From: Hyphomicrobiales bacterium
GTDB taxonomy: Bacteria > Pseudomonadota > Alphaproteobacteria > Rhizobiales > Xanthobacteraceae
DNA: 64,000 nt
NCBI GenBank assembly: GCA_003169835.1
Contig: PNAI01000050.1
Location: forward strand, 62,001-126,000
Direction: 5' to 3'
In this document: piece by piece, positions 1-64,000 of the stretch
Layout of the letters: every line of letters starts with the position of its first letter
How positions within the stretch are numbered: position 1 is the first letter of the stretch
Notes under the pieces: generated by a model
Database searches by the model: none
Seen by the model: only the letters and a program-made list of their open reading frames with translations
What the model was told of the DNA's origin: nothing
Made by a program: the position numbers and the translations under genes

Positions 1-632
1 CATGCGGCGGCCGGCGCAAGTGGCGGGCCTTTTTTAGCATTGCTCGCAGCCGCACCTCGCACGCGTTGCGCAATATCGCGCCGTTTGGCGATCAGCTCGG
101 CGAGTGCGTTGTCGCTTTTAGCGCGCTCCGTCAAGGCAACCGCACTGGCATCGGAAATACGAGCGCCCTTATTGTTCGCGACGTAACGCACGGCCACTTC
201 ATCCCCGCGCGCGATAAGCAGATCGACAATCTCAATCGCGAGTTCCGATCGGCACGCGATCGCCAGAAGATGCGTTTGGCTTTTTGTACGCGCGATATCA
301 ACCAGAACTGCATCCTCGACGCAGGGCGAGCGCACCAGAACTGGCTCGGCGATGGTGATGTCGTCGCTGAGTGCCAGCCGGCCGATGATATTTCTTGGAC
401 TGTTGGCGACCGGCGCAAGACGCCGCGAAAGTCCTGCGAGTATTTCTGTATCCATCCCGACGATCAGCTCATTGAATAAGCTGTCGAACATCTTGATTTG
501 CGCCGGCTTGTAGCGGATGGCATCCTCGACGAACAATTCGGTGATGGACTTGAGCAAAGTCGCGCGCTTTGCAGCCGGCAATCGCCGCAGCAGGTCCTCG
601 ATCTCGGATAGCCGCGATGTAGTCTCAGCCAT
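1..632 (-). CDS. DUF2336 domain protein (3' end beyond window)
   Basis: This frame is open from an ATG at 632 to the left edge with no stop, so it is missing from the ORF track; about 210 residues are visible. The N-terminus MAETTSRLSEIEDLLRRLPA and the following helical repeats (SITELFVEDA, LSDDITIAEPVLVRSP, LLAIACRSELAIEIVDLLIARGDEVAVRYVANN) match the alpha-helical DUF2336 family common in bradyrhizobia. The function of that family is not established; the repeats suggest a HEAT-like scaffold. It stands alone on the minus strand, and the upstream 180 bp up to the cupin gene show nothing else. The ORFs listed on both strands between 66 and 479 are shadows of it. Confidence 0.8.
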   Translation of the reverse strand, partial: MAETTSRLSEIEDLLRRLPAAKRATLLKSITELFVEDAIRYKPAQIKMFDSLFNELIVGMDTEILAGLSRRLAPVANSPRNIIGRLALSDDITIAEPVLVRSPCVEDAVLVDIARTKSQTHLLAIACRSELAIEIVDLLIARGDEVAVRYVANNKGARISDASAVALTERAKSDNALAELIAKRRDIAQRVRGAAASNAKKGPPLAPAAA

Positions 633-810
633 TGGAAAGCCTAGCATTCGCGTCTGGCCACGCAGCCGACAACTTCCACGAAACCACTGAATAGCAAACA
701 AGTCTGAACGCACCGTTATTGCGCGCAATGGTCACGGCAAGGCAAATTCTCTTGCTCAATCCAATGCTTACACCTCGCGTGCAACGCTTCCGCGAGCTGC
801 AATTAGTCGA

Positions 811-1284
811 TCACTTGGCTTCTTCGACCAAGGTGTTCGTTGCCGGACCTTCGCCGACGATGATCAGCACCGCTTCTTCGTCCTTGGCGCCGTCATAATG
901 GACTTGCTTGCCCGTGTGCGTGACGAACCCTCCAGCCTTTACCGGGACAGTCGCGTCCTTGTCCCACTTGTTGCCGGTGCCAACCCACCACGTTCCGGAC
1001 ACGACTGTGATGAAGCGGTCGTTCGGATGGAAATGCGGCTTGCTGAAATTCCCCGGCTTGAATTTATTCATCACAATATAAAGGCCTGGCTTGGTCGGAT
1101 CTCCATGCAGGATGGCCTGGTTGACGCCCGACACGCCGAGCGGGTCGCGCCATTTGATGTCGCTCGGCATTTGGATCGAGATGGCAGCCTTGTTGAGCTC
1201 GACGGCGCCGGCCGGACCTAGCAGGCAGAGCGCAAGCAGCATGGCCGACGATAAACCGCGGTATGTGCACACCGAAACAGACAT
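811..1284 (-). CDS. secreted cupin-domain protein
   Basis: A 157-residue protein starting at MSVSVC; GGAGGAAG lies 7 bases upstream of this ATG, so the longer ORF-track start at 1395 is not preferred. Residues 1-27 form a signal peptide ending at AGA-VEL, so the protein is probably periplasmic. The rest is a single cupin barrel: MNKFKPGNFSKPHFHPNDRF supplies the His-x-His metal ligands of motif 1, and GGFVTHTGKQVHYDG the motif-2 histidines. Small periplasmic cupins of this type are often of unknown substrate. It lies divergent from the Bug receptor gene. The cupin fold is clear; the biochemical role is not. Confidence 0.8.
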   Translation of the reverse strand: MSVSVCTYRGLSSAMLLALCLLGPAGAVELNKAAISIQMPSDIKWRDPLGVSGVNQAILHGDPTKPGLYIVMNKFKPGNFSKPHFHPNDRFITVVSGTWWVGTGNKWDKDATVPVKAGGFVTHTGKQVHYDGAKDEEAVLIIVGEGPATNTLVEEAK

Positions 1285-1428
1285 GACAACTTCCTCCATA
1301 AATGGGCATGACCAATGGCCACATTGACGAGTACAATTACTGTAGTCGAATTCAAGCGCCTCGGGAGGGCTAATTCCGCCACTCAGTTCCGCCAAACGGC
1401 CAAATGAAACGTCCAGCGCAAGGTTGCC

Positions 1429-2415
1429 ATGCAGTCACATAAGATGCTTTCGCGGTCCTTGAGTGTTGTTGCCGCTCTGTTGCTGAGTATTGCAACATTT
1501 CCGGCCGCCGCCGAGACCTGGCCCAGCCGCCCGATCAAATTGATTGTTCCATTCGCCCCCGGCGGCGCCAACGACCTCGTCGCGCGCCTGATCCAGCCGT
1601 CGCTGGAAAAGACCCTAGGGCAGCCGATCATCATCGAGAATCGCACCGGCGCGAGCGGTGTGGTGGGCACCGACGCCGTCGCGAAATCGCCGCCCGACGG
1701 CTACACCCTCGGCGTTGCGCTCGCGACCCACTCGGTCAATCCGGCCGTCAACCCGAAAATGCCCTACGACACCGAGAAGGATCTCAGCCCTGTCATTTTA
1801 ATCGGCAAGAATCCGTTGCTTTTTGTGGTCAACGCCAACGTAGCCGCAAAAACCATCGCGGAATTTGTGGCACTCGTGAATGCCAATCCTGAGAAATACA
1901 ACTACGCGACACCCGGCGCCGCGAGCCAGGCCCACCTGATCATCTCCATGTGGAGCAATCTCGCCGGCGTGCATATCCAGCAGGTGCCATATCGCGGCGG
2001 ATCGCCGGCAATTCTTTCGACAGTGGCCGGCGATACGCAGTTCTCGGTCATGTCGTCGCTTATCTCGGCGCCGCATATTCAATCCGGAAAATTGCGCGCG
2101 CTCGCCGCCGGCAGTCTTAAACGCGATCCGCACTTTCCGGATTTGCCGACCATGGCGGAGTCCGGGTATCCCGACGTTGAAGCCGTCACTTGGGTTGGCA
2201 TGTTTGCCGCCGCCGGCACGCCGCGCCCGATCATCGACCGGCTCAACGCGGAAATAAACCGCATCATTCGCGAGCCGGATATCGCGGCCAAGCTCGATGT
2301 GCAGGGCATCACGCCCGTCGGCGGCACACCGGAGGAGTTCGGCGCCTATGTTGCAGCCGAGATTAAGCGCTGGACGATTGTCGCGCGTGCGAACAAGATC
2401 ATGCTCGAACAGTAG
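1429..2415 (+). CDS. Bug-family (TctC-like) tripartite tricarboxylate transport receptor
   Basis: The 328-residue protein has the usual length of Bug periplasmic binding proteins. A signal peptide runs to about residue 28 (ATFPAAA-ETW). The family signature WPSRPIKLIVPFAPGGANDLVAR follows, then IIENRTGASGVVGTDAVAKS and the ligand-loop region VPYRGGSPAI. Bug proteins capture small carboxylates such as citrate or benzoate derivatives for TctAB permeases. No tctA or tctB is visible, which is normal for the large orphan Bug families of Bradyrhizobium and Bordetella relatives. The next gene is a second, divergent member, so the pair may come from an old duplication. The ligand cannot be predicted. 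Confidence 0.88.
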   Translation: MQSHKMLSRSLSVVAALLLSIATFPAAAETWPSRPIKLIVPFAPGGANDLVARLIQPSLEKTLGQPIIIENRTGASGVVGTDAVAKSPPDGYTLGVALATHSVNPAVNPKMPYDTEKDLSPVILIGKNPLLFVVNANVAAKTIAEFVALVNANPEKYNYATPGAASQAHLIISMWSNLAGVHIQQVPYRGGSPAILSTVAGDTQFSVMSSLISAPHIQSGKLRALAAGSLKRDPHFPDLPTMAESGYPDVEAVTWVGMFAAAGTPRPIIDRLNAEINRIIREPDIAAKLDVQGITPVGGTPEEFGAYVAAEIKRWTIVARANKIMLEQ

Positions 2416-2475
2416 GACCGGTCGGTTATCGGCAACGGCCGACCTGGCGAGGTCTTGGATTCTACGGAGCCCGGC

Positions 2476-3441
2476 ATGTGCAGAAAGATCATGGTCGCGC
2501 TGGTGGGGCTGCTTGCGTTCGCGTTCTCGGCGCACGCCCAGGACTATCCGAACCGCTTGATCAAAATGATCCACGGCTTTCCGCCCGGCGGCAACGTGGA
2601 CATTATCGCGCGCCTGCTGGCGCAGGAAATGCAAAAGGGCCTTGGCCAGAATATCGTGATCGAAGCCAAGCCGGGGCTTGCCGGCAACATCGCGGCCGAA
2701 GCCGTCGCGCGTGCCGACCCCGATGGCTATACGCTGATGACTGTGGCGAGCGCCCACGCGGCCACGGGCGCACTTTCGAAGAACCTAAAATATAAGGTGG
2801 TCGAGGACTTCGATTGGATCTCGACCGTGAGTTTCTATCCGTTCCTGGTCTGCGTGCGCAAAGATTCAAGATTCCAAACTCTCGCAGATGTGTTGAAAGA
2901 GGCAAAAGCCAAGCCGGGCAGTTTGACCTACGGTTCCGCGGGTGTGGGATCGATCCTGCATACGACGGTGGAACTGCTCGCAAACGTAACTCAGACGAAA
3001 TTCGTGCATGTCCCTTATCGCGGCGAAGCTCCCGCCATCGTCGGATTGCTCGGCGGGGATTTCGATTTCATTGCCGCCACCACTGGCGCCACCACATCAC
3101 GCGTCAAATCAGGGGAACTACGTGCGCTCGCAACTACTGGCAAAGTGCGCTGGAAGGAACTGCCCGATGTCCCCACCGTGAACGAGGCGGCGGGCCGCAA
3201 TGACTTCGAGGTCATCTCCTGGACCGGGCTCGCCACTACTGCTGGCGTGCCCAAGCCCATTCTCGGCCGGCTGCACGCGGAAGTGACGCGCGCCATCGCC
3301 ATCCCCGAATTGCGCAACAAGCTCCAAAGTATGGGCGGCGAGGTGCGTGGCACCACCCCTACCGAGATGCGCGATCTTGTGGCCCGCCAATTGGCGCTAT
3401 GGGTAAAGGTCGCGCGCGAGCAGAATCTTCAGGCCGAATAA
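2476..3441 (+). CDS. Bug-family (TctC-like) tripartite tricarboxylate transport receptor, second copy
   Basis: The start is taken at ATG 2476 (MCRKIMVALVGLL), with GGAG about 7 bases upstream; the ORF-track start at 2455 is a TTG without support. The 321-residue product has a signal peptide ending near AHA-QDY, the Bug signature YPNRLIKMIHGFPPGGNVDI, IVIEAKPGLAGNIAAEAVARA and the loop HVPYRGEAPAIVGLLGGD. It should be a periplasmic solute receptor like its neighbour, and it follows that gene by 60 bp, so the two may be co-transcribed. They are only moderately similar. No membrane components are nearby, so the partner permease must lie elsewhere. Confidence 0.87.
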   Translation: MCRKIMVALVGLLAFAFSAHAQDYPNRLIKMIHGFPPGGNVDIIARLLAQEMQKGLGQNIVIEAKPGLAGNIAAEAVARADPDGYTLMTVASAHAATGALSKNLKYKVVEDFDWISTVSFYPFLVCVRKDSRFQTLADVLKEAKAKPGSLTYGSAGVGSILHTTVELLANVTQTKFVHVPYRGEAPAIVGLLGGDFDFIAATTGATTSRVKSGELRALATTGKVRWKELPDVPTVNEAAGRNDFEVISWTGLATTAGVPKPILGRLHAEVTRAIAIPELRNKLQSMGGEVRGTTPTEMRDLVARQLALWVKVAREQNLQAE

Positions 3442-3573
3442 CCCATGCGCCCATCGTGCGTTGAACGCCATCCGGTATTGCAACGCTGGTCTGAGTTTTG
3501 GCCCCTCGTTGTGCTTTCATCGGCCCAAACGGTTGAATAATATGGTGCGCTATCGACCCGCGCCGAGGAGAGA

Positions 3574-3975
3574 TTGATGCCCGCTCTTGCCATGAACCAC
3601 TTCACTTTGCTCACCAGAGACGTCACGGCGACGGAAGAATTCTACGGCGACCTGCTCGGCCTCAAGTCTGGCTATCGTCCGCCCATCAGCCGGCCCGGTG
3701 TTTGGCTCTATTCCGGCTCAAATCCGATTCTCCACGTCATCGATCCGGCCAAGATGCCCACCGAGGCGCACGGAGTCCTCGATCACATGGCGTTCACTGC
3801 CACCGGATTGAAAGAAGTCGTCGGCAAACTCAGGCTGCGTGGCGTGCGTTACGAACTCCGCCAGCAAGGCGAGACCGGCGCGTGGCAGCTGTTCTTCCAC
3901 GACCCTAATGGCGCCAAGGTCGAACTCGATTTCGCTAAAGGTGAGCCGGAAGCCGAATCGCTACCAAAATCTTGA
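3574..3975 (+). CDS. VOC (glyoxalase/bleomycin-resistance/dioxygenase) family protein
   Basis: A 133-residue single VOC module. It begins MNHFTLLTRDVTATEEFYGDLLGL, the classic first beta-alpha unit with the metal-ligand His, continues with LDHMAFTATGLKEVVGKLRLRGV and ends with the conserved QLFFHDPNGAKVELDF containing the glutamate ligand. Such proteins use a divalent metal for isomerase, extradiol-cleaving or drug-binding chemistry; the substrate cannot be told. GAGGAG precedes the ATG. It lies 73 bp upstream of the M24 peptidase gene on the same strand and may share its promoter, with a dispersed repeat between them. Confidence 0.85.
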   Translation: MMPALAMNHFTLLTRDVTATEEFYGDLLGLKSGYRPPISRPGVWLYSGSNPILHVIDPAKMPTEAHGVLDHMAFTATGLKEVVGKLRLRGVRYELRQQGETGAWQLFFHDPNGAKVELDFAKGEPEAESLPKS

Positions 3976-3982
3976 TCACTCG

Positions 3983-4030
3983 GAGCGCGATCCGAAAAGT
4001 GGGAAAAGATTTCCGATCATGCTAAAACGA
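3983..4030. repeat. dispersed short repeat, GATCCGAAAAGTGGG type
   Basis: The gap between the VOC and M24 genes holds GAGCGCGATCCGAAAAGTGG followed by TTTCCGATCATGC. This matches the general pattern of a short imperfect palindromic repeat scattered between genes in Bradyrhizobium-type genomes (AGAGCATGATCCG...CGATCATGCT). A more degenerate copy is at 15531. The family assignment is from memory of such genomes. Confidence 0.5.
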
Positions 4031-4048
4031 TAAGCAGGGAGTCCGACC

Positions 4049-5248
4049 ATGACCGTCATTGCCAAGCAACCTCAGCACACTCAAAAAATTCCCTTCGATA
4101 ACGCTCTGCTCGACCGCCTGATGGACGAAGCGGGCATCGATGTGCTGCTCGCAACTTCCAAACACAACGTCCAATATCTGCTCGGCGGCCACCGCGCCTT
4201 CTTCTTCGACTACATGGACGCGATGGGATTGAGCCGCTACTTGCCGATCGTGCTCTATCCCAAAGGCGCGCCTGAAAAGGCCGGCTTCTTCGGCCACAGG
4301 CTCGAAGGTTTCCAGCGCGAGAACAAGCCATTTTGGACACCCGAGACGCAGACCAGCGCGTCCGGCTCGGTCGATGTCATGCAGAAGGCGACGGACTACC
4401 TGCGCAAATCGGGCGTCAACGCGCGCCGGATCGGTGTCGAAATGGCATTTCTTCCGTTGGACTCAGGCACGGCCTTGCGCAAGGCGTATCCTGACAGCGA
4501 ACTCAAGGACGCGTTGTTCGTGCTCGAGCGCCTGCGTGCGCGCAAGACTCCGGAGGAACTGGCCAAACTGAAGATCGCATCGGAGCGCGTCATTGAGTCG
4601 ATGCAGGCGACAATCGCCAGTCACGGCCCTGGAACCACAACGGCCGAGTTCACCGAGACGCTCCGCTGCGAGGAAACCAAACGCGGTCTGCATTTCGAAT
4701 ATTGTTTGATCACTGCGGGCACGAGCCTCAATCGCGCACCGTCCGATCAGCGCTGGGAAAAGGGCGAAATCCTCTCCGTCGACTCCGGCGGAAATTACGA
4801 AGGCTATATCGGCGATCTTTGCCGCATGGCCATCCAGGGCACACCCGATGCCGAGCTTGAAGACATGCTGGCGGAAATTGAGACCAACCAGCGCGCGGCA
4901 ATGAAAGTGATCAAAGCCGGAGCCATGGGCAGCGAAATCTATGCCATCGGCGAGAAGCTCGTCGGCCAATCCAAGCACCACAATTACATGCACTTCCTCG
5001 CGCACGGTATGGGATTGGTCAGCCACGAGGCGCCGCGCCTTACGACTTCCGGACCGGTACCTTACGACGACTACGATGCCAAACGCCCGCTCGAGTCGGG
5101 CATGGTCGTGTCAGTCGAGACCACGCTCGCACACCCGAAGCGCGGCTTCATCAAGCTCGAAGATACTGCCGTCGTGACCGACAAGGGCTGCGACATTTAC
5201 GGCGAAGGCGCCCGCGGCTGGAATCGCGGCGGCACTGCAGTGGCTTAA
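4049..5248 (+). CDS. M24-family metallopeptidase (Xaa-Pro dipeptidase/creatinase-like)
   Basis: A 399-residue protein with an N-terminal creatinase-like domain (about residues 15-160) and a C-terminal pita-bread M24 domain. The five metal ligands expected for M24 can be read: Asp in SVDSGG, Asp in IGDLCR, His in LAHGMGLVSHE, Glu in SVETTL and Glu in IKLEDT. The family includes prolidases, creatinases and relatives that cleave C-N bonds; which reaction applies here is not decidable. Length is usual for the group. The neighbouring VOC protein and Bug receptors suggest a small-molecule catabolic setting. Confidence 0.85.
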   Translation: MTVIAKQPQHTQKIPFDNALLDRLMDEAGIDVLLATSKHNVQYLLGGHRAFFFDYMDAMGLSRYLPIVLYPKGAPEKAGFFGHRLEGFQRENKPFWTPETQTSASGSVDVMQKATDYLRKSGVNARRIGVEMAFLPLDSGTALRKAYPDSELKDALFVLERLRARKTPEELAKLKIASERVIESMQATIASHGPGTTTAEFTETLRCEETKRGLHFEYCLITAGTSLNRAPSDQRWEKGEILSVDSGGNYEGYIGDLCRMAIQGTPDAELEDMLAEIETNQRAAMKVIKAGAMGSEIYAIGEKLVGQSKHHNYMHFLAHGMGLVSHEAPRLTTSGPVPYDDYDAKRPLESGMVVSVETTLAHPKRGFIKLEDTAVVTDKGCDIYGEGARGWNRGGTAVA

Positions 5249-5412
5249 ATGTTAAGATTGGCTTCCTTCCTGGATACGTATCGGACTGTGCCTCGTTCCT
5301 GAGCAGCTCACCCCCGCGTTTGGAGCTGACCTTCCGCTTATCTTTGTTGACTTTTTGTCGACGTCTAGGGTCCATATACCTAAACGTGCAAAGAAATCAC
5401 CACGCGCGGCGG

Positions 5413-6031
5413 ATGACGATGCAGATTGCGGCGCGATTTGAAAAACGCATTCCGTTTGTTCAGACGCCAGAACTCCTCGCAATCGCCGTCTGTGCTGCTT
5501 TCATCTTGGGCACGGTTCTTCGTTTTGTAGTCGGTCGCGATCTCCCGCTATGGATCGACGAGGTATGGACTGGCGCGATAGCTGGCCAAGCAACTCTCGA
5601 CGCAACGGAGCGCCAAATTAACACAAGCCGAACGCAAGTTGTTCTGGAATTTTGAGCAAGCATCTCGCGAATGGGAGAAAAATGGAGTTGATCAGCTCGT
5701 TTTCTTCTCTGACAATCCCTTGGCTGAGATTTTCGAGCCCAGCCAACTTGAGGCGTTAGGCGGCTTCTTCTTCATGCGAGATGGGCTCACGATTCCTGTT
5801 ACGCCTGTCTTCCTGCGTCCCGGCGAGGATCCAAATGAGCGCTTGCTTGCGGAAGCAACGAGCCCCCGGTCAGCGATTCTGTGGCTCTATGATTTATCGA
5901 TACGAAAAACAGCGGCCGTATCTCACCCTGCTCGTATCGAACAGATCGATCGCGCCTGGGTCTGCAGCAATTTTGGAAAGGGCATGTTGGGTGTCGTCGC
6001 GTGCCATCGAGCAGACAGCGATCGAAGGTAG
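5413..6031 (+). pseudogene. GT39/ArnT-like membrane glycosyltransferase remnant, internally deleted
   Basis: Two out-of-phase pieces look like the ends of one gene. The 5' piece (MTMQIAARFEK..., a first membrane segment, then the DLPLWIDEVWTG first-loop motif with its acidic pair) resembles the N-terminus of dolichyl-phosphate-mannose-type glycosyltransferases. About 40 bases later another frame continues with KLTQAERKLFWNFEQASREW and a soluble tail (LVFFSDNPLAEIFEPSQL), like the periplasmic C-terminal region of such proteins. The roughly ten membrane segments normally in between are missing, so an internal deletion with loss of frame is inferred. The base composition is AT-richer than the preceding genes. 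Expression of either piece is unlikely to give an enzyme. Confidence 0.6.
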
Positions 6032-6131
6032 GCGAAAGTCGGCGAAAACTGAGAATTGGTTCCCCGGGCCAGACTGACCGGAATCCGGCTCGTGCGATCA
6101 GCCCGTCTAAATGATTTTGACAATCGTCACG

Positions 6132-7976
6132 TCACTGGCGAATTTTCTTTTCGCCAAACCGACATAGATCGTTCCGATCGGCTCGAAATGCATATCCAGT
6201 TACAAACTCGCCAGCCCCCGGTTCCAGGTAACCGGAATAGTGGATTATCATTTGTGGATTTTTCAATTTCAAAGCAGTGCCGACATTTGGTCGGGTGAGC
6301 AACATTCGACCAATTCCCACTAAGCGGCCTTCCTCGTCAGCAAATAAAATCCCGTCCGCAGGGCGCTCAATTTCGCGATCCAATGCCCAGCCTGATATTT
6401 GGTACCACTTCACGCCGGCCGGTCCTGTATCCGTTACTTTATTTATGTCTTCAATCGCACCCGCGCACCATTTTCCATCGCGTAACATTCCGTCGGACAT
6501 CTGCTTGTGCATCGCGCCGTGAGCTTTTTGGTACAGGAAATAGTCAACATCGGAATGAAATACCGAAAGCCGGTTCGACGCGAGGTAAGGTACTGATGAA
6601 AGTATGTCTATGTCCGGAAACACATAAACATATTTCAGCGCAGTCAGGTCTGGCACACCTGCCACGATCGCAGTTGCCGCGCGTTCGTAACGCTCGTGAT
6701 GATTTTGAATCATCCAATCAGAGTTTGGGCCCAGGAGGAAAGCGCATCCGCACATTCCCATTGAAATGACCAATGCCACGGTATCTAAAACAACATACGT
6801 ATTTCCAGACGATTTTTCTGAATTCCGTTTAAGACGGATGAACCCGAGTAGCAGAATGGCCGCCCAAAGTGGTGAGATAAATGAATAATACCTCAAAGCT
6901 AAAGGACCTATTCCTCCGCTCACGTTTGTTAGTTGGAGGCCGACTTCGGCGCCGAATCCAAGGCGACCTAAGCTTGTTAGGCCAGCTGTTCCGATGACAA
7001 ATAAGCAAACACCGAACAGAAACCAAACAATTGGAGAGTCGCTATCAATGCGCCAATTCTCACGAAAAAAATGATAACCCACCAACAAAATTCCAAGTGC
7101 ACCGAATAGAGTCGACACTTGCAAATCCAGAGCCATCATGGGATTTCCAAGAAATGCGACAAGATATTCTAGGAGTGCGCCAGGCTGCTTGAGATTGTCG
7201 AGCAACTGCCCGGTTCTTTGAAAACCCGCGAGATAAGTCGTTACAACTACGGCGCCGACAAGTACGACGGTTACAGCCCATGGCCAGTTTCGGAATCTCG
7301 CACACAGAAGAAACATGATCGGCCAAACCAACAATCCGTTGGCCATGGAAAAAGTACCGAGAATACCGCTCAGAATCGCGCAAACGAAGAATGCAATTCC
7401 GCGATTGCCGCTCGCTGATTGTTCAATGGATTTGACCAGCAAATAAAGGGCGAAAATGGAAAACCAGACAGTGGTGAGAATGGCGTTGTTCCAACCGACA
7501 GCAAAATTGTAGATTTGCTGATTGGGCAGAAACACCAAGAGCAACAACCCGACGCCGGTCAGGCGGGCGCCCAACGGCAATCGTTCTTGCCGCATCAATA
7601 ACATTGCAAATAACGCCACCAAAAAACCGCACAGAAGCAGCGAGACAATTTTTGGGAGCACCTGGGTCCCGCCCAGGGCTTTGGTATCCAAAATAAACAG
7701 AAGGCGTGCGAGTACGGGGCGATGCCCGAAATGGTCCTCCCACAAGAACGATAGCAGGGTCAGTTTTCCCGTCGTCAATTCAACATATCGTGGCAATACG
7801 CGCCATTCATCAGACAAAAGCAGAGGAGTCTGAACCAGGACAGCCAAATGGATGGTTTGAAGCGCTACAAAAATTCCGCCAAGAAGTGCAGCGATGCCTG
7901 CTAATACTAAAACGCATGAACCGCCGCGATCTGCATAGATAGACGGGTTCGGGTTTTTATCGACCGCCCCCCGCAT
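6132..7976 (-). CDS. large polytopic membrane protein, GT-C-like
   Basis: A 614-residue protein with one membrane segment near residues 22-45, a first external loop containing LLLSDEWRVLPRY and WEDHFGHRPVLARL, about nine further hydrophobic segments to residue ~410, and a soluble C-terminal region of ~190 residues. An acidic pair in the first loop after TM1 is typical of GT-C lipid-sugar glycosyltransferases, so a cell-envelope sugar-transfer role is possible, but I recognise no specific family. It ends 101 bp from the GT39-like pseudogene, lies next to tRNA-Asn and is AT-richer than its surroundings, which fits horizontal acquisition of a small surface-polysaccharide patch. Confidence 0.7.
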   Translation of the reverse strand: MRGAVDKNPNPSIYADRGGSCVLVLAGIAALLGGIFVALQTIHLAVLVQTPLLLSDEWRVLPRYVELTTGKLTLLSFLWEDHFGHRPVLARLLFILDTKALGGTQVLPKIVSLLLCGFLVALFAMLLMRQERLPLGARLTGVGLLLLVFLPNQQIYNFAVGWNNAILTTVWFSIFALYLLVKSIEQSASGNRGIAFFVCAILSGILGTFSMANGLLVWPIMFLLCARFRNWPWAVTVVLVGAVVVTTYLAGFQRTGQLLDNLKQPGALLEYLVAFLGNPMMALDLQVSTLFGALGILLVGYHFFRENWRIDSDSPIVWFLFGVCLFVIGTAGLTSLGRLGFGAEVGLQLTNVSGGIGPLALRYYSFISPLWAAILLLGFIRLKRNSEKSSGNTYVVLDTVALVISMGMCGCAFLLGPNSDWMIQNHHERYERAATAIVAGVPDLTALKYVYVFPDIDILSSVPYLASNRLSVFHSDVDYFLYQKAHGAMHKQMSDGMLRDGKWCAGAIEDINKVTDTGPAGVKWYQISGWALDREIERPADGILFADEEGRLVGIGRMLLTRPNVGTALKLKNPQMIIHYSGYLEPGAGEFVTGYAFRADRNDLCRFGEKKIRQ

Positions 7977-8092
7977 CAGACAATTCTCCTCATTTGAAAT
8001 AGACGGACGGGATGCCGGTCATTCCCAACCATACTGATCTGAGCAGGCTAAATCGGCGAAAAACAATGGAATATCAAACCGCAAAATTGAGA

Positions 8093-8167
8093 TGGCTCCC
8101 CGGGCCGGATTCGAACCAGCGACCAACCGGTTAACAGCCGGTTGCTCTACCGCTGAGCTACCGAGGA
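8093..8167 (-). tRNA. tRNA-Asn (anticodon GTT)
   Basis: On the minus strand the sequence reads TCCTCGGTAGCTCAGCGGTA for the acceptor and D arm, an anticodon loop CTGTTAA, and a T arm with TTCGAAT. The acceptor stem TCCTCGG pairs with the 3' strand with one G-T pair, and the CCA end is encoded at 8093-8095. The anticodon GTT reads Asn codons. An AT-rich accessory patch lies directly on its 3' side. Confidence 0.95.
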
Positions 8168-8333
8168 ACATGCCACGTCATAGTGCGACGAAGAGTGACT
8201 CGTGTCGACCGTAGAATGCTAGGAAAGAATTAAGATAATCCAACCATTTTGTTGATTACCGCGGCTGGGCAGGGCTTAGTATTTCACTCCGAATACATAT
8301 TGTACGCTGGTTAGCTCACCGCGGGATCCTGAG

Positions 8334-9185
8334 ATGGAATTTCTTAAAGGCATCTTGCTGATAGCCGTTATTTTTCTGCCGCTCGAGCGGGTGCTTGCGA
8401 TGCATCCGGGGCAGAAGATATTCCGGCGCTCATGGTTCAATGACGCCGTTTATTGGATCGTTAACGGCCAAATAATTGGTCTTGCCCTGACCGTGCTTAT
8501 TAGCGGCGTTATTATGGCGTCCGGCTGGCTCCTCGGGCCAGCCGTGCATGATGTCGTGGCTGCGCAGCCCTATTGGCTTCAGTTCATCGAAGCTTTGATC
8601 CTCTCCGACATCGGGTTTTATTTCACGCATCGAGCATTTCACACTTTCCCGACGCTTTGGAGGTTTCACGTCGTTCACCACAGCATTGAGGAGTTGGACT
8701 GGCTGGCGGCCGCGCGTGTCCACCCCATCGACCAGATCATTACCAAGAGCGTTTCGCTGCTGCCGGTATTTGCACTCGGCTTTTCGGATGGCGTAATTGC
8801 GGCCATCTTGGCTTTGTACGCATGGCAGTCCGTGTTCATTCATTCCAATGTGAACATAAAGTTCGGGCCTCTGCGCTGGATATTGGCATCGCCCGAATTC
8901 CACCATTGGCACCACAGCAAAGATGTGGAAACGCGCGACCGCAATTTCGCCGGTCAGTTGCCCTTCCTTGATGTGTTGTTCGGAACGCTGCACATGCCGT
9001 CAGGGCAGTTGCCGAAGTCCTACGGCATCGACGCGCCGATGCCCCAAAACTATCTGCTGCAGCTTGCACACCCGTTTCGCGCCGAGGTCGATCCCGTTAA
9101 CCAAGATGAGGGTAAGACAATAGCACCGGCGCCGATCACCTTGCCCGATGCAACAACGCCATGCTCTTCCCGCCGGGGCGTCTAA
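8334..9185 (+). CDS. sterol desaturase/fatty acid hydroxylase superfamily protein
   Basis: A 283-residue membrane protein with three or four N-terminal hydrophobic segments and the diiron histidine boxes of the superfamily: HRAFH (box 1), HVVHH (box 2) and, further on, HHWHH (box 3). These bind two irons for O2-dependent hydroxylation or desaturation of lipids; the substrate (hopanoid, carotenoid or fatty acyl) is not evident. An upstream intergenic stretch after tRNA-Asn gives room for a promoter. The next gene, a membrane methyltransferase-like protein, starts 16 bp after the stop, so the two are probably one operon for lipid modification. Confidence 0.87.
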   Translation: MEFLKGILLIAVIFLPLERVLAMHPGQKIFRRSWFNDAVYWIVNGQIIGLALTVLISGVIMASGWLLGPAVHDVVAAQPYWLQFIEALILSDIGFYFTHRAFHTFPTLWRFHVVHHSIEELDWLAAARVHPIDQIITKSVSLLPVFALGFSDGVIAAILALYAWQSVFIHSNVNIKFGPLRWILASPEFHHWHHSKDVETRDRNFAGQLPFLDVLFGTLHMPSGQLPKSYGIDAPMPQNYLLQLAHPFRAEVDPVNQDEGKTIAPAPITLPDATTPCSSRRGV

Positions 9186-9201
9186 CAAAGGAATATCCGG
9201 A

Positions 9202-9888
9202 ATGAATTCTGCGCGCGCAAGTTACATCGCCGATTTCGCCGGTCGGGCAACTCTCGTGGCATTTTTCGGTTTTTTGACGACCAACAAAATCATGGGCGTC
9301 ATGCGGATGCTTCAAACTCCGGAAGACATACGATTTCTCGATTTCGCAGCCAACCTTGCCGGCCTCGCTTTCGTTATGCTCGTCGTGGGCATGACGATCG
9401 TGCGGCTCAAACCGCTCCGGAGCGCCGAAGGGGTCGAGCCGCGACTTTCCGCGTTGGTGGGCACAGGTCTGTCGATGGGCATTATCGCGCTCCCACAGGC
9501 CGATATCGGCGTGGCGCTGCACATCACCGCGCTGGTCTTGATTCTGGTTGGCTGGATTCTCTCAGTTTACGTTCTTCTTTGGCTTGGCCGCGCCTTTAGC
9601 ATCATGGCGCAAGCCAGGCGCCTGGTCTCGGGGGGACCGTACGCGATCGTGCGGCATCCGCTTTATCTTTGTGAAGAATTTGCTGTGCTCGGAATCGTAA
9701 TTACGCATCTATCGATTGAAGCCGTACTGATTATGGTCGTGCAGTGGCTGTTTCAGTTGCGCCGAATGGCCAATGAGGAAAAGGTGCTGCGCGAGGCGTT
9801 TCCTGAATATGAAGCCTACGCCAAGGGTACACCGAAGGTTATTCCGCGGCTGTTTCCGAAACTCAGCCTGGGGCATGCTCAATCTTAA
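9202..9888 (+). CDS. isoprenylcysteine carboxyl methyltransferase (ICMT)-like membrane protein
   Basis: The start is at MNSARASY, with AAAGGAA 10 bases upstream; the longer ORF-track start overlaps the previous gene. The 228-residue product has five hydrophobic segments and the C-terminal fold of ICMT/phospholipid methyltransferases: SGGPYAIVRHPLYLCE, then RRMANEEKVLREAFPEYEAY and TPKVIP. These residues bind SAM at the membrane face. Bacterial members methylate lipids or small isoprenoid-like substrates; which one is unknown. Its position right after the hydroxylase gene suggests that both modify the same lipid. Confidence 0.82.
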   Translation: MNSARASYIADFAGRATLVAFFGFLTTNKIMGVMRMLQTPEDIRFLDFAANLAGLAFVMLVVGMTIVRLKPLRSAEGVEPRLSALVGTGLSMGIIALPQADIGVALHITALVLILVGWILSVYVLLWLGRAFSIMAQARRLVSGGPYAIVRHPLYLCEEFAVLGIVITHLSIEAVLIMVVQWLFQLRRMANEEKVLREAFPEYEAYAKGTPKVIPRLFPKLSLGHAQS

Positions 9889-10547
9889 GCCGTTTGATTC
9901 GTGCAAACCGGGCCCTTTTTAGCGCGCGCGTGTAAACCGAACGCTCGCTCCCACCAAATAACGGCGGCAAAGGGATAAGGGATATTGCATCTCGTGTCGT
10001 GGAATTCACTGCCGCGGTAAATAAAACCGCGAGCTAACGCGTCAAAATTAGAAGCGTTTGATCTGACCAAGCATTTTGTCAGTTTGAATTTCACCTTCCG
10101 CATCGCAATCGCGAAACGACGCCCATTGATCCGGGTGCGGCATTCGTTAACGGTGCCATTTCAGCTGGACTAGAAATTAACAGTTGCAGCGAGCGGGGGT
10201 GAGTTTGAGTATAGCGAAATAGCATTCGTTAATTCTGTCAAATGAAAAAGAATATGGACACAAAATATTCTTCGGTCATCATCGTTACTGATTGTATTCG
10301 TACACGGTCCGGGCGAGAGGTCCTGTATATTAACTGTCATATACGAAGTCTTACAAAAGAGTTTTCAATATCTGCGCATAAACTTGATTTGCGTTGACTA
10401 ACCTAATTTTGACTATAAAATTTAAGTATCAACGATTATAGCTCTTCGTCGTATCGAGGACCGTTGATGAAGGGGGACTCGCTTTGAGTGGTGCGGCGTA
10501 TATCGCAGTCGAACAGTGGAACTGTTAATTCGCCAACGGGGAACTCA
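9889..10547. other. AT-rich intergenic region upstream of the Flp pilin gene
   Basis: About 660 bp without a convincing gene. The only listed ORF (9885-10103, minus) has no recognisable family or good ribosome site. The last 350 bp are strongly AT-rich and contain the promoter candidate at 10394-10421. Such long upstream regions are usual for highly expressed flp genes. Confidence 0.6.
10394..10421 (+). promoter_or_regulatory. candidate sigma70-type promoter for first Flp pilin
   Basis: TTGACT and TAAAAT are separated by 16 bases in the AT-rich region, leaving a leader of about 120 bases before the pilin ATG. This is pattern recognition only; the leader length and start point are untested. 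Confidence 0.35.
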
Positions 10548-10736
10548 ATGACAAAATCTTTGAATTTGATCAATCGATTTATCGCCGACGAGGATGGAGC
10601 AGCTTTGATTGAATACACCGTCCTTCTTGGGATCATGCTGATCGCCGTTATCACGACCATCATCGCGGTCGGCAATTGGGTCGGCCTTCAATGGACGTCC
10701 TTGAACAGCGGTCTCGCCACCGTTCCCGCCCCTTGA
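10548..10736 (+). CDS. Flp/Fap-type pilin, copy 1
   Basis: A 62-residue type IVb pilin starting at MTKSLNLINRF after GGGGAACTC; the ORF-track start at 10488 is too long. It shows the Flp pattern: a short basic leader, DEDGAALIEYTVLLGIMLIAVITTI with the conserved Glu five residues into the mature part, then the hydrophobic assembly helix. CpaA would cleave before the hydrophobic stretch. Copy 2, 1.1 kb downstream, is almost identical over the hydrophobic part at DNA level too, which points to recent duplication or gene conversion. It should be the major pilus subunit exported by the downstream Tad machinery. Confidence 0.93.
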   Translation: MTKSLNLINRFIADEDGAALIEYTVLLGIMLIAVITTIIAVGNWVGLQWTSLNSGLATVPAP

Positions 10737-11849
10737 CGGACTCTTGTCAAGTCGTCCAGGCGAGGTGTTGAGTAGCGCGCTCTGGGCGAATGTTGCGGTT
10801 GACCGCGAGCGGTATTTGAAGCGCGTGGCAAGAGTGTGCCGACCGTCGTTCCGATCCGCGGCATTTCTTGCGATTTGGCGCCGATGCTTCTTGCCGGATG
10901 CCGACACGGCACTGCAGGTATCGTCGGACGGTTCCGCGATTGACCGTTTCCAAATTTCCCATCTGCGCGTCCATTGCGGCCTTTTTTGCGGCGGCTGTCC
11001 GCATCAACATGGACGCAGTCTTGAAGCGGGCTCTGGCAGGAACCCAAAGGGGAGGCCGATCTGAGTATGACCGGTCGAACTCCTCAGGTGATCAGGGGAG
11101 GGCGAAATCATGCGAGCGGCACGATCCTGTACGATCGAAAACGCAGGTATCCACAGGGTTATCCACAATGCCGTGGATGCCAAATGGCACGACGTAAAAC
11201 GCATGCGCCCCCACAATCTCGAAAATGGGTAGATTTCTGCGGAGCTGTTGGATGCCCTTGCCCCGCGGGTCGTCGTTCGTGCCGCTGAAGCGTACCGCAA
11301 CTCAAAAAATGCATCGGCGTGTCAAAGATAACGGCGACGCCACGGTCTTTTCCAATCCAATCAAAGCACCAGGAAAGTCGAACGTTCAAAGCCTTTCAAC
11401 GGCCGCGGAACAAGATCGAAAATTCTGCTTCTGCGCCAGGAGATGCTGTCGTCACAGCACGCGCAACAGTTTAACACGCCGATCTACTGGTCATCGCTGA
11501 ATTCGCCAGCGTGCGAAGCGCGATTGACTAACAATTGCGCGCTTGATTGCGTTAATGATTGTGGCTCGCGCGAATAAATTAATTAATATGACGCGCTTTA
11601 TTGAATTAAACATTGAGTTGAATTCGAAATTAATCACTATTGAGTTCATCCTGTGCAAAACGCCATGTATATTAATGATTAAAGGAACTTAAACGAGTCG
11701 AATTATTGACGTAACTCAAGCTTTCAGATAATTTTACGTTATCGAAATGTGGCGCGCCGCTACCTCAATGGTGTTGCTCGCTTCTAGAGTTGCGGAATTC
11801 GCCGCAGCCGAAAAGAAACTAGTAACTAACTCGGTAACAGGAGAAGTCA
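10737..11849. other. 1.1-kb spacer between the two Flp pilin genes
   Basis: No convincing intact gene. From ATG 11109 a frame reads MRAARSCTIENAGIHRV... to a TAG at about 11229, then continues in frame as ISAELLDALAPRVVVRAAEAYR to a TAA near 11330; this could be a small conserved protein interrupted by a nonsense codon, but I cannot name it. Two TATCCACA motifs (11148 and 11160) sit inside it. From 11520 on the DNA is strongly AT-rich and leads into the promoter of copy 2. Confidence 0.5.
11706..11732 (+). promoter_or_regulatory. candidate sigma70-type promoter for second Flp pilin
   Basis: TTGACG and GATAAT are spaced by 15 bases in an AT-rich tract, about 120 bases before the ATG, a distance similar to that in copy 1. 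Pattern recognition only. Confidence 0.35.
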
Positions 11850-12038
11850 ATGACAAAGGTTTTGAGTCTGGCCAAGCGTTTTGTCGCCGACGAGGAAGGC
11901 GCAGCTTTGATTGAATACACGGTGCTCCTCGGCATCATGCTGATCGCCGTTATCACGACCATCATCGCGGTCGGCAACTGGGTCGGTAACAAGTGGACGG
12001 CCTTGAACAGCGGTCTCGCCACCGTTCCGGCTCCTTGA
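11850..12038 (+). CDS. Flp/Fap-type pilin, copy 2
   Basis: A 62-residue pilin, MTKVLSLAKRFVADEEGAAL, with the same Flp helix as copy 1 and the same C-terminal end SGLATVPAP. AACAGGAG lies 8 bases upstream of the ATG. The gene is followed by a stem-loop and a strong terminator, so it is probably expressed as its own abundant transcript, separate from cpaB. Both copies keep the processing-site Glu and are probably functional prepilins. Having two nearly identical pilins next to one Tad system is common in rhizobia. Confidence 0.93.
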   Translation: MTKVLSLAKRFVADEEGAALIEYTVLLGIMLIAVITTIIAVGNWVGNKWTALNSGLATVPAP

Positions 12039-12062
12039 TCAAAAAATAAACACCTCGGTTAT

Positions 12063-12096
12063 GACTCTTTAACTGTATTGTGCAGTTGAAAGAGTC
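12063..12096 (+). other. stem-loop in pilin 3' untranslated region
   Basis: GACTCTTTAACTG and CAGTTGAAAGAGTC are near-perfect complements (13 bp with one bulge) around a 7-base loop, just after the pilin stop. There is no T run, so it is not itself a terminator. It may stabilise the mRNA 3' end or act as a transposon-like relic. Confidence 0.55.
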
Positions 12097-12123
12097 GGAG
12101 GCGCCGAGTAAATGCTGAAAAAT

Positions 12124-12164
12124 ATGGCCCCGGCCTTTACTAAACGGCTCGGGGCCATTTTTTT
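12124..12164 (+). terminator. rho-independent terminator after Flp pilin copy 2
   Basis: ATGGCCCCG and CGGGGCCAT form a perfect 9-bp stem with a 17-base loop, followed directly by TTTTTTT. This separates the pilin transcript from cpaB. Confidence 0.88.
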
Positions 12165-12307
12165 ACGCTTTTTTTCACAAGTTTATTTACCCACGATGTT
12201 ATCCATACCTTAATTCAATTATATGATTCGCGACTCAGTATAAGATATAGTCTCGCCAAGTGTTCGAGTAGAGCGTTTGATTCTTTCACCGGCAAAGGTT
12301 GGTCAAA

Positions 12308-13153
12308 GTGCGCAACAAAAGCAATTTCCTCATCCTCATGGTCGCGATTGTGATGGGAGCGATCGCCGCGTTTTTGGCGCGCTCGTTCATTCAGGGGCAG
12401 TCGCAACAAGTGGCAGTTCCGACGACGCGAACGATCGTCGTCGCGTCGTCGCCGATTGATGTTGGCGTCGTGCTGCTCGAAGATCATCTCACCGAAATCG
12501 CATGGAACTCCAGCACGCTTCCTGAAGGTGCATTTGGCAGCAAGCAAGAATTCCTCAGTGGCGCCCGTCGCTTTACGCTCGTGCCGATCGCGCGCAATGA
12601 GCCGGTACTGGCCTCGAAAGTGGCCGAATCCGGCCACGGTGGATTGCTCTCCGCGCTGTTGGACAAGAACATGCGCGCGGTGACCGTGCGCGTCGACGAT
12701 GTGAGTGGCGTGGCCGGGTTCATTCTGCCGGGCAGCCGCGTGGATGTCGCGATGATTCGGACCGAGGCGGGTGGGAGCGGGGCACCGACGAGCACCTCGT
12801 CAAACATCATTCTTCAGAACGTGAAAGTTCTCGCCACCGACCAGGTGACCGGCATGAACGTCGAGAAGGCCGCATTGGTTGCCAGGGCTGTGACGCTCGA
12901 GGTCACCTCGGAAGACGCTCAAAAGGTGCTGATCGCTGAAAAGGTGGGAAAGCTGTCCTTGATCCTGCGTCAATCCGGCGGGACCAACTCCGAAGCCCGC
13001 CGCATCACTGAGCGGGATCTGTCCAATTTCCCGCTGGAGCCTGCAAAGGCCGAAGCCAAGGAGGTTATGGCTCCGGTTAAGTCCCAAAATACGACAGTTA
13101 TCATCGTGCGTGGTGCAAAGCCCGAGGAATACTCTGTGAAGAACGGGAATTGA
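12308..13153 (+). CDS. cpaB: Flp pilus assembly protein CpaB/RcpC
   Basis: A 281-residue protein; GTG 12308 is chosen because AAAGG lies 9 bases before it, whereas the ORF-track TTG at 12299 directly abuts that site. An N-terminal membrane anchor (FLILMVAIVMGAIAAFLARS) is followed by the SAF-like domain (TRTIVVASSPIDVGVVLLEDHL, LVPIARNEPVLASKV) and the RcpC domain MRAVTVRVDDVSGVAGFILPGSRVDV. CpaB sits in the periplasm and works with the secretin, possibly on pilin modification or channel gating. It is followed by cpaC after 160 bp. Confidence 0.92.
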   Translation: MRNKSNFLILMVAIVMGAIAAFLARSFIQGQSQQVAVPTTRTIVVASSPIDVGVVLLEDHLTEIAWNSSTLPEGAFGSKQEFLSGARRFTLVPIARNEPVLASKVAESGHGGLLSALLDKNMRAVTVRVDDVSGVAGFILPGSRVDVAMIRTEAGGSGAPTSTSSNIILQNVKVLATDQVTGMNVEKAALVARAVTLEVTSEDAQKVLIAEKVGKLSLILRQSGGTNSEARRITERDLSNFPLEPAKAEAKEVMAPVKSQNTTVIIVRGAKPEEYSVKNGN

Positions 13154-13312
13154 TCAGTAGCCATCGCCGTTTCTCGGGAGTATCTGGGGTAGAGTGACCA
13201 GTGAGCTGAAGGGGTAAGAGCTGGGAGCATCTGCAAGATAAATAACAGCTATCCGCTCGGACAAAACAAAAATCGCCTGAGCGGCGGAACAAAACCCGGC
13301 GGTTCATCGTCG

Positions 13313-14962
13313 GTGACAGTGGGGGTTGCAGTGACGACTATTTTATCAGGCGAGTTGGGTAGCGGTGCCGTGCTGTTTCAAGGGCGGCAGCAGCCGCGGT
13401 TGACGCGGCTTCTTGGCGGACTAGTAACCCTCGGTATTTCCATCGCAGCGGGTCTTGGCGCGACACTCATCGATTTGCAGCCTGGACAAGCGCAGACCTC
13501 CGCACGTGCACAGTCGTCAGCCAACGCGCAAGCGCTGGCGCAATCTCGTCGGGCGCAAGACCAGGCCGAAAACGATCTCGTCCGGCAGGTGACGGTTACG
13601 GTCCACAAATCGCGTACCATCAGGCTCGACCAGCCGTTTGAAAAGGCCGTGGTCGGGGCGCCGGAGATCATCGACGCTCTGCCGACAAACAATCAAACCT
13701 TGTACCTCCAGGGCAAAAAGGCCGGGACGACCAACGTCTCGATTTTCGACAACACCGGCCGGCTGATCGAAGTCTTCGACATTTCGGTGACGCTTGATAC
13801 TGGAAGCGTGCAGCAAAGGATCCGCGCGGGCGCTGGCAGCGGCGGTATCGTCGTCTCCTCTAGCAACGCTCAGGTGGTGTTAAGCGGTGTCGCCGCCGAC
13901 GCTGCCGCGGCCGACCGCGCAGTCTCCATCGCCAAGGCGCTAAATCCGGAAGTTCCCGTCATTAACACGTTGACAATCACGGCTTCGGCCTCGCAGCAGG
14001 TGATGCTGAAGGTGCAGTTTCTCGAGGTTTCCCGTACGGCCGGCCGCGAACTCGGTGTCAATCTGTATGGCGCGAGCCCGCCGGGCTCCAACAATGGCTT
14101 TAATACTGGAAATACTGGAACTGGCGTAACCGCCGCACCGACCACCGGCACAAGTACCAGTGGCCTGCCGTTGTTTGGAGCCGCCACCACAATGTTCGGC
14201 GCGACGTCCGCGCCCTTTGGTGTCGTACTTGCCAACATCGTCAACAAAGGAACTTCAATCGACGTTATGGTCAGCGCGCTGGAAACCCAAGGGTTGGTTC
14301 GCCGGTTGGCCGAGCCCACGCTGATCGCGCTGTCCGGCGATTCCGCGAGCTTTCTGGCCGGCGGTGAATTTCCTTTTCAGGTTGCCGCTGCGGTGGGCCA
14401 AGCGCCCTCGGTTGATTTCAAGCCGTTCGGCGTGCAACTGGCGTTCCAGCCGACTGTGCTCGCCAATGGAGTCATCAACCTGCGGCTTACGCCCTCGGTG
14501 AGCGAAATCGATACAACGATTGCTGTTAATGGCACCCCAGGCCTGAGAAAGCGTGAAGCGCGGACCACTGTCGAGCTTCGTGACGGCCAGAGCTTCGCCA
14601 TCGCCGGCCTGTTGCAGGAGAATAATCGGCGCAACGTCTCGCAGCTGCCCTGGGTTGGCTCCATCCCGGTGCTCGGCGCGCTGTTCAAGAGCTCGGCGTA
14701 CCAGCAGGAGGAAACCGATCTTGTGGTCATCGTCACGCCGCACGTGGTGGCGCCGGCAACGTCGGACCAGAAACTTGCCTCGCCGCTCGATCAGCATCTG
14801 CCGAGCAACGATATCGATTTCTTCCTGCTCGGCCAGATGGAACTCCGCAAACGCTATACCGATTACGTCTCGAGCGGTGGCGCGCTGACCGGTCCATACG
14901 GTCACATGATTCGCGGCGAGGTAAGCGGCGAGAGATCAGGCGTCGTAAGAGCGAGAGACTAG
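13313..14962 (+). CDS. cpaC: Flp pilus outer-membrane secretin CpaC/RcpA
   Basis: A 549-residue secretin; several in-frame GTG codons (13313, 13319, 13331) could start it. After a hydrophobic export segment come the pilus-N domain (VTVHKSRTIRLDQPFEKAVVG), a BON-like part (VVLSGVAADAAAADRAVSIA) and the secretin core (MLKVQFLEVSRTAGRELGVNL to PTLIALSGDSASFLAGGEFP, ARTTVELRDGQSFAIAGLLQ, LPWVGSIPVLGALF and TDLVVIVTPHVVAP). It forms the outer-membrane ring through which the Flp pilus emerges. Position after cpaB is conserved in Tad loci. A Gly/Thr-rich linker of about 35 residues interrupts the secretin domain. Confidence 0.94.
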   Translation: MTVGVAVTTILSGELGSGAVLFQGRQQPRLTRLLGGLVTLGISIAAGLGATLIDLQPGQAQTSARAQSSANAQALAQSRRAQDQAENDLVRQVTVTVHKSRTIRLDQPFEKAVVGAPEIIDALPTNNQTLYLQGKKAGTTNVSIFDNTGRLIEVFDISVTLDTGSVQQRIRAGAGSGGIVVSSSNAQVVLSGVAADAAAADRAVSIAKALNPEVPVINTLTITASASQQVMLKVQFLEVSRTAGRELGVNLYGASPPGSNNGFNTGNTGTGVTAAPTTGTSTSGLPLFGAATTMFGATSAPFGVVLANIVNKGTSIDVMVSALETQGLVRRLAEPTLIALSGDSASFLAGGEFPFQVAAAVGQAPSVDFKPFGVQLAFQPTVLANGVINLRLTPSVSEIDTTIAVNGTPGLRKREARTTVELRDGQSFAIAGLLQENNRRNVSQLPWVGSIPVLGALFKSSAYQQEETDLVVIVTPHVVAPATSDQKLASPLDQHLPSNDIDFFLLGQMELRKRYTDYVSSGGALTGPYGHMIRGEVSGERSGVVRARD

Positions 14963-14993
14963 GCGTCGAAAGGCAGCAACAGGTATTTTCCAA

Positions 14994-15338
14994 ATGAATA
15001 CGATCATCCGCTTGACCAGTTTGACACTTCTGACGGCACTTGCGGCCGGCCTTGCCGGCTGCATGCATGCCGAGGATTCGATGACGCAATATATTCAGCG
15101 CACCGATAAGGTCGCGTTGGGCGCTGGCAACGCGAAGGAAGCAAACGCCGCCATTCATGTCATCGATCCCTGGCCGCGCGCGTCGGCCGATCGGCGCATT
15201 CCAGCGAACGGCGAGCGCATGGCTGGCGCGTATGAGCGCTATCGCAACGTCGATAAGCCGTCGCCGCGGCCGCTTCTGAATCCTCCGAACGTCACGCCAA
15301 GTACGAGCTCGGCGGCCGCCGCCGTCTCCTCAAAATAA
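14994..15338 (+). CDS. small Tad-locus lipoprotein
   Basis: A 114-residue protein with a lipoprotein signal peptide (LTALAAGLAGC, Cys at residue 23). The mature part contains MTQYIQRTDKVALGAGNAKEAN, then IDPWPRASADRRIPANGERM and AYERYR, a pattern I associate with small proteins found after cpaC in bradyrhizobia. It follows the secretin gene by 31 bp and may act as a pilotin-like or CpaD-like partner of the secretin. It is much shorter than classical CpaD and shows no obvious similarity to it, so the cpaD symbol is not used. Confidence 0.78.
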   Translation: MNTIIRLTSLTLLTALAAGLAGCMHAEDSMTQYIQRTDKVALGAGNAKEANAAIHVIDPWPRASADRRIPANGERMAGAYERYRNVDKPSPRPLLNPPNVTPSTSSAAAAVSSK

Positions 15339-15530
15339 GCGGCCCGACGACTCAAGTGCTTTTGTGTGTGTGTCTGCAGCTGAAGGATGGGGAGCTGGGA
15401 GGCGGAACTACGTGTTCGCGCGCAGCCACATTAAACACACGATTGGACGACGCGCGATCGTTTGATCAGATATCTTGTTTGGCCATATACCCGCGTAGCT
15501 ATCCCAGTCCGTCGGGCAGTGGCGCGGCTT

Positions 15531-15614
15531 AGAGCATCATCCCGAAAAACTTGCCCTCGAACTTGGTTCGGGGGTGGGAGCCGGTTTTTGGAAAAGATCA
15601 CGCTGCAACTAAAG
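15531..15614. repeat. degenerate dispersed repeat
   Basis: AGAGCATCATCCCGAAAA, then about 25 unrelated bases, then GGGAGCCGGTTTTTGGAAAA and GATCACGCTG. This looks like the same AGAGCATGATCCGGAAAAG-type repeat as at 3983, broken by a short insertion. Confidence 0.4.
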
Positions 15615-15893
15615 AACACGATTCCGAAAAACCTGCTCTCGGCCACATGACCCGCAGGTGCTAGCCAGTTTTCGGCGATGTTTCATGCTCGAGGAAAAAA
15701 GCGGCAGCCAGCTTTGATTGCATCAAACCGAAGAGCTCAAAGCAAGTCTCTTTGGAAAGAGCGCGTAGGACGCTCGCCCTTGCCGCACGCTCTCGACTTC
15801 CGCCGGCGCCGAAAGGGGAAGGGCACGTCCACGCGCGACGTGAGTTTAAAGTCGCTTGGCAGTGCAGGATGGCCAGTTGAGCGTACGTCGTCG

Positions 15894-15977
15894 CTACGAG
15901 CAATTACGAATGTTCTGAATTCTCGCGGCATTCACGCTGCTCGCGGTGAAAAATGGGCCTCCATTCAGGATCATTGA
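15894..15977 (+). pseudogene. serine-recombinase C-terminal remnant
   Basis: The short stretch LRAITNVLNSRGIHAARGEK matches the conserved C-terminal motif of large serine recombinases/resolvases (LN.RGI.TARG..W). No catalytic N-terminal domain is present upstream, so this is at most a relic of a mobile element that once sat in the Tad locus. The match is short. Confidence 0.35.
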
Positions 15978-16453
15978 TATTGTTTGGCGGCACTAAGAGG
16001 GTCCCCAGAATTGGGGAGAAGAGTTGCTCACGGGTTGTGGAGCTTATCAGGATGGCAGACGCGCCGACTGCAAAGCACTTATGAAAATGACTGAAGCTGC
16101 AATCTTAGCTGTCGATGTCTACAACTGGCACGTTTCACACCTGCTGCCACATCCGCTTTGTTGTCGCGATCGGGGGTAAACCGGACATAACGACCCCACT
16201 GCGACATTCATAGATGGTGTATAGCGTGGTTGTGCGAGTGACGTCATCGGGCCATGACGGACGAACGAAGGCATGTTGCGTCCTCGACCCTCACCTAAAG
16301 TTTGGCGAATCTATGCAGCGTAAAACACAGGAACTCGGCCTTGAGAGCGTCCCTCAGAATATCGCTACCAAATGTATTCCTCGCCAGTTGCAAAATAAAT
16401 TGAGATCATATCGCTACGAGGGTGATAGCTACCTGGCTGGACTCGAACCCAGC

Positions 16454-17680
16454 TCAAGACTTCGCTCCAAAGAGATAGCGCCGGGTCTCCGGGTTTTCCT
16501 TCCGCCACATGACATTGTCCAAGAAGTAGTGGTGGACGTTGATGAAGGTCCAAAAACAAAAATAGAAAAGCGTCGGACCAAAGATTTCCGAATCATAATT
16601 GATCGTGTGGCCAAGCCATTCGGGCAGACCCAAGAAACCGAGAAAGCCGAGCGCCACAGCGAGAAGAAGGAACAAGATGAAGCGCAGGTTGGCGATGCTG
16701 GGCAACAGATGGGCCAGGCGGTCGCCGGCCGGTCGCACGTCGGCGCCTGATTGCGCGCGCGATCGGTTGATCTGGTAACGCCAGACCACCACCAGGTATT
16801 GCAGGGAGTGAAAGGCCGGCACGATCAACAGATAGGTCGGATTGAGTTGCGCGAAGACCATCCACGCGTAAAGCGTGGTCGCATAGGCCAGCAGGCCGTT
16901 CCACGGCAAGCGCCAGCTCTCGGCTTGGCCTTTGCGGACCAGCATGCCGAGGAAGACGATGGTGCTGGCGCCGGCGGCGGTAATCGCTGCGGCCAGGAGC
17001 CAGCCGGGCACTTCGAATGCGTAGTAGGCGAGACCCCAGAGGTTCAGCTCCGAGACTTGGTTGTTGGCAAGCAGCCAGGAGAGAAACCAACAGGCATAGG
17101 AGTTTGCCAACAGCACCTTTTTCTCGGGCGCGGAGAAGAAGCGCCGCTTCAACACGGCGTCGAGCATCGCCATACCGTAGCCCTGCTTGGCGTAGTGCCA
17201 GCCGACGAGGAAAAGCATTGCATTGCCGGCGTAGCCCAGGACGTGCGGGTCGCGGGCGAGCACGCTACCGGCGAGGAAGCCAGCCAAGAGCGGTGGCACG
17301 ATCACACCGGCGAAGACGTAGCGCCGCCTGAGTTCCGGATCGAAAGTGTCGCCGAAGGCCTTGCCGCGAAATCCGCTGTAGAAGATTTGGTAGGAATGCG
17401 CGAAATGCGGATAGTTGATCACGGTTGCCACGACCAGCCACACGATTCCGGTGCCGGTTCCCATTGCCTCGCTCTGCACAAAAAAAAGCAGCACTACGAG
17501 TGCGATCAGCGAGCCGCCGCTCAGGCACATGAAATCGACGAGCGGGTGAAAGAGCCAACCTTCGAAGCGCTGCGTGGCCACTGCCAGGCGAGCGGTTCGG
17601 AGCCTCGACGTATCAATAGGCGATACGATTGCCGCTGAGGACGGCTGCAAACGTTCGCTTTTTTGTTGCTCTATAATCAT
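16454..17680 (-). CDS. His-rich polytopic membrane protein of unknown function
   Basis: A 408-residue protein with about nine to ten hydrophobic segments. Histidine-containing motifs lie near membrane ends: INYPHFAHSYQIF (about residue 90), GWHYAKQGYGMAM (about 160), AFHSLQYLVVVWRY (about 295) and FINVHHYFLDNVMWR (about 385). The spacing HFAH, HYAKQ, FHSLQY, HHYFLD suggests a buried metal site of the kind seen in integral-membrane oxygenases, but no named family is recognised. It lies between the cpaB-cpaC and tadG-tadE units on the minus strand and is not a known Tad component. A 150-bp AT-rich stretch lies upstream. Confidence 0.75.
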   Translation of the reverse strand: MIIEQQKSERLQPSSAAIVSPIDTSRLRTARLAVATQRFEGWLFHPLVDFMCLSGGSLIALVVLLFFVQSEAMGTGTGIVWLVVATVINYPHFAHSYQIFYSGFRGKAFGDTFDPELRRRYVFAGVIVPPLLAGFLAGSVLARDPHVLGYAGNAMLFLVGWHYAKQGYGMAMLDAVLKRRFFSAPEKKVLLANSYACWFLSWLLANNQVSELNLWGLAYYAFEVPGWLLAAAITAAGASTIVFLGMLVRKGQAESWRLPWNGLLAYATTLYAWMVFAQLNPTYLLIVPAFHSLQYLVVVWRYQINRSRAQSGADVRPAGDRLAHLLPSIANLRFILFLLLAVALGFLGFLGLPEWLGHTINYDSEIFGPTLFYFCFWTFINVHHYFLDNVMWRKENPETRRYLFGAKS

Positions 17681-17855
17681 CGCACCCAGAGTATCGGGGA
17701 TGAGGTTGAATTTGCAATTAACCTCGCGTGAAATTGAAATTAAGGCACTGCTAACTTTAAATCATGACGCAGGTCTTAGAATTGAGACGGTGCGCGCCAT
17801 CTGCGTAATCTTATCCGCGCGAGTATTTACATCTTAGACCATGATCGAAAAGAAT

Positions 17856-17878
17856 ATGGCCGGGACGAGCCCGGCCAT
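17856..17878 (-). terminator. terminator after tadG
   Basis: ATGGCCGGG and CCCGGCCAT form a perfect 9-bp stem with a 5-base loop. Read on the minus strand it is followed by ATTCTTTTC, a weak U tract, and it lies 60 bp after the tadG stop. Confidence 0.65.
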
Positions 17879-17939
17879 GACGCAGTTGGGAGAAATCTTC
17901 GAAGGCCGTACGACCAAAAGTTCGCTGGTTGAGCGGGTC

Positions 17940-19205
17940 TTATTGGACCAGTCGGATCGTGTTGTTGTTGGCCGATAAGCAAACCGACCGCATAAATTTT
18001 GCAAAGTCGGCACCGGGGTTTGTCGAATTAAAGAAATATTGTTTCGTGTCGTTCGGCTTCGGCTGCGTCGCTATTTGTGTGCTCAGCCACTGCCCAGCAA
18101 CATATTCAGAAGTTGGGTTGGCTGCGCTACCACAAGTGTTATTGCCGTCATTACAAAAATACACCACGTAGATGTCGATTCCATCAGCCTTCGCCGCGTT
18201 CGCCTGGGTCACAGCATTGGCCTGTGCGGTTGATGTGGAACACGATTGACCACCGCAAGTATTGGGCATGCCATCGGTTACAAGGACAATAGCCGGTTTA
18301 AAGGTGGTAGGAAGCGGCGTGCACGTTGTGCCAGGACAGATCTGTGAGATGCCGGTGTTAAGTCCGGCGGCGATATCGGTACCGTTGCCCGACACACCGT
18401 TGGCATCGATATTTACGGCCGTGAGCTTGTTGGTCAAAGCGCTACTGTTGGCGCTCGCGTTGGCCGAAGCGCTGCTGCTGGCGCTGATCACAAGCGGGGG
18501 CTGATAATTGCTAGCGGTTACTCCGAACAAGCCAACGCCGAGTTTCGAATTGGCGGGGGCGTTCTGATTGATGCAATTCGCGAGATCCTGGTCAGCAGAT
18601 TTCGCGCTGCCGATTTCCTGCGTGAAGGAGCCGGAAACATCTTGGATGACGGAGATATTCAAGGGTGTAGCCGAGGGGTCACCTAGGTATATTGCGACGG
18701 AGGTCGCCGTGACATTGAAAGTTGAAAAGCCATAGATCGTCGCAAGCGTGAGCGGCAGCGGGTTGTTATTAGCCACTGACATTCGCGTGGTCACCTGGAC
18801 CGCGTTGCAAGAAGTATTGCAGGCTGAAGAAGCGTCGGATGCAAACTTGGTCCCGTTCCAATAGCCCAAGAGTACGTCACTGCAGTCGCTGGAATTCTGC
18901 TTAAGGACATACTTGTAACTAGCTGGATCCATATTTTTGGTCGCGTAAGCCTTGGCGGCCGGGCACGCCAGGGTGTAGTCGATGTTCGTCGGATTTTGAA
19001 TCATTGTGCCAACCGCGGCAAGCGCCGCAGCGTCCGCCGTTACCTGAAGCAAATTGCGGGTACGGTATACGTAGGACATGTCGACGGCCATTGTGAAGAA
19101 GCCGACGATGACCGGAAGGTACACGGTCGTGATGATCAAGATTGCGCCGCCCTCGTCGCGCAGCAGCTTTTTGAGGGAGAGTCTGTGTTCGGAGTGCTGT
19201 TTCAT
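17940..19205 (-). CDS. TadG-like pilus assembly protein with vWA-like domain
   Basis: A 421-residue protein. Near the N-terminus LLRDEGGAILIITTVYLPVIVGFFTMAVDMSYVYRTRNLLQ is the TadG/TadE-type single membrane helix followed by the ADAAALAA helix. The C-terminal two thirds form a von Willebrand A-like fold: VIQDVSGSF gives a DxSxS metal-binding site, and AIVLVTDGMPNT is a second core strand. It contains an Ala/Ser-rich loop and many Cys residues (CPGTTC, CGGQSC, CNDGNNTC). TadG proteins are minor pseudopilin-like or anchor components of the Tad system. The tadE-like gene lies just upstream with a 33-bp gap. Confidence 0.85.
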   Translation of the reverse strand: MKQHSEHRLSLKKLLRDEGGAILIITTVYLPVIVGFFTMAVDMSYVYRTRNLLQVTADAAALAAVGTMIQNPTNIDYTLACPAAKAYATKNMDPASYKYVLKQNSSDCSDVLLGYWNGTKFASDASSACNTSCNAVQVTTRMSVANNNPLPLTLATIYGFSTFNVTATSVAIYLGDPSATPLNISVIQDVSGSFTQEIGSAKSADQDLANCINQNAPANSKLGVGLFGVTASNYQPPLVISASSSASANASANSSALTNKLTAVNIDANGVSGNGTDIAAGLNTGISQICPGTTCTPLPTTFKPAIVLVTDGMPNTCGGQSCSTSTAQANAVTQANAAKADGIDIYVVYFCNDGNNTCGSAANPTSEYVAGQWLSTQIATQPKPNDTKQYFFNSTNPGADFAKFMRSVCLSANNNTIRLVQ

Positions 19206-19238
19206 GACGATCTCATTTCATTGGACGATGGACTGGTC

Positions 19239-19799
19239 CTAGCAACCAGTGGGTGGGTTCGCCGCTGTATTACAAAAGCAGGTGGCCGGCACGACGGCCG
19301 CCGGACAAGTAAATTCCTTGCGCATGGTCGCAGCGGCGCTGAAGTTACCGCTCCACGAACTGACGCCCAGCTGGCCATTGGTGAACGTGAGAAACGAATT
19401 GAAAATCGAGGCACTCGCGGCGCTGACGGTAATCTGGGACTTTACATCTCCGTAACCCGTCGATCCAGCGCAGGTATCCGTGCTCGTGATTGTGAACGTC
19501 TGTCCCGTGCCAACCAGCCATTTGCACGCGGCCGTATTAGCGGCCGCCAAGGTGCCGCCCGACACCGCCGCGGTTCGTGCGCCTTCTCGGGCCGCATTGG
19601 TCATGTTGTTTTCAGCAAATATGATCATCCCGAACTCGATGATCCCAAACAGGATAAGGAACAGCACCGGCATGAGAATCGTGAACTCGACCAGCGCGGC
19701 ACCGCTCTCGCTTTGATCCTCAGCCGACGACTCGCCCGCGCGGCAAAATACATTGCGAAGATGTCGCAGGCCGTTTGTAATGTAGTCTCTACTGGACAT
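19239..19799 (-). CDS. TadE-like pseudopilin
   Basis: A 186-residue protein with the TadE signature GAALVEFTILMPVLFLILFGIIEFG at about residues 33-57, followed by AENNMTNAAREGARTAAV. TadE is processed by the prepilin peptidase like Flp and acts as a minor pseudopilin. The C-terminal half is Ala/Thr-rich with several cysteines (ACKWL, DTCAGS, FTCPAAVVPATCFCNT). It forms an operon with the tadG-like gene, transcribed away from cpaE, so the 550-bp region upstream is a divergent promoter region. Confidence 0.87.
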   Translation of the reverse strand: MSSRDYITNGLRHLRNVFCRAGESSAEDQSESGAALVEFTILMPVLFLILFGIIEFGMIIFAENNMTNAAREGARTAAVSGGTLAAANTAACKWLVGTGQTFTITSTDTCAGSTGYGDVKSQITVSAASASIFNSFLTFTNGQLGVSSWSGNFSAAATMRKEFTCPAAVVPATCFCNTAANPPTGC

Positions 19800-20347
19800 G
19801 ACAAACCTTTTGAAATTCGGATTCTATTTCATTAACAGAGTCAAAAGTATTTCACGCCCCACTATTTTGTCAACGATTGGGCCTCTCCTAATCATACTGA
19901 ATTTGTAACTAGTAAATCAACAAAGTAATGATGAATTAACCTTGCAACCTGTTAACCAAAGTTAACGGCGCTGTTAATAACCTTGCATTTGGAGTAATCT
20001 TGGTTCCTGCTGCCAGAGGGTGAATCGGTATCGCAGCCTAGTCTGCTACGATGTCGCCGGCAGGCGCGAAACCAAACCCCGATGTCGTCATGACCCGATG
20101 TCAATGTGCGACATCTTCGACGAGTTAGTGCTCGCGAATTCGACAAACACCTGTCAGAATGGAGGCCTAGGCCGGCCGTCAGACGTTGTCCCCACAATCA
20201 CCTGCCGGTTGCAAAATATACCATTTAAGTATTTCCTTCTTGGCTCACGGCTGGGCTTGTCCAATAATACTCCGACCGTACAGGCGACCATCACGGGCAA
20301 AGACATTTGTTCGAACGCCATAAGTTTCCGACCATTAGGGTTATTGT
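19800..20347. other. divergent regulatory region between tadE and cpaE
   Basis: About 550 bp. The half next to tadE is AT-rich and contains TTAACC/GTTAAC-type motifs around 19937-19980. The other half is GC-richer with no supported gene; the ORF 20020-20430 overlaps the cpaE start in another frame. Probably carries promoters for both operons. Confidence 0.5.
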
Positions 20348-21529
20348 ATGCCGAACTATTTCCTCAGCGCGAACACGAGCTCCGAACAGAGCTTAGCGAT
20401 CGAACGCAGTATCAGGACGGCAATCCCTGACCTCATCAAAATCGCCAACCTCGAAGAAATCGCCAAGGACATCGCCAACCACCCGAATGCGCCGACATAT
20501 ATCCTGGTGGCCGGGCCGGCGGACAATGCCGCCTACATCGACCGATTTGTCGATATCGCCACCCAACAGCTCGGCCGCTTCTTCTTCATTTTAATCAGTG
20601 CGGATATTTCCACAGGCAACTACAAGCGCTTGATACGCACCGGCAACGCCGACTGGGTCTCGGTCGCGGGCGCCCCGCAGGAGATCGCGGAGATTTTCGC
20701 CAAGCGCCGCAGCAATTCGGCACTCGCGGAGAAAGCGTCCGTCGAACCGGAAAAGCCGACGACCATTGCCTTTCTTCCGGCCGCGGGCGGTGTCGGCAAC
20801 ACCACGATGGTCACTGAAATCGGCACTTGGCTTAAAACCCAAAAGGCCAACAAGGATCGCAGGATTTGCGTGGTTGACCTCGATTTTCAGACCAGCCACA
20901 TCTGCGATTACCTCGATGTCGAACCGCGCCTGCAGATCCAGGAGGTCTCGGAAAATCCCGATCGTCTTGATGCGCAATTGTTCGACATCTTTGTCACCCA
21001 TCATTCCAGCGGCCTCGACGTTATTGCTGCCCCGCGCAGCAAATTCGACATCGCATCGCTGAACATGGGCGCGCTCGATAACCTGTTTGAGATCATCGCC
21101 AAACGTTACGACTTGATTCTCATCGATCTGCCGGTGACGTGGTTCGCCTGGACCGTCGACATCATCTCCAACTCGAATGCCGTCGTCGTAACCGGAATCA
21201 ACACAATCCCGTGCCTGCGCCAACTCGCTCAGACTTTGGCCGTGGTGCGCGATGCCCGGCCCGGCCTCCCTCAAGATAAGGTTGCCGTCGTCGTCAATCG
21301 TTGCGACCGCACCCTTTTAGGTGGCGTGGAGCGACGCCAGCATGTGCAAAGCGTGCTCGGTGATGAGCAGGTATTTTATGTCGGTAATGACTCAGCCGCC
21401 CTGGTGGAAAGTGCCAATACCGGAACCCCGTTGGCGCTAAGCGGCGGGTCGCGCAAGACCATCAAAGAGATTTCCACGATTGCCGAGTATTGCCTCGGCG
21501 CCAACGCGCCAAATGTTAAGGCGGCCTGA
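20348..21529 (+). CDS. cpaE: CpaE/TadZ-type pilus localisation ATPase-like protein
   Basis: A 393-residue protein with an atypical receiver-like N-terminal domain (about 1-125) and a MinD/ParA-type domain (about 135-385). The deviant Walker A reads FLPAAGGVGNTTMVTE: both lysines of the KGGVGKT consensus are absent, a feature of many CpaE/TadZ proteins. ICVVDLDFQTSHICDYLD is the Walker A' region and LILIDLPVTWFAW the Walker B. CpaE/TadZ directs the Tad machinery to the cell pole. It begins the cpaE-cpaF-tadBCD run; a 315-bp gap with repeats separates it from cpaF. Confidence 0.92.
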   Translation: MPNYFLSANTSSEQSLAIERSIRTAIPDLIKIANLEEIAKDIANHPNAPTYILVAGPADNAAYIDRFVDIATQQLGRFFFILISADISTGNYKRLIRTGNADWVSVAGAPQEIAEIFAKRRSNSALAEKASVEPEKPTTIAFLPAAGGVGNTTMVTEIGTWLKTQKANKDRRICVVDLDFQTSHICDYLDVEPRLQIQEVSENPDRLDAQLFDIFVTHHSSGLDVIAAPRSKFDIASLNMGALDNLFEIIAKRYDLILIDLPVTWFAWTVDIISNSNAVVVTGINTIPCLRQLAQTLAVVRDARPGLPQDKVAVVVNRCDRTLLGGVERRQHVQSVLGDEQVFYVGNDSAALVESANTGTPLALSGGSRKTIKEISTIAEYCLGANAPNVKAA

Positions 21530-21844
21530 TTCTTAAGGTCTACGCGACTCAGTTTAAGTAAATCTCGGCGTCTCAAATCGGCCATTGCCCATGAAATAGG
21601 CCTTGGCGCGCCTAGACATTAAGATTACCCACAAGAAATTAAGAATACCCACAGCCAATTAAGGCTGATTTTAGTTATTGCTCAACAACCCAGACAATTC
21701 ACGCTAGACTTTTACCGCATCTGTAGTGCGAGATTCTTTGCGAAGTGACGAAATACACTCCGCAATTTTGCGTCGCGGGCAGTGAGGCGGGCGTTAATAA
21801 GTCAGTGTTATTCAGTGTTATAGGGCACTACGGGGAATTTTTTC
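21530..21844. other. cpaE-cpaF intergenic region
   Basis: A 315-bp AT-rich gap in what is often a tight operon. It holds the 20-bp tandem repeat at 21618-21657 and no coding sequence. A separate promoter for cpaF-tadBCD is likely here. Confidence 0.5.
21618..21657 (+). repeat. 20-bp tandem repeat upstream of cpaF
   Basis: ATTAAGATTACCCACAAGAA is followed directly by ATTAAGAATACCCACAGCCA, and a third ATTAAGG begins next. The units share 16 of 20 bases at a spacing of about two helical turns, as expected for paired regulator sites on one face of the DNA. It lies about 190 bp before the cpaF ATG. Confidence 0.6.
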
Positions 21845-23245
21845 ATGAGCTTTCTATTCGGCAATACCCGATCGCCTCAGCGTGGCTCAGCCAATGGCGG
21901 TGTGCAATCCCCCGTCGCTGAAAGCGCCGGCGCCGATGTTGCGATGAAATTCTACCAGGAATTGATCGACCGGCGGCCCGTTCTGCTCGATGAAAAGCTC
22001 AAGTTACACGCGCAGATCATTGATGAATTCAACCTCACGATGCTCGAAAAGATGCCGCGCGAGGAACTGCTCAAGCATGTTCGGAGCTATGTCGCCGATT
22101 ACGTCAACGCCGAAAAGATTTCCCTCAACCAAAAAGAATTGACCGCTTTCACGGAAGAAATCATCAATGAGATGACGGGGTTTGGGCCGATCGAGCCGCT
22201 GCTCAAAGACCCGACCATCAACGACATCCTGATCAACACCCACAAGCAGTGTTTCGTCGAGCGGTTCGGCAAGCTCTATGAGACCGCGGTGCACTTCAAG
22301 GACGAGGCGCATCTGCTCCGGATCATCAATCGGATCGTGGCGGGGATTGGCCGCCGGGTCGATGAGTCCTCGCCGATGGTCGACGCCCGCTTGCCCGATG
22401 GCTCGCGCGTGAACATCGCGATCCGTCCGATCGCCGTCGATGGGCCGCTGGTCTCCATCCGCAAATTCTCCGACAAGCCGTTCTCGATGGATCGTCTGCT
22501 CGAAGTCGGAACGATCCGTCCGCAAATGAACGACGTGCTCAAGGCCGCCTCGCAAGGCCGGATTTCCATGATCATCAGCGGCGGCACTGGCAGCGGCAAG
22601 ACGACGATGCTCAACGCGCTCTCAAATTATATTCCGGTTGGCGAGCGCCTGATCACCATCGAAGACGCGGCCGAGCTTCAGTTGCAACAGCCCCACGTTG
22701 GACGCCTGGAAACCAGGCCGTCCAATACCGAGGGCAGGGGCGAGGTTCGCATGCGCGATCTCGTCAAGAACGCCCTGCGTATGCGCCCGGATCGCATCAT
22801 CATCGGTGAGTGCCGCGGCGACGAAGCCTTCGACATGTTGCAGGCTATGAACACTGGCCACGAAGGCTCAATGACGACCATTCACGCCAACAATCCGCGC
22901 GACGCCCTCAAGCGGCTTGAACAGATGGTGAGCATGGCGGGAATGACGATGCCGGCAGTGGCCATCCGTGCCCAGATCGCATCGGCCATCAAAGTCATAA
23001 TTCAGTTGCAGCGCCTGCCGGATGGCAAGCGGCGCGTGACGAGCATTGGTGAAATCACCGGTATGGAAGGTGAGGTCATCCAGATGCACGAGATTTTCAA
23101 GTTTGTGAAGGAAAGCACGGACGAAAAAGGCAACATCCAGGGGCATTACCGCGCCACCGGCATTCGGCCGAATTTTCTTGCTGACCTTAAGGCCTACGGC
23201 ATTGAACTGCCGACAACTCACTTCGACGCGTCGAAAGCGCTCTAA
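21845..23245 (+). CDS. cpaF: Flp pilus assembly ATPase CpaF/TadA
   Basis: A 466-residue secretion ATPase of the GspE/PilT class. The N-terminal domain covers about residues 30-170 ([20 protein letters not shown] is a family hallmark). The catalytic domain has the Walker [17 protein letters not shown], Asp box [14 protein letters not shown], Walker [21 protein letters not shown] and His box [15 protein letters not shown]. It powers both assembly and retraction of the Flp pilus at the inner membrane. It is followed 14 bp later by tadB. No departure from the family is seen. Confidence 0.95.
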
Positions 23246-23259
23246 AGGAGATCGCGGCC

Positions 23260-24210
23260 GTGAACGAATTATGGGTCGTCTACGCGCTGGTGTTCGGTGC
23301 CGCGATGCTCGGCATCCAGGCGGGATATTGGTTCTTCGTCCGCGGGCGCAAAACCCAGCAAGTGATCAATCGCAGGCTCGCGCTTAGCGCCCAAGGCGTA
23401 AGCGCGACCGCGGTTCTCGAAACGCTGCGCAGCGAGCGCAAATTCAGCAACAATCAAAATCCGATCCTGCGCGCCTTGAGCGGCTTCTGGACGCAAACTG
23501 GTTTGCGATTTGATGCCAACACGTTCGTCCTGTCGTGCTTGGCGCTGATCGTTGTCTACTTCATCGTCTTCGGTTCGATACTTGGTTTTGGCGCCTTCGC
23601 GGGTATGCTCGCACTTCTTGCGGCAGTGGGGACTTTGGCTCTTTACCTCAACATCACTCGTAACAGGCGCATCGCGCGTTTCTCAGCTCAGTTCCCGGAT
23701 GCGGTCGACGTCATCGTTCGTGGCGTAAAGGTCGGTTATCCGTTCTCCAGTGCGATCAGCCTTGTCGCGAAGGAGATGCAGGACCCGATCGGCACTGAAT
23801 TCGGCATGACGGCCGACGAGATCTCCTTTGGTTTGGACGTCAAGACTGCGCTCGAAAACCTTTATCGCCGGGTCGGACAAGAGGATTTGCTCTTTCTTGT
23901 CATTGCGATGACGATCCAGCTTCAGACCGGTGGAAAGCTCGCAGATCTTCTGTCGCGGCTTGCTCGTACGGTTCGACTGCGGGCCACGCTTCGCCTCAAG
24001 GTCAGGTCATTGACGGCCGAAGGCCGACTTTCGGCGGTTTTCTTGTCGCTCACGCCATTCGTTTTGATTGGAATTATCCGGCTGCTTTCGCCGGATTATT
24101 TCAGCGGCATTGTCGACAGTCCAATCATGGTGCCTGCGACAGTGTTAGGACTTGGAATGCTGTTTCTCGGCAATTTCACCATGTACCGCATGATCAACTT
24201 CAAATATTAG
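23260..24210 (+). CDS. tadB: Flp pilus inner-membrane platform protein TadB
   Basis: A 316-residue protein starting at GTG 23260 after AAAGGAG. It has an N-terminal membrane helix, a pair of helices near residues 90-130, the GspF-type cytoplasmic domain (RFSAQFPDAVDVIVRGVKVGYPFSSAISLVAKEM, DEISFGLDVKTALENLYRRVG, QLQTGGKLADLLSRLARTVR) and a C-terminal helix pair. TadB and TadC form the inner-membrane platform driven by CpaF. Spacing to tadC is 7 bp, so translation is probably coupled. Confidence 0.93.
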   Translation: MNELWVVYALVFGAAMLGIQAGYWFFVRGRKTQQVINRRLALSAQGVSATAVLETLRSERKFSNNQNPILRALSGFWTQTGLRFDANTFVLSCLALIVVYFIVFGSILGFGAFAGMLALLAAVGTLALYLNITRNRRIARFSAQFPDAVDVIVRGVKVGYPFSSAISLVAKEMQDPIGTEFGMTADEISFGLDVKTALENLYRRVGQEDLLFLVIAMTIQLQTGGKLADLLSRLARTVRLRATLRLKVRSLTAEGRLSAVFLSLTPFVLIGIIRLLSPDYFSGIVDSPIMVPATVLGLGMLFLGNFTMYRMINFKY

Positions 24211-24217
24211 GCCAGCG

Positions 24218-25141
24218 ATGTCAGAAATTGCCCCCATCTTTTTCCTCTTGCTCACGTTCGGTGCCGTTATGGGTGCCGTCTTCGGGATTGGCCGCTATGT
24301 GAACATCAAGGTGCAGATGCAGCGCCGTCTGCCGGTAGCCGCCCTCGGGGGCGATTCTCCGGCGTTCCAGTCGAGCGCGCGCCTGTATGCTTTCATCGCG
24401 AAAAATTTCGATGAACGGCGCTTCGGTGTTGACAATACACTGCGCGGAAAGCTGCGCCTCGACTTGCTGCGCGCCGGGTTTTTCCGCAACGACGCTCTGA
24501 ATATCTATATATTCTCGCGGCTGGCGCTGGTCATTGCTGTCCCGTTGCTCGCCTACCTCTTGATCCAGACCCTTTTCACTGGTGTTCCGTTGGTGGGCAA
24601 GTTCGCCATCCTCCTTGTATCGCTTTTGATCGCGATCTTGGGAGCTGATGCCTACCTGTCTCGCTGCAAAAATACGCTGCTGGAAAAATATCGACGCGTG
24701 TTTCCGGATTTGCTCGATCTGCTCACGGTCTGCGTCGACGCCGGCCTGAGCCTCGAGGCCGGGCTGGACCGAGTTACCGGCGAAATAGTCAAGCAAAACC
24801 GAGAGCTTGGACTCAACCTGATGATGGTGACCGCCGAGATGCGGGCCGGCCGCAGCACGGTCGAAGCGCTCGAATCCTTTTCGGAGCGGGTAACCCTGGA
24901 TGAGGCGCGTTCGCTGGTCCTGGTTTTACGTCAATCCGTCGAGCTGGGCAGCGATGTTGGTGAGGCATTGCACGTATTTAGCGATGAAATGCGGGAAAAA
25001 CGGCTGCTTCGGGCGGAGGAAGCGGCCAACAAACTTCCTGTGAAGATGACGCTTCCAATGGGATTATTCATTTTCCCAGTGATCCTTCTCGTTATAATGT
25101 TGCCAATCGGGATCAGACTGGCAACGAACGTATTCAAGTAG
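24218..25141 (+). CDS. tadC: Flp pilus inner-membrane platform protein TadC
   Basis: A 307-residue protein of the same T2SSF superfamily as TadB. It has an N-terminal helix, a helix pair at about residues 95-145, and the GspF domain RVFPDLLDLLTVCVDAGLSLEAGLDRVTGE followed by LNLMMVTAEMRAGRSTVEALESF and VLVLRQSVELGSDVGEALHVFSDEM; it ends with a membrane helix. It partners TadB. The downstream TPR lipoprotein gene begins within 15 bp. Confidence 0.93.
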   Translation: MSEIAPIFFLLLTFGAVMGAVFGIGRYVNIKVQMQRRLPVAALGGDSPAFQSSARLYAFIAKNFDERRFGVDNTLRGKLRLDLLRAGFFRNDALNIYIFSRLALVIAVPLLAYLLIQTLFTGVPLVGKFAILLVSLLIAILGADAYLSRCKNTLLEKYRRVFPDLLDLLTVCVDAGLSLEAGLDRVTGEIVKQNRELGLNLMMVTAEMRAGRSTVEALESFSERVTLDEARSLVLVLRQSVELGSDVGEALHVFSDEMREKRLLRAEEAANKLPVKMTLPMGLFIFPVILLVIMLPIGIRLATNVFK

Positions 25142-25154
25142 GGGTGTGGCAATC

Positions 25155-25712
25155 ATGATTTTGCATAAACAAGTTATTCGGGCGTTGCCCATTTTTGTAG
25201 GCGCCGTACTGACGCTTGGGTTGGGCGGTTGTGTCACCACTGAAGATTCATCGTCGGCCCCGATGGCGATGGCCGGTGCGACGGAACCGGTGACGACTCC
25301 GACCGTCGAGGAACCCGGCAGTGTCAAGTATTTCCCTTCGGACGAACCCCTGCGCCTAGGCCTTGAGCATTTTAACCGCGGCAACTATGGGCTCTCCGAG
25401 CGCTACTTCCGTGATGCCGTCGAGAGGACGCCGCGCGACGCGACCGCTTGGGTTGGTCTTGCGGCGAGCTATGATCGCCTTGCGCGCTTTGATCTTGCGG
25501 ATCGCGCCTACCGGTTTGCAATCAAGCTTGCGGGTGAGACCACGCAGATTTTGAACAATCAGGGCTACTCATACATGCTGCGTGGAAACTATGCGAAAGC
25601 CCACCAGAAGCTGATGAAGGCCAATGCTCGCGAGCCGAACAATCCGGTGATCGTCAACAATCTTCAGCTGCTGGATGGAAGCCGGAAGTACGCAAATCGT
25701 TCCGGGTATTGA
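25155..25712 (+). CDS. tadD: TadD-like TPR lipoprotein
   Basis: The start is placed at ATG 25155 (MILHKQVIRALP); GTG 25146 is an alternative nine bases earlier. The 185-residue product has a lipobox (TLGLGGC, Cys about residue 25), a Ser/Pro/Thr-rich linker, and two to three TPR units (GLEHFNRGNYGLSERYFRDAVERTPRDATAWVGLAASYDRL, AYRFAIKLAGETTQILNNQGYSYMLRGNYAKAHQKLMKANAREPNN). TadD is an outer-membrane lipoprotein needed for Tad secretin assembly. It ends the cpaF-tadBCD operon and converges with cpaA. Confidence 0.85.
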   Translation: MILHKQVIRALPIFVGAVLTLGLGGCVTTEDSSSAPMAMAGATEPVTTPTVEEPGSVKYFPSDEPLRLGLEHFNRGNYGLSERYFRDAVERTPRDATAWVGLAASYDRLARFDLADRAYRFAIKLAGETTQILNNQGYSYMLRGNYAKAHQKLMKANAREPNNPVIVNNLQLLDGSRKYANRSGY

Positions 25713-25749
25713 TTACGCACTTCACGAAATTGTGGCGGCGGGAGCGAGC

Positions 25750-26223
25750 CTAGAACCCGCTCCACTTGATTACGAACACTCCGATAAGGGAGGCCGCGAC
25801 GGCTGGCGCAAAAGGGATTCTTGCGCGCCCTTCCACGCGTCGCACTTTGAACCAAGTGAATCTTTGGGCCAGCAGCGCGTGGCCGCCGCCAAAAATCAAC
25901 AGCAGAACAGTGAACGGCAGGGCATAGCGCACGCCGGTCCATAAGAATGCGACCGTCAGGATCTTGACGTCTCCGCCGCCCAACATGTTCTGCGCAAAAA
26001 AATACATCATCACCGCAAACATGAACACTGCGAGCGCAATGTTCCAATACGCAGTCACCCACTGTCCCGTCACAAATGCGTAGACGCCATAGAGGCAGGC
26101 AAGCGCGATCACCAACTCATTTCGGATTTTGAATTCGCGCATGTCCGTCATCGCCGCATAAAACAAAACGGTAGCGGTGACGATCAGCACGACGTTGGGG
26201 AGGAATTCCCGCAATTCAACCAC
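25750..26223 (-). CDS. cpaA: prepilin peptidase CpaA/TadV (A24 family)
   Basis: A 157-residue protein with about five to six hydrophobic segments and the two catalytic aspartates of type IV prepilin peptidases: TDMREFKIRNELV (the xxDxxxxxIPN-like site after the first helix) and LGGGDVKILT (the GxGDxK motif). It lacks the N-terminal methylase domain, as usual for the Tad peptidases. It should cleave the Flp pilins and TadE. It is on the minus strand, convergent with tadD. Confidence 0.9.
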   Translation of the reverse strand: MVELREFLPNVVLIVTATVLFYAAMTDMREFKIRNELVIALACLYGVYAFVTGQWVTAYWNIALAVFMFAVMMYFFAQNMLGGGDVKILTVAFLWTGVRYALPFTVLLLIFGGGHALLAQRFTWFKVRRVEGRARIPFAPAVAASLIGVFVIKWSGF

Positions 26224-26301
26224 ACCTAGAGAGAGGCGATCGAAGGGCCGACGGACTTTGCAGAGGCGTCAACGGCCGGCGGGGCATAAACGTACACATC
26301 C

Positions 26302-26817
26302 TCAACCCTCGCGGACGGAGCGAAGATACAGCGCATGCGAGGCTGCAAATGAAAGCAGTGATGTCATGAGAAGCGCCGCCAGGATGTAAACCTGCGGTCC
26401 AAACGTCAGAGCCAATCCCGACAAATTGAACGATGAGTCGGGCGCCGCGCCGCTAAGAGACGCAGCCTGTCCTTGGAGCGCTCCGTCTCGTTGCCATGTG
26501 TAGGCCAGGAAGCAAGCATAAACGCAACTCAGATTGCTTGCGACCGCAATCGGGAATCGCAGACGAAAAGCAAAACCACTGTAAGTCAGAAGCATGAGCG
26601 GCGCAGCGACGAACAGCAGTTGAAAATAGGGGACGGCGAAGTGGTCGCTTAGCATGTAGTGGCTACGCTGAAAGGCGCCGAAGACTTCAAGATTGAGATA
26701 CCACGCAAATTCCGAAGACGGCATCTGGGCAAGACAATAGCTCGCCAGCTCCGCGGCGATGATCGTGCAGCCGAGGACCAAAGGTCCGATGAGTTGAAGT
26801 TTTGTCAGCCGGCTCAT
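26302..26817 (-). CDS. small membrane protein of unknown function
   Basis: A 171-residue protein with four predicted membrane segments (about residues 9-30, 64-85, 90-112 and 135-162). I recognise no domain or catalytic motif. It lies 78 bp upstream of cpaA on the same strand and could share its transcript, so a role connected with the pilus is possible but unproved. It is the last chromosomal gene before the left end of the tRNA-Cys element. Confidence 0.65.
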   Translation of the reverse strand: MSRLTKLQLIGPLVLGCTIIAAELASYCLAQMPSSEFAWYLNLEVFGAFQRSHYMLSDHFAVPYFQLLFVAAPLMLLTYSGFAFRLRFPIAVASNLSCVYACFLAYTWQRDGALQGQAASLSGAAPDSSFNLSGLALTFGPQVYILAALLMTSLLSFAASHALYLRSVREG

Positions 26818-27057
26818 GCGGCTATGATCTAGGCCAAATAGCTATCCGTTCCGTTAATTGCTTGCGTCTCGGACGGCAAACTTGGTTAAGCAAAACTATC
26901 ACTTTGCGATCGCGTACCCGCGGAACGCACAATTACAGGACGCAGGATAGATCGTCGGACACAGCGCATGACCAATCCAAATTTCAATTGGTGGATTCCG
27001 ATACCGCCGGTGGGCATCGGGCAGACCGGTTTTGAGCTGCCGAAAGAGATAAAAAGA

Positions 27058-27102
27058 GTGGAGGCCACGGCCGGAATTGAACCGGCGTACCCGGTTTTGC
27101 AG
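27058..27102. repeat. attachment site attL (45-bp tRNA-Cys 3' fragment)
   Basis: These 45 bases are identical to 43791-43835, the 3' half of the intact tRNA-Cys gene including its T arm and CCA end. At the left end the rest of the tRNA is missing. Integration into the tRNA 3' end with regeneration of the whole gene on one side gives exactly this picture, so this is the displaced chromosomal 3' half. Confidence 0.92.
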
Positions 27103-27245
27103 GCGCTCGGCCGGCAATTTTCTAACCCTTTGACACTAACTAATTTTCCCCAAGTCATTCAAAAAGTGCCGGTAAATCAGCGGAAACTCGTTGACGTAAA
27201 CGGTAATTGACGGCAACGTGCGGCAGTCGGTGCCACGTCAAAACA

Positions 27246-27266
27246 CTGACGAAACACTGACTAGAG
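27246..27266 (+). repeat. left copy of internal end repeat (TGACGAAAC type)
   Basis: ACTGACGAAACACTGACTAG lies just before the integrase ATG. The same 21 bases with one change occur at 43730-43750 in direct orientation, 41 bp inside attR. The motif contains a repeated ACTGAC half. Candidate arm-type integrase or excisionase binding site. Confidence 0.6.
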
Positions 27267-27276
27267 ATTTTTGCCC

Positions 27277-28815
27277 ATGACCGCGAAACACGCCCGCATT
27301 GCCAAGCTGCAAGCGCTAGCGCGCCGGCCCGGGACGAAAGCGGAGGGCCGCGCGGCCAAGGCGGCGATCGCGCGCGTCGCACAAGACGACAAGGGCCAGC
27401 AACCCCTCACGAGCCAAGGCATCAACGACAGCCCGGCGCCGGCAACCCAATCGCGATCCATATGGGACGGCGGGCAGGGGAAGGTCACTGGCTTCGGTAT
27501 CCGCATCTTTGCGCCAACGCGGCGGCACCCGAAGGGCGCGCGAACCTTCTTTCTGAGCTACCGGGTGGACGGCTTCGAGCGGCGGGTGAAGATCGGCGGT
27601 TATCCGCAGTGGTCCGTCGCGGCGGCCCGCGCTGAGGCAAAGGCGCTACGCCAGCGCGTCGACAAGGGCGAGGACCCGGCAGCCGCGAAGGCTGAGCGGC
27701 GCGAGGCCGCGACCGTGGGGGACCTGATCGAGCGTTACATCGCGCAGCACCTACCCACCAAGAAAAACGACGCCGCCGACAAAAAGAGCTTGGGCCGTGC
27801 CCGCGACGAAAAAAGGATGCTGGAAGAAATTGGCGACGCGCTTGGGCGGCGAAAGCGGGTCGCGGAAGTCAATTACAACGACATCGTTGCGATGCACCGG
27901 CATATCACCGAGACGCCATCGACGAGCCATCACTCGAAGAAGCGCCGGCCGGTGCGCGCCAATAGGGTGCTGGCAATAGCGTCGAAGCTGTTTTCGATGG
28001 CGCTGATCCCGGCCGCCGGCGAGGACAAGCCATGGCGCGACGCTGTTCTGGGCAATCCATGCCAGCGGGTGCCGCGCAATCAAGAGGAAGCCCGCGAACG
28101 GTTTTTCAGCGCAGCCGAGCTGGCCGCCATCAGCGATGCACTCGCCAAGTATCCAGCGCAGACGGCGGCGAGCTGTGTGCGGCTGATCACGCTTAGCGGG
28201 TGCAGGCCCGCCGAGGCGATGAAAGCTGGCTGGTCCGAATTTGATGCCGAGCCGGGCCATTGGGTGAAACCGTCCGCGCACACCAAGCAACGCAAATTGC
28301 ACCGGGCGCCGTTGTCTCCGCCTGCGCTTGAACTGATCGACGCGCTACGCGCAAAGCGGAAGAAGGGCGAGGCTTGGGTTTTTCCCGGCCAACGTTCAGG
28401 GCAGCCGATCCAGCAGCTATGGTCCGTGTGGCACTGGGTGCGGGACCACGCCACCCTGAGCATGTGGGCGGCCTCGGCTGATCCGAAGGTCAAAAAGACC
28501 GCCGGCGAGATTTTGAAGCGGCCAACGCCAAGCGTTAAGGCGGCCCGCGCACTTGCTGCAAAGATCGGGGTCGAACTGCCGGGCGGCCTCGACGAATCGC
28601 GGTTGTACGACCTGCGGCACACGTTCGCATCCGTCGGCGCCGGTGGCGGTTTATCCCTGCCGATCATCGGCCGCCTGCTTGGCCATACGCAGTCGCGGAC
28701 GACGCAACGCTACGCACACATCGGCGACGACCCGCTGAAGGAAGCCACAGCCAAGATCGGTGCGATTATCACCGGCGCCGCCAAGCCCGGCGCAGACGTT
28801 GTGCCGACGCGATGA
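27277..28815 (+). CDS. int: tyrosine recombinase/integrase of the tRNA-Cys element
   Basis: The start is ATG 27277; the ORF-track TTG is two codons earlier. The 512-residue protein has the P4-type integrase N-terminal DNA-binding domain (VTGFGIRIFAPTRRHPKGARTFFLSYRVDGFERRVKIGGYPQWS), a core-binding domain (about 150-240), and the catalytic domain with Arg in LSGCRPAEAM, a long insertion, RHTFAS (His-x-x-Arg box seen as LYDLRHTF), GHTQSRTTQRYAHIGDD with the nucleophilic Tyr. A family-atypical insert of about 50 residues (SMWAASADPKVKKTAGEILKRPTPSV) sits before the His-Arg box. It lies next to attL and overlaps the next gene by four bases. Confidence 0.93.
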   Translation: MTAKHARIAKLQALARRPGTKAEGRAAKAAIARVAQDDKGQQPLTSQGINDSPAPATQSRSIWDGGQGKVTGFGIRIFAPTRRHPKGARTFFLSYRVDGFERRVKIGGYPQWSVAAARAEAKALRQRVDKGEDPAAAKAERREAATVGDLIERYIAQHLPTKKNDAADKKSLGRARDEKRMLEEIGDALGRRKRVAEVNYNDIVAMHRHITETPSTSHHSKKRRPVRANRVLAIASKLFSMALIPAAGEDKPWRDAVLGNPCQRVPRNQEEARERFFSAAELAAISDALAKYPAQTAASCVRLITLSGCRPAEAMKAGWSEFDAEPGHWVKPSAHTKQRKLHRAPLSPPALELIDALRAKRKKGEAWVFPGQRSGQPIQQLWSVWHWVRDHATLSMWAASADPKVKKTAGEILKRPTPSVKAARALAAKIGVELPGGLDESRLYDLRHTFASVGAGGGLSLPIIGRLLGHTQSRTTQRYAHIGDDPLKEATAKIGAIITGAAKPGADVVPTR

Positions 28816-29621
28816 GTGGGTCCGCTCGTGACGTGCAGGCGGCAATGGCCGCGGGGGACTGGCCGCGCGCAATTAAGATTGCCAGCAGTTTTCCCGAGCT
28901 AGGCATGCACAAGGCTGCGATCCAGAGGGCACACGCCTGCAACCAAAACCCGCGTTTGTATGACCAGTTGCCGACGTACGACCGGGCAACCGTGGAGGCG
29001 GAGGGTATAGCGGCGTTGCGCACACGGTTTGACAAGCCACATACAGCGCGCGAAGCCGCTGCGCGCGTCGAGGAAGTCCTCAGCAAGTTAGAAGTATTGC
29101 CCGAACGGCACTCGGACATCCCCCAGCACGCGTGGAACTTGTCCCTCGTCAGTTTCCTCTGGCGGCACAACGACAGCCCCCAGACGCGGGCGGTAGGGAC
29201 GACAACGACGCAACGTGAACTTAAAAAGTTTGCGGACCTGGCGGCCAAGTTGGGCTGCCACATCAAGTCGATGCACAACGACGCGCGCGATGCATACCAC
29301 GCTGCGTCGGCAGATCGGCCGAACTTAGACGACATGCCAGCCGAGCTTATGTACGTGATTCTCGCGGTCGATAAGGCACTCGGGCAGCTCGGCCCCGAGA
29401 AGCCCGCGCGCAGGCAGCAACCGAAAAAACAACAGGCAGACAACGTGTCGGTGCACGCGGCGCAGGTGTTCACTGCACTGACCGGCAAGCCGGCGACGCG
29501 CATTAACGACACTGTAACGGACAAGGTCGGCGGCCAGTTCTACAACTTCCTTGCCGAGCTGTTTGTCGCGCTTGGGATCGACGCAAGCGCCGCGTCGCAG
29601 GTGAGAGGGCGCGCCATTTAG
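28812..29621 (+). CDS. element protein with two phage-type modules, unknown function
   Basis: A 269-residue protein whose ATG overlaps the integrase stop (ATGA). The first 70 residues (AMAAGDWPRAIKIASSFPELGMHKAAIQRAHACNQNPRLYDQL) resemble a small stand-alone phage protein family that ends in GIAALRTRF. The middle (about 85-190) is helical. The C-terminal part (VFTALTGKPATRINDTVTDKVGGQFYNFLAELFVALGI) resembles another small phage protein pattern. This suggests a fusion of separately known modules, but neither has a known function and the resemblance is from memory. Translational coupling to int suggests a role in element maintenance. Confidence 0.7.
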   Translation: MSGSARDVQAAMAAGDWPRAIKIASSFPELGMHKAAIQRAHACNQNPRLYDQLPTYDRATVEAEGIAALRTRFDKPHTAREAAARVEEVLSKLEVLPERHSDIPQHAWNLSLVSFLWRHNDSPQTRAVGTTTTQRELKKFADLAAKLGCHIKSMHNDARDAYHAASADRPNLDDMPAELMYVILAVDKALGQLGPEKPARRQQPKKQQADNVSVHAAQVFTALTGKPATRINDTVTDKVGGQFYNFLAELFVALGIDASAASQVRGRAI

Positions 29622-29722
29622 TCTGAAAAACTTTGGCACTACTTTCCCGTTTTATGGCCCCGCAAAGGCATTAGCCTGCAATCGACGCCAAATGCTTACG
29701 CGTCAAATGCAGGAAAACGGTA

Positions 29723-29941
29723 ATGCCAAATTTAAAAATATTTGATGAGTACGCGACCGAAGCCGAGTTAGCGCAACAGATCGGCCGGTCGATCCGCACA
29801 TTGCGCCTATGGCGTCAAAAGCGGATTGGCCCGCCCTGGACCGAAATGGGCCGGCGGGTCCTCTACCACCATGCTGCGATTCCGCTTTGGCTTAAAAGTC
29901 TGGAACATAATCCCGTCAGAGCGCGGCGACGCGCCGCGTGA
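29723..29941 (+). CDS. AlpA/MerR-type helix-turn-helix protein, likely excisionase/regulator
   Basis: A 72-residue protein. TEAELAQQIGRSIRTLRLWRQKRIGPPWTEMGRRVLYH is a winged HTH of the AlpA/excisionase type, ending with a helix (AAIPLWLKSLE). Such proteins work as recombination directionality factors or activators of satellite and prophage genes. It lies downstream of a 100-bp non-coding stretch and starts a tightly packed run of genes (overlaps of four bases), so it may also be the first gene of the replication operon. Confidence 0.82.
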   Translation: MPNLKIFDEYATEAELAQQIGRSIRTLRLWRQKRIGPPWTEMGRRVLYHHAAIPLWLKSLEHNPVRARRRAA

Positions 29942-30141
29942 AACGCCCGAAAGCGTTGACGGCCCCGGCTGCTGGTGCAGACCGTGACCGTCAAGCGCAT
30001 AATCCTTTGGCGGGGATTGCGTGTAAACCTACCAAAACCCACCCCAATTTTCAAGTCGCCCGGCTGGTGCGGCGGTTTCGCCTGTCGCCGCCGGTCGCGG
30101 TCGTCGTCGCGGAGCTGGCGTTCGATGTGGTGCAACGATGA
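29938..30141 (+). CDS. small element protein of unknown function
   Basis: A 67-residue ORF that starts at GTG overlapping the previous stop (GTGA) and overlaps the next ATG by four bases. Its C-terminus, VARLVRRFRLSPPVAVVVAELAF, looks like a short HTH-like helix pair seen in small phage proteins (RRF.L....A..VAELA). Overlap on both sides supports real translation. The function is unknown. Confidence 0.6.
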   Translation: MKRPKALTAPAAGADRDRQAHNPLAGIACKPTKTHPNFQVARLVRRFRLSPPVAVVVAELAFDVVQR

Positions 30142-30551
30142 ACGTGTACGCAATCGCCGCCGACGACATGCTCGAGCGGGCCATTGCGGCCGCCGTGGCT
30201 GCCTTCCCGGATCTCGGTGCGAATGGGTTGAACCATCCGCAGGATTGGCCGATTGAGCGGGCGCATGTCGAATGTGCGATCGGGTTCTTGCGAATGTGCA
30301 TGAAGACCCAGAAGCCGAACTTCTCAAGTTATGCCATCAAACATTTTGCCGAAAAATGGGGCCGCACGGTCGGACTGGCGCCATACGTGACCAATGGCGC
30401 GGCGATTGTTGCTGCCCATGCTCTCGGCTTTGTCGTCGCAAGATACCCGACCGTTACCAAGCGCTATCCGCACGGCGGACCGAACGCTGAAGTTGGCGTT
30501 GCCCGACGCGACATCGTCCGGCTGACGCGGCCGCTCGGTTACGTGTGGTGA
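30138..30551 (+). CDS. element protein of unknown function
   Basis: A 137-residue protein in a coupled operon (ATGA overlaps on both sides). It contains the sequence CIGFLRMCMKTQKPNFSSYAIKHFAEKW-like helical part near residue 50 (MCMKTQKPNFSSYAIKHFAE) and ends with ARRDIVRLTRPLGYVW. The middle suggests a small alpha-helical DNA-associated domain, such as those encoded before primase-helicase genes in integrative elements, but no family is recognised. Codon use fits coding. Confidence 0.65.
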   Translation: MNVYAIAADDMLERAIAAAVAAFPDLGANGLNHPQDWPIERAHVECAIGFLRMCMKTQKPNFSSYAIKHFAEKWGRTVGLAPYVTNGAAIVAAHALGFVVARYPTVTKRYPHGGPNAEVGVARRDIVRLTRPLGYVW

Positions 30552-32506
30552 TGAGCATGAACATCGTCCCGATGAATGCAACCAGCGCGGCCGTCGAGAG
30601 CGACATCAACACTCGCCCGATGCATGTCACGTTCTTCCGCGACGAATACGCGAGCACACTTCGCACCCAAGACATGACGCTGCCCGCGTTGCGCGATCTG
30701 ATCCTCAAGACGACAGCGAGCACAAAAGCGGCGCTGCCTTGGCTCAAGCTCGCAAAGTTCGGCGACAAGCGGACTGAGAAGAACAGCTTACGGAACGACG
30801 CCAACGTGGACAAGATCACGGGCATTGAACTCGATGACGACAGCAAGACGACGCCACTCGATGAAGCTGTTGAAATCATGGAACGCGCAAAGCTGCGCGG
30901 TTTGCTTTACACGTCACCGAGTTCCACCGAAGCGGAGCCCAAGTCGCGCATCTTGCTTCCGACATCGTGCGACTTACCGCCCAATCAGCATGCGAAGCTG
31001 ATAGCTCGCGTCAATGGTTTGTTCGGCGGCATTTTTTCGACCGAGACATTCACGTTGAGCCAAAGCTACTACTTCGGCACCATCAATAATAACCCAGCGC
31101 ATTGCGCAGTAATCACCGACGGCGATTTCATTGATCTGCGTGGCGACCTCGACGCCGGGGCCATCGGCAAGCGAGAGCGGCCGAAGACCAACGGCACACA
31201 GTATCCCGAAGGCAATGGCGAGGGTGAGAGCTGGAGCGTGTTGCTAGGCCACATCCACGCAGGCACCGAGTTGCACACGTCATTACGAGACCTCGCATGG
31301 CGGTGTGGGCTCGCCGGCATGAATGGCGGGGCCACCGTCAATTTTCTCCGCGGCGCACTGGAGAACTCAATCGCGCCGCGCGTGGCGCGTTGGCAAAAGC
31401 GATACAATTCCATTCCTCAACTGGTCGCATCGGCCGAACAGAAAATTCCCACGCTGCCGGGCGGCACGCTGATCCAGTCCAGCGCCGAGTTCGCTAGCGG
31501 CTTCACGCCGCCCGATTACCAGATTGATGGACTCATCCAGCGGCGGTTTTTGTACGCGATGACAGGGCCGACCGGCGCCGGCAAGACGGCCGTGGTCATG
31601 CGCATCGGGGCGCACGTGGCGCTCGGGTTGCCGCTCGACGGGCGCGACGTTGAAAAAGCTCGCGTGTTGTTTTTCGCCGGCGAGAACCCCGACGACATAA
31701 GGATGCGGTGGATCAAGCTGTGCGAGGAAATGGGCCACGATCCGGCCGACATGGATGTTTTCTTTTTGCCCGGCACGCCGCCGATCTCCGATCCCGAGAT
31801 ACGCAAACGGATTGACGCCGAGGTGGCGAAGCACGGGGAGATTGGTTTGCTGATCGTGGATACTTCCGCCGCGTATTTTCGCGGTGACGACGAGAACAGC
31901 AATGCGCTACTCGGCGCGCATGCACGCATGCTGCGCTCATTCGTCAACCTGCCCGGCGGGCCGACCGTCATTGTGACGTGTCACCCGACCAAGAACCCAA
32001 GCATGGACAACTTGCTGCCGCGCGGGGGCGGCGCGTTCATTGCGGAGGTTGATGGAAATCTCGTGTGCATGAAAAACGATGCGGTCGCCACCTTACATTG
32101 GCACGGCAAGTTCCGCGGGCCGGATTTCGCGCCGATCCCGTTCCAGATTGTGCCGGGCACGACGGAAAAATTGAAGGACAGTAAGGGGCAAAAAATCTGG
32201 ACGGTGACGGCTAAGCCAATCACCGAATCCGAAGTGGCGGTGATGGAGAACACCGGCCGCGCGCAACAGGACGCGGTGCTGTTGGTGTTACAAGCCGAAC
32301 CAACGCTGTCCTTGGCGCTGATGGCTGAGAAGCTGCGCTGGTTTTACAAAACCGGCGAGCCGAACAAGTCACGGGTGCACAGCATGCTCAAGGGGCTGAT
32401 CGCTGAAAAACTAATCAAGAAAGTCAGAGGGCTATACGTTTTTACGGAAGCTGGGGAAAAGGCGGCGAAGGCGGCCAAGAAGGCGCAGGACGAGATTCCG
32501 TTTTGA
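30551..32506 (+). CDS. primase-helicase-like replication protein (RepA/RecA-type ATPase)
   Basis: The start is ATG 30551, overlapping the previous stop. The 651-residue protein has an N-terminal domain (about 15-215) resembling archaeo-eukaryotic-type primases of phages (KITGIELDDDSKTTPLDEA, LLYTSPSSTEAEPKSRILLP, LSQSYYFGTINNNP). A RepA/RecA-type ATPase domain follows (about 320-550): Walker A GPTGAGKTAVVMRIG, Walker B-type IGLLIVDTSAAYFRGDD and TVIVTCHPTKNP. A winged-helix-like tail (LMAEKLRWFYKTGEPNKSRVHSMLKGL) ends it. It probably starts and unwinds replication of the excised element. Palindromes lie just downstream. Confidence 0.78.
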   Translation: MSMNIVPMNATSAAVESDINTRPMHVTFFRDEYASTLRTQDMTLPALRDLILKTTASTKAALPWLKLAKFGDKRTEKNSLRNDANVDKITGIELDDDSKTTPLDEAVEIMERAKLRGLLYTSPSSTEAEPKSRILLPTSCDLPPNQHAKLIARVNGLFGGIFSTETFTLSQSYYFGTINNNPAHCAVITDGDFIDLRGDLDAGAIGKRERPKTNGTQYPEGNGEGESWSVLLGHIHAGTELHTSLRDLAWRCGLAGMNGGATVNFLRGALENSIAPRVARWQKRYNSIPQLVASAEQKIPTLPGGTLIQSSAEFASGFTPPDYQIDGLIQRRFLYAMTGPTGAGKTAVVMRIGAHVALGLPLDGRDVEKARVLFFAGENPDDIRMRWIKLCEEMGHDPADMDVFFLPGTPPISDPEIRKRIDAEVAKHGEIGLLIVDTSAAYFRGDDENSNALLGAHARMLRSFVNLPGGPTVIVTCHPTKNPSMDNLLPRGGGAFIAEVDGNLVCMKNDAVATLHWHGKFRGPDFAPIPFQIVPGTTEKLKDSKGQKIWTVTAKPITESEVAVMENTGRAQQDAVLLVLQAEPTLSLALMAEKLRWFYKTGEPNKSRVHSMLKGLIAEKLIKKVRGLYVFTEAGEKAAKAAKKAQDEIPF

Positions 32507-32949
32507 TCGTGGAAGGGCCTTACCACGCCGCGTTTTTGGTAAAAACGGTTGCGGAGGCAAATGCTGCAACCGCGGTGACCGTTTTAGGAAAAACGATGCG
32601 CAAAACGATATTCGAAAAAGCCGCATGGAATAAGGGGAAGTTGCCCGTTTTGCGGAAAACGCGGTGCCGGTACGCAGAATGTTTAATTCTGCGATACCGG
32701 GCGTTTCGTTTTTATACGTTTGCTAGGGCGCACGAAAAAACGATTGAGCCCTACCGCACGCCAACCCGGCCCGAGGCCGCCGCGCCTACCGCAGAAAAAG
32801 TTTGCGCCGGTTGCCGGGCTGGCCAGCGGTTTAGCAAACAGGGTACGCTGAGCCGTAAAAGGCCTATAATGCTAGACTATTATTGCGTTTGCGGGTATAC
32901 GTCAGTTGTTCGTCAGTGCGCACTAGAGGCAAAACATGCAGGCAGATAG
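32503..32949 (+). CDS. hypothetical element protein with Cys-rich end
   Basis: The longest frame starts at a TTG overlapping the previous stop; ATG 32596 in the same frame (MRKTIFEKAAWNKGK) is an alternative. The C-terminal part has KVCAGCRAGQRF...YYCVCGYTS, a CxxC/CxC pair like a small zinc ribbon. The N-terminal third coincides with the CGTTTT/AAAACG palindromes, so it may not be coding there. It overlaps the small terminase gene by 14 bases. Coding status is uncertain. Confidence 0.4.
   Translation: MIVEGPYHAAFLVKTVAEANAATAVTVLGKTMRKTIFEKAAWNKGKLPVLRKTRCRYAECLILRYRAFRFYTFARAHEKTIEPYRTPTRPEAAAPTAEKVCAGCRAGQRFSKQGTLSRKRPIMLDYYCVCGYTSVVRQCALEAKHAGR
32531..32661. repeat. three CGTTTT(T)-N3/4-(A)AAAACG palindromes, possible origin or operator
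   Basis: Three palindromes occur within 131 bp: CGTTTTTGGTAAAAACG (32531-32547), CGTTTTAGGAAAAACG (32580-32595) and CGTTTTGCGGAAAACG (32646-32661). Further CGTTTTTAT and GAAAAAACG half sites follow to about 32735. They lie just after the primase-helicase gene, where iterons of an element's replication origin would be expected. Confidence 0.6.
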
Positions 32950-33373
32950 CCCCGCGATAGCGGCCCACAAGCCGGCCGCTCGCTCAAAGATCACGAACGG
33001 TAGCGCGATCTTGGACGGTGCCGACATGCGCGGCCGCACTGCCCGCCGGTTCCGCGACGTGCTAGGCGAAATCGTATCTGACCTTGGAGGCGACCCCGCA
33101 CAATTGAGCGAGGGGCAACGTCAACTTGCGCGGCGCTGCGCAATGCTCGCGGTCGAGTGCGAGAAGATCGAAGCGCACGGCGTTGCGGGCGAGGCCATCG
33201 ACTTGGACAGCTACGGTCAGTTGACCGACCGCATCGGCCGCGCGTTCCAGCGGCTGGGGCTTAAGCGCCAAGCCCGCGACGTGACGCCGCGCCTTTCCGA
33301 ATATTTGGCTTCGATAGCGCGCCCGCCACAAGCCGCGCCAACGGCCAACGAAGCCGAGGACGTGCCGGCATGA
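32936..33373 (+). CDS. putative phage terminase small subunit
   Basis: A 145-residue, mainly helical protein that overlaps the large-subunit start by four bases (ATGA). The sequence ADMRGRTARRFRDVLGEIVSDLGGDPAQLSEGQRQLARRCAMLAVECE and IDLDSYGQLTDRIGRAFQRLGLKR fits a small terminase-like DNA-recognition protein rather than a known enzyme. It would bind the packaging site and load the large subunit. The assignment rests on position and general pattern. Confidence 0.68.
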   Translation: MQADSPAIAAHKPAARSKITNGSAILDGADMRGRTARRFRDVLGEIVSDLGGDPAQLSEGQRQLARRCAMLAVECEKIEAHGVAGEAIDLDSYGQLTDRIGRAFQRLGLKRQARDVTPRLSEYLASIARPPQAAPTANEAEDVPA

Positions 33374-34899
33374 CGCAGGCCACCACCATTGATCAGGCGC
33401 TAACGGACGCGAAGCTGCTCGGCGCCGCGCTTGGCGACGTTGCGACGTGGCAGACGTGGTGCGCAGTGCTGATTGCTGCCTTCGGCGGCCAACTCAACCG
33501 CGAACAGCGGAGTGCCTTCGCGGCCGTATCCGGTGGACGCAAGCCGCCTGATGCAATGGTCCGCGAATTGATCGCCATTGCCGGGCGGCGTTCGGGCAAG
33601 TCGAGGATGGCGGCACTGATCGCGGCTTTCATTGCCACATGCATTGACCACAGCGCCAAGCTTGCGGCCGGCGAGACTGGTTACGTGCTTGTCCTCGCAG
33701 CCAGCCGTGCGCAGGCGCAAGTCGTGTTTGCTTATGTACGCGGTTTCCTTTTGGCGTCGCCTATTTTGTCGCGTGAAATTGAATCCGAGTCGTCCGAGGA
33801 GATCAGGCTGCGCAACGGCGTTTGCATTGCCGTTCATGCCAACAACTTCCGCACGGTACGCGGCCGGACCTTGCTGGCGTGCATCTTCGATGAGTGCAGT
33901 TTTTGGCGCGACGAAACGTCTGCCAATCCCGATGTTGAAACCTATCGCGCTGTGCTGCCGGCGATGGCATCCACAAGCGGATTGCTGATTGCCATAAGTT
34001 CGCCGTACCGCAAGGGCGGGCTGATCTTTACTAAATTCCGCGACGCCTTCGGCCAGGACAATCCTGACGTGCTAGTCGTCAAGGGTGCCACGGTTCAATT
34101 CAATTCAACCATCGACGCGAGTGTGATCGCCCGCGCCCGCGAAAGCGATCCGGCCGCCGCTATGTCTGAGTGGGACGCGGAGTTTCGCAACGACATTTCG
34201 CAGCTTCTCGACGACGCATCAATCGACGTAGCCATTGACCGCTCACGGCCGCTGGAACTTCCGCCGCGTGATTTCAAGTACGAGGTTTTCGTCGATGCCA
34301 GCGCCGGTCGGCACGATGCTTTCACCATCGGCATCGCCCATCGTGAGGGCGAGCGCATCGTCGCCGATGTGATCCGTGGCAGGCGGGCGCCCTTCGACCC
34401 CGCGACTGTGGCCGCGGAATACGCGGAACTTGTCAAGCAATATCACTGCAACTTTGTCACCGGCGATAACTACGCCGGCGAGTGGGTTGCTCAAAGTTTT
34501 CGCGATTGTGGTTGCGAGTATATGCGCAGCGAGCTTGTGAAATCGCAGCTCTATCTCGAAGGCTTGCCCCACTTTATGCGGGGCGCAATTTCAATTCCAG
34601 ATATGCCCTTATTGCTCCGCGAACTACGGCTGCTTGAGCGGCGCGTGCAACGGAGCGGTAAAGATTCCGTCGACCACGGCCTCAGCGGCTCGGATGATTT
34701 CGCGAACGCGTTGTTCGGCAGCATGTGGTTGTGCCGCGACATCGCACAAGACCCGATGAATTTGTCACCACCGGAGTGGTCGTCCCAACCGCGATATGTG
34801 CCCGGTGGAATAACCGAAATCTTCAACGGTGCGAACGCAGATTTAAATCCGGCTTGTGTGAGTGCAATGTTCGCACCGCGTTCGCGTTGGACAAACTAA
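33370..34899 (+). CDS. phage terminase large subunit
   Basis: A 509-residue protein with an ATPase domain (Walker A IAGRRSGKSRMAALIA, Walker B TLLACIFDECSFW, coupling motif LLIAISSPYRKGG) and a C-terminal RNase H-like nuclease domain with acidic residues in EVFVDASAGRHD, FVTGDNYAGEW and SGSDDFANALFG. It would cut and package DNA into a capsid. No portal, protease, capsid or tail gene is found within the element, so the enzyme would have to work with a helper phage's particles, or it serves another purpose. Confidence 0.9.
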   Translation: MTQATTIDQALTDAKLLGAALGDVATWQTWCAVLIAAFGGQLNREQRSAFAAVSGGRKPPDAMVRELIAIAGRRSGKSRMAALIAAFIATCIDHSAKLAAGETGYVLVLAASRAQAQVVFAYVRGFLLASPILSREIESESSEEIRLRNGVCIAVHANNFRTVRGRTLLACIFDECSFWRDETSANPDVETYRAVLPAMASTSGLLIAISSPYRKGGLIFTKFRDAFGQDNPDVLVVKGATVQFNSTIDASVIARARESDPAAAMSEWDAEFRNDISQLLDDASIDVAIDRSRPLELPPRDFKYEVFVDASAGRHDAFTIGIAHREGERIVADVIRGRRAPFDPATVAAEYAELVKQYHCNFVTGDNYAGEWVAQSFRDCGCEYMRSELVKSQLYLEGLPHFMRGAISIPDMPLLLRELRLLERRVQRSGKDSVDHGLSGSDDFANALFGSMWLCRDIAQDPMNLSPPEWSSQPRYVPGGITEIFNGANADLNPACVSAMFAPRSRWTN

Positions 34900-34919
34900 T
34901 CAACCGAGGAGAAAAAACC

Positions 34920-35522
34920 ATGACTGACAAAATTGACGACGCCAAACGCACCGCACAAGAAGTTGAGCAACAGCTTGCGGCCGCCGCTGCAAAGCTGGCC
35001 GACGTTATCCGTAACCGCGCCGAAATTGCATTCGATGCAATCGTCGCACACGACGAAGCGGCGACAAAAAAGCTGGCCGACATTAATGAAGTCGAGGTCG
35101 CATTGCGCCGTGAACAGGTTTTGCTGGCCGCTTGCCTCGACACGGCACGCCAAAAGGTAACCAACGCAGAGCGCGAAACAGTCGCAGCAGCTGAGGCTGA
35201 ACGTGCGGCACAGCGCCAAACCCGATTTTCTGCGCTCCGCGAGCGAGCGGTCGCACTCGACCGCATCGCGACCGATCTGACTGCGGCGTTTACCGATTTT
35301 CAGAAAGAGGCGGCTGCAATTGGTCGACTTGCGACCGGCTCCTCAGCACCAAGCGTCGAACTTGTAAGTGTCGGAACCCGACGTGCACTTGCGGCACATC
35401 TTCGAGCGACCGGGTTGCCGCTGCAAGCGATACCGCCCAGTCAGCGTCTGTCCTTTGCATCACTCGCGCAGAGCTGGAGCGGCACGACCTCCGCAGACGA
35501 AAATACGGCAACTGCAGCATAA
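34920..35522 (+). CDS. coiled-coil element protein
   Basis: The start is ATG 34920 after GAGGAGAAAA, 20 bp downstream of the terminase stop; the ORF-track start is too early. The 200-residue product is a long Ala/Glu/Arg-rich coiled coil (about residues 5-140), followed by a less regular tail with TRRALAAHLRATGLPLQAIPPSQRL. No transmembrane segment or enzymatic motif is seen. It could be a scaffold- or head-related protein, but nothing specific supports this. Confidence 0.65.
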   Translation: MTDKIDDAKRTAQEVEQQLAAAAAKLADVIRNRAEIAFDAIVAHDEAATKKLADINEVEVALRREQVLLAACLDTARQKVTNAERETVAAAEAERAAQRQTRFSALRERAVALDRIATDLTAAFTDFQKEAAAIGRLATGSSAPSVELVSVGTRRALAAHLRATGLPLQAIPPSQRLSFASLAQSWSGTTSADENTATAA

Positions 35523-35535
35523 GAAGGGATCAACA

Positions 35536-35898
35536 ATGACCACGACAAAAGCAGAAGTGCTTAAACTTATCGAATCCAGTGCAGAGAAAATTCAACAACA
35601 CGGAGAGACGCGCGAGCAGGCGTATGTGAGATTCATTACGAAAACCGATGAAGGCCGCGCGCTGCACTCAGTTTACAAACGCGCACCCGGACCCGATCAC
35701 AGCCCGCCGGAAGCGCCAATCCAAAAGTGTGCCGCGCCGACGCCGGCCATGGCCAAGTTGTTGCAGAAGGCCGAGGCGATCAAAAAGGCCGAGGCGAACA
35801 TCACGATGGAGCAGGCGTTCGCCAAAACTTATCTCGATCCGAATAACCGTGATCTGGTTGAGCTGGAGAAACGCCAGCGGTTGACTGCGGCCGCTTAA
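35536..35898 (+). CDS. small element protein of unknown function
   Basis: The start is ATG 35536 (MTTTKAEVLKLIESS) after GAAGGGA; the 120-residue product ends the terminase operon. It contains REQAYVRFITKTDEGRALHSVYKRAPG near residue 25 and a C-terminal helix KAEANITMEQAFAKTYLDPNNRDLVELEK. This C-terminal pattern (F.K.Y.D..N..L...E) occurs in small phage proteins near head genes. The role is unknown. Three GC-rich hairpins follow. Confidence 0.65.
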   Translation: MTTTKAEVLKLIESSAEKIQQHGETREQAYVRFITKTDEGRALHSVYKRAPGPDHSPPEAPIQKCAAPTPAMAKLLQKAEAIKKAEANITMEQAFAKTYLDPNNRDLVELEKRQRLTAAA

Positions 35899-35906
35899 CT
35901 TGTACA

Positions 35907-36017
35907 CCGCGCGGCTTCTCCCCGCGCGGTCCGACACGGCGGTGCCCCGTCGTGTCAAGGCGGGGCTTCATTCACCCCCGCGCAGGGTGCCCGCCGGTGT
36001 CGGCATTGCCGGCGGGC
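35907..36017 (+). terminator. three consecutive GC-rich stem-loops
   Basis: CCGCGCGG/CCGCGCGG (35907-35929), GACACGGCG/CGTCGTGTC (35933-35956) and GCCCGCCGG/CCGGCGGGC (35989-36017) are successive stems of 8-9 bp. None has a T run. They follow the last gene of the packaging operon and could terminate it or protect the mRNA end. Each stem is evident from the sequence; the role is inferred. Confidence 0.5.
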
Positions 36018-36066
36018 GCTTGCGTTCCGGCGATAGCGTAGCGTGCGCGTCTGGTGCCGGGGCGAC

Positions 36067-36095
36067 ATGTCCGGTCCTCGCCCAACAACGGACAT
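36067..36095. repeat. GTCCG hairpin repeat, left of TIR gene
   Basis: ATGTCCG and CGGACAT face each other across 15 bases. A similar hairpin (GTCCGCTTT/AAAGCGGAC) lies at 37069-37093 on the other side of the TIR gene. Related GTCCGC palindromes are scattered in bradyrhizobial intergenic DNA. Confidence 0.45.
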
Positions 36096-36251
36096 TTGAG
36101 CGCGCTGCACAATCTGTCGAAAAGTGCCATTAGCCGACAATCTCGTCGATTCTGGCGAGCAGCGCGGATGGTACGATCCGACCGAGCACTTTGGCCGTCT
36201 CGGCGCCCGGACCGCTTGTGCGACGTGGGGCCGACCACCCCGGCAATAGAG

Positions 36252-36965
36252 CTAGAGAGGGGCGACCAGCTCGGCGAGCTTGGCCGCGACGTCTGCCATC
36301 GACTCTTCTGCAGTGCTCAGGCCGGTTCGAGAGGCCAGCAGGGGGCTGACTTCACGGAGAGCTTCATACGTCGTTTCGTGCACGACGGGGACGAGCCGCT
36401 CACGCGCGAGGAGTGCCGAAAGTTCTTTGTCGGCGATGCCCTCTGCTGGCAGACGGCGCAGCAGCGCAGGGGTCACCAACACGATCCCGACTCGCGAGTT
36501 CGCCAAGCCCTTGTCGATGGCGCGGAGCAACGGCACGCCGAGGCCAACATCCTTTTCGCTGAACCAGACCGAGACACCACGTGACTCAAGCAGATTGTGC
36601 AGCTCCTTGGCGGCCCCCTGCCGGTCGTCCCACGCGTGGCAGAGGAAGACGTCCCGAAGGTCAGGCAGCTTCGCTAGGTTCTCGACGCTATTGCGGACCG
36701 GTGTGAGTGCCCGCACTTCTTCAGGCGTGTACCACACGGACGAACCGGCTCGCGACCAGCGCGGCTTTGCGCTGCGGCCGGATCCGCCGCCGCTGCTCCG
36801 GCCGCCCCCGCTGCTCCCCGACGAGGAGTGGGACGGGGAGTACGACGGAGAGTACGAGGGGTACGAGTACGACCTGTAGCCGCCGTAGCGGCCGCCGCAT
36901 GCAGGGCAGTTCGCTCGACCGCTCGCTGTGCGATGGCCATATACTGGTGCTGTGCATCTAGCCAT
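36252..36965 (-). CDS. TIR-domain protein, candidate NADase immune effector
   Basis: The start is taken at MARCTAPVYGHR (36965), giving 237 residues. The N-terminus has a small Cys cluster (RCTAPVYGHRTASGRANCPACGG), then a Ser/Gly/Tyr-rich linker of about 45 residues. The TIR domain runs from about residue 103: RDVFLCHAWDDRQGAAKELHNLLESRGVSVWFSE, LGVPLLRAIDKGLANSRVGIVLVTPALL and ADKELSALLARE. The Glu in ADKEL is the likely NAD-cleaving residue. Bacterial TIR proteins often deplete NAD or make signal nucleotides on phage infection. It stands alone on the minus strand, bracketed by two hairpin repeats. The sensor partner is not obvious. Confidence 0.82.
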   Translation of the reverse strand: MARCTAPVYGHRTASGRANCPACGGRYGGYRSYSYPSYSPSYSPSHSSSGSSGGGRSSGGGSGRSAKPRWSRAGSSVWYTPEEVRALTPVRNSVENLAKLPDLRDVFLCHAWDDRQGAAKELHNLLESRGVSVWFSEKDVGLGVPLLRAIDKGLANSRVGIVLVTPALLRRLPAEGIADKELSALLARERLVPVVHETTYEALREVSPLLASRTGLSTAEESMADVAAKLAELVAPL

Positions 36966-37068
36966 GTGGCCGACGATACCGGGTACCATCGCCGCTCTCA
37001 AGCTCTAGTTGCAATGGGCCAATGTCGCCTACGGGTCATTCTCGACGGATTCGCGATGTCCGAGTTGA

Positions 37069-37093
37069 GTCCGCTTTACCCCCGAAAGCGGAC
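37069..37093. repeat. GTCCGC hairpin repeat, right of TIR gene
   Basis: GTCCGCTTT and AAAGCGGAC form a perfect 9-bp stem with a 7-base loop. It lies about 100 bp upstream of the TIR start codon, in a 370-bp gap (37002-37368) with no supported gene. It is related to the hairpin at 36067. Confidence 0.5.
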
Positions 37094-37368
37094 ATTACTT
37101 TGTTCCTTAGCGCCAACAACTGACATGACGCTGACGGCGCACTCGGAAATATAGAGGCCGCCAACTAAGGTGGCCTACTTGCCGGTGTTGAGGTCGCTAG
37201 CAATTTGCAGGTTAGCGATCCGCTGTTGGCGAGCTACCTTTGCTTCTCGATTAGCCACCGACGATCTGTGCCGCGTTTGTAGCGTGTGAGGGCGCGGCAA
37301 TACCGCGACCCCGAATTCGTGACTGCACAGAGAAGAAACGATGGCGCAGGCAAACAGCTTAGAGAGCC

Positions 37369-37497
37369 TCAGTGTTTTGTTTCTCGGAACTTGATTGTCG
37401 AGCGAATGGGTGCCGCTCTTGTAATGAAAAATCCGGCGAAGGTAAGTCCAACGATTGATGCAAATCCGATGAGCATAATCAGCGTAGCGAGGTCCAT
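37369..37497 (-). CDS. possible 42-residue single-span membrane protein
   Basis: Too short for the ORF track. From ATG 37497 the frame reads MDLATLIMLIGFASIVGLTF followed by AGFFITRAAP and a basic tail ending in FRETKH. It has one clear membrane helix with positive residues on the inner side. The ribosome site is weak (AGAG). The overlapping longer ORFs (37175-37525, 37286-37600) have no recognisable features. Small membrane proteins next to TIR genes can be effectors, but no direct evidence exists here. Confidence 0.4.
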   Translation of the reverse strand: MDLATLIMLIGFASIVGLTFAGFFITRAAPIRSTIKFRETKH

Positions 37498-37619
37498 GGC
37501 ACACTCTAAAAGTACGCAGCCGCATAGAAACTATGCCGGGCTGTCAATCGAGTGTCGAGTCGAAATCAGCATTTTTACGAATTTGGAATCGAGAAGCTGA
37601 AAACGTTAATGATCGGACA

Positions 37620-38039
37620 CTACCGGCGCCGCCTGACAGGTTCTTCTTTTTGGCACGCGGGGTCGAGACCCATCTGTACTTGAACGTCCGTCTGGTATTC
37701 GTTCATCGCGCCGCTCGCCGCGTCTACGCCCAGACCAATTACTCCTCCGACAAGAATATTGCCGGCTGTCATTGGCTGAATATTCGATGCAATAACTCCC
37801 GCACCGTCCAAATAGCATTCCTTCGTACAGCGAACGGCGACGGCTTCTTTACTCTTTTCGAGCGACACAGACGCAGGCGTGATTACCACTCGAGTGCCGA
37901 TCGACGACGATGTCAGCGTACAAGTCGCCCCTGCCACGCCAGGTGTGTTCACGCCAATGGTTTGATTTTGACCTTTAGTGAGTGTGGCGCAGGCCGCGAG
38001 CAAAAGCAGGCAGCCGAACGCGATTACAGTCTTACACAT
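37620..38039 (-). CDS. small lipoprotein of unknown function
   Basis: The start is set at MCKTVIAFGCLLLLAAC (38039); the longer ORF-track start includes 25 unlikely residues. The 139-residue precursor has a lipobox LAAC. The mature part begins ATLTKGQNQTIGVNTPGV and continues with GATCTLTSSSIGTRVVITPASVSLEKSKEAVAVRCTKECY, then a glycine-rich hydrophobic hairpin TAGNILVGGVIGLGVDAASG. This looks like a PEGA-like beta-sandwich with a glycine-zipper. Lipoproteins of this form occur in many proteobacteria; phage-borne relatives could alter the host surface. Confidence 0.7.
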   Translation of the reverse strand: MCKTVIAFGCLLLLAACATLTKGQNQTIGVNTPGVAGATCTLTSSSIGTRVVITPASVSLEKSKEAVAVRCTKECYLDGAGVIASNIQPMTAGNILVGGVIGLGVDAASGAMNEYQTDVQVQMGLDPACQKEEPVRRRR

Positions 38040-38168
38040 TATCCTATCCCCCTCATCCGCCAGCACAATCCTAGCGGGAATTCTAATGGAACGCGAGACA
38101 TTGAAATAAGCCACTGCTGAGTGTGGCAGTGGCGTAAAAGTGAACCCCGGTGAGGCGGATTCAAACAG

Positions 38169-39167
38169 CTATCGGATAGGAATATCTGACACAAAAACGC
38201 GCTCGCCCGCGTTTGATACTCCGGCTTCATTAAGTGCTGCTACGAACGCGGTGTACATCGCCCACGGATAAGGCGATGGGCCGATAATCAAACGGTCGAA
38301 AATTACGGATGCATCGAGCTCGCTGAGCGCGGGTGAGATCTTTGCGTCAAGCGGAAGCTCATAAATAATTTGGGGGACGCCACCATAAGTCACGGTGGTC
38401 GGTTTCATAAGCGGTGATTTGGACCTGTTGGGCGAATATATCGCTCGCCACTCTCTTTCTTCGCGGAAACCGTGATGTTTCAAACAGATGACGCCGGCCA
38501 CGAACATAACAAACACGACGTTCGTCACGAACTGACGATCGATGGCTTTCAAATACTCTGAGTTCTCGAGAATATTGCGCACCACGGTTTCTAGCTCAGA
38601 ATGCACCTCAGGCTCGGTCATGTAGGCGACGGGACTGAACATGATGTTAAGGGCAAGACTGGCTGCCGAAAATTGAGGGACGCGCAATACAATCCCCACG
38701 CGACCGACGCTTCCACCAAATGCCCGCCACATGGACAATCGACCAATTTTATCTTCGTCGTCTTCATGCCTGGAAATTGATGTGACGTACGTATTCAGAT
38801 GGACGTCCTGTAGCCATCCATTGAAGAGGGTGAGCGCCTCTTGAGCACACCCCGGTGAGCAGCCGTCCAGGGCGTCGAAAAAGGTTTGTTTCTTGGTTTG
38901 ATCTTTGAAAAAGCTGTTGAGGATATCGAATCCGTGTTGCACCTCTCGATAGTCAGACATGCAAGTCGCGTTGCGCATCCAGATGCGCTTGGTGTTGATA
39001 ATCTTCAATGCCGCTTCGGCTGATGTGTAGTGTACAAATCGCTTGGGGTTTAACGCGTCCTTATAGATTTCCATGCGCTCGCGCCTTGCATTGGGCATGA
39101 AGATCGCCTCCAGGCGTGTCGCCATTTCGATTTGTTCCGGAGTGAGTCCGGGCGGAGTCGGGTTCAT
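38169..39167 (-). CDS. DUF2971-family protein
   Basis: A 332-residue protein with the start at MNPTPPGLTPEQIEMAT. The DUF2971 signature is near residue 40: RFVHYTSAEAALKIINTKRIWMRNATCMSDYREVQHG. Later come CLKHHGFREEREWRAIYSP and a C-terminal IIGPSPYPWAMYTAFVAALNEAGV. The fold has been compared with ADP-ribosyltransferase-like or RES-like enzymes in some analyses, but the function is not known; many members lie in defence islands and prophages. It stands alone on the minus strand in the cargo block. Confidence 0.8.
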   Translation of the reverse strand: MNPTPPGLTPEQIEMATRLEAIFMPNARRERMEIYKDALNPKRFVHYTSAEAALKIINTKRIWMRNATCMSDYREVQHGFDILNSFFKDQTKKQTFFDALDGCSPGCAQEALTLFNGWLQDVHLNTYVTSISRHEDDEDKIGRLSMWRAFGGSVGRVGIVLRVPQFSAASLALNIMFSPVAYMTEPEVHSELETVVRNILENSEYLKAIDRQFVTNVVFVMFVAGVICLKHHGFREEREWRAIYSPNRSKSPLMKPTTVTYGGVPQIIYELPLDAKISPALSELDASVIFDRLIIGPSPYPWAMYTAFVAALNEAGVSNAGERVFVSDIPIR

Positions 39168-39496
39168 GGTGTAGTTCTTTCGGATGTCGACTATGACCGC
39201 AACATTCTGTCGATGTCGCACGGTAAAAAATATGGAATGTGCTGCTTGCTACAAGCTGAGCGCGCGAAAACATTTCGCTTGACCGCGTCATCACGACCGA
39301 GACGATGATTCTTCCTTTAGATTCAACGGCCGCGAGGTAGTTTTAGAACTGATCGGTTCCGCCTATATAGGTCCGCATGCGCGGCCGCTTCACACGAATG
39401 TACACATTGCGCGAACTCTACGAGCTCTACCGGGCAGTACCTAACTGAGACTGCATAGAGAAGAAGATCGCACCGACAAAATTGGAGAACGACATC

Positions 39497-40639
39497 ATGT
39501 TTAAACGCGCACCGGCGCATGAATTGGGCAAACGCTCTTTGTCGGACGTTGTCGTGGGCAATTGGTACTACGGTTTTAAGTGTGGCCATTGCAAAACTCT
39601 AGTCCCCGTCTTTGACGATAGGAGCGGCGGCACGCAAAAGATAAGCGTATTCGGCGGCGCGCTGGAAGCAGTTTGCCCGTTCTGCAAAGGGGCTCAGGTG
39701 TATTTGCCACAGCAGCTCGAGCAATTTCAATTCGCAGGCCCACGGAATCGGACGCAGACCTCAGATCCGAAGCTGCGGAGCGAGGTGACGGACAGCAGTG
39801 AGGATGGCACGACGGCAAGAAAGCAACCTTTCAAACAGGGTCGCCGGTACTGCATTTTCTGCGAGCGAGAGCCTCCCAAAATCAAGATGTCAGGAGAACA
39901 TCAGTTCGGCGATTGGCTAGAAGAGTTATTTCCGCGAGATGATACAACGCGCCACACACTTATCGTTGCCGATCATCCAAACGGATCAGTGAATGATCGG
40001 CCGACGGTGACGCGATTTGACCGCCAAGGTCATTCGGGCTCTATAAAACTTTCTGTCGTCTGCACACAGTGCAACAACGAATGGATGAGCACCAAGGTTG
40101 AAGAACCGGCAAAACCGATTCTCAAGCCTTTAATATTAGGAGTAACATGCGGATTGGACGGGGATATGCAGAGCATCGTAGCCACCTGGGCTGCCAAAAC
40201 GGTAATGGTGTCCGAACAGAGTCGAGAAACGCGGTCGGTCATTTTTCAGTCGGAGCGTACGTGGCTCAAAGAACATCTGACGCCGCCGATGGGCTGGTCG
40301 ATTTGGATTGGGTCGTATGGCGGAACGGAGTGGCGCGATCTGACATGCTTTATGCACCCGGCAACTATGGATGTGCCGGCGATTGGCGATCAACGGCCAG
40401 CGAAACACAATTTTGAATTTACGATTCTCGGTCTGGGCAAATTGGCGATTGTCATCATCAATACGTCGGCGCCTCACCTACATGGAAAGTTTTCGATACC
40501 GCGCCTTCGGCAAATTTGGCCAATCGTCGATGATCGCGTGACTTGGCCAACGGATTATATTGCAACCGATGCTGACCTTTGGCAGCTCACGAGTTACCCC
40601 ATCGACTTCATGCGTAAGACCCAAGATCCATCGCCTTGA
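39497..40639 (+). CDS. HNH-like zinc-cluster protein, putative nuclease
   Basis: The start is ATG 39497 (MFKRAPAHELGK) with GGAG 9 bases before; the ORF-track TTG is earlier. The 380-residue protein has an N-terminal zinc ribbon (YYGFKCGHCKTLVP...AVCPFCKGAQ) and, at about residues 120-210, a pattern like an HNH/Zn-finger nuclease core: RRYCIFCEREPPKIKMSGEHQFGDWLEELFP and VVCTQCNNEWMSTKVEE. The CxxC ... EH ... CxxCNN set fits a metal-bound treble clef. The C-terminal 150 residues are unrecognised. It could be a restriction-like effector. Low to moderate certainty about function. Confidence 0.65.
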   Translation: MFKRAPAHELGKRSLSDVVVGNWYYGFKCGHCKTLVPVFDDRSGGTQKISVFGGALEAVCPFCKGAQVYLPQQLEQFQFAGPRNRTQTSDPKLRSEVTDSSEDGTTARKQPFKQGRRYCIFCEREPPKIKMSGEHQFGDWLEELFPRDDTTRHTLIVADHPNGSVNDRPTVTRFDRQGHSGSIKLSVVCTQCNNEWMSTKVEEPAKPILKPLILGVTCGLDGDMQSIVATWAAKTVMVSEQSRETRSVIFQSERTWLKEHLTPPMGWSIWIGSYGGTEWRDLTCFMHPATMDVPAIGDQRPAKHNFEFTILGLGKLAIVIINTSAPHLHGKFSIPRLRQIWPIVDDRVTWPTDYIATDADLWQLTSYPIDFMRKTQDPSP

Positions 40640-40707
40640 CTGTCCCGATTCAAATAGTGCGACATAACATTTCGACTTACCAAATGTAGCGATTGGTCGC
40701 AGTGCCC

Positions 40708-40734
40708 CGAATCGCATTCGAATTGCCGGATGCG
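40708..40734 (+). repeat. 27-bp direct repeat, copy 1
   Basis: CGAATCGCATTCGAATTGCC plus GGATGCG. Copy 2 at 41157-41183 differs at one base. The centre contains the TTCGAA palindrome. The two copies bracket a 420-bp segment, which could be a small inserted cassette. Confidence 0.65.
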
Positions 40735-40766
40735 GCACTTTTAATCCTCCCGATCCGGTTGGGATT

Positions 40767-40784
40767 TGCGACACACGTGTCGCA
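40767..40784. promoter_or_regulatory. 8-bp inverted repeat, operator-like
   Basis: TGCGACAC-AC-GTGTCGCA is a near-continuous dyad. It lies in the non-coding region right of the HNH-like gene and could bind a dimeric regulator. No regulator is assigned. Confidence 0.4.
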
Positions 40785-40817
40785 TTTGCGAAACAAGTTT
40801 CACTTTTGCCGTGCGTC

Positions 40818-41057
40818 TCAGCGATATGTTGTGCCGGGACTGAGCGTTACCGTCGAACCTTGGGTGGCGGAAAGTGACCAGGCGAGGTTCGGCACGGGCG
40901 AGTGTGCCGGAAGATCGGGCATTGGCGGCAAGCCGATGACGCACACGCCCTGATACCGTGGCCCAGTTATGCAGCCATCAAGACCATTGTGAAGTGCCTC
41001 CACACAGCCGACGGCAACGAACGCGCCACAAGTCAGACATTGGGTTGTTCTGTTCAT
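40818..41057 (-). CDS. possible 79-residue Cys-containing protein
   Basis: The frame begins MNRTTQCLTCGAFVAVGCVE with AGAGG about 10 bases upstream, and includes further Cys residues (DGCITG, GVCVIG) followed by a Pro-rich part. The CxxC start recalls a small zinc-binding protein. No family is recognised, and it lies between the direct repeats. Confidence 0.3.
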   Translation of the reverse strand: MNRTTQCLTCGAFVAVGCVEALHNGLDGCITGPRYQGVCVIGLPPMPDLPAHSPVPNLAWSLSATQGSTVTLSPGTTYR

Positions 41058-41156
41058 TTTATTTGGCCTCTTATCTTCGAAACGCTCGAACTATACACCA
41101 TCTCGCCGCTTTCCGCGATTCCGCTACGCAAGATGTGGTGGGATGGCCTCATTCCA

Positions 41157-41183
41157 CGAATCGCGTTCGAATTGCCGGATGCG
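41157..41183 (+). repeat. 27-bp direct repeat, copy 2
   Basis: CGAATCGCGTTCGAATTGCC plus GGATGCG, one base different from 40708-40734 and in the same orientation. It lies 38 bp before the zinc-ribbon gene. Confidence 0.65.
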
Positions 41184-41221
41184 CTACGGTTCCCAAATCC
41201 TCGCCGAGTGCGAGCAGGCTG

Positions 41222-41512
41222 ATGATCCGGTTCGTCTGCGACAAGTGCGGACGCAAGGGGCAGTACCGGAAGGTAACGCTTGTCGACAAATATGGGCCTG
41301 ACGTTGCGATGCCCGACCTGCTGCACAAGATTGCCGACTGCCCGCACTGGCAGCCGATGCGCGGCGGATGCTCGGTGAGGTACGACCTTACGCAGGCAGA
41401 GCTTGATAAGGCGATGCATCGTTGGAATGCTGCAACACCACAGGGCTGTCGACCGGCAAGTGGGATTCCATTCGTTTCCACGAGACCACGAGTTGTTATA
41501 GACTTAGGGTAG
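41222..41512 (+). CDS. small zinc-ribbon protein
   Basis: The start is ATG 41222 (MIRFVCDKCGRKGQYRK); the ORF-track start lies far upstream in non-coding DNA. The 96-residue protein has CDKCGRKGQYRKVTLVDKYG, then MPDLLHKIADCPHW and a later Cys (GGCSVRYDL), a pattern typical of small proteins in rhizobial phages and elements (F.C..CGR.G.Y....L...G.....P.L...IA.C). It probably binds zinc through four Cys/His residues. The function is unknown. Confidence 0.7.
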   Translation: MIRFVCDKCGRKGQYRKVTLVDKYGPDVAMPDLLHKIADCPHWQPMRGGCSVRYDLTQAELDKAMHRWNAATPQGCRPASGIPFVSTRPRVVIDLG

Positions 41513-41607
41513 AATTGTGCACCCTGAGCCACTAGGCGTATTTGGAACTACCCGGTAGTTCGTGCAAGCAAAGTCTGGTTCAACGTTGTCGAGAGCACGA
41601 GGTCAGA

Positions 41608-41856
41608 ATGATAGATGTAAAGCAAGCTGTGAACGCAGCAATTGCATACGTAAATGATTTTCCAAGCCTCTTATCGACTGCGAATGTTCGCCTTGAAGAG
41701 ACCGAACTGAGTGATACTGAAACATATTGGAATATCACTCTCAGCTTTATCGAGAACGCGTTGATGGGGACTCGAACATATCGAATATTCAAAATTGATG
41801 CCGAGACTGGGGTCGTGAAGTCAATGAAAGCTCGCAACATATTTAAGCAGGCCTAG
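41608..41856 (+). CDS. PepSY-like small protein, partner of PIN protein
   Basis: An 82-residue protein starting MIDVKQAVNAAIAYVNDFPS after GAGGTCAGA. The pattern of one helix followed by four strands (RLEETELSDTETYWNITLSFI, TRTYRIFKIDAETGVVKSMK) is PepSY-like. The stop is three bases before the GTG of the PIN-domain gene, so the two must be co-translated. It may hold or localise the PIN protein, as an antitoxin-like partner. The region is AT-rich compared with the rest of the element. Confidence 0.7.
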   Translation: MIDVKQAVNAAIAYVNDFPSLLSTANVRLEETELSDTETYWNITLSFIENALMGTRTYRIFKIDAETGVVKSMKARNIFKQA

Positions 41857-41859
41857 CGC

Positions 41860-42348
41860 GTGTATCCGCACGATTTATTGGAAAAATATAAGGACAAAGG
41901 TGTTCTAATAGACACTAACTTGCTTCTGCTGATTGCGGTTGGCACCTATAACACTGCTAGGATTCTATCGTTCAAAAGAACGCAGCGATATACGTTAGAA
42001 GACTTTTTACTAATGCGAAGAATCCTGGAGCATTTTCAGCGCCGCGTTACGACCCCGAACATTCTCACAGAGGTCGATAACATCGCGCGACAATTGCCGG
42101 AGGACGAGCACGAGTCGATAGCGGCAGTTTTGACCCAACTCATATCAAATTCTTTTGAAGTGTACGTAGAGTCTCGAACTGCGGTACAGACACATTTGTA
42201 TCCTGCGATTGGTTTGACAGATTGCGTAACGATGAGTTCGGCAGAGGAGGTGTTAGTTCTGACTGACGATTTTGAACTATCAAATAGATTGGCTAGCGTG
42301 GGTCGCGATGCACTCAACATAAATCACATTAGGCATTTTGATCTGTGA
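41860..42348 (+). CDS. PIN-domain-like protein, putative RNase effector
   Basis: A 162-residue protein starting at GTG 41860 (YPHDLLEKYKDKGVLIDTNLLLL). GVLIDTNLLLLIAVG carries the first PIN aspartate; FLLMRRILEHFQRRVTTPNILTEVDNIARQ supplies the expected Glu after a strand (TPNILTEV); LTDCVTMSSAEEVLVLTDDFELSNRL supplies the C-terminal Asp residues. All four acidic positions seem present, so it is probably an active metal-dependent RNase. It is translationally linked to the PepSY-like gene, which suggests a toxin-antitoxin or abortive-infection pair. Confidence 0.75.
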   Translation: MYPHDLLEKYKDKGVLIDTNLLLLIAVGTYNTARILSFKRTQRYTLEDFLLMRRILEHFQRRVTTPNILTEVDNIARQLPEDEHESIAAVLTQLISNSFEVYVESRTAVQTHLYPAIGLTDCVTMSSAEEVLVLTDDFELSNRLASVGRDALNINHIRHFDL

Positions 42349-42487
42349 GCAGTTCTGCAATGGCGAGGCCGGCACGTGGCAACCATGAGATTAGGCCGCT
42401 GACTTGACGGTCTCCACATTGCCGCAACTCTTGACGAGGCGAAGGAGGAACTGGCGCCGCGAAGGAAAAGTGCCGGGGGAATAGTCA

Positions 42488-42958
42488 ATGGGTCAAAACC
42501 ACAGAACTGTTGATGCATTGGCGGTCGAGCTACGACAGGTTACGACAGGCATAGGGAACCAGCGCCGACTGCCAGACGCTTTCCGCAAGTTGTTCGGTGG
42601 TGCGCATGAAGACGCGGGCGTAATAGCTCGTCCAGGAACCCCGAGGTTCAAGCTTGCACGAGGAGTTTCGTACCTCTCAGCATTGCGAAGTTGGAGAAGG
42701 AAGCGAAAACGGGCGGCGGAAGCTCGTATCAGGCGCAAGGCGCAAAAAATAGAAAAACTCCTGCGAAAAATACCGAAGTACAAGAACAAGGAATTTATCT
42801 GCATCACTGATTACGACAGGTGTCTCAACCATCGCGGACCAAATTCGACGATCTGCGCGATGGCGTTCATCATCTGCATGGGTCGGCGAGCCATTCCGCT
42901 TCTTAAGCAACTTGGAAAAGCCGCTAAAACGGCTGCATCTGGAGAGGCACTTTCGTAA
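42488..42958 (+). CDS. basic protein of unknown function
   Basis: A 156-residue frame with GGGGGAATAG before the ATG. It is rich in Arg/Lys (RSWRRKRKRAAEARIRRKAQKIEKLLRK at about 68-95) and ends with EFICITDYDRCLNHRGPNSTICAMAFIICMGR. No domain is recognised. Two overlapping minus-strand ORFs of similar length make coding status uncertain, although the plus frame has the better start. Confidence 0.42.
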   Translation: MGQNHRTVDALAVELRQVTTGIGNQRRLPDAFRKLFGGAHEDAGVIARPGTPRFKLARGVSYLSALRSWRRKRKRAAEARIRRKAQKIEKLLRKIPKYKNKEFICITDYDRCLNHRGPNSTICAMAFIICMGRRAIPLLKQLGKAAKTAASGEALS

Positions 42959-43089
42959 GCTAAGGAAGGCCAACATGATGGCCCGCCGTTTTCAGCGCCG
43001 CGCTCTTCGGACCTCAGTTATGCCGCCGCTCCCGCCCTCGGCGTGGTCGCCGGTGCCGCGGCATCACGGCTGACGGGCGCGCTTTTTAT

Positions 43090-43713
43090 TTAGACGATGA
43101 GACTTGCAACCTTCCGCCATTCTGACGGGATGGCGTTCCATCTCTTAGGCCAGCGCGCTCTCACAAGCGGCGAAGGGTGGGCGGAAGTGAACAAGGTCAA
43201 CCCGGAAGCTACAAGGTGTGATCTAGCCTCGGCTGCTTTCTGCCCGACCAGCACGACCACGCGTAGCCTAGGAAGCAAATGGATCAATTCGTTCGCGTGG
43301 CTCGCACCGTCCAGCAATTCCGATCCCGTCACCGTGCGTGTGCCGTTCCACCCCGGGATAACATTCCACAGGATGGTCAGCTCGCGCGGCAACCCGGCTT
43401 GACGCATGAAATTGAAAGTGGCCTCGGCGGTCGGATCGTCATTGTTGCGGCTGATAAAACCTGAGCCCGATCGCTTGCCGCTGCCTTCCTCGGTCGTCAT
43501 CGGGCCGGGCTTCTCGAACAGGAACAGCGCCCGCGCCTCCACACCGCCGTCGAGCGGGTCAAAATCAGGAACTTGCAAGCCTGGCCGACGCAGCTTTTCG
43601 GCGAAGGTCTTCAATTGGACCATGTGCGGAAGGCCGAGCATGGCGCGCCGCCGTTGGCGCACACCCGCGTCGCGCATCGAACGCGGCCAGTCGTCGGCTT
43701 GGGGCAACGTCAT
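43090..43713 (-). CDS. uracil-DNA glycosylase-superfamily-like protein
   Basis: The start is MTLPQADDWPRSMRD (43713); the longer ORF runs into tRNA-Cys. The 207-residue protein has FLFEKPGPMT as motif-1-like region, ILWNVIPGWNG with the conserved Asn strand, LRVVVLVGQKAAEA as central strand, and FTSAHPSPLVRARWP as the HPSPL motif of the UDG fold. It lacks the FeS Cys set of family 4/5. Possible roles are base excision in phage-modified DNA or protection of the element. It is the last gene before attR and faces left. Confidence 0.75.
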   Translation of the reverse strand: MTLPQADDWPRSMRDAGVRQRRRAMLGLPHMVQLKTFAEKLRRPGLQVPDFDPLDGGVEARALFLFEKPGPMTTEEGSGKRSGSGFISRNNDDPTAEATFNFMRQAGLPRELTILWNVIPGWNGTRTVTGSELLDGASHANELIHLLPRLRVVVLVGQKAAEARSHLVASGLTLFTSAHPSPLVRARWPKRWNAIPSEWRKVASLIV

Positions 43714-43729
43714 TGGGCGGTTGAAGTGT

Positions 43730-43750
43730 ACTGACGAAACGCTGACTAGA
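43730..43750 (+). repeat. right copy of internal end repeat (TGACGAAAC type)
   Basis: ACTGACGAAACGCTGACTAG, one base different from 27246-27266 and in the same orientation, placed between the UDG-like gene start and attR. Candidate integrase arm site. Confidence 0.6.
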
Positions 43751-43790
43751 TTTTTTTGTCTTTTGCGGTAGCTGCTAAGTCCTTGATATT

Positions 43791-43835
43791 GTGGAGGCCA
43801 CGGCCGGAATTGAACCGGCGTACCCGGTTTTGCAG
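43791..43835. repeat. attachment site attR within tRNA-Cys
   Basis: Exact 45-bp copy of 27058-27102, here forming the 3' half of the intact tRNA-Cys. The element therefore occupies 27058/27102 to about 43790, some 16.7 kb. Confidence 0.92.
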
Positions 43836-43865
43836 ACCGGTGCGTAACCACTCCGCCACGTGGCC
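43792..43865 (-). tRNA. tRNA-Cys (anticodon GCA), integration target
   Basis: The minus strand reads GGCCACGTGGCGGAGTGGTT, an anticodon loop CTGCAAA, T arm GCCGG-TTCAATT-CCGGC and CGTGGCC with discriminator T and an encoded CCA. Acceptor and T stems pair fully. The 3' half was supplied by the element on integration; the 5' half is chromosomal. Confidence 0.95.
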
Positions 43866-43959
43866 TTAAACCCCGAAATATCGGTGAAATATAGCGGGCT
43901 ACCAAACTCCTAATAGGCGATTTGCCACTGGATTGCCACCGGTGGCGGCGCGATTTGTA

Positions 43960-44088
43960 CTATGGCCGTTCCTGATCGGTTAGTGCCTGGTCGAATGCCT
44001 TTTTGACTACTTGCGTCGCCCGCTCGTTCGTGTTGCTGAACAGATGTCCGTACACGCCGACGGTGATTGTCGGCGACCCTTTTTCACT
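43960..44088 (-). pseudogene. tyrosine-integrase C-terminal remnant
   Basis: The end of the listed minus ORF reads SPTITVGVYGHLFSNTNERA followed by a short helix and stop, like the C-terminus of tyrosine recombinases with the nucleophilic Tyr in VYGHLF. The rest of the ORF to 44331 shows no integrase similarity. It sits on the 5' side of tRNA-Cys and is a relic of a different element. The 430 bp to the pilin gene (44089-44515) hold no other recognisable gene. Confidence 0.5.
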
Positions 44089-44515
44089 GCGGCCCGAAAT
44101 ACGCACGGGCAAAAAACCACGCACAAATTCGAATACATTCTGGCGTTGGGCTCGCCGCTTAAGTCCGAGGTCGCAAAAAAGAAAATTCTCGACAAGCTGC
44201 ACGTACCGGGTGGCGTGGCATACGTCAGCTACGGTACGTTCGAAGTCGCGACGTTTGCGCAGACAGCGGCTGATCCTGGCTGCGTCGGCAAACCATGCGA
44301 TGGCAACACTGTCGAGATCGATAACGGCCACGCCGCGCCAAAACGCCGACGTTGATTGCGGGCTATGCCGACAGGAAACACACCGACAAACATTTCATCG
44401 ATGGTTGGTTCAATCCTGACGACAAAGGCAGCTTCACCAAAGATGGATTGATCGTGCTTGAAGATCGCCTCTCGCGCACATGGAGAAAATACGATGTGGC
44501 AGGCAGCAGCTTTTA

Positions 44516-44692
44516 TCAGGGGCTCACAGCGTTGGCTAATGTCGTCCATTTTGCGTTGACCAAGTTGCCAACTGACGCAATGATCGCAATGGTGGCGACC
44601 AGCATCGTCCCGAGCAGAACCGTGTATTCAATCAACGCTGTCCCATCCTCATCGGCGACAAAACGCTTAGCTAAATTCAACACTTTTGTCAT
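44516..44692 (-). CDS. Flp/Fap-type pilin, copy 3
   Basis: The start is MTKVLNLAKRFVADEDGTAL (44692), giving 58 residues; the ORF-track start is too long. It has the Flp helix LIEYTVLLGTMLVATIAIIA with the processing-site Glu, but a more divergent tail (NAKWTTLANAVSP) than copies 1 and 2. GGGATTTTT precedes the ATG. Its sequence is intact, so it may be an expressed minor pilin. Without the inserted element it would lie about 1 kb beyond tRNA-Cys from the Tad locus. Confidence 0.88.
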   Translation of the reverse strand: MTKVLNLAKRFVADEDGTALIEYTVLLGTMLVATIAIIASVGNLVNAKWTTLANAVSP

Positions 44693-45362
44693 AAAAATCC
44701 CCTTGGATCGAATTAACAATTTCTCATCGGCTGCGAAAGATTCCGCAACACGTAAGGCATCCCCATACGGCGCCGCGCAGAATGTTCGATCAAGATTGGG
44801 TGCAGCGTCAATCGCACTGCTATCAAATGTTGGTTTCATAAATTATTTTTATCATTAATCCGCGGCTGCTCGAAGGGCGCGGTAATGCCACAACCATGAA
44901 TTCGTGATGTCCGCCAACTGGCCGCAGCCACTACGGCGGGCAACCTCTGTATGGACATTTTCGCGATCTACCTTTTGTCAAGATGGCAACCAAGCCACCA
45001 GTGACTTCAACTGGCTGTCCGGTTTGGTGAAGCACAACGGCACGGCCTTAAAGACACCGACGGCCTCGCAATTGGCCACCTTGATGACCGAAATTTGCAC
45101 AGGATCACACACACACACACCGGCTAGTTTGGTGAGACACCGATCACAAGGAAAAATCGGGGGTAAATCGATAACCAAGATTACATGAAATCGGGCCTTG
45201 AGGTCCGCATTCTTGTGTCTTGGCATCCCGGCGTGCGCGGCTTGAAGAACACGCAACTCGGCTCCCACAATGCACGGCGTCAGCGCCTATATAAGGCATG
45301 ACTACGTGTGGCGGGAACCGGCTTACCGAAAAAATCGTTAGATTTCTGCGGCCCCGATGGCT
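44693..45362. other. 670-bp non-coding region
   Basis: Upstream of pilin copy 3. No convincing gene; ORFs 44904-45188 and 44978-45268 lack features. It includes a (CA)8 tract at 45106-45121 and an AT-rich stretch next to the pilin start. Confidence 0.5.
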
Positions 45363-46832
45363 TCAGCGCCGCACATGAACCACCGCGATTTTATCGTTGT
45401 AGAGCTGCCGCCAGCGTGGGGAATGATCGAAGTAGTTTGCCATTGGCGTTCCAGGCCGCAACAGGGTCCAGGTCACCTTATAGGTGTCAGCCATCTCGTC
45501 GAGCTTCGAAAGTTTTTCCGGGCTCATTGCCTCGAAATACTCGACCGCGAACTTCTTGCCGAATGGCAATGTCCGGCCATCGATGAACGTTTTGATGCCG
45601 CGAAATATCAAGTATCCGCCAAAATCAAAATCGTTGAGAACCGGGCCAGTCACGTTTTGCGCTAATACATAATCGACCGCCGCCTGCGGGCTGACATTTG
45701 GAGAAGGAGTTGGCTGCCGCACCTGGATGTAAACGGCACTCAACACGACCATTGCGATCGCCGTTGCCGCGGCACAAAGCAGAGCCGGGAGCGGCCCCGA
45801 TGTGCGCGCCCCGAACAATGGCCAGGGGTCGATTGAAGGCCGAAGAAATGCACATTGAGTCTGCAATGGTCGAGCCAGCAAAAACGGCCACGTCAAGCCA
45901 ATCATGGGCAAGGCGCGGACATGCTTCAGTCCGAGATGAAGAATGCCGACCAGCAACAACGTGCGGGGGAACCTTATCTTTACGCCGTACGATAACGCCA
46001 ATGTCAAAAGAAGGAGCAAGATGAGTTCGTGAGCAAATTCGTTGTCCGCATTCATCGGTCGCCATTCGCTGTTCTGTTGCAAGACCAGCCCGAGGTTCAG
46101 CACGTTATAGGTCTCCACGATATATTGATATCCATACGGCGTAATGCATCCCGCCAACAGCGCACAAATCCAAAAGACTGACCATTCAGTTGCAACCCGG
46201 CGGCGATCGGCGACGCTGGCAGTAACGGTAGACTCGAATGCAAACCCGGCCGTCAGCACCATGCCAAACGTGAATCCGCCGTGCAGGTTCGCCCATAACG
46301 TGACAAGCGGCAGCAGCCAATAGCTCGGCCGCCGATTTTCATCGCAGGCTCTGGCGAGAAGAGCTGCCCACAGGACGATGACCGGATATGACAATAAATG
46401 AGGGCGTGCCAGGAAATGATTGCTAGCGAATATGTAGGCGACGGTGGTTGCGCCCAATGCAACGGTCGCGCGCAGATTTTGCGCGAGCAGCACATACATC
46501 GTCACGAATGTTAACGTGAGCGTCAGGCTGGCGAGTAGGACGACGCCATGCCATCCCAGCGCTTCGTATGAAAAATACAAAATAACCTGGGCCAGCCACT
46601 CCATATCTGTCCAGGGCTGCCCGAAAGCCGTATGAGAAAAAATGTCAGATCGGGGGAATTTCTGTTGAAGCCAAATCCACTGTCCCGTTTCGATGTGCCA
46701 ATACGTATCGGGATCCTGCAAAAAATTCTCGCTGCGGATAAAAAGAGAGTGATAAAAGAGGCCAATCCCAAACACGAATGCGATCAAATTAGTCGGAAAC
46801 GTCAGATCGCTCTTGTCGCTTTCGTGTTGCAT
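45363..46832 (-). CDS. polytopic membrane protein, putative GT-C glycosyltransferase
   Basis: The start is taken at MQHESDKSDLTFPTN (46832), 489 residues. About eleven hydrophobic segments are followed by a soluble C-terminal part of about 110 residues. The first external loop has NFLQDPDTYWHIETGQWI, with the D-x-D pattern of GT-C glycosyltransferases, and FGQPWTDMEWLAQ. No named family is recognised. It lies divergent from the pcm-like gene, with no other polysaccharide genes adjacent. Confidence 0.72.
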   Translation of the reverse strand: MQHESDKSDLTFPTNLIAFVFGIGLFYHSLFIRSENFLQDPDTYWHIETGQWIWLQQKFPRSDIFSHTAFGQPWTDMEWLAQVILYFSYEALGWHGVVLLASLTLTLTFVTMYVLLAQNLRATVALGATTVAYIFASNHFLARPHLLSYPVIVLWAALLARACDENRRPSYWLLPLVTLWANLHGGFTFGMVLTAGFAFESTVTASVADRRRVATEWSVFWICALLAGCITPYGYQYIVETYNVLNLGLVLQQNSEWRPMNADNEFAHELILLLLLTLALSYGVKIRFPRTLLLVGILHLGLKHVRALPMIGLTWPFLLARPLQTQCAFLRPSIDPWPLFGARTSGPLPALLCAAATAIAMVVLSAVYIQVRQPTPSPNVSPQAAVDYVLAQNVTGPVLNDFDFGGYLIFRGIKTFIDGRTLPFGKKFAVEYFEAMSPEKLSKLDEMADTYKVTWTLLRPGTPMANYFDHSPRWRQLYNDKIAVVHVRR

Positions 46833-47014
46833 AATCGCTTTTGCGGGTGAGGGGGTTGGCCGGGGCGCTGCCAATCGATCTAACGCAACGAAAAACCAAA
46901 CGAATCAAACATTGCAGAAAATGTACCGGATGCCGGACACATCCGGTAGCTTGCCTTTTGTCCTTCCATGCCGCAAAAGTCCCAGCTGTCCCGCACCCTT
47001 TACAGGGAAAGTAC

Positions 47015-47680
47015 ATGGCTGATTTTTCTGTCGCGCGCCGTACTATGGTCGACACTCAGGTCCGCACGAGCGACGTGACCGATTTGCGCTTGGTCGCTGC
47101 TATGCTCGATCTGCCCCGCGAGCGTTTCGTTCCGCAAGACAAGATGGCAATCGCCTACCTTGATTTCGATGTTCCTGTCACTGCGCTAGTCCAGCCGGTA
47201 CGTCGGCTGCTCAAGCCGATGGTGATCGCCAAACTCATCCAGGCGGCCGATGTCGGGGTAACTGACTGCGTGCTCGATATCGGCTGTGCCACCGGCTACT
47301 CTTCGGCGCTGCTTGGGAGGCTGGCCGGATCGGTGATCGCGCTTGAGGAGGACGCTTCGCTTGCGCAAATCGCTGGTAAAACACTCACCGCGCTCGGCGC
47401 CGCAAATGTCACCGTCGCGACCGGGCCACTGACGGCCGGCTGGCCGGCGGGCGGTCCCTATGACGTCATTATTCTTGAAGGGGCAACTGAATTCGTGCCG
47501 GTAGGACTGCGCGGGCAGTTGAAGGATGGCGGACGGCTTGTCTGCGTGCTGGGTCGTGGGCCTGCGGGCAAGGCCATGCTGTTTCGTTCGCTTGAAGGTG
47601 AACTTAGCGGCCGGACGATCTTCGACGCCGCGGCTCCCGTGCTCCCGGGCTTCACGCAAACCCCGGAATTCGTGTTCTAG
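47015..47680 (+). CDS. protein-L-isoaspartate O-methyltransferase (Pcm) family protein
   Basis: The start is ATG 47015 (MADFSVARRTMVDTQVR) after CAGGGAAAG. The 221-residue protein has the Pcm N-terminal helices (VAAMLDLPRERFVP), the VLDIGCATGYSSALLGRLAG SAM-binding loop, EEDASLAQ, and YDVIILEGATEFVP. The usual Pcm catalytic loop is weakly conserved, as in the rhizobial group in which this gene precedes a TolC homologue. Its natural substrate may not be damaged protein. It is followed after 220 bp by the TolC-type gene. Confidence 0.85.
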   Translation: MADFSVARRTMVDTQVRTSDVTDLRLVAAMLDLPRERFVPQDKMAIAYLDFDVPVTALVQPVRRLLKPMVIAKLIQAADVGVTDCVLDIGCATGYSSALLGRLAGSVIALEEDASLAQIAGKTLTALGAANVTVATGPLTAGWPAGGPYDVIILEGATEFVPVGLRGQLKDGGRLVCVLGRGPAGKAMLFRSLEGELSGRTIFDAAAPVLPGFTQTPEFVF

Positions 47681-47903
47681 CCTCTCGAATTGACCGTCTT
47701 GGATGCTCCAGCCCACGAACTGTGGCCCCATTGCCGCAGCAGCTCTGATCCCGCACAAATGCTCGTGCATGGGGGTTTCAAGCGGCTCTGGGGCCGCGTA
47801 TTATTTAACAAATGTGGTTTCATGCGTATTGCGTAGGGCGCCGATGAGCACTTGATACGTGCACAGAGGGGGCGGCCGAGTGTGCGTTGGTGGGGTAGTT
47901 GGG

Positions 47904-49328
47904 ATGCCAAGCGTAAGGTGGCAGGGGATACGCTTTGTCGCGGCGGGAATATTTCTGCTGCCCATTGCCATGGTGCCTGTCACGATGCCTGTCACGGCTG
48001 CGGCCGACACATTGGAATGGGCGCTCGTTCAAGCCTATCAAAATAATCCGCAAATTAATTCTCAGCGCGCCGCCGTTCGGGTCACCGACGAAAACGTCCC
48101 GCAGGCGCTGTCCGGCTACCGTCCGCGATTTTCTGTCAGCGGCAGCTTGGGCGAGCAGTATCTCGACGTCTATTCGAAAACGGGAAGCACCCCGCCTTAT
48201 TCGAGTTCATATGGCAACAACGCCGTCTCAAATTACGGATTGACCGGCACGCAGACGCTGCTCAACGGATTTCAAACTGCAAATCGAACGCGTCAGGCGG
48301 AGAGCCAAGTTTCAGCCGCGCGCGAAAACCTTCGGCTGACCGAGCATACGATCCTGTTGGCAGCCGTCACCGCCTACATGAACCTGATCCGCGACGCCGC
48401 GATCCTCGAGCTGCAGCGCCGCAATGTGGAAGTACTGGCTGAACAGCTGCGGCAAACGCGCGATCGTTTCAATGTCGGCGAGGTCACCAGGACCGACGTC
48501 GCCCAAGCGGAATCCCGGTTGGCTGGCGGCCGCGCCTCGATGCTTTCTGCCGAATCCAACTACGTCACGTCCCGCTCGACTTATCGGCAAACCATCGGCG
48601 TGGAAGCGGGAAAGCTTGCGCCGGCAGCTCCTGTCGACCGGTTCTCACCTCGCACGCTCGCGCCCGCGGTCTCGGCGGCGCGCGCGCAGCATCCTTCGGT
48701 CACGGTCGCGATGTACAACGTCGATGCCGCGTTGCTGCAGGTGAGGATCGCCGAGGGTTCGCTCTATCCGACATTGTCACTGCAGGCCAATGCCCAACAG
48801 AGCAACGGCTCATCGACCAATTTTGGCACGTTGCAATCCTCGATCGCGACGATAACCGGCCAGCTCACCATCCCGCTCTATCAGGGCGGCGGTGAATATT
48901 CGCTCATTCGACAGGCCAAGGAGACGCTCGGCCAGCGCCGACTTGACCTCGACACCGCACGCGAGGCCGCCCAACAGAGCGTGGTGCAATCCTGGGGCCA
49001 GCTTGAGGCGGCCAAGGCCCAGATCCAGGCGACGGAAGCACAAGTTGCGGCTGCCGAGATTGCGCTCAATGGCGTGCGCGAGGAGGCGCGCGTCGGCCAG
49101 CGCACCACGATCGACGTGCTCAATGCCCAACAGGAACTCGTGACGGCCCGCGTCGCGTTGGTGACCGCTCAGCGCGACCGCGTTGTCGCATCCTTCGCAC
49201 TGCTCGCCGCGGTGGGGCGCCTAGCGATCCCGGTGCTGGGGCTCAAAGTCCCGGCCTACGATCCGATGGTGCACTATCAGCAGGTCCGCGACAGCTGGAT
49301 CGGGGTTCGAACGCCTGACGGCAAGTGA
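47904..49328 (+). CDS. tolC: TolC-family outer-membrane efflux/type I secretion protein
   Basis: The start is ATG 47904 (MPSVRWQGIRF) with GGGGTAG upstream; 474 residues. A signal peptide ends at AAA-DTL. Two OEP repeats follow: LEWALVQAYQNNPQINSQRAAVR, LTGTQTLLNGFQTANRTRQAES, DRFNVGEVTRTDVAQAESRLAGG, then a second copy with ITGQLTIPLYQGGGEYSLIRQAKE and VGQRTTIDVLNAQQELVTAR. It forms the trimeric outer-membrane channel for efflux or type I secretion. The gene order pcm-like-tolC-popZ-valS is familiar from Bradyrhizobium and relatives. Confidence 0.9.
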   Translation: MPSVRWQGIRFVAAGIFLLPIAMVPVTMPVTAAADTLEWALVQAYQNNPQINSQRAAVRVTDENVPQALSGYRPRFSVSGSLGEQYLDVYSKTGSTPPYSSSYGNNAVSNYGLTGTQTLLNGFQTANRTRQAESQVSAARENLRLTEHTILLAAVTAYMNLIRDAAILELQRRNVEVLAEQLRQTRDRFNVGEVTRTDVAQAESRLAGGRASMLSAESNYVTSRSTYRQTIGVEAGKLAPAAPVDRFSPRTLAPAVSAARAQHPSVTVAMYNVDAALLQVRIAEGSLYPTLSLQANAQQSNGSSTNFGTLQSSIATITGQLTIPLYQGGGEYSLIRQAKETLGQRRLDLDTAREAAQQSVVQSWGQLEAAKAQIQATEAQVAAAEIALNGVREEARVGQRTTIDVLNAQQELVTARVALVTAQRDRVVASFALLAAVGRLAIPVLGLKVPAYDPMVHYQQVRDSWIGVRTPDGK

Positions 49329-49606
49329 GTCGCGCCGTCACGGCACGTCATTGGCGGAAGACCGGACCCTGCGCCAATTCGCATTTTTCGCATATCCACA
49401 CATGATTTTGGCGTCCGCCCGCCGTCATGCCATACTGGAATGATAACTGGAATCGCTTCCGGCGTATCGCGTTCGCGTAGGGCGTCCAGTCGCTTAGTGC
49501 GTCTAAGTGTAAGCCGCAAACCCGTAACTGTATGAACGTCTGCGTTGGCGTGCCCCATGGTCATACCCATGGCGGTGCGCGGCGATAGATCTATGAGGAT
49601 TTGGTA

Positions 49607-50308
49607 ATGGCGCAAGCGGCGAAGGCACAAGAACCAACGATGGAGGAAATACTCGCCTCAATTCGTCGCATCATTTCCGACGATGATTCCAAACCGTCGG
49701 CCGCGGCCTCAGCCGCACCGACAGCTCCGACACCGCCTCTTGCTCCCACGCCGCCCCGTCAAGCCGCACCCCCGCCACCGCCCCCTGTTGCGCCGCCGCC
49801 GCCGCCGATTACGGAGCCGAAAGCGCTCAAGCAGGACGGCATCGACCAGATGCTTGCGGAGTTGGATGTTCGCACAGAGCCGACGATCGTTGGCCCCGAA
49901 CCGGCCGATGTTCTCGACCTCACCGAATCCATGGTCGCACCCTCGCCACCGCCGGCTGCTGAAGACACGAATTTCCGGACGATCGACGGCGAGCCCGATG
50001 TCATCTTCCGCGAAACCGAGCCCGAGCCGCCACCGCCTGCGGACAAGCCTATTCCAGAGACGCCTCGGCCCGCCCAACAATTCGCGCCCGAGCGGTCGTT
50101 GCTGTCGAATGCGACGACCGCTGCGGTGGACTCCGCCTTCAACACGCTCGCTCACACCGTCCTGGTGCAGAACGCCCGCACCCTGGAAGACCTCGTGCGT
50201 GAAATGCTCCGTCCGCTGCTCAAGAGCTGGCTTGACGACAACTTGCCGGGCATTGTCGAGCGCATGGTCAAGGCCGAGATCGAGCGTGTGTCGCGCGGCC
50301 GCGGTTAG
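49607..50308 (+). CDS. popZ: polar organising protein PopZ (DUF2497)
   Basis: The start is ATG 49607 after GAGGATTTGGT; 233 residues. The N-terminal helix EPTMEEILASIRRIISDDDS is the PopZ signature, followed by a long Pro-rich disordered linker (PPPPPPVAPPPPPITEP) and the conserved C-terminal helices TLEDLVREMLRPLLKSWLDDNLPGIVERMVKAEIERV that drive oligomerisation. PopZ organises the cell pole and holds the chromosome centromere. Three-part structure is complete. Its stop overlaps the end of the convergent MFS gene by four bases. Confidence 0.92.
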   Translation: MAQAAKAQEPTMEEILASIRRIISDDDSKPSAAASAAPTAPTPPLAPTPPRQAAPPPPPPVAPPPPPITEPKALKQDGIDQMLAELDVRTEPTIVGPEPADVLDLTESMVAPSPPPAAEDTNFRTIDGEPDVIFRETEPEPPPPADKPIPETPRPAQQFAPERSLLSNATTAAVDSAFNTLAHTVLVQNARTLEDLVREMLRPLLKSWLDDNLPGIVERMVKAEIERVSRGRG

Positions 50309-51510
50309 TTCGGCTGCGCATTGTGCCGCTTCAAGCCGCGCGTGAACTGCCACGCCAGCACCGGTAGCAGCACCATACTGACCAAGAACAGCGGCGGTGC
50401 ACCAAAACGATCGACGATCGGAGCAGAAAGAGTCGTGCCGATTGTTTGGCCGAGGTAATACATCGAAGCGAAAATTGCGACCGCGGTGCCGCGCGCGTCT
50501 GGCGTCATCTGCGAGCCAACCGTCTGCAGCGTGTTGTGCAGCATGTAAAAGCCGAAGCCGATCGCCGTCACCGCGAATGGCGCCAGCGTCCACGTAGGCT
50601 CGACCGCGAGCGCGAAAAAAGCCCCTGCCATGATCAGCCCGCCGGCATTTGCGATGCCGATCTGCCCAAGCCGCTTCAACAGCGGCTTGACTGTGAGGGC
50701 ATAGGCAATGCCGCCGAGGCCGAATGAGCCTACGATCAGTCCGATCGCGGTGAAGCTAAGGCCGAAGCGAAGATGCAGATCGGCGCCCACGAACGTGAAG
50801 ATGCCGAACACCAGCACGCCCTCGAAAAACACCATCACCAGTACGAAGCGCGCCCACGGGTTGGAGAACAGCGTGACGTAATCGGAATACATGCTGCGCG
50901 GTTTGGCCGCCCGGCGATCGGCAGCGCGGGTAACGGGATTGACGATGAGTTCGAACAGCAGCGCCAGCGCCGCAACGGCAAATATCGCCGCCAACACGAA
51001 AAACACATTGCGCCAGCCGAAATAATCGCCGAGCACACCGGCCGCCGCCTGACCCAGCATTTGGCCGGTGATCTGGCCGGCCAGGAAACGGCCCAGCACT
51101 TGCTGGCGGCGCTCGTAAGGCACCACGTCGGCGACGAAGGCCATGCCGAGCGGAATGATCCAGGCCGCGGTCGCGCCCGAGGCCAGCCGCGCGATTGCGA
51201 GCCCGGTGAGCGACTGGGCAAGGCCGCACAGCACCACCATGACGGACGAAAGCGCGCAGGCAACCGCGACGACCCGGTATTTGCCCATCCGGTCGCCGAT
51301 CGGCCCGATGATGAGCTGCACCGTGCCATGGGTGCTGGCGTAGGCTGTGACCACGATCGAAGCCGTGCCGACGGTGGTGCCGATGTCGGCCGCGATCTGC
51401 GGCAGCAGCGTATCGAGCGCGCGCACCATGGCCTGGCTGGCTACGCTGGCGAGCGCCAGGAAGGCGATGGCACGCGTAGGCGTAGCCGGCGGGGCAGGGG
51501 CTTGGGACAC
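50305..51510 (-). CDS. MFS transporter (Bcr/CflA or AraJ-like)
   Basis: The start is inferred at GTG 51510 (VSQAPAPPATPTRAIAFLALA), as the upstream extension is not protein-like; 401 residues. Twelve membrane segments are visible, with the MFS motif A GPIGDRMGKYRVVAVAC in loop 2-3 and a central cytoplasmic loop near residue 190. It resembles drug-efflux or sugar-efflux MFS proteins; the substrate is unknown. It is divergent from valS, the starts being about 95 bp apart. Confidence 0.85.
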   Translation of the reverse strand: MSQAPAPPATPTRAIAFLALASVASQAMVRALDTLLPQIAADIGTTVGTASIVVTAYASTHGTVQLIIGPIGDRMGKYRVVAVACALSSVMVVLCGLAQSLTGLAIARLASGATAAWIIPLGMAFVADVVPYERRQQVLGRFLAGQITGQMLGQAAAGVLGDYFGWRNVFFVLAAIFAVAALALLFELIVNPVTRAADRRAAKPRSMYSDYVTLFSNPWARFVLVMVFFEGVLVFGIFTFVGADLHLRFGLSFTAIGLIVGSFGLGGIAYALTVKPLLKRLGQIGIANAGGLIMAGAFFALAVEPTWTLAPFAVTAIGFGFYMLHNTLQTVGSQMTPDARGTAVAIFASMYYLGQTIGTTLSAPIVDRFGAPPLFLVSMVLLPVLAWQFTRGLKRHNAQPN

Positions 51511-51606
51511 TCGGAAATCCGGGCTTGCGTCTGCACGTGCCCGAGGCGTTGACAGGCCCGAGCGTGCCGGGCTTTGTACCGCGCGATCCAAAGCAAACAA
51601 ACGGCA

Positions 51607-54492
<2,886 letters not shown>

Positions 54493-54496
54493 TTCA

Positions 54497-55246
54497 ATGC
54501 GCTGGCTCGCCAAGTGGTTTGGCTTGGGCGTTCTCGGTTTCCTCGTTGTTCTGTTGATCGCGGGCTGGCTGACCGCAAAGCCCAGCGATCCCGTGCTCTG
54601 GCCGCCCGGTGCTGGCGCTGCCGTGGCCGAAATCTACGTGGTCAGTCACGGCTATCATGCCGGCATTGTGGTCAGGCGCGCGTCCACCGAGGAGTTCGCG
54701 GGCCGGCAGGGCAACGCCGCGCTCCTCGCCGTGACAAAGCGTTTTCCGAGCTACCAGTGGATTGAGATCGGCTGGGGTGACGAAGGATTTTATCGATCGG
54801 TGCCCGATGTTGCATCGCTCACATTTACCCAGGCTGTACGAGCCCTCTTTCGGCCGGGCAATCATTCAGTCGTGCACGTCGTCGGCCTCAACGTTAACCC
54901 GCGCGAGGCGTTCCCCAAAAGCGACATGGTGCGGGTCAATCTCACCGCGGAAGGATTTTCGCGCATGCTTGAGCGGCTCGACGCAAGCATCGCCCGCACG
55001 GGGGAGGGCGGCGGTCCTGAAGATCTCGGCGTCGGCCTGTACGGTCCGAGCAAGTTCTTTCGCAGCGTGGATACTTTCAGCATCTTCAACGTCTGCAATC
55101 ATTGGGTGGCGCGATTGCTGGCGGCGGCCGGCCTGCCCACAGCGCCCGTCCTCTCGACGCTGCCGCAGGGCCTCTTGCTCGATCTCAAGTGGCGGGCCGG
55201 CCTGCATCCGCTGCCGCAATCGAAGTTTGATGAGAAACGCCCATGA
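54497..55246 (+). CDS. DUF2459 protein
   Basis: The start is ATG 54497, four bases after the valS stop, so it is translationally coupled. The 249-residue protein has an N-terminal membrane anchor (GVLGFLVVLLIAGWLTA) and the DUF2459 pattern EIYVVSHGYHAGIVVRR, YQWIEIGWGDEGFYR, MVRVNLTAEGFSRML, LYGPSKFFRSVDTFSIFNVCNHWVARLLAAAGL. The family has a conserved His near HGYH and Cys-Asn in FNVCNHW, reminiscent of a papain-like/NlpC fold, but its function is unknown. Confidence 0.85.
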   Translation: MRWLAKWFGLGVLGFLVVLLIAGWLTAKPSDPVLWPPGAGAAVAEIYVVSHGYHAGIVVRRASTEEFAGRQGNAALLAVTKRFPSYQWIEIGWGDEGFYRSVPDVASLTFTQAVRALFRPGNHSVVHVVGLNVNPREAFPKSDMVRVNLTAEGFSRMLERLDASIARTGEGGGPEDLGVGLYGPSKFFRSVDTFSIFNVCNHWVARLLAAAGLPTAPVLSTLPQGLLLDLKWRAGLHPLPQSKFDEKRP

Positions 55247-55965
55247 ATATTTTTCTCGCCGGCGCTTCTGGAGTCATTGGTCGTCGTCTGGTGCCGCTTC
55301 TGCGCGACGCAGGCCACGTCGTCACCGGCACGACGCGCTCGTCCGAGAAGGCAGCGGCTCTTGAGACGCTTGGCGCAAAAGGCGTGGTGGTCGATGTGTA
55401 TGACGCGCGCGCACTGTTGAAGGCCATGTACGCCGCGCATCCGGATGTCGTCATTCACCAGCTGACCGACTTGCCCGATACCATCAACCCGCAAACCTAT
55501 CCGGCCGCGATCGGGCGCAACTCGCGCGTTCGCATCGAGGGCACGGCCAATCTTGTGGCCGCAGCTCTAATGTCCGGCGCGCGGCGCATGATCGCGCAAA
55601 GCGTCGCCTTTGCTTACGCGCCAGGCGGCGAGCCACATGCCGAGAGCGCACCGCTCGACCGCCGCGCAGAAGGTGCGCGCGGCAAATTGGTCGAAGGCAT
55701 ACTCGCGCTGGAAAAATCCGTCACCGAAGCGCGTGGCATCGACGGCATCGTGCTGCGCTACGGTTATTTCTATGGTCCGGGCACCTGGGATATGGCGCCG
55801 ACGCGCAAGCCGCCGATCCATGTCGATGCAGCAGCCCATGCAGCGCTCCTTGCCGTCACGCGCGGAACTCCAGGCATCTACAACGTCGCCGAGGACGACG
55901 GCGCGGTTTCCATCGATAAGGCGCGCACCGAATTTGGCTTCGATCCGTCATTTTGCATCAGGTGA
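55243..55965 (+). CDS. NAD(P)-dependent epimerase/dehydratase-like protein
   Basis: A 240-residue extended-SDR-type protein overlapping the previous stop (ATGA). Rossmann motif FLAGASGVIGRRLVP at the N-terminus, VVDVYDARAL, DVVIHQLTDLPDT, and RMIAQSVAFAYAPGG; the catalytic-type Tyr-x-x-x-Lys motif is not clear (RYGYFYGPG is the downstream motif). It is shorter than the usual 290-300 residues: the substrate-binding C-terminal part is reduced. An oxidoreductase or atypical reductase role is plausible; substrate unknown. Confidence 0.8.
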   Translation: MNIFLAGASGVIGRRLVPLLRDAGHVVTGTTRSSEKAAALETLGAKGVVVDVYDARALLKAMYAAHPDVVIHQLTDLPDTINPQTYPAAIGRNSRVRIEGTANLVAAALMSGARRMIAQSVAFAYAPGGEPHAESAPLDRRAEGARGKLVEGILALEKSVTEARGIDGIVLRYGYFYGPGTWDMAPTRKPPIHVDAAAHAALLAVTRGTPGIYNVAEDDGAVSIDKARTEFGFDPSFCIR

Positions 55966-55998
55966 TGTGATAGGCTGCGCGCGCGGAGGAACCTGACT

Positions 55999-56949
55999 TT
56001 GCTCGACCTCAACAACCGGCCCGGCGGGCCCAATTTGATCGTGACGGCCAAGACCGCGCACAAGGTGCATTTTCTTGACGCCGCGACACTTACCACGTCG
56101 GTTACGCTCGACATGCCGGGTTCCACGCACGAGATCGCGCTCTCGGCGGACGAACGCACCGCCTATTGCTCGGTCTACGGCGACGGCATCTTCGCAAAAC
56201 GGATCAACCCGGACCGCCGCATCGTGGTAATCGATCTGCCGTCGAAATCGCTCATGCGCGTTATCGACCTGGGCGATGTCTACGCGCCGCATGGCGTGAT
56301 GATCGATACCGCAGGCATGCTGTGGTCGTCGGCTGAACTCGGCAATGCGGTGCTGGCGATCGATCCGAAGATCGACGCGGTGCAAAAGATCGATGTCGGC
56401 GCTACCGCGCATTGGGTCGCGGTGAGCCATGCCAATGGCAAGGTCTTCGTGTCGTGCAAGCAGGACTACGTCGTGGTGATCGACACCGCGCGCCGCACGG
56501 TGACCGGAAAGATCAAGGTGCCGCACGTCATCGAGGGCTTAGCGATATCGCCGGATGGCGGCACGCTCTATTGCTGCGCGCAGACCGCCGCCGAGTTCTA
56601 CATGATCGATGCCCGCGCCGACGCACTGATGCGAACCGTGCCGATTGAGGGCGCCGATGCATCGAAGAATCAAATGCGGCGCGTGCGCGTTTCACCTGAC
56701 AACAAATATGTTGTGGTCTCGTCGAACCAGGATCACCACGCCGCGATCTATGAGGCCGATGGTCTCAAGCAAATCGCCTCGTTCCCCACCCGAAAATCCC
56801 CCATGGGCTTTGGCTTCGCCGCCGATGGCAAGCACGCTTATATCTTCTGCCACGACGACGCGGTGGTGAGCGAATTTGAGCTCGCAAGCGGGCGCGTCAC
56901 GCGCAATTTCACCACCGCCGCCGGTTGCGAATTCATCGTGGCGTATTAA
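55999..56949 (+). CDS. YncE/YVTN-type beta-propeller protein
   Basis: A 316-residue protein starting at TTG 55999 (GGAGGA 9 bases upstream). It consists of about seven propeller blades with repeats such as DAATLTTSVTLDMPGSTHEIALSADERTAYCSVYGDG, VIEGLAISPDGGTLYCC and MRRVRVSPDNKYVVVSS. No signal peptide is seen. The family binds varied ligands; a role as lactonase-like or scaffold protein cannot be decided. It lies 33 bp after the epimerase-like gene and ends the valS-led run. Confidence 0.82.
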   Translation: MLDLNNRPGGPNLIVTAKTAHKVHFLDAATLTTSVTLDMPGSTHEIALSADERTAYCSVYGDGIFAKRINPDRRIVVIDLPSKSLMRVIDLGDVYAPHGVMIDTAGMLWSSAELGNAVLAIDPKIDAVQKIDVGATAHWVAVSHANGKVFVSCKQDYVVVIDTARRTVTGKIKVPHVIEGLAISPDGGTLYCCAQTAAEFYMIDARADALMRTVPIEGADASKNQMRRVRVSPDNKYVVVSSNQDHHAAIYEADGLKQIASFPTRKSPMGFGFAADGKHAYIFCHDDAVVSEFELASGRVTRNFTTAAGCEFIVAY

Positions 56950-57021
56950 TGAATCCGTCGCAGTTATCGTCTGTCACCTTGAGTCGGAGACCAACCATCG
57001 AGATATGCCCGTCTTCAAGTG

Positions 57022-57330
57022 TTAAGCAGCCGCTTGTTTGATCGGTTCGATCCGTTTTAATTCGACAGCAAGTTGATCTTGTGCACGCTCAAGATCGTAC
57101 TTCGCCTGCATTCCCATCCAGAACGCTGGCGTCGTACCAAAGTAGCGGGCCAGCCGAAGCGCTGTATCGGCAGTTACCGGTGTCTCCTCGCGTGCAAGGC
57201 GTTCAATCCGTGTGCGCGGGATGCCGCAGATCCGTGCAACTGAATAAGCCATTAGCTGCATTGGCTTAAGAAATTCTTCGCGATGTACCTCGCCAGGGTG
57301 AATAGGGGGAAGTCGTTTTTTGGTACTCAT
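57022..57330 (-). CDS. higA: HigA-family antitoxin (XRE HTH)
   Basis: A 102-residue protein: LPPIHPGEVHREEFLKPMQL is the HigA/VapI signature, YSVARICGIPRTRIERLA the HTH, TADTALRLARYFGTTPAFWMGMQAKYDLERA the rest. It would bind and silence the HigB RNase and its own promoter. The toxin gene upstream is broken by an insertion sequence, so higA is an orphan here and has probably lost its native promoter. Confidence 0.9.
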   Translation of the reverse strand: MSTKKRLPPIHPGEVHREEFLKPMQLMAYSVARICGIPRTRIERLAREETPVTADTALRLARYFGTTPAFWMGMQAKYDLERAQDQLAVELKRIEPIKQAAA

Positions 57331-57342
57331 CGATCATCCTTC

Positions 57343-57464
57343 TCAGTGGTAATCCCTGATTTCTACTTCCTCCGGGCCAGTCTTGGTCCAGCGAAAGAGG
57401 ATTCGCCATTGCTCATTAATGTGAATCGAATACTTGCCGGCGAGATTGCCTTTCAGGGCTTCTA
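57343..57464 (-). pseudogene. HigB toxin gene, 3' fragment
   Basis: Read on the minus strand this gives [20 protein letters not shown] followed by [19 protein letters not shown] and a stop, the last 40 or so residues of a RelE-superfamily HigB toxin (normally ~92). The insertion sequence begins where the gene stops. Beyond the IS, no plausible N-terminal half in any frame continues it, so a deletion next to the IS is also likely. It precedes higA by 12 bp, the usual higBA order. Confidence 0.85.
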
Positions 57465-58369
57465 AGAGGCCGTTTCGAAAGGAGTTGAGTGGTTGGAGTC
57501 GAACGTGATTCCAGGGGGGTTGCTAACACCAACCCCGGAGTTGCCATGTGGACCCCAACCACCCGAAAGCAGCATATTCGCGAGACAAATCGATACCAAA
57601 CCGATGTGATCGATGAGGAATGGCGCGTGATCGAAGCTCACCTGCCTCCGGCGAATAGCATGGGACGGCCGCGGGTCTGACCGATGCGCGAGATCATCAA
57701 CGGCATTTTCTATGTAATGCGCTCTGGCTGCCCTTGGCGTCTGCTACCGAGCGATCTGCCGCCGTGGAGCACCGTCTATCGCTGGTTTGCGAAGTTCCGC
57801 GACGAAGATCGCTTTGAGAGGATCAATCATGCGCTGGTTATGCTCGATCGCGAACGGATTGGACGCCAATCCAGTTCTACGGGTGCAATCATCGACTCCC
57901 AAAGCGTGAAGACGACCGAAGCTGGCGGACCACGCGGCTACGACGCGGGCAAGAAGATCAACGGACGCAAGCGCCATGCGCTGGTCGACACGGATGGGCG
58001 TGGCCTCGTACTCGAACCATATCCCGCGAGTATCCAGGATCGCGACGGCGGTGGACTACTTATCTCGCGCCGCATCTTCCCGTTCATCCAACGGGTCTTT
58101 GCTGACAGCGGATATGCCGGTGAGAAGGTCGCCAGGGCCACGTTGATTGCCGTCGAAATCGTGCGCAAGAATCCCAACCAGATCTGCTTCGCTGTCAATC
58201 CGCGGCGCTGGGTCGTCGAACGGTTCTTCGCCTGGATCGGGCGCAATCGACGACTCGCAAAGGACTTCGAAGCCACTATCGACTCCGCACGTGCCTTCCT
58301 CAACGCCGCCTCTGTCATGCTCCTCGTACGGCGTATCGCACGTGGTTCATGACTTTCGAAACCGACTCT
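57465..58369 (+). mobile_element. IS5-family (IS427-type) insertion sequence
   Basis: The element of about 905 bp has terminal inverted repeats AGAGGCCGTTTCGAAAG (left) and AGAGTCGGTTTCGAAAG (right, complement), differing at two of 17 bases. TA is found directly outside both ends (57463-57464, 58370-58371), consistent with the short target duplication of this group. It contains one transposase gene with an internal stop. It has disrupted higB. Confidence 0.85.
57546..58352 (+). pseudogene. IS5-type transposase with in-frame stop
   Basis: The frame from MWTPTTRKQHIRETNRYQTD reads through to the end except for TGA at 57678-57680, where relatives have Trp (…GRPR.WPMREI). After it, PMREIINGIFYVMRSGCPWR, IIDSQSVKTTEAGGPRGYD, ALVDTDGRGLVLEP, DSGYAGEKV and RWVVERFFAWIGRNRRLAKD are the DDE transposase core; the three acidic residues are visible (IDSQ, ADSGY, VERFF). 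A short deletion after DGGGLL is also likely. The single stop probably inactivates it, unless readthrough occurs. Confidence 0.85.
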
Positions 58370-58580
58370 TAGTTTGCAAATAACTTGGGCAAAGCAACTT
58401 CTGTAAGCTAATTGTAAGCAAGGTCAGACCGTTGCCTCGGAACAACACTCTGCGACCATTTGAAAAACTACTGATGATTTTGATTGGAGTCTTGGCTGCA
58501 ACGTTAGGATCACTCTCGCCAATATATTGCGGTAGTGGCAAGAATGCAGGTCTAAGTCTCGTTTATTTTAGGTTGTCACA

Positions 58581-60140
58581 GTGTTGAGTGCGTTCAGAAA
58601 ATTTTCTCACGAGCATCGCGAGCGACTTTGTACCGGCAGGGGCGTGCAGCATGCTGGCGGCCCGTGTACAAGGTGCGTTTATGCTTTGGGAGTTTTGATA
58701 CTCATCGCGGAGCTCACAGGCTGCGCCGTAGGACCAAATTTCCAGACGCCGGAGGCACCCGACGTGACTGGGTATCTCGCGCGCGGCGGCACGGCCGGCA
58801 GTGCAATCTCTGGCCAGGCGCTGGTCCGCACCGCCGACATTCCTAAGCACTGGTGGAAACTCTTCCACTCGCGGCCATTGAATAACTTGATCGAACAAGG
58901 CATCGCCTACAATGCCGATTTGGAGGCGGCGGAGGCAGCGTTGCGGGTTGCGCAGGCCAATGCGCTGGCGCAACGCGGGCAGTTGTTCCCAGTCGTTGCA
59001 GGCAACTTCAACCCGACCCGGCAGAAAGTCGCGACCCAGGGACTTACGTCGAACGCAGTTGATAGTGCGAACATTTATGACCTGCACACCGCGCAGGTCA
59101 CCGTGTCCTTCGTCCCCGATGTCTGGGGCGGCCTTCGCCGGCAGCTCGAAAACGCGGAAGCTCTGGCTGAAGCCCAAGCCTACCAATACGAAAGCGTCTA
59201 CCTCACGCTCGCCTCCAATATCGCGCTCGCCGCAATCCAGGAGGCCTCGCTGCGCGGCCAGATCGCGGCAACGCGCAGGCTGATCGCGTTGCAAACTCAA
59301 TTGCTCGAAATCCTCCGCCGGCAGAATTCCGCCGGCCAAATCGCGCTCCCCGATGTGGTGGCGCAGGAGACCGCTGTCGCCCAGACGCGACTACTGCTGC
59401 CGCCTTTAGAAAAAGTGCTCGACCAACAGCGAAATCTGCTCGCGGTTCTCACCGGGCAGTTCCCAAGCGAAAGCACGGCCACAACATTCCAGCTCGTCTC
59501 GTTCCGGCTGCCGCGAAAGCTGCCGCTCAGCTTGCCCGCCGACCTCGTGCGCCAGCGGCCTGACGTTCGTGTGGCGGAAGCGAACTTCCACGCTGCCAAC
59601 GCGCTGATTGGCGTAGCGATCGCCAACCGTCTGCCGCAGATCACGTTGACCGGCGCGTACGGCAGCAGCGCCAACGCCATGTCGAAATTGTTCTCGCCCG
59701 ATACCGGGTTCTGGACCATCGCCGCAAATGCCGTACAGCCAATCCTCGACGGCGAGACGCTTGCGAACAAGCAGAAGGCGGCTGAAGCGGCGCGCGCTCA
59801 GTCCGCCGCGCAATACCGCGGCGCAGTGCTCCTCGCGTTCCAGAACGTCTCGGATACGCTGCGTGCTCTGCAGGCCGATGCCCACGCGCTCAACGCAGCG
59901 ATCGCCGCAGAGCAATCCGCGAATCAAAGTATCGACTTAGTGCGTCGTCAGGTCGAGCAGGGTCAAGTCAGCCTGCCTTCCCTGATCAACGCCCAGCAAG
60001 CCTATCTGCAGACCTCCCTCGCGCGTGTGCAGGCCGAAGCCGCACGGCTTGCCGATACCGTCGCGCTGTTCCAAGCTCTCGGTGGCGGCTGGTGGAATCG
60101 GCCGAAACTAGACGCACTGAAAGAGCAAACGCCACAGTGA
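58581..60140 (+). CDS. NodT-family outer-membrane efflux lipoprotein
   Basis: A 519-residue protein starting at GTG 58581. A lipoprotein signal (LIAELTGC, Cys about residue 48) follows an N-terminal extension; then AVGPNFQTPEAPDVTGYL, DIPKHWWKLFHSRPLNNLIEQGIAYNADLEAAEAALRVAQAN and the duplicated OEP helices with RPDVRVAEANFHAANALIGVAIANRLPQITLTGAYG. It is the outer-membrane factor of an RND pump. The fusion protein and pump lie 1.2 kb downstream, separated by the response-regulator gene on the other strand. Confidence 0.9.
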   Translation: MLSAFRKFSHEHRERLCTGRGVQHAGGPCTRCVYALGVLILIAELTGCAVGPNFQTPEAPDVTGYLARGGTAGSAISGQALVRTADIPKHWWKLFHSRPLNNLIEQGIAYNADLEAAEAALRVAQANALAQRGQLFPVVAGNFNPTRQKVATQGLTSNAVDSANIYDLHTAQVTVSFVPDVWGGLRRQLENAEALAEAQAYQYESVYLTLASNIALAAIQEASLRGQIAATRRLIALQTQLLEILRRQNSAGQIALPDVVAQETAVAQTRLLLPPLEKVLDQQRNLLAVLTGQFPSESTATTFQLVSFRLPRKLPLSLPADLVRQRPDVRVAEANFHAANALIGVAIANRLPQITLTGAYGSSANAMSKLFSPDTGFWTIAANAVQPILDGETLANKQKAAEAARAQSAAQYRGAVLLAFQNVSDTLRALQADAHALNAAIAAEQSANQSIDLVRRQVEQGQVSLPSLINAQQAYLQTSLARVQAEAARLADTVALFQALGGGWWNRPKLDALKEQTPQ

Positions 60141-60274
60141 CGTTGCTGCCGGATGACCCTGCGTACGGGCTCGGTGGCACTGCGCCGAGGTATTCGTGTG
60201 GCCGCGCTGTGATCTTGCTCGCAAAGTTAGGGGCCGGTTATGATCCACGACATGATCGGTCTGAAACGACTACG

Positions 60275-60949
60275 CTATTTATTCTCCGTCATGATATACC
60301 CAACACCTCGCATGGTGTGAATCTGCACCCTCGCGCCGCAGTCCGCCAGCTGTTTGCGAAGACGATGGATATAAACCTCGATAGCATTTGAAGCGATGTT
60401 TTCGGCAAATCCGAACAGCTGGTCTTCAACCTGCCGCTTTGAGACGACACGGCCTTGGCACCGCATCAGAATCTCGAGCACCGCTACCTCCCGCGCGGAA
60501 AAAATATGTGGCTTATCGTCGATGAAGGCTTGGCGGCTTTCGGTGTCGAAAACAAGATTGGCCACATGCAGCGAACTGCCTAGCAATTGGCCGGGACGGC
60601 GCAGGAGCGCTTGCAAACGCGCCACGAGTTCTTCGAATGCAAACGGCTTGACCAGGTAGTCATCCGCGCCGCTGCGAAGACCGCCGACGCGATCGTCGAC
60701 ACTGCCGCGGGCCGTCAGCACAAGAACCGGAATCGGATCATTGCGGTGCCGGATTTCACGCAAGATTGATAGACCGTCGCCGTCCGGCAAGCCAAGATCA
60801 AGAATGACGGCCGCATAGCGGGTCGCCGTCAAGGCGGCCCGGGCATCGCTGGCGGTAAACAAAACGTCGTTTTCGAAACCGGCGGTCTGAAGTCCCTTGG
60901 CCAGAAGCTCGGCAAGTTCGACGTTGTCTTCGACAATCAGCAATCGCAT
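60275..60949 (-). CDS. OmpR/QseB-type response regulator
   Basis: The start is MRLLIVEDNVELAELL (60949), with the start of the ORF-track frame 10 residues upstream; 224 residues. Receiver domain with Asp pair EDN, phospho-Asp in AAVILDLGLPDGDG and Lys in YLVKPFAFEEL; C-terminal winged helix (IFSAREVAVLEILMRCQGRVVSKRQVEDQLF, SNAIEVYIHRLRKQL, IHTMRGVGY). It most resembles QseB/TctD-type regulators of metal or drug stress. No sensor kinase is within the window; it may be beyond the right edge. Divergent from the efflux operon. Confidence 0.92.
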   Translation of the reverse strand: MRLLIVEDNVELAELLAKGLQTAGFENDVLFTASDARAALTATRYAAVILDLGLPDGDGLSILREIRHRNDPIPVLVLTARGSVDDRVGGLRSGADDYLVKPFAFEELVARLQALLRRPGQLLGSSLHVANLVFDTESRQAFIDDKPHIFSAREVAVLEILMRCQGRVVSKRQVEDQLFGFAENIASNAIEVYIHRLRKQLADCGARVQIHTMRGVGYIMTENK

Positions 60950-61363
60950 GCTCGCACAAATCCGATTAGTCCAAATCAAGATGATGCGATCCTAGCATTT
61001 TTTTAATCCTTCGAACGACGAGAACTGTGCGGATTGCTGCATACCGTGTTCATGTAAGGCTGGTGTAAGGAACATCCCATAAGAGTTTCTGAGTCAGATG
61101 CCATCCGTCTTGCCTTATAGTGTGCGGCATTGACACAGAGCTTGGCTGCGATTGCGCGGAATAGAAGGGAGGTACTTGGCATCGATCGCGGGCGCATTAC
61201 CTGCGATGATCGATTAGGACCCTTGGCGTTCAAGACTAAGCGTATACGCCAAACGGAAATCCAAGGTTGAAGAGGCGGGCTCTTTTCGAAAAACAACAAC
61301 CGGAATTCAATTTATTTGATAGACACGACCCCAATAACGTCCTCCGGGGGATGGTGACGCCGC
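60950..61363. promoter_or_regulatory. divergent promoter region, response regulator / efflux operon
   Basis: About 410 bp without a supported gene (the minus ORF 61003-61299 has no family features). It probably contains promoters for both sides and the binding site for the response regulator. No clear direct-repeat operator was found by eye. Confidence 0.45.
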
Positions 61364-62608
61364 GTGCTCAAAGTCATATCCCGTTTCCAAGTTTGGTGGC
61401 GCGTGCTGTCGCGGCGCGCGCAGGCGCTGATCATTGTGACCCTCCTCGTGCTGGCTGCAGGCGTGATAATTGTATCGATGCGCGCTAGGCCTGCAGCCAT
61501 CGAGCAATCGAGCCAATCGCAGCCCACAAATCGTTATTATCCCACAGAGGCGCAGTGGGCGACACTTACGATCGAGTCGGTCGCGCAAAGTGTATTCCGC
61601 TCCGAGCTTGTCACCGAAGGAAAGATTGCCGTCGATGAGGACCGCTCGACGCCGATCTTTTCACCCTATGCGGGTCGAGTGACCAAGCTCCTTGCCAAGC
61701 CCGGCGACCAAGTTCAGCGCGGCCAGCCGTTGTTCATCGTTGAGGCCACCGACACGGTCCAGGCACTAAACGATTTTATTATAGCCATGACTGCCATGAA
61801 CAAGGCGCGCTCACAGCTCGACGTGGCCAAGATCGTCGAGAAGCGGCATCGCGAGCTATACGAAAGCAAGGCCGTCGCGCTGAAGGAATTGGAGCAGGCG
61901 CAAGTTGCGCTCGTGTCGGCGCAGAACGACATGCGCTCTTCCGAAACCGCGCTCGAGGCGGCGCGCAACCGGCTGCGCATTCTGGGCCGGACCGACGAGG
62001 AGATCGCGGTCTTCCAGGACAAGGGAAAAATCAGCCCCGAGACTCCCATCTATGCACCAATTGGCGGAACGGTCGTGCAACGCAAGGTGGGCCCGGGCCA
62101 ATATGTTGGCAGTGGATCGAGCGATCCGGTTTTCGTCATCGGCGATTTGTCAACCGTCTGGCTCTTGGCCTATATCCGCGAGACCGAAGCACCAAACGTG
62201 AGCGATGGTCAGGCGCTCAGTTTTACCGTGCTTGCGTACCCAGATCAGATTTTCCCGGCGAATATCTCTTATGTCGCGACCGCTTTGGATTTGAACACCC
62301 GCCGACTGCTCGTGCGCGCGACTGTCAATAATTCGAAAGGCCTGCTCAAGCCGGAAATGTTCGCGAGCGTCAAAATCTTCACCGGAGAAGGAGATTCCGC
62401 ACCATCTATTCCGCGCGATGCAATCATCTACGAGGGCAATATAGCCCGCGTCTGGATTGCACACGACGACAAGGGGATTGAGCTGCGTCAGATCAAGCCG
62501 GGACTCGCTAGCGGCCGAATAATCCAAGTGTTGGATGGCCTGAAACCCGGCGAGAAAGTCATCACAAAGGGCAGCCTCTTTATCGACCGTGCCGCCGCCG
62601 GCAGTTAG
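61364..62608 (+). CDS. RND efflux membrane-fusion protein (CusB/CzcB-like)
   Basis: A 414-residue protein starting at GTG 61364. An N-terminal membrane anchor (ALIIVTLLVLAAGVIIVS) is followed by barrel-sandwich hybrid motifs (TPIFSPYAGRVTKLLAKPGDQVQRGQPLFIVEA), a hairpin coiled coil (about 150-220), and the second half PIYAPIGGTVVQRKVGPGQYV, VWLLAYIRETEAPNVSDGQALSF, and LKPGEKVITKGSLFIDRAA. It links the inner-membrane pump to the NodT-like channel. The pump gene follows after 31 bp. Confidence 0.9.
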   Translation: MLKVISRFQVWWRVLSRRAQALIIVTLLVLAAGVIIVSMRARPAAIEQSSQSQPTNRYYPTEAQWATLTIESVAQSVFRSELVTEGKIAVDEDRSTPIFSPYAGRVTKLLAKPGDQVQRGQPLFIVEATDTVQALNDFIIAMTAMNKARSQLDVAKIVEKRHRELYESKAVALKELEQAQVALVSAQNDMRSSETALEAARNRLRILGRTDEEIAVFQDKGKISPETPIYAPIGGTVVQRKVGPGQYVGSGSSDPVFVIGDLSTVWLLAYIRETEAPNVSDGQALSFTVLAYPDQIFPANISYVATALDLNTRRLLVRATVNNSKGLLKPEMFASVKIFTGEGDSAPSIPRDAIIYEGNIARVWIAHDDKGIELRQIKPGLASGRIIQVLDGLKPGEKVITKGSLFIDRAAAGS

Positions 62609-62639
62609 TTGAGATCATGCGTAAGCCAAGTGCCATTTC

Positions 62640-64000
62640 ATGAATTCAATAATAGCATTTGCACTTAAGCAACGCGTCCTGATGCTGGTCGTATTTCTCA
62701 TGACCTTCGTCGGTGGCGTATTTGCATTTCAACAGCTCAATATCGAAGCCTATCCCGACCCTACGCCGCCTATGGTGGACATTATCACACAGAGTCCCGG
62801 GCTTTCGGCGGAGGAGATCGAACGCTATATCACCATCCCGATCGAGGCCCAGATTTCTGCATTACGCAATCTCCGGACGATCCGGACCATCTCGCTTTAC
62901 GGTCTGTCAGACGTGAAGCTGCAGTTCACTTTTGATTACACCTATGAGGAGGCGTTGCAGCAGGTCCTGAACAGGCTCTCCCAACTTCCGGCCTTGTTAA
63001 ACAATGCACAACCGCAAATCTCTCCGGTCAGCCCAATCGGGGAAATTTACCGCTATAAGCTTGTCGGCCCGCCCAACTACAGTGTGCTCGATCTCAAGAC
63101 TCTGCAGGATTGGGTGTTACAGCGACGCTTCCGCGCTGTGCCAGGTGTGATTGACGTCACCGGCTGGGGCGGGAAAACCAAGACCTTCGAATTGCAGGTC
63201 GACTTCAACAAACTCGTTGCCTACGGGCTCACGCTGCCACAACTGTTGCAGGCTCTCAACAACAGCAACAATAATGTCGGCGGCAATACCGTAAACATAG
63301 GCCCTCAGGTGGCGGTGGTGCGCGGTGTTGGGCTTATCCGCTCGATGGACGATCTTCGCAACACGATGCTCAGTCAGAGCAGCGGCACTCCGGTGTTCGT
63401 GAAGGACGTTGCAACGGTAATTATCGGCAACCAACCGCGACTTGGCATTGCCGGCAAAGATGATGACGACGACATCGTGCAGGGTATCGTGCTGATGCGG
63501 CGCGGTGAAAAGAGCATGGAGACGATCACTGGGGTGAAGCAGGAGGTCGAGAGAATCAATAACTCAAGCCTTCTGCCGCCCGGAGTACGAATCGAGCGCA
63601 TCTACGATCGCAAGGAGCTGATTGACACGACTACCAGAACAGTGCTGCACAACATGATTTTCGGGATTGGCCTTGTCTTTCTGTTGCAATGGGTATTTCT
63701 CGGCAATTTGCGCAGCGCAATCATCGTCGGCATGACGATTCCTTTCGCGCTGTTCTTTGCGGTCGGCATCCTGGTACTTCGTGGCGAGTCAGCAAATCTC
63801 TTGTCCGTTGGCGCAATCGACTTCGGCCTCATCGTCGACGCGACCGTCATAATGGTCGAAAGTATATTTCGCTGGTTGAGCGGGGCTGGCAAACAGACAG
63901 CAACTGACGAAGCGATCCGGACGCTGCCACCGGCGGGACTACATGGCAAGTTGCTCACAATCTTTCACGCAGCCGCAGACGTCAATCGCTCGATTTTCTT
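62640..64000 (+). CDS. CusA/CzcA-family RND efflux pump (5' part, runs off window)
   Basis: The frame is open from ATG 62640 to the right edge (about 453 residues), so it is absent from the ORF track. MNSIIAFALKQRVLMLVVFL is TM1; LNIEAYPDPTPPMVDIITQSPGLSAEEIERYITIPIE is the conserved early periplasmic part; DVTGWGGKTKTFELQVDFNKL follows. NMIFGIGLVFLLQWVFLGNLRSAIIVGMTIPFALFFA and LLSVGAIDFGLIVDATVIMVE are TM2-TM4, the latter being the heavy-metal-efflux (HME) RND signature with its proton-relay Asp. It probably exports a divalent metal ion; which one is unclear. Confidence 0.92.
   Translation, partial: MNSIIAFALKQRVLMLVVFLMTFVGGVFAFQQLNIEAYPDPTPPMVDIITQSPGLSAEEIERYITIPIEAQISALRNLRTIRTISLYGLSDVKLQFTFDYTYEEALQQVLNRLSQLPALLNNAQPQISPVSPIGEIYRYKLVGPPNYSVLDLKTLQDWVLQRRFRAVPGVIDVTGWGGKTKTFELQVDFNKLVAYGLTLPQLLQALNNSNNNVGGNTVNIGPQVAVVRGVGLIRSMDDLRNTMLSQSSGTPVFVKDVATVIIGNQPRLGIAGKDDDDDIVQGIVLMRRGEKSMETITGVKQEVERINNSSLLPPGVRIERIYDRKELIDTTTRTVLHNMIFGIGLVFLLQWVFLGNLRSAIIVGMTIPFALFFAVGILVLRGESANLLSVGAIDFGLIVDATVIMVESIFRWLSGAGKQTATDEAIRTLPPAGLHGKLLTIFHAAADVNRSIF

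Follow-up and report, generated by a model that had tools for sequence, protein, structure and literature searches.

The integrated element and its backbone

The window, the whole stretch of 64,000 nt analysed here, contains a 16.8-kb integrated element at 27058-43835, bounded by identical 45-bp direct repeats. The left repeat, attL (27058..27102, plus strand), is identical to attR (43791..43835, plus strand) and to the 3' end of tRNA-Cys (43792-43865, minus strand), the gene inside which attR lies; an Rfam scan found nothing besides the tRNA. The recognisable backbone lies on the plus strand and begins with a tyrosine integrase that has Arm-DNA-bind_3 and Phage_integrase domains (27277..28815; Pfam 3e-15 and 7e-14; PHROG integrase, 8e-47). 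It continues with an AlpA/excisionase-like regulator (29723..29941; phrog_66, E=4.7e-7) and a replicative helicase-primase (AAA_25; 30545..32506; Pfam 1e-22; PHROG 6e-22), for which blastp gives a 64% identical copy in the genome's second element. The terminase large subunit, TerL (33370..34899; phrog_2, E=3e-31), adjoins a gene at 32936..33373 that is kept in most relatives (blastp) and that, by its position, is probably the small terminase (TerS). Two further backbone genes follow TerL: a coiled-coil gene (34920..35522) with 63% identity in the second element, L130, and a gene at 35536..35898 with 57% identity in L130 and 32% in L148. The backbone has no recognisable capsid gene, the terminase being the one packaging or particle component recognised by PHROG, although a divergent capsid could escape detection.

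Cargo between the terminase operon and attR

The original prediction placed a cargo block at 36252-42958, downstream of the TerL operon and ahead of attR, with unrelated genes that run in both directions. Such a block is present, but its end was misplaced: the cargo extends to attR, and the ORF at 42488-42958 is doubtful, with a codon model score under 8 (uncalled) and no homologue found. Three genes had been overlooked. One encodes a small predicted lipoprotein (37620..38039, minus strand; phrog_6823, E=2.7e-10) whose lipobox, LLLLAAC, can be read directly; the second is a small zinc-ribbon ORF with a CxxC motif (41222..41512, plus strand); and the third, nearest to attR, encodes a uracil-DNA-glycosylase superfamily (UDG-like) protein (43090..43713, minus strand; Pfam UDG E=1.3e-5, above cut-off).

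The DUF2971 gene is where it was expected (38169..39221, minus strand; Pfam E=6.3e-6, above cut-off), with a start that may be the ATG at 39167. Its homologues lie on five alphaproteobacterial plasmids at 31-36% identity, with weaker ones on four more, and a literature search on DUF2971 returned nothing informative. The neighbouring gene on the plus strand (39482..40639) had been called HNH-like. It carries zinc-ligand motifs (CxxC...EH...CxxCN..WM), but no HNH profile matches it in Pfam, NCBIfam or PADLOC, and its PHROG matches are all to families of unknown function; the HNH assignment is not confirmed, and we call it the zinc-motif protein. Scans of viral_contigs found no relatives of the zinc-motif, DUF2971 or lipoprotein genes.

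A PepSY-like gene (41608..41856, plus strand) directly precedes a PIN-domain gene (41860..42348, plus strand), and here the earlier assignment stands in part. The PepSY match is weak (E=0.002, below the Pfam cut-off) and the PIN protein has no PIN match in Pfam. Yet four acidic residues of the latter (D18, E71, D121 and D137) are invariant, its structural model has a pLDDT of 86, and the best solved matches to that model are mostly PIN/VapC domains. The PIN gene and its small upstream partner, matched in relatives by sequence or by gene position, are adjacent in all eight relatives from the order, on four cyanobacterial plasmids and in two of five viral contigs. The pair is a genuine conserved two-gene module. 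Its layout is that of VapBC, with a putative PIN toxin bearing four acidic residues directly downstream of a small partner. It departs from VapBC in that the partner resembles PepSY, to which its match is weak, and matches no VapB family, and in that the PIN domain falls below Pfam detection. Most likely the pair works as a toxin-antitoxin system, in which the PepSY-like protein would be the antitoxin and would restrain a VapC-like RNase that would otherwise be toxic.

A TIR gene in a mobile single-gene unit

The cargo gene closest to the backbone (36252..36965, minus strand) encodes a TIR protein of 237 aa, in agreement with the original prediction (Pfam TIR_2, E=1.6e-15; PADLOC ThsB model PDLC00424, E=3e-127). 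Its start is corrected from 37001 to the ATG at 36965, because homologues begin there. The protein opens with a zinc-knuckle-like motif (MARCTAPvxGHR...CPAC), followed by a Y/S/P/G-rich linker and then the TIR domain, in which Glu181 is invariant among homologues. Its nearest solved folds are BtpA/TcpB, PdTIR, BtTir and the NAD+-consuming AbTir. The TIR fold and the catalytic Glu are common to all of these and fit a TIR NADase, whereas the zinc knuckle and linker set our protein apart; in addition, where the TcpB/PdTIR group conserves a Trp beside its catalytic Glu (WP..EL), our protein has Ile (IADKEL), a point against the predicted defensive role. The N-terminal motif was not found fused to other proteins in the loci fetched, and we found no paper on this TIR family in the open-access literature covered by the search.

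The TIR gene has a GC content of 66%, against 52% for the remaining cargo, and belongs to a unit of about 820 bp with sharp edges (36194..37016, minus strand): by blastn, homology to 95 other loci never reaches beyond 36194 or 37016. The unit comprises a promoter-like site, the coding sequence and a 3' tail of about 58 nt. The promoter-like site (TTGAGA-N17-TATCGT, 36973..37001, minus strand) ends 7 nt before the ATG, which would make it of the leaderless type. Such sites are no commoner than in shuffled sequence, and the support for this one is its conservation in other loci. A structured 3' tail was rejected, as the 3' flank folds no better than its shuffles (z=+0.87).

How far has this unit travelled? 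Its DNA is about 76-89% identical across phyla, and the proteins of the fetched loci, whose hosts range over Actinobacteria, Bacteroidota and Firmicutes, are 58-91% identical. It also occurs in phage contigs and on resistance plasmids: in Klebsiella one such plasmid has it beside tet(A) and a Tn3-family transposase, and it recurs on a tet(39) plasmid. Judged from its DNA, the unit has evidently jumped between bacterial phyla. No neighbour of the TIR gene is conserved in 80 loci, and no flanking repeats are common to the loci. One tentative reading, which we hold at somewhat less than even odds, is that this is a self-contained, partner-free immune unit, with promoter, zinc-knuckle sensor, NADase and short tail, that acts as a phylum-crossing abortive-infection module and has been labelled ThsB. 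Plasmids, phages, satellites and possibly integrons would be its carriers.

Conservation in this TIR family goes far beyond what defence TIRs usually show, and no partner recurs, so that a housekeeping or selfish role is conceivable. A unit that is compact, has its own promoter and sharp edges, spreads across phyla and sits beside transposase and tetracycline resistance genes could be a single-gene hitch-hiker that is selfish or addictive, travels like an integron cassette or with a transposon, and brings no anti-phage benefit. Three loci (L023, L028 and L068) have attC-like hairpins directly upstream of the TIR gene. The attC signal overall is not above the shuffled background, however, the unit includes neither a transposase nor a terminal repeat, and phage contigs and a satellite bay are among its carriers, which suits a role in conflict; we therefore regard the hitch-hiker as unlikely. 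As an integron cassette the unit was rejected: attC-like hairpins number 82 over all loci and 106 in shuffled sequence, and a stricter version of the scan found none.

Related elements and the nature of the island

Relatives of TerL occur in 38 of the 391 genomes of the host's family; in viral_contigs none were found. Eighteen related elements have clear direct repeats. They measure 8.6-16.8 kb, most lie at tRNA genes, and they share a backbone while their cargo differs, as would be expected of cassettes and in opposition to a fixed set of genes in conserved order. The cargo proteins of the 27058-43835 element were not found in them, save for a 54-residue piece of the zinc-ribbon protein in L133 (57% identity). 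The relatives carry a type II restriction-modification (RM) system (L155), an MTase (L152), Mrr (L154) and members of other PADLOC families (PD-Lambda-2_C in L131, PD-T4-7 in L143 and PDC-S59 in L149). A control of 114 host genes gave no RM match, but it also yielded some PADLOC cross-matches. The restriction systems are real, and the suggestion of a satellite bay with defence-type cargo is supported. The block serves as a bay for cassettes and is not a single system.

The element has its own integrase and att repeats at a tRNA gene, and lacks recognisable genes for a complete particle, a layout like that of phage satellites. PICIs and cf-PICIs resemble it in size, tRNA-type attachment, AlpA-like regulator and terminase genes, a likeness of general features. 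We put a probability of about 0.68 on the reading that a phage-satellite-type element has the block as its cargo bay, filled with separately acquired units, chief among them the orphan TIR, with predicted defensive roles. P4-like satellites have anti-phage hotspots (PMC9122126). Like our element they are integrated, encode an integrase and replication functions and have a variable bay for anti-phage genes. Our element differs in having its own TerS-TerL beside the bay and in its unrelated hosts and genes, and its anti-phage role is a predicted one.

A TerL without a recognisable capsid gene would also suit a decayed prophage. Such a prophage, with ordinary morons as its cargo, would explain the terminase, and the relative L129 has prohead protease and major capsid genes as well. 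Many relatives, though, have retained this reduced backbone: their integrase, primase and terminase genes are open and their repeats match. The short layout is therefore inherited, which makes decay quite unlikely here.

The absence of a ThsA partner

The TIR protein belongs by profile to the same family as Thoeris ThsB, which it matches over its full length, and one Sinorhizobium plasmid has a SIR2 gene and further TIR genes about 3 kb from the TIR gene. It could accordingly be a ThsB whose cyclic ADP-ribose signal acts on a ThsA effector from some other locus of the cell. Against this, the ThsA effector (SIR2-SLOG/STALD or macro) does not accompany it: STALD occurs in only 3 of the 46 genomes searched, ThsA_Macro is above cut-off in none of them, and neither Pfam model matches in the element's own genome, a weak point by itself as this MAG is about 83% complete. 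With the lack of any conserved neighbour, this makes a Thoeris role very improbable; unlike Thoeris, the TIR gene is a single-gene unit without ThsA, and a ThsB label without ThsA is likely a mislabel, corrected here.

The view that the block matches no named system stands insofar as no known system is complete, but what it described as a combination is a set of separate units. That the TIR, DUF2971, zinc-motif and PIN-pair genes, found together in this stretch, form one multi-gene defence system is scarcely credible, given their two orientations, the large gaps (655 nt from TIR to lipoprotein) and the fact that in the fetched loci each family occurs on its own. TIR, PIN-pair and DUF2971 genes lie apart there, and the single overlap is a remote DUF2971 in L092 (22%).

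A predicted life cycle and its implications

As a satellite, the element would insert into tRNA-Cys by its tyrosine recombinase and replicate through its own helicase-primase. Because it carries TerS and TerL, it would be packaged in the particles of a helper phage, which would presumably mobilise it. We infer an anti-phage function for the cargo. The zinc-knuckle/linker N-terminus of the TIR protein most likely senses a phage-made or damaged component, after which the TIR domain would oligomerise and its Glu181 pocket consume NAD+; the loss of NAD+ would stop the cell before the phage matures and so block rival phages. The DUF2971, zinc-motif, lipoprotein and UDG-like proteins may be accessory conflict or exclusion genes.

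For an immunity gene, the 58-91% protein identity of the TIR across phyla is unusual. The PepSY-like/PIN pair is now defined as a real two-gene module. In the family of terminase-carrying, probable satellites the cargo bay can be read, and position can guide a search there for new defence genes.

Cassette bay of a satellite-type element

The region between the terminase operon and attR makes up the cassette bay of an element of the phage-satellite type. Identical 45-bp direct repeats border the element (27058-43835), the right copy being the 3' end of a tRNA-Cys gene. From the left, its backbone comprises a tyrosine integrase, an AlpA-like regulator, a helicase-primase, a small-terminase-like gene, the terminase large subunit (TerL) and two more genes; none of the element's genes was recognised as encoding a portal or capsid protein. 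On the host side of the tRNA-Cys, an ORF at 43960-44331 has an integrase-like C-terminus (VGVYGHLF...), which suggests that remains of a further element lie at this tRNA gene.

Within the host's family, 38 of 391 genomes have a TerL relative, and we compared backbone and cargo across 40 stretches fetched around such relatives. The backbone gene order is the same in most of these. Clear direct repeats delimit 18 related elements, which range from 8.6 to 16.8 kb. In 16, the repeats are 45-58 bp long and fall in tRNA-Lys, -His, -Met, -Phe, -Asn or -Cys genes; in the other two they are shorter. One TerL relative (L129) has prohead protease and capsid genes. A second element in the same genome (L130; contig G000:C47, 2935-19756; 27-bp repeats, 16.8 kb) has a primase 64% identical and post-TerL genes 57-63% identical to those of the window element, but its cargo is quite different. 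Cargo also differs in the L148 element, which occupies the same tRNA-Cys site. A search of the related elements found none of the window's cargo proteins, apart from 54 residues of the zinc-ribbon ORF, which match in L133. The original prediction of a conflict island had called for this comparison of homologous elements, and with backbone genes shared but cargo differing from element to element, the answer is that cargo varies as cassettes.

We scanned 123 post-TerL proteins from the related elements with PADLOC. Matches include a type II restriction-modification pair (L155), a type II methyltransferase (L152), an Mrr-type enzyme with a PD-T7-3-like protein (L154), PD-Lambda-2_C (L131), PD-T4-7 (L143), PDC-S59 (L149), a CBASS-type 2TM effector family and a weak SIR2 match (L157). 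Control host genes from the same stretches (n = 114) gave cross-matches to mad2, mad3, PDC-S47, AriA and DpdA; restriction enzymes and type II methyltransferases were not among the matches. This contrast is a qualitative one.

PIN pair and other cargo

The PIN gene (41860-42348, +) follows a small PepSY-like partner (41608-41856, +). It was found in eight other genomes out of 297 of the order, with the partner directly upstream in 8/8, mostly overlapping, and the pair isolated between unrelated, mostly housekeeping genes. The partner was found by sequence in two of five viral contigs. Residues D18, E71, D121 and D137 of the PIN protein are invariant; its model (pLDDT 86) best matches PIN/VapC structures, none below E=0.001. 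The natural reading is a predicted toxin-antitoxin pair. The pair also occurs on four cyanobacterial plasmids, in three of which (L189, L190, L191) a DUF1156 gene directly follows; there it may belong to a more extensive defence locus. A DUF499 gene lies near the pair in L190 and L192.

The predicted DUF2971 protein scores over the Pfam cut-off, and five plasmids encode 31-36% homologues. The protein at 39482-40639 (+), originally called HNH-like, matched no HNH profile; it has zinc-ligand motifs, and remote relatives occur both at another place in the same genome and in four further genomes of the order. The bay also holds a small lipoprotein gene (phrog_6823), the zinc-ribbon ORF and a UDG-superfamily gene, while the ORF at 42488-42958 is doubtful as a gene. 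In the gap that separates the zinc-motif gene from the PIN pair, a 30-bp sequence adjoining a terminator-like hairpin is repeated at 93% identity (40705-40734 and 41154-41183), perhaps the remains of a duplication or a cassette junction.

The TIR unit

The TIR family assignment stands (TIR_2, 1.6e-15), with a full-length match to the PADLOC ThsB model PDLC00424 (3e-127). Its predicted start does not: homologues start only from residue 13 in the original ORF, so the gene is 36252-36965 (-), encoding 237 residues. A ThsB-type match is present, but the second defining part of Thoeris is missing. The ThsA STALD model matched in 3 of 46 genomes searched and the ThsA macro model exceeded its cut-off in none, with neither found in the window's genome; the Thoeris label therefore fails on ThsA. 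If it is an NADase, the predicted protein would still act in the manner of TIR effectors already known. The closest solved folds are BtpA/TcpB, PdTIR, BtTir and AbTir. E181 of the TIR domain and an N-terminal C4-H11-C20-C23 motif are invariant, and a Y/S/P/G-rich linker, modelled with very low confidence, is probably disordered.

When one genome per species was searched, 332 relatives came up; the top 80 (65-88% identity) come from Paenibacillus, Bacillus, Rubrobacter, Geobacteraceae, Bacteroidota, Verrucomicrobia and many Proteobacteria. Among genomes sampled from the host's phylum, 7 of 249 have the gene. It also occurs on 346 plasmids at any match level (196 at 60% identity or higher) and in 20 viral contigs, where nearby genes include integrases and tail tape-measure proteins. 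On a conjugative Klebsiella plasmid it adjoins tet(A) and a transposase of the Tn3 family; an Acinetobacter tet(39) plasmid of 9.9 kb also has it.

The edges of the unit are sharp. None of 95 DNA matches between the window and fetched TIR loci reaches past 36194-37016, about 50 nt 5' of the start codon and 58 nt 3' of the stop. The Rubrobacter match spans 815 bp at 84% identity, and its non-coding edges alone are 91% (5') and 93% (3') identical. Directly before the start codon, 7 nt from the ATG, stands TTGAGA-17-TATCGT, a candidate promoter that would yield a leaderless message. The same type of arrangement is readable in other TIR loci; in the promoter scan as such, sites were no commoner than chance. 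GC content is 66% in the TIR gene versus 52% in the remaining cargo. In L023, L028 and L068, hairpins resembling attC lie 30-39 nt ahead of the TIR start codon and suggest integron cassettes in some lineages; over all TIR loci, such hairpins are not above chance.

No regular neighbour family accompanies the gene in the fetched TIR loci. In a mostly alpha-proteobacterial subset, a DUF2188 gene, an HTH regulator and an ImmA/IrrE protease lie upstream, possibly a regulated version of the unit. The small DUF2188-type gene is directly upstream of TIR, with the HTH and protease genes divergent, in L050, L053, L063, L080, L082, L084, L088 and L173.

The contents of the bay are separate conflict-type units, every function given here being read from families and arrangement. 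Satellite bays are a kind already known, and this one is a further member; what surprises in the region, and gives it its interest, is the TIR unit.
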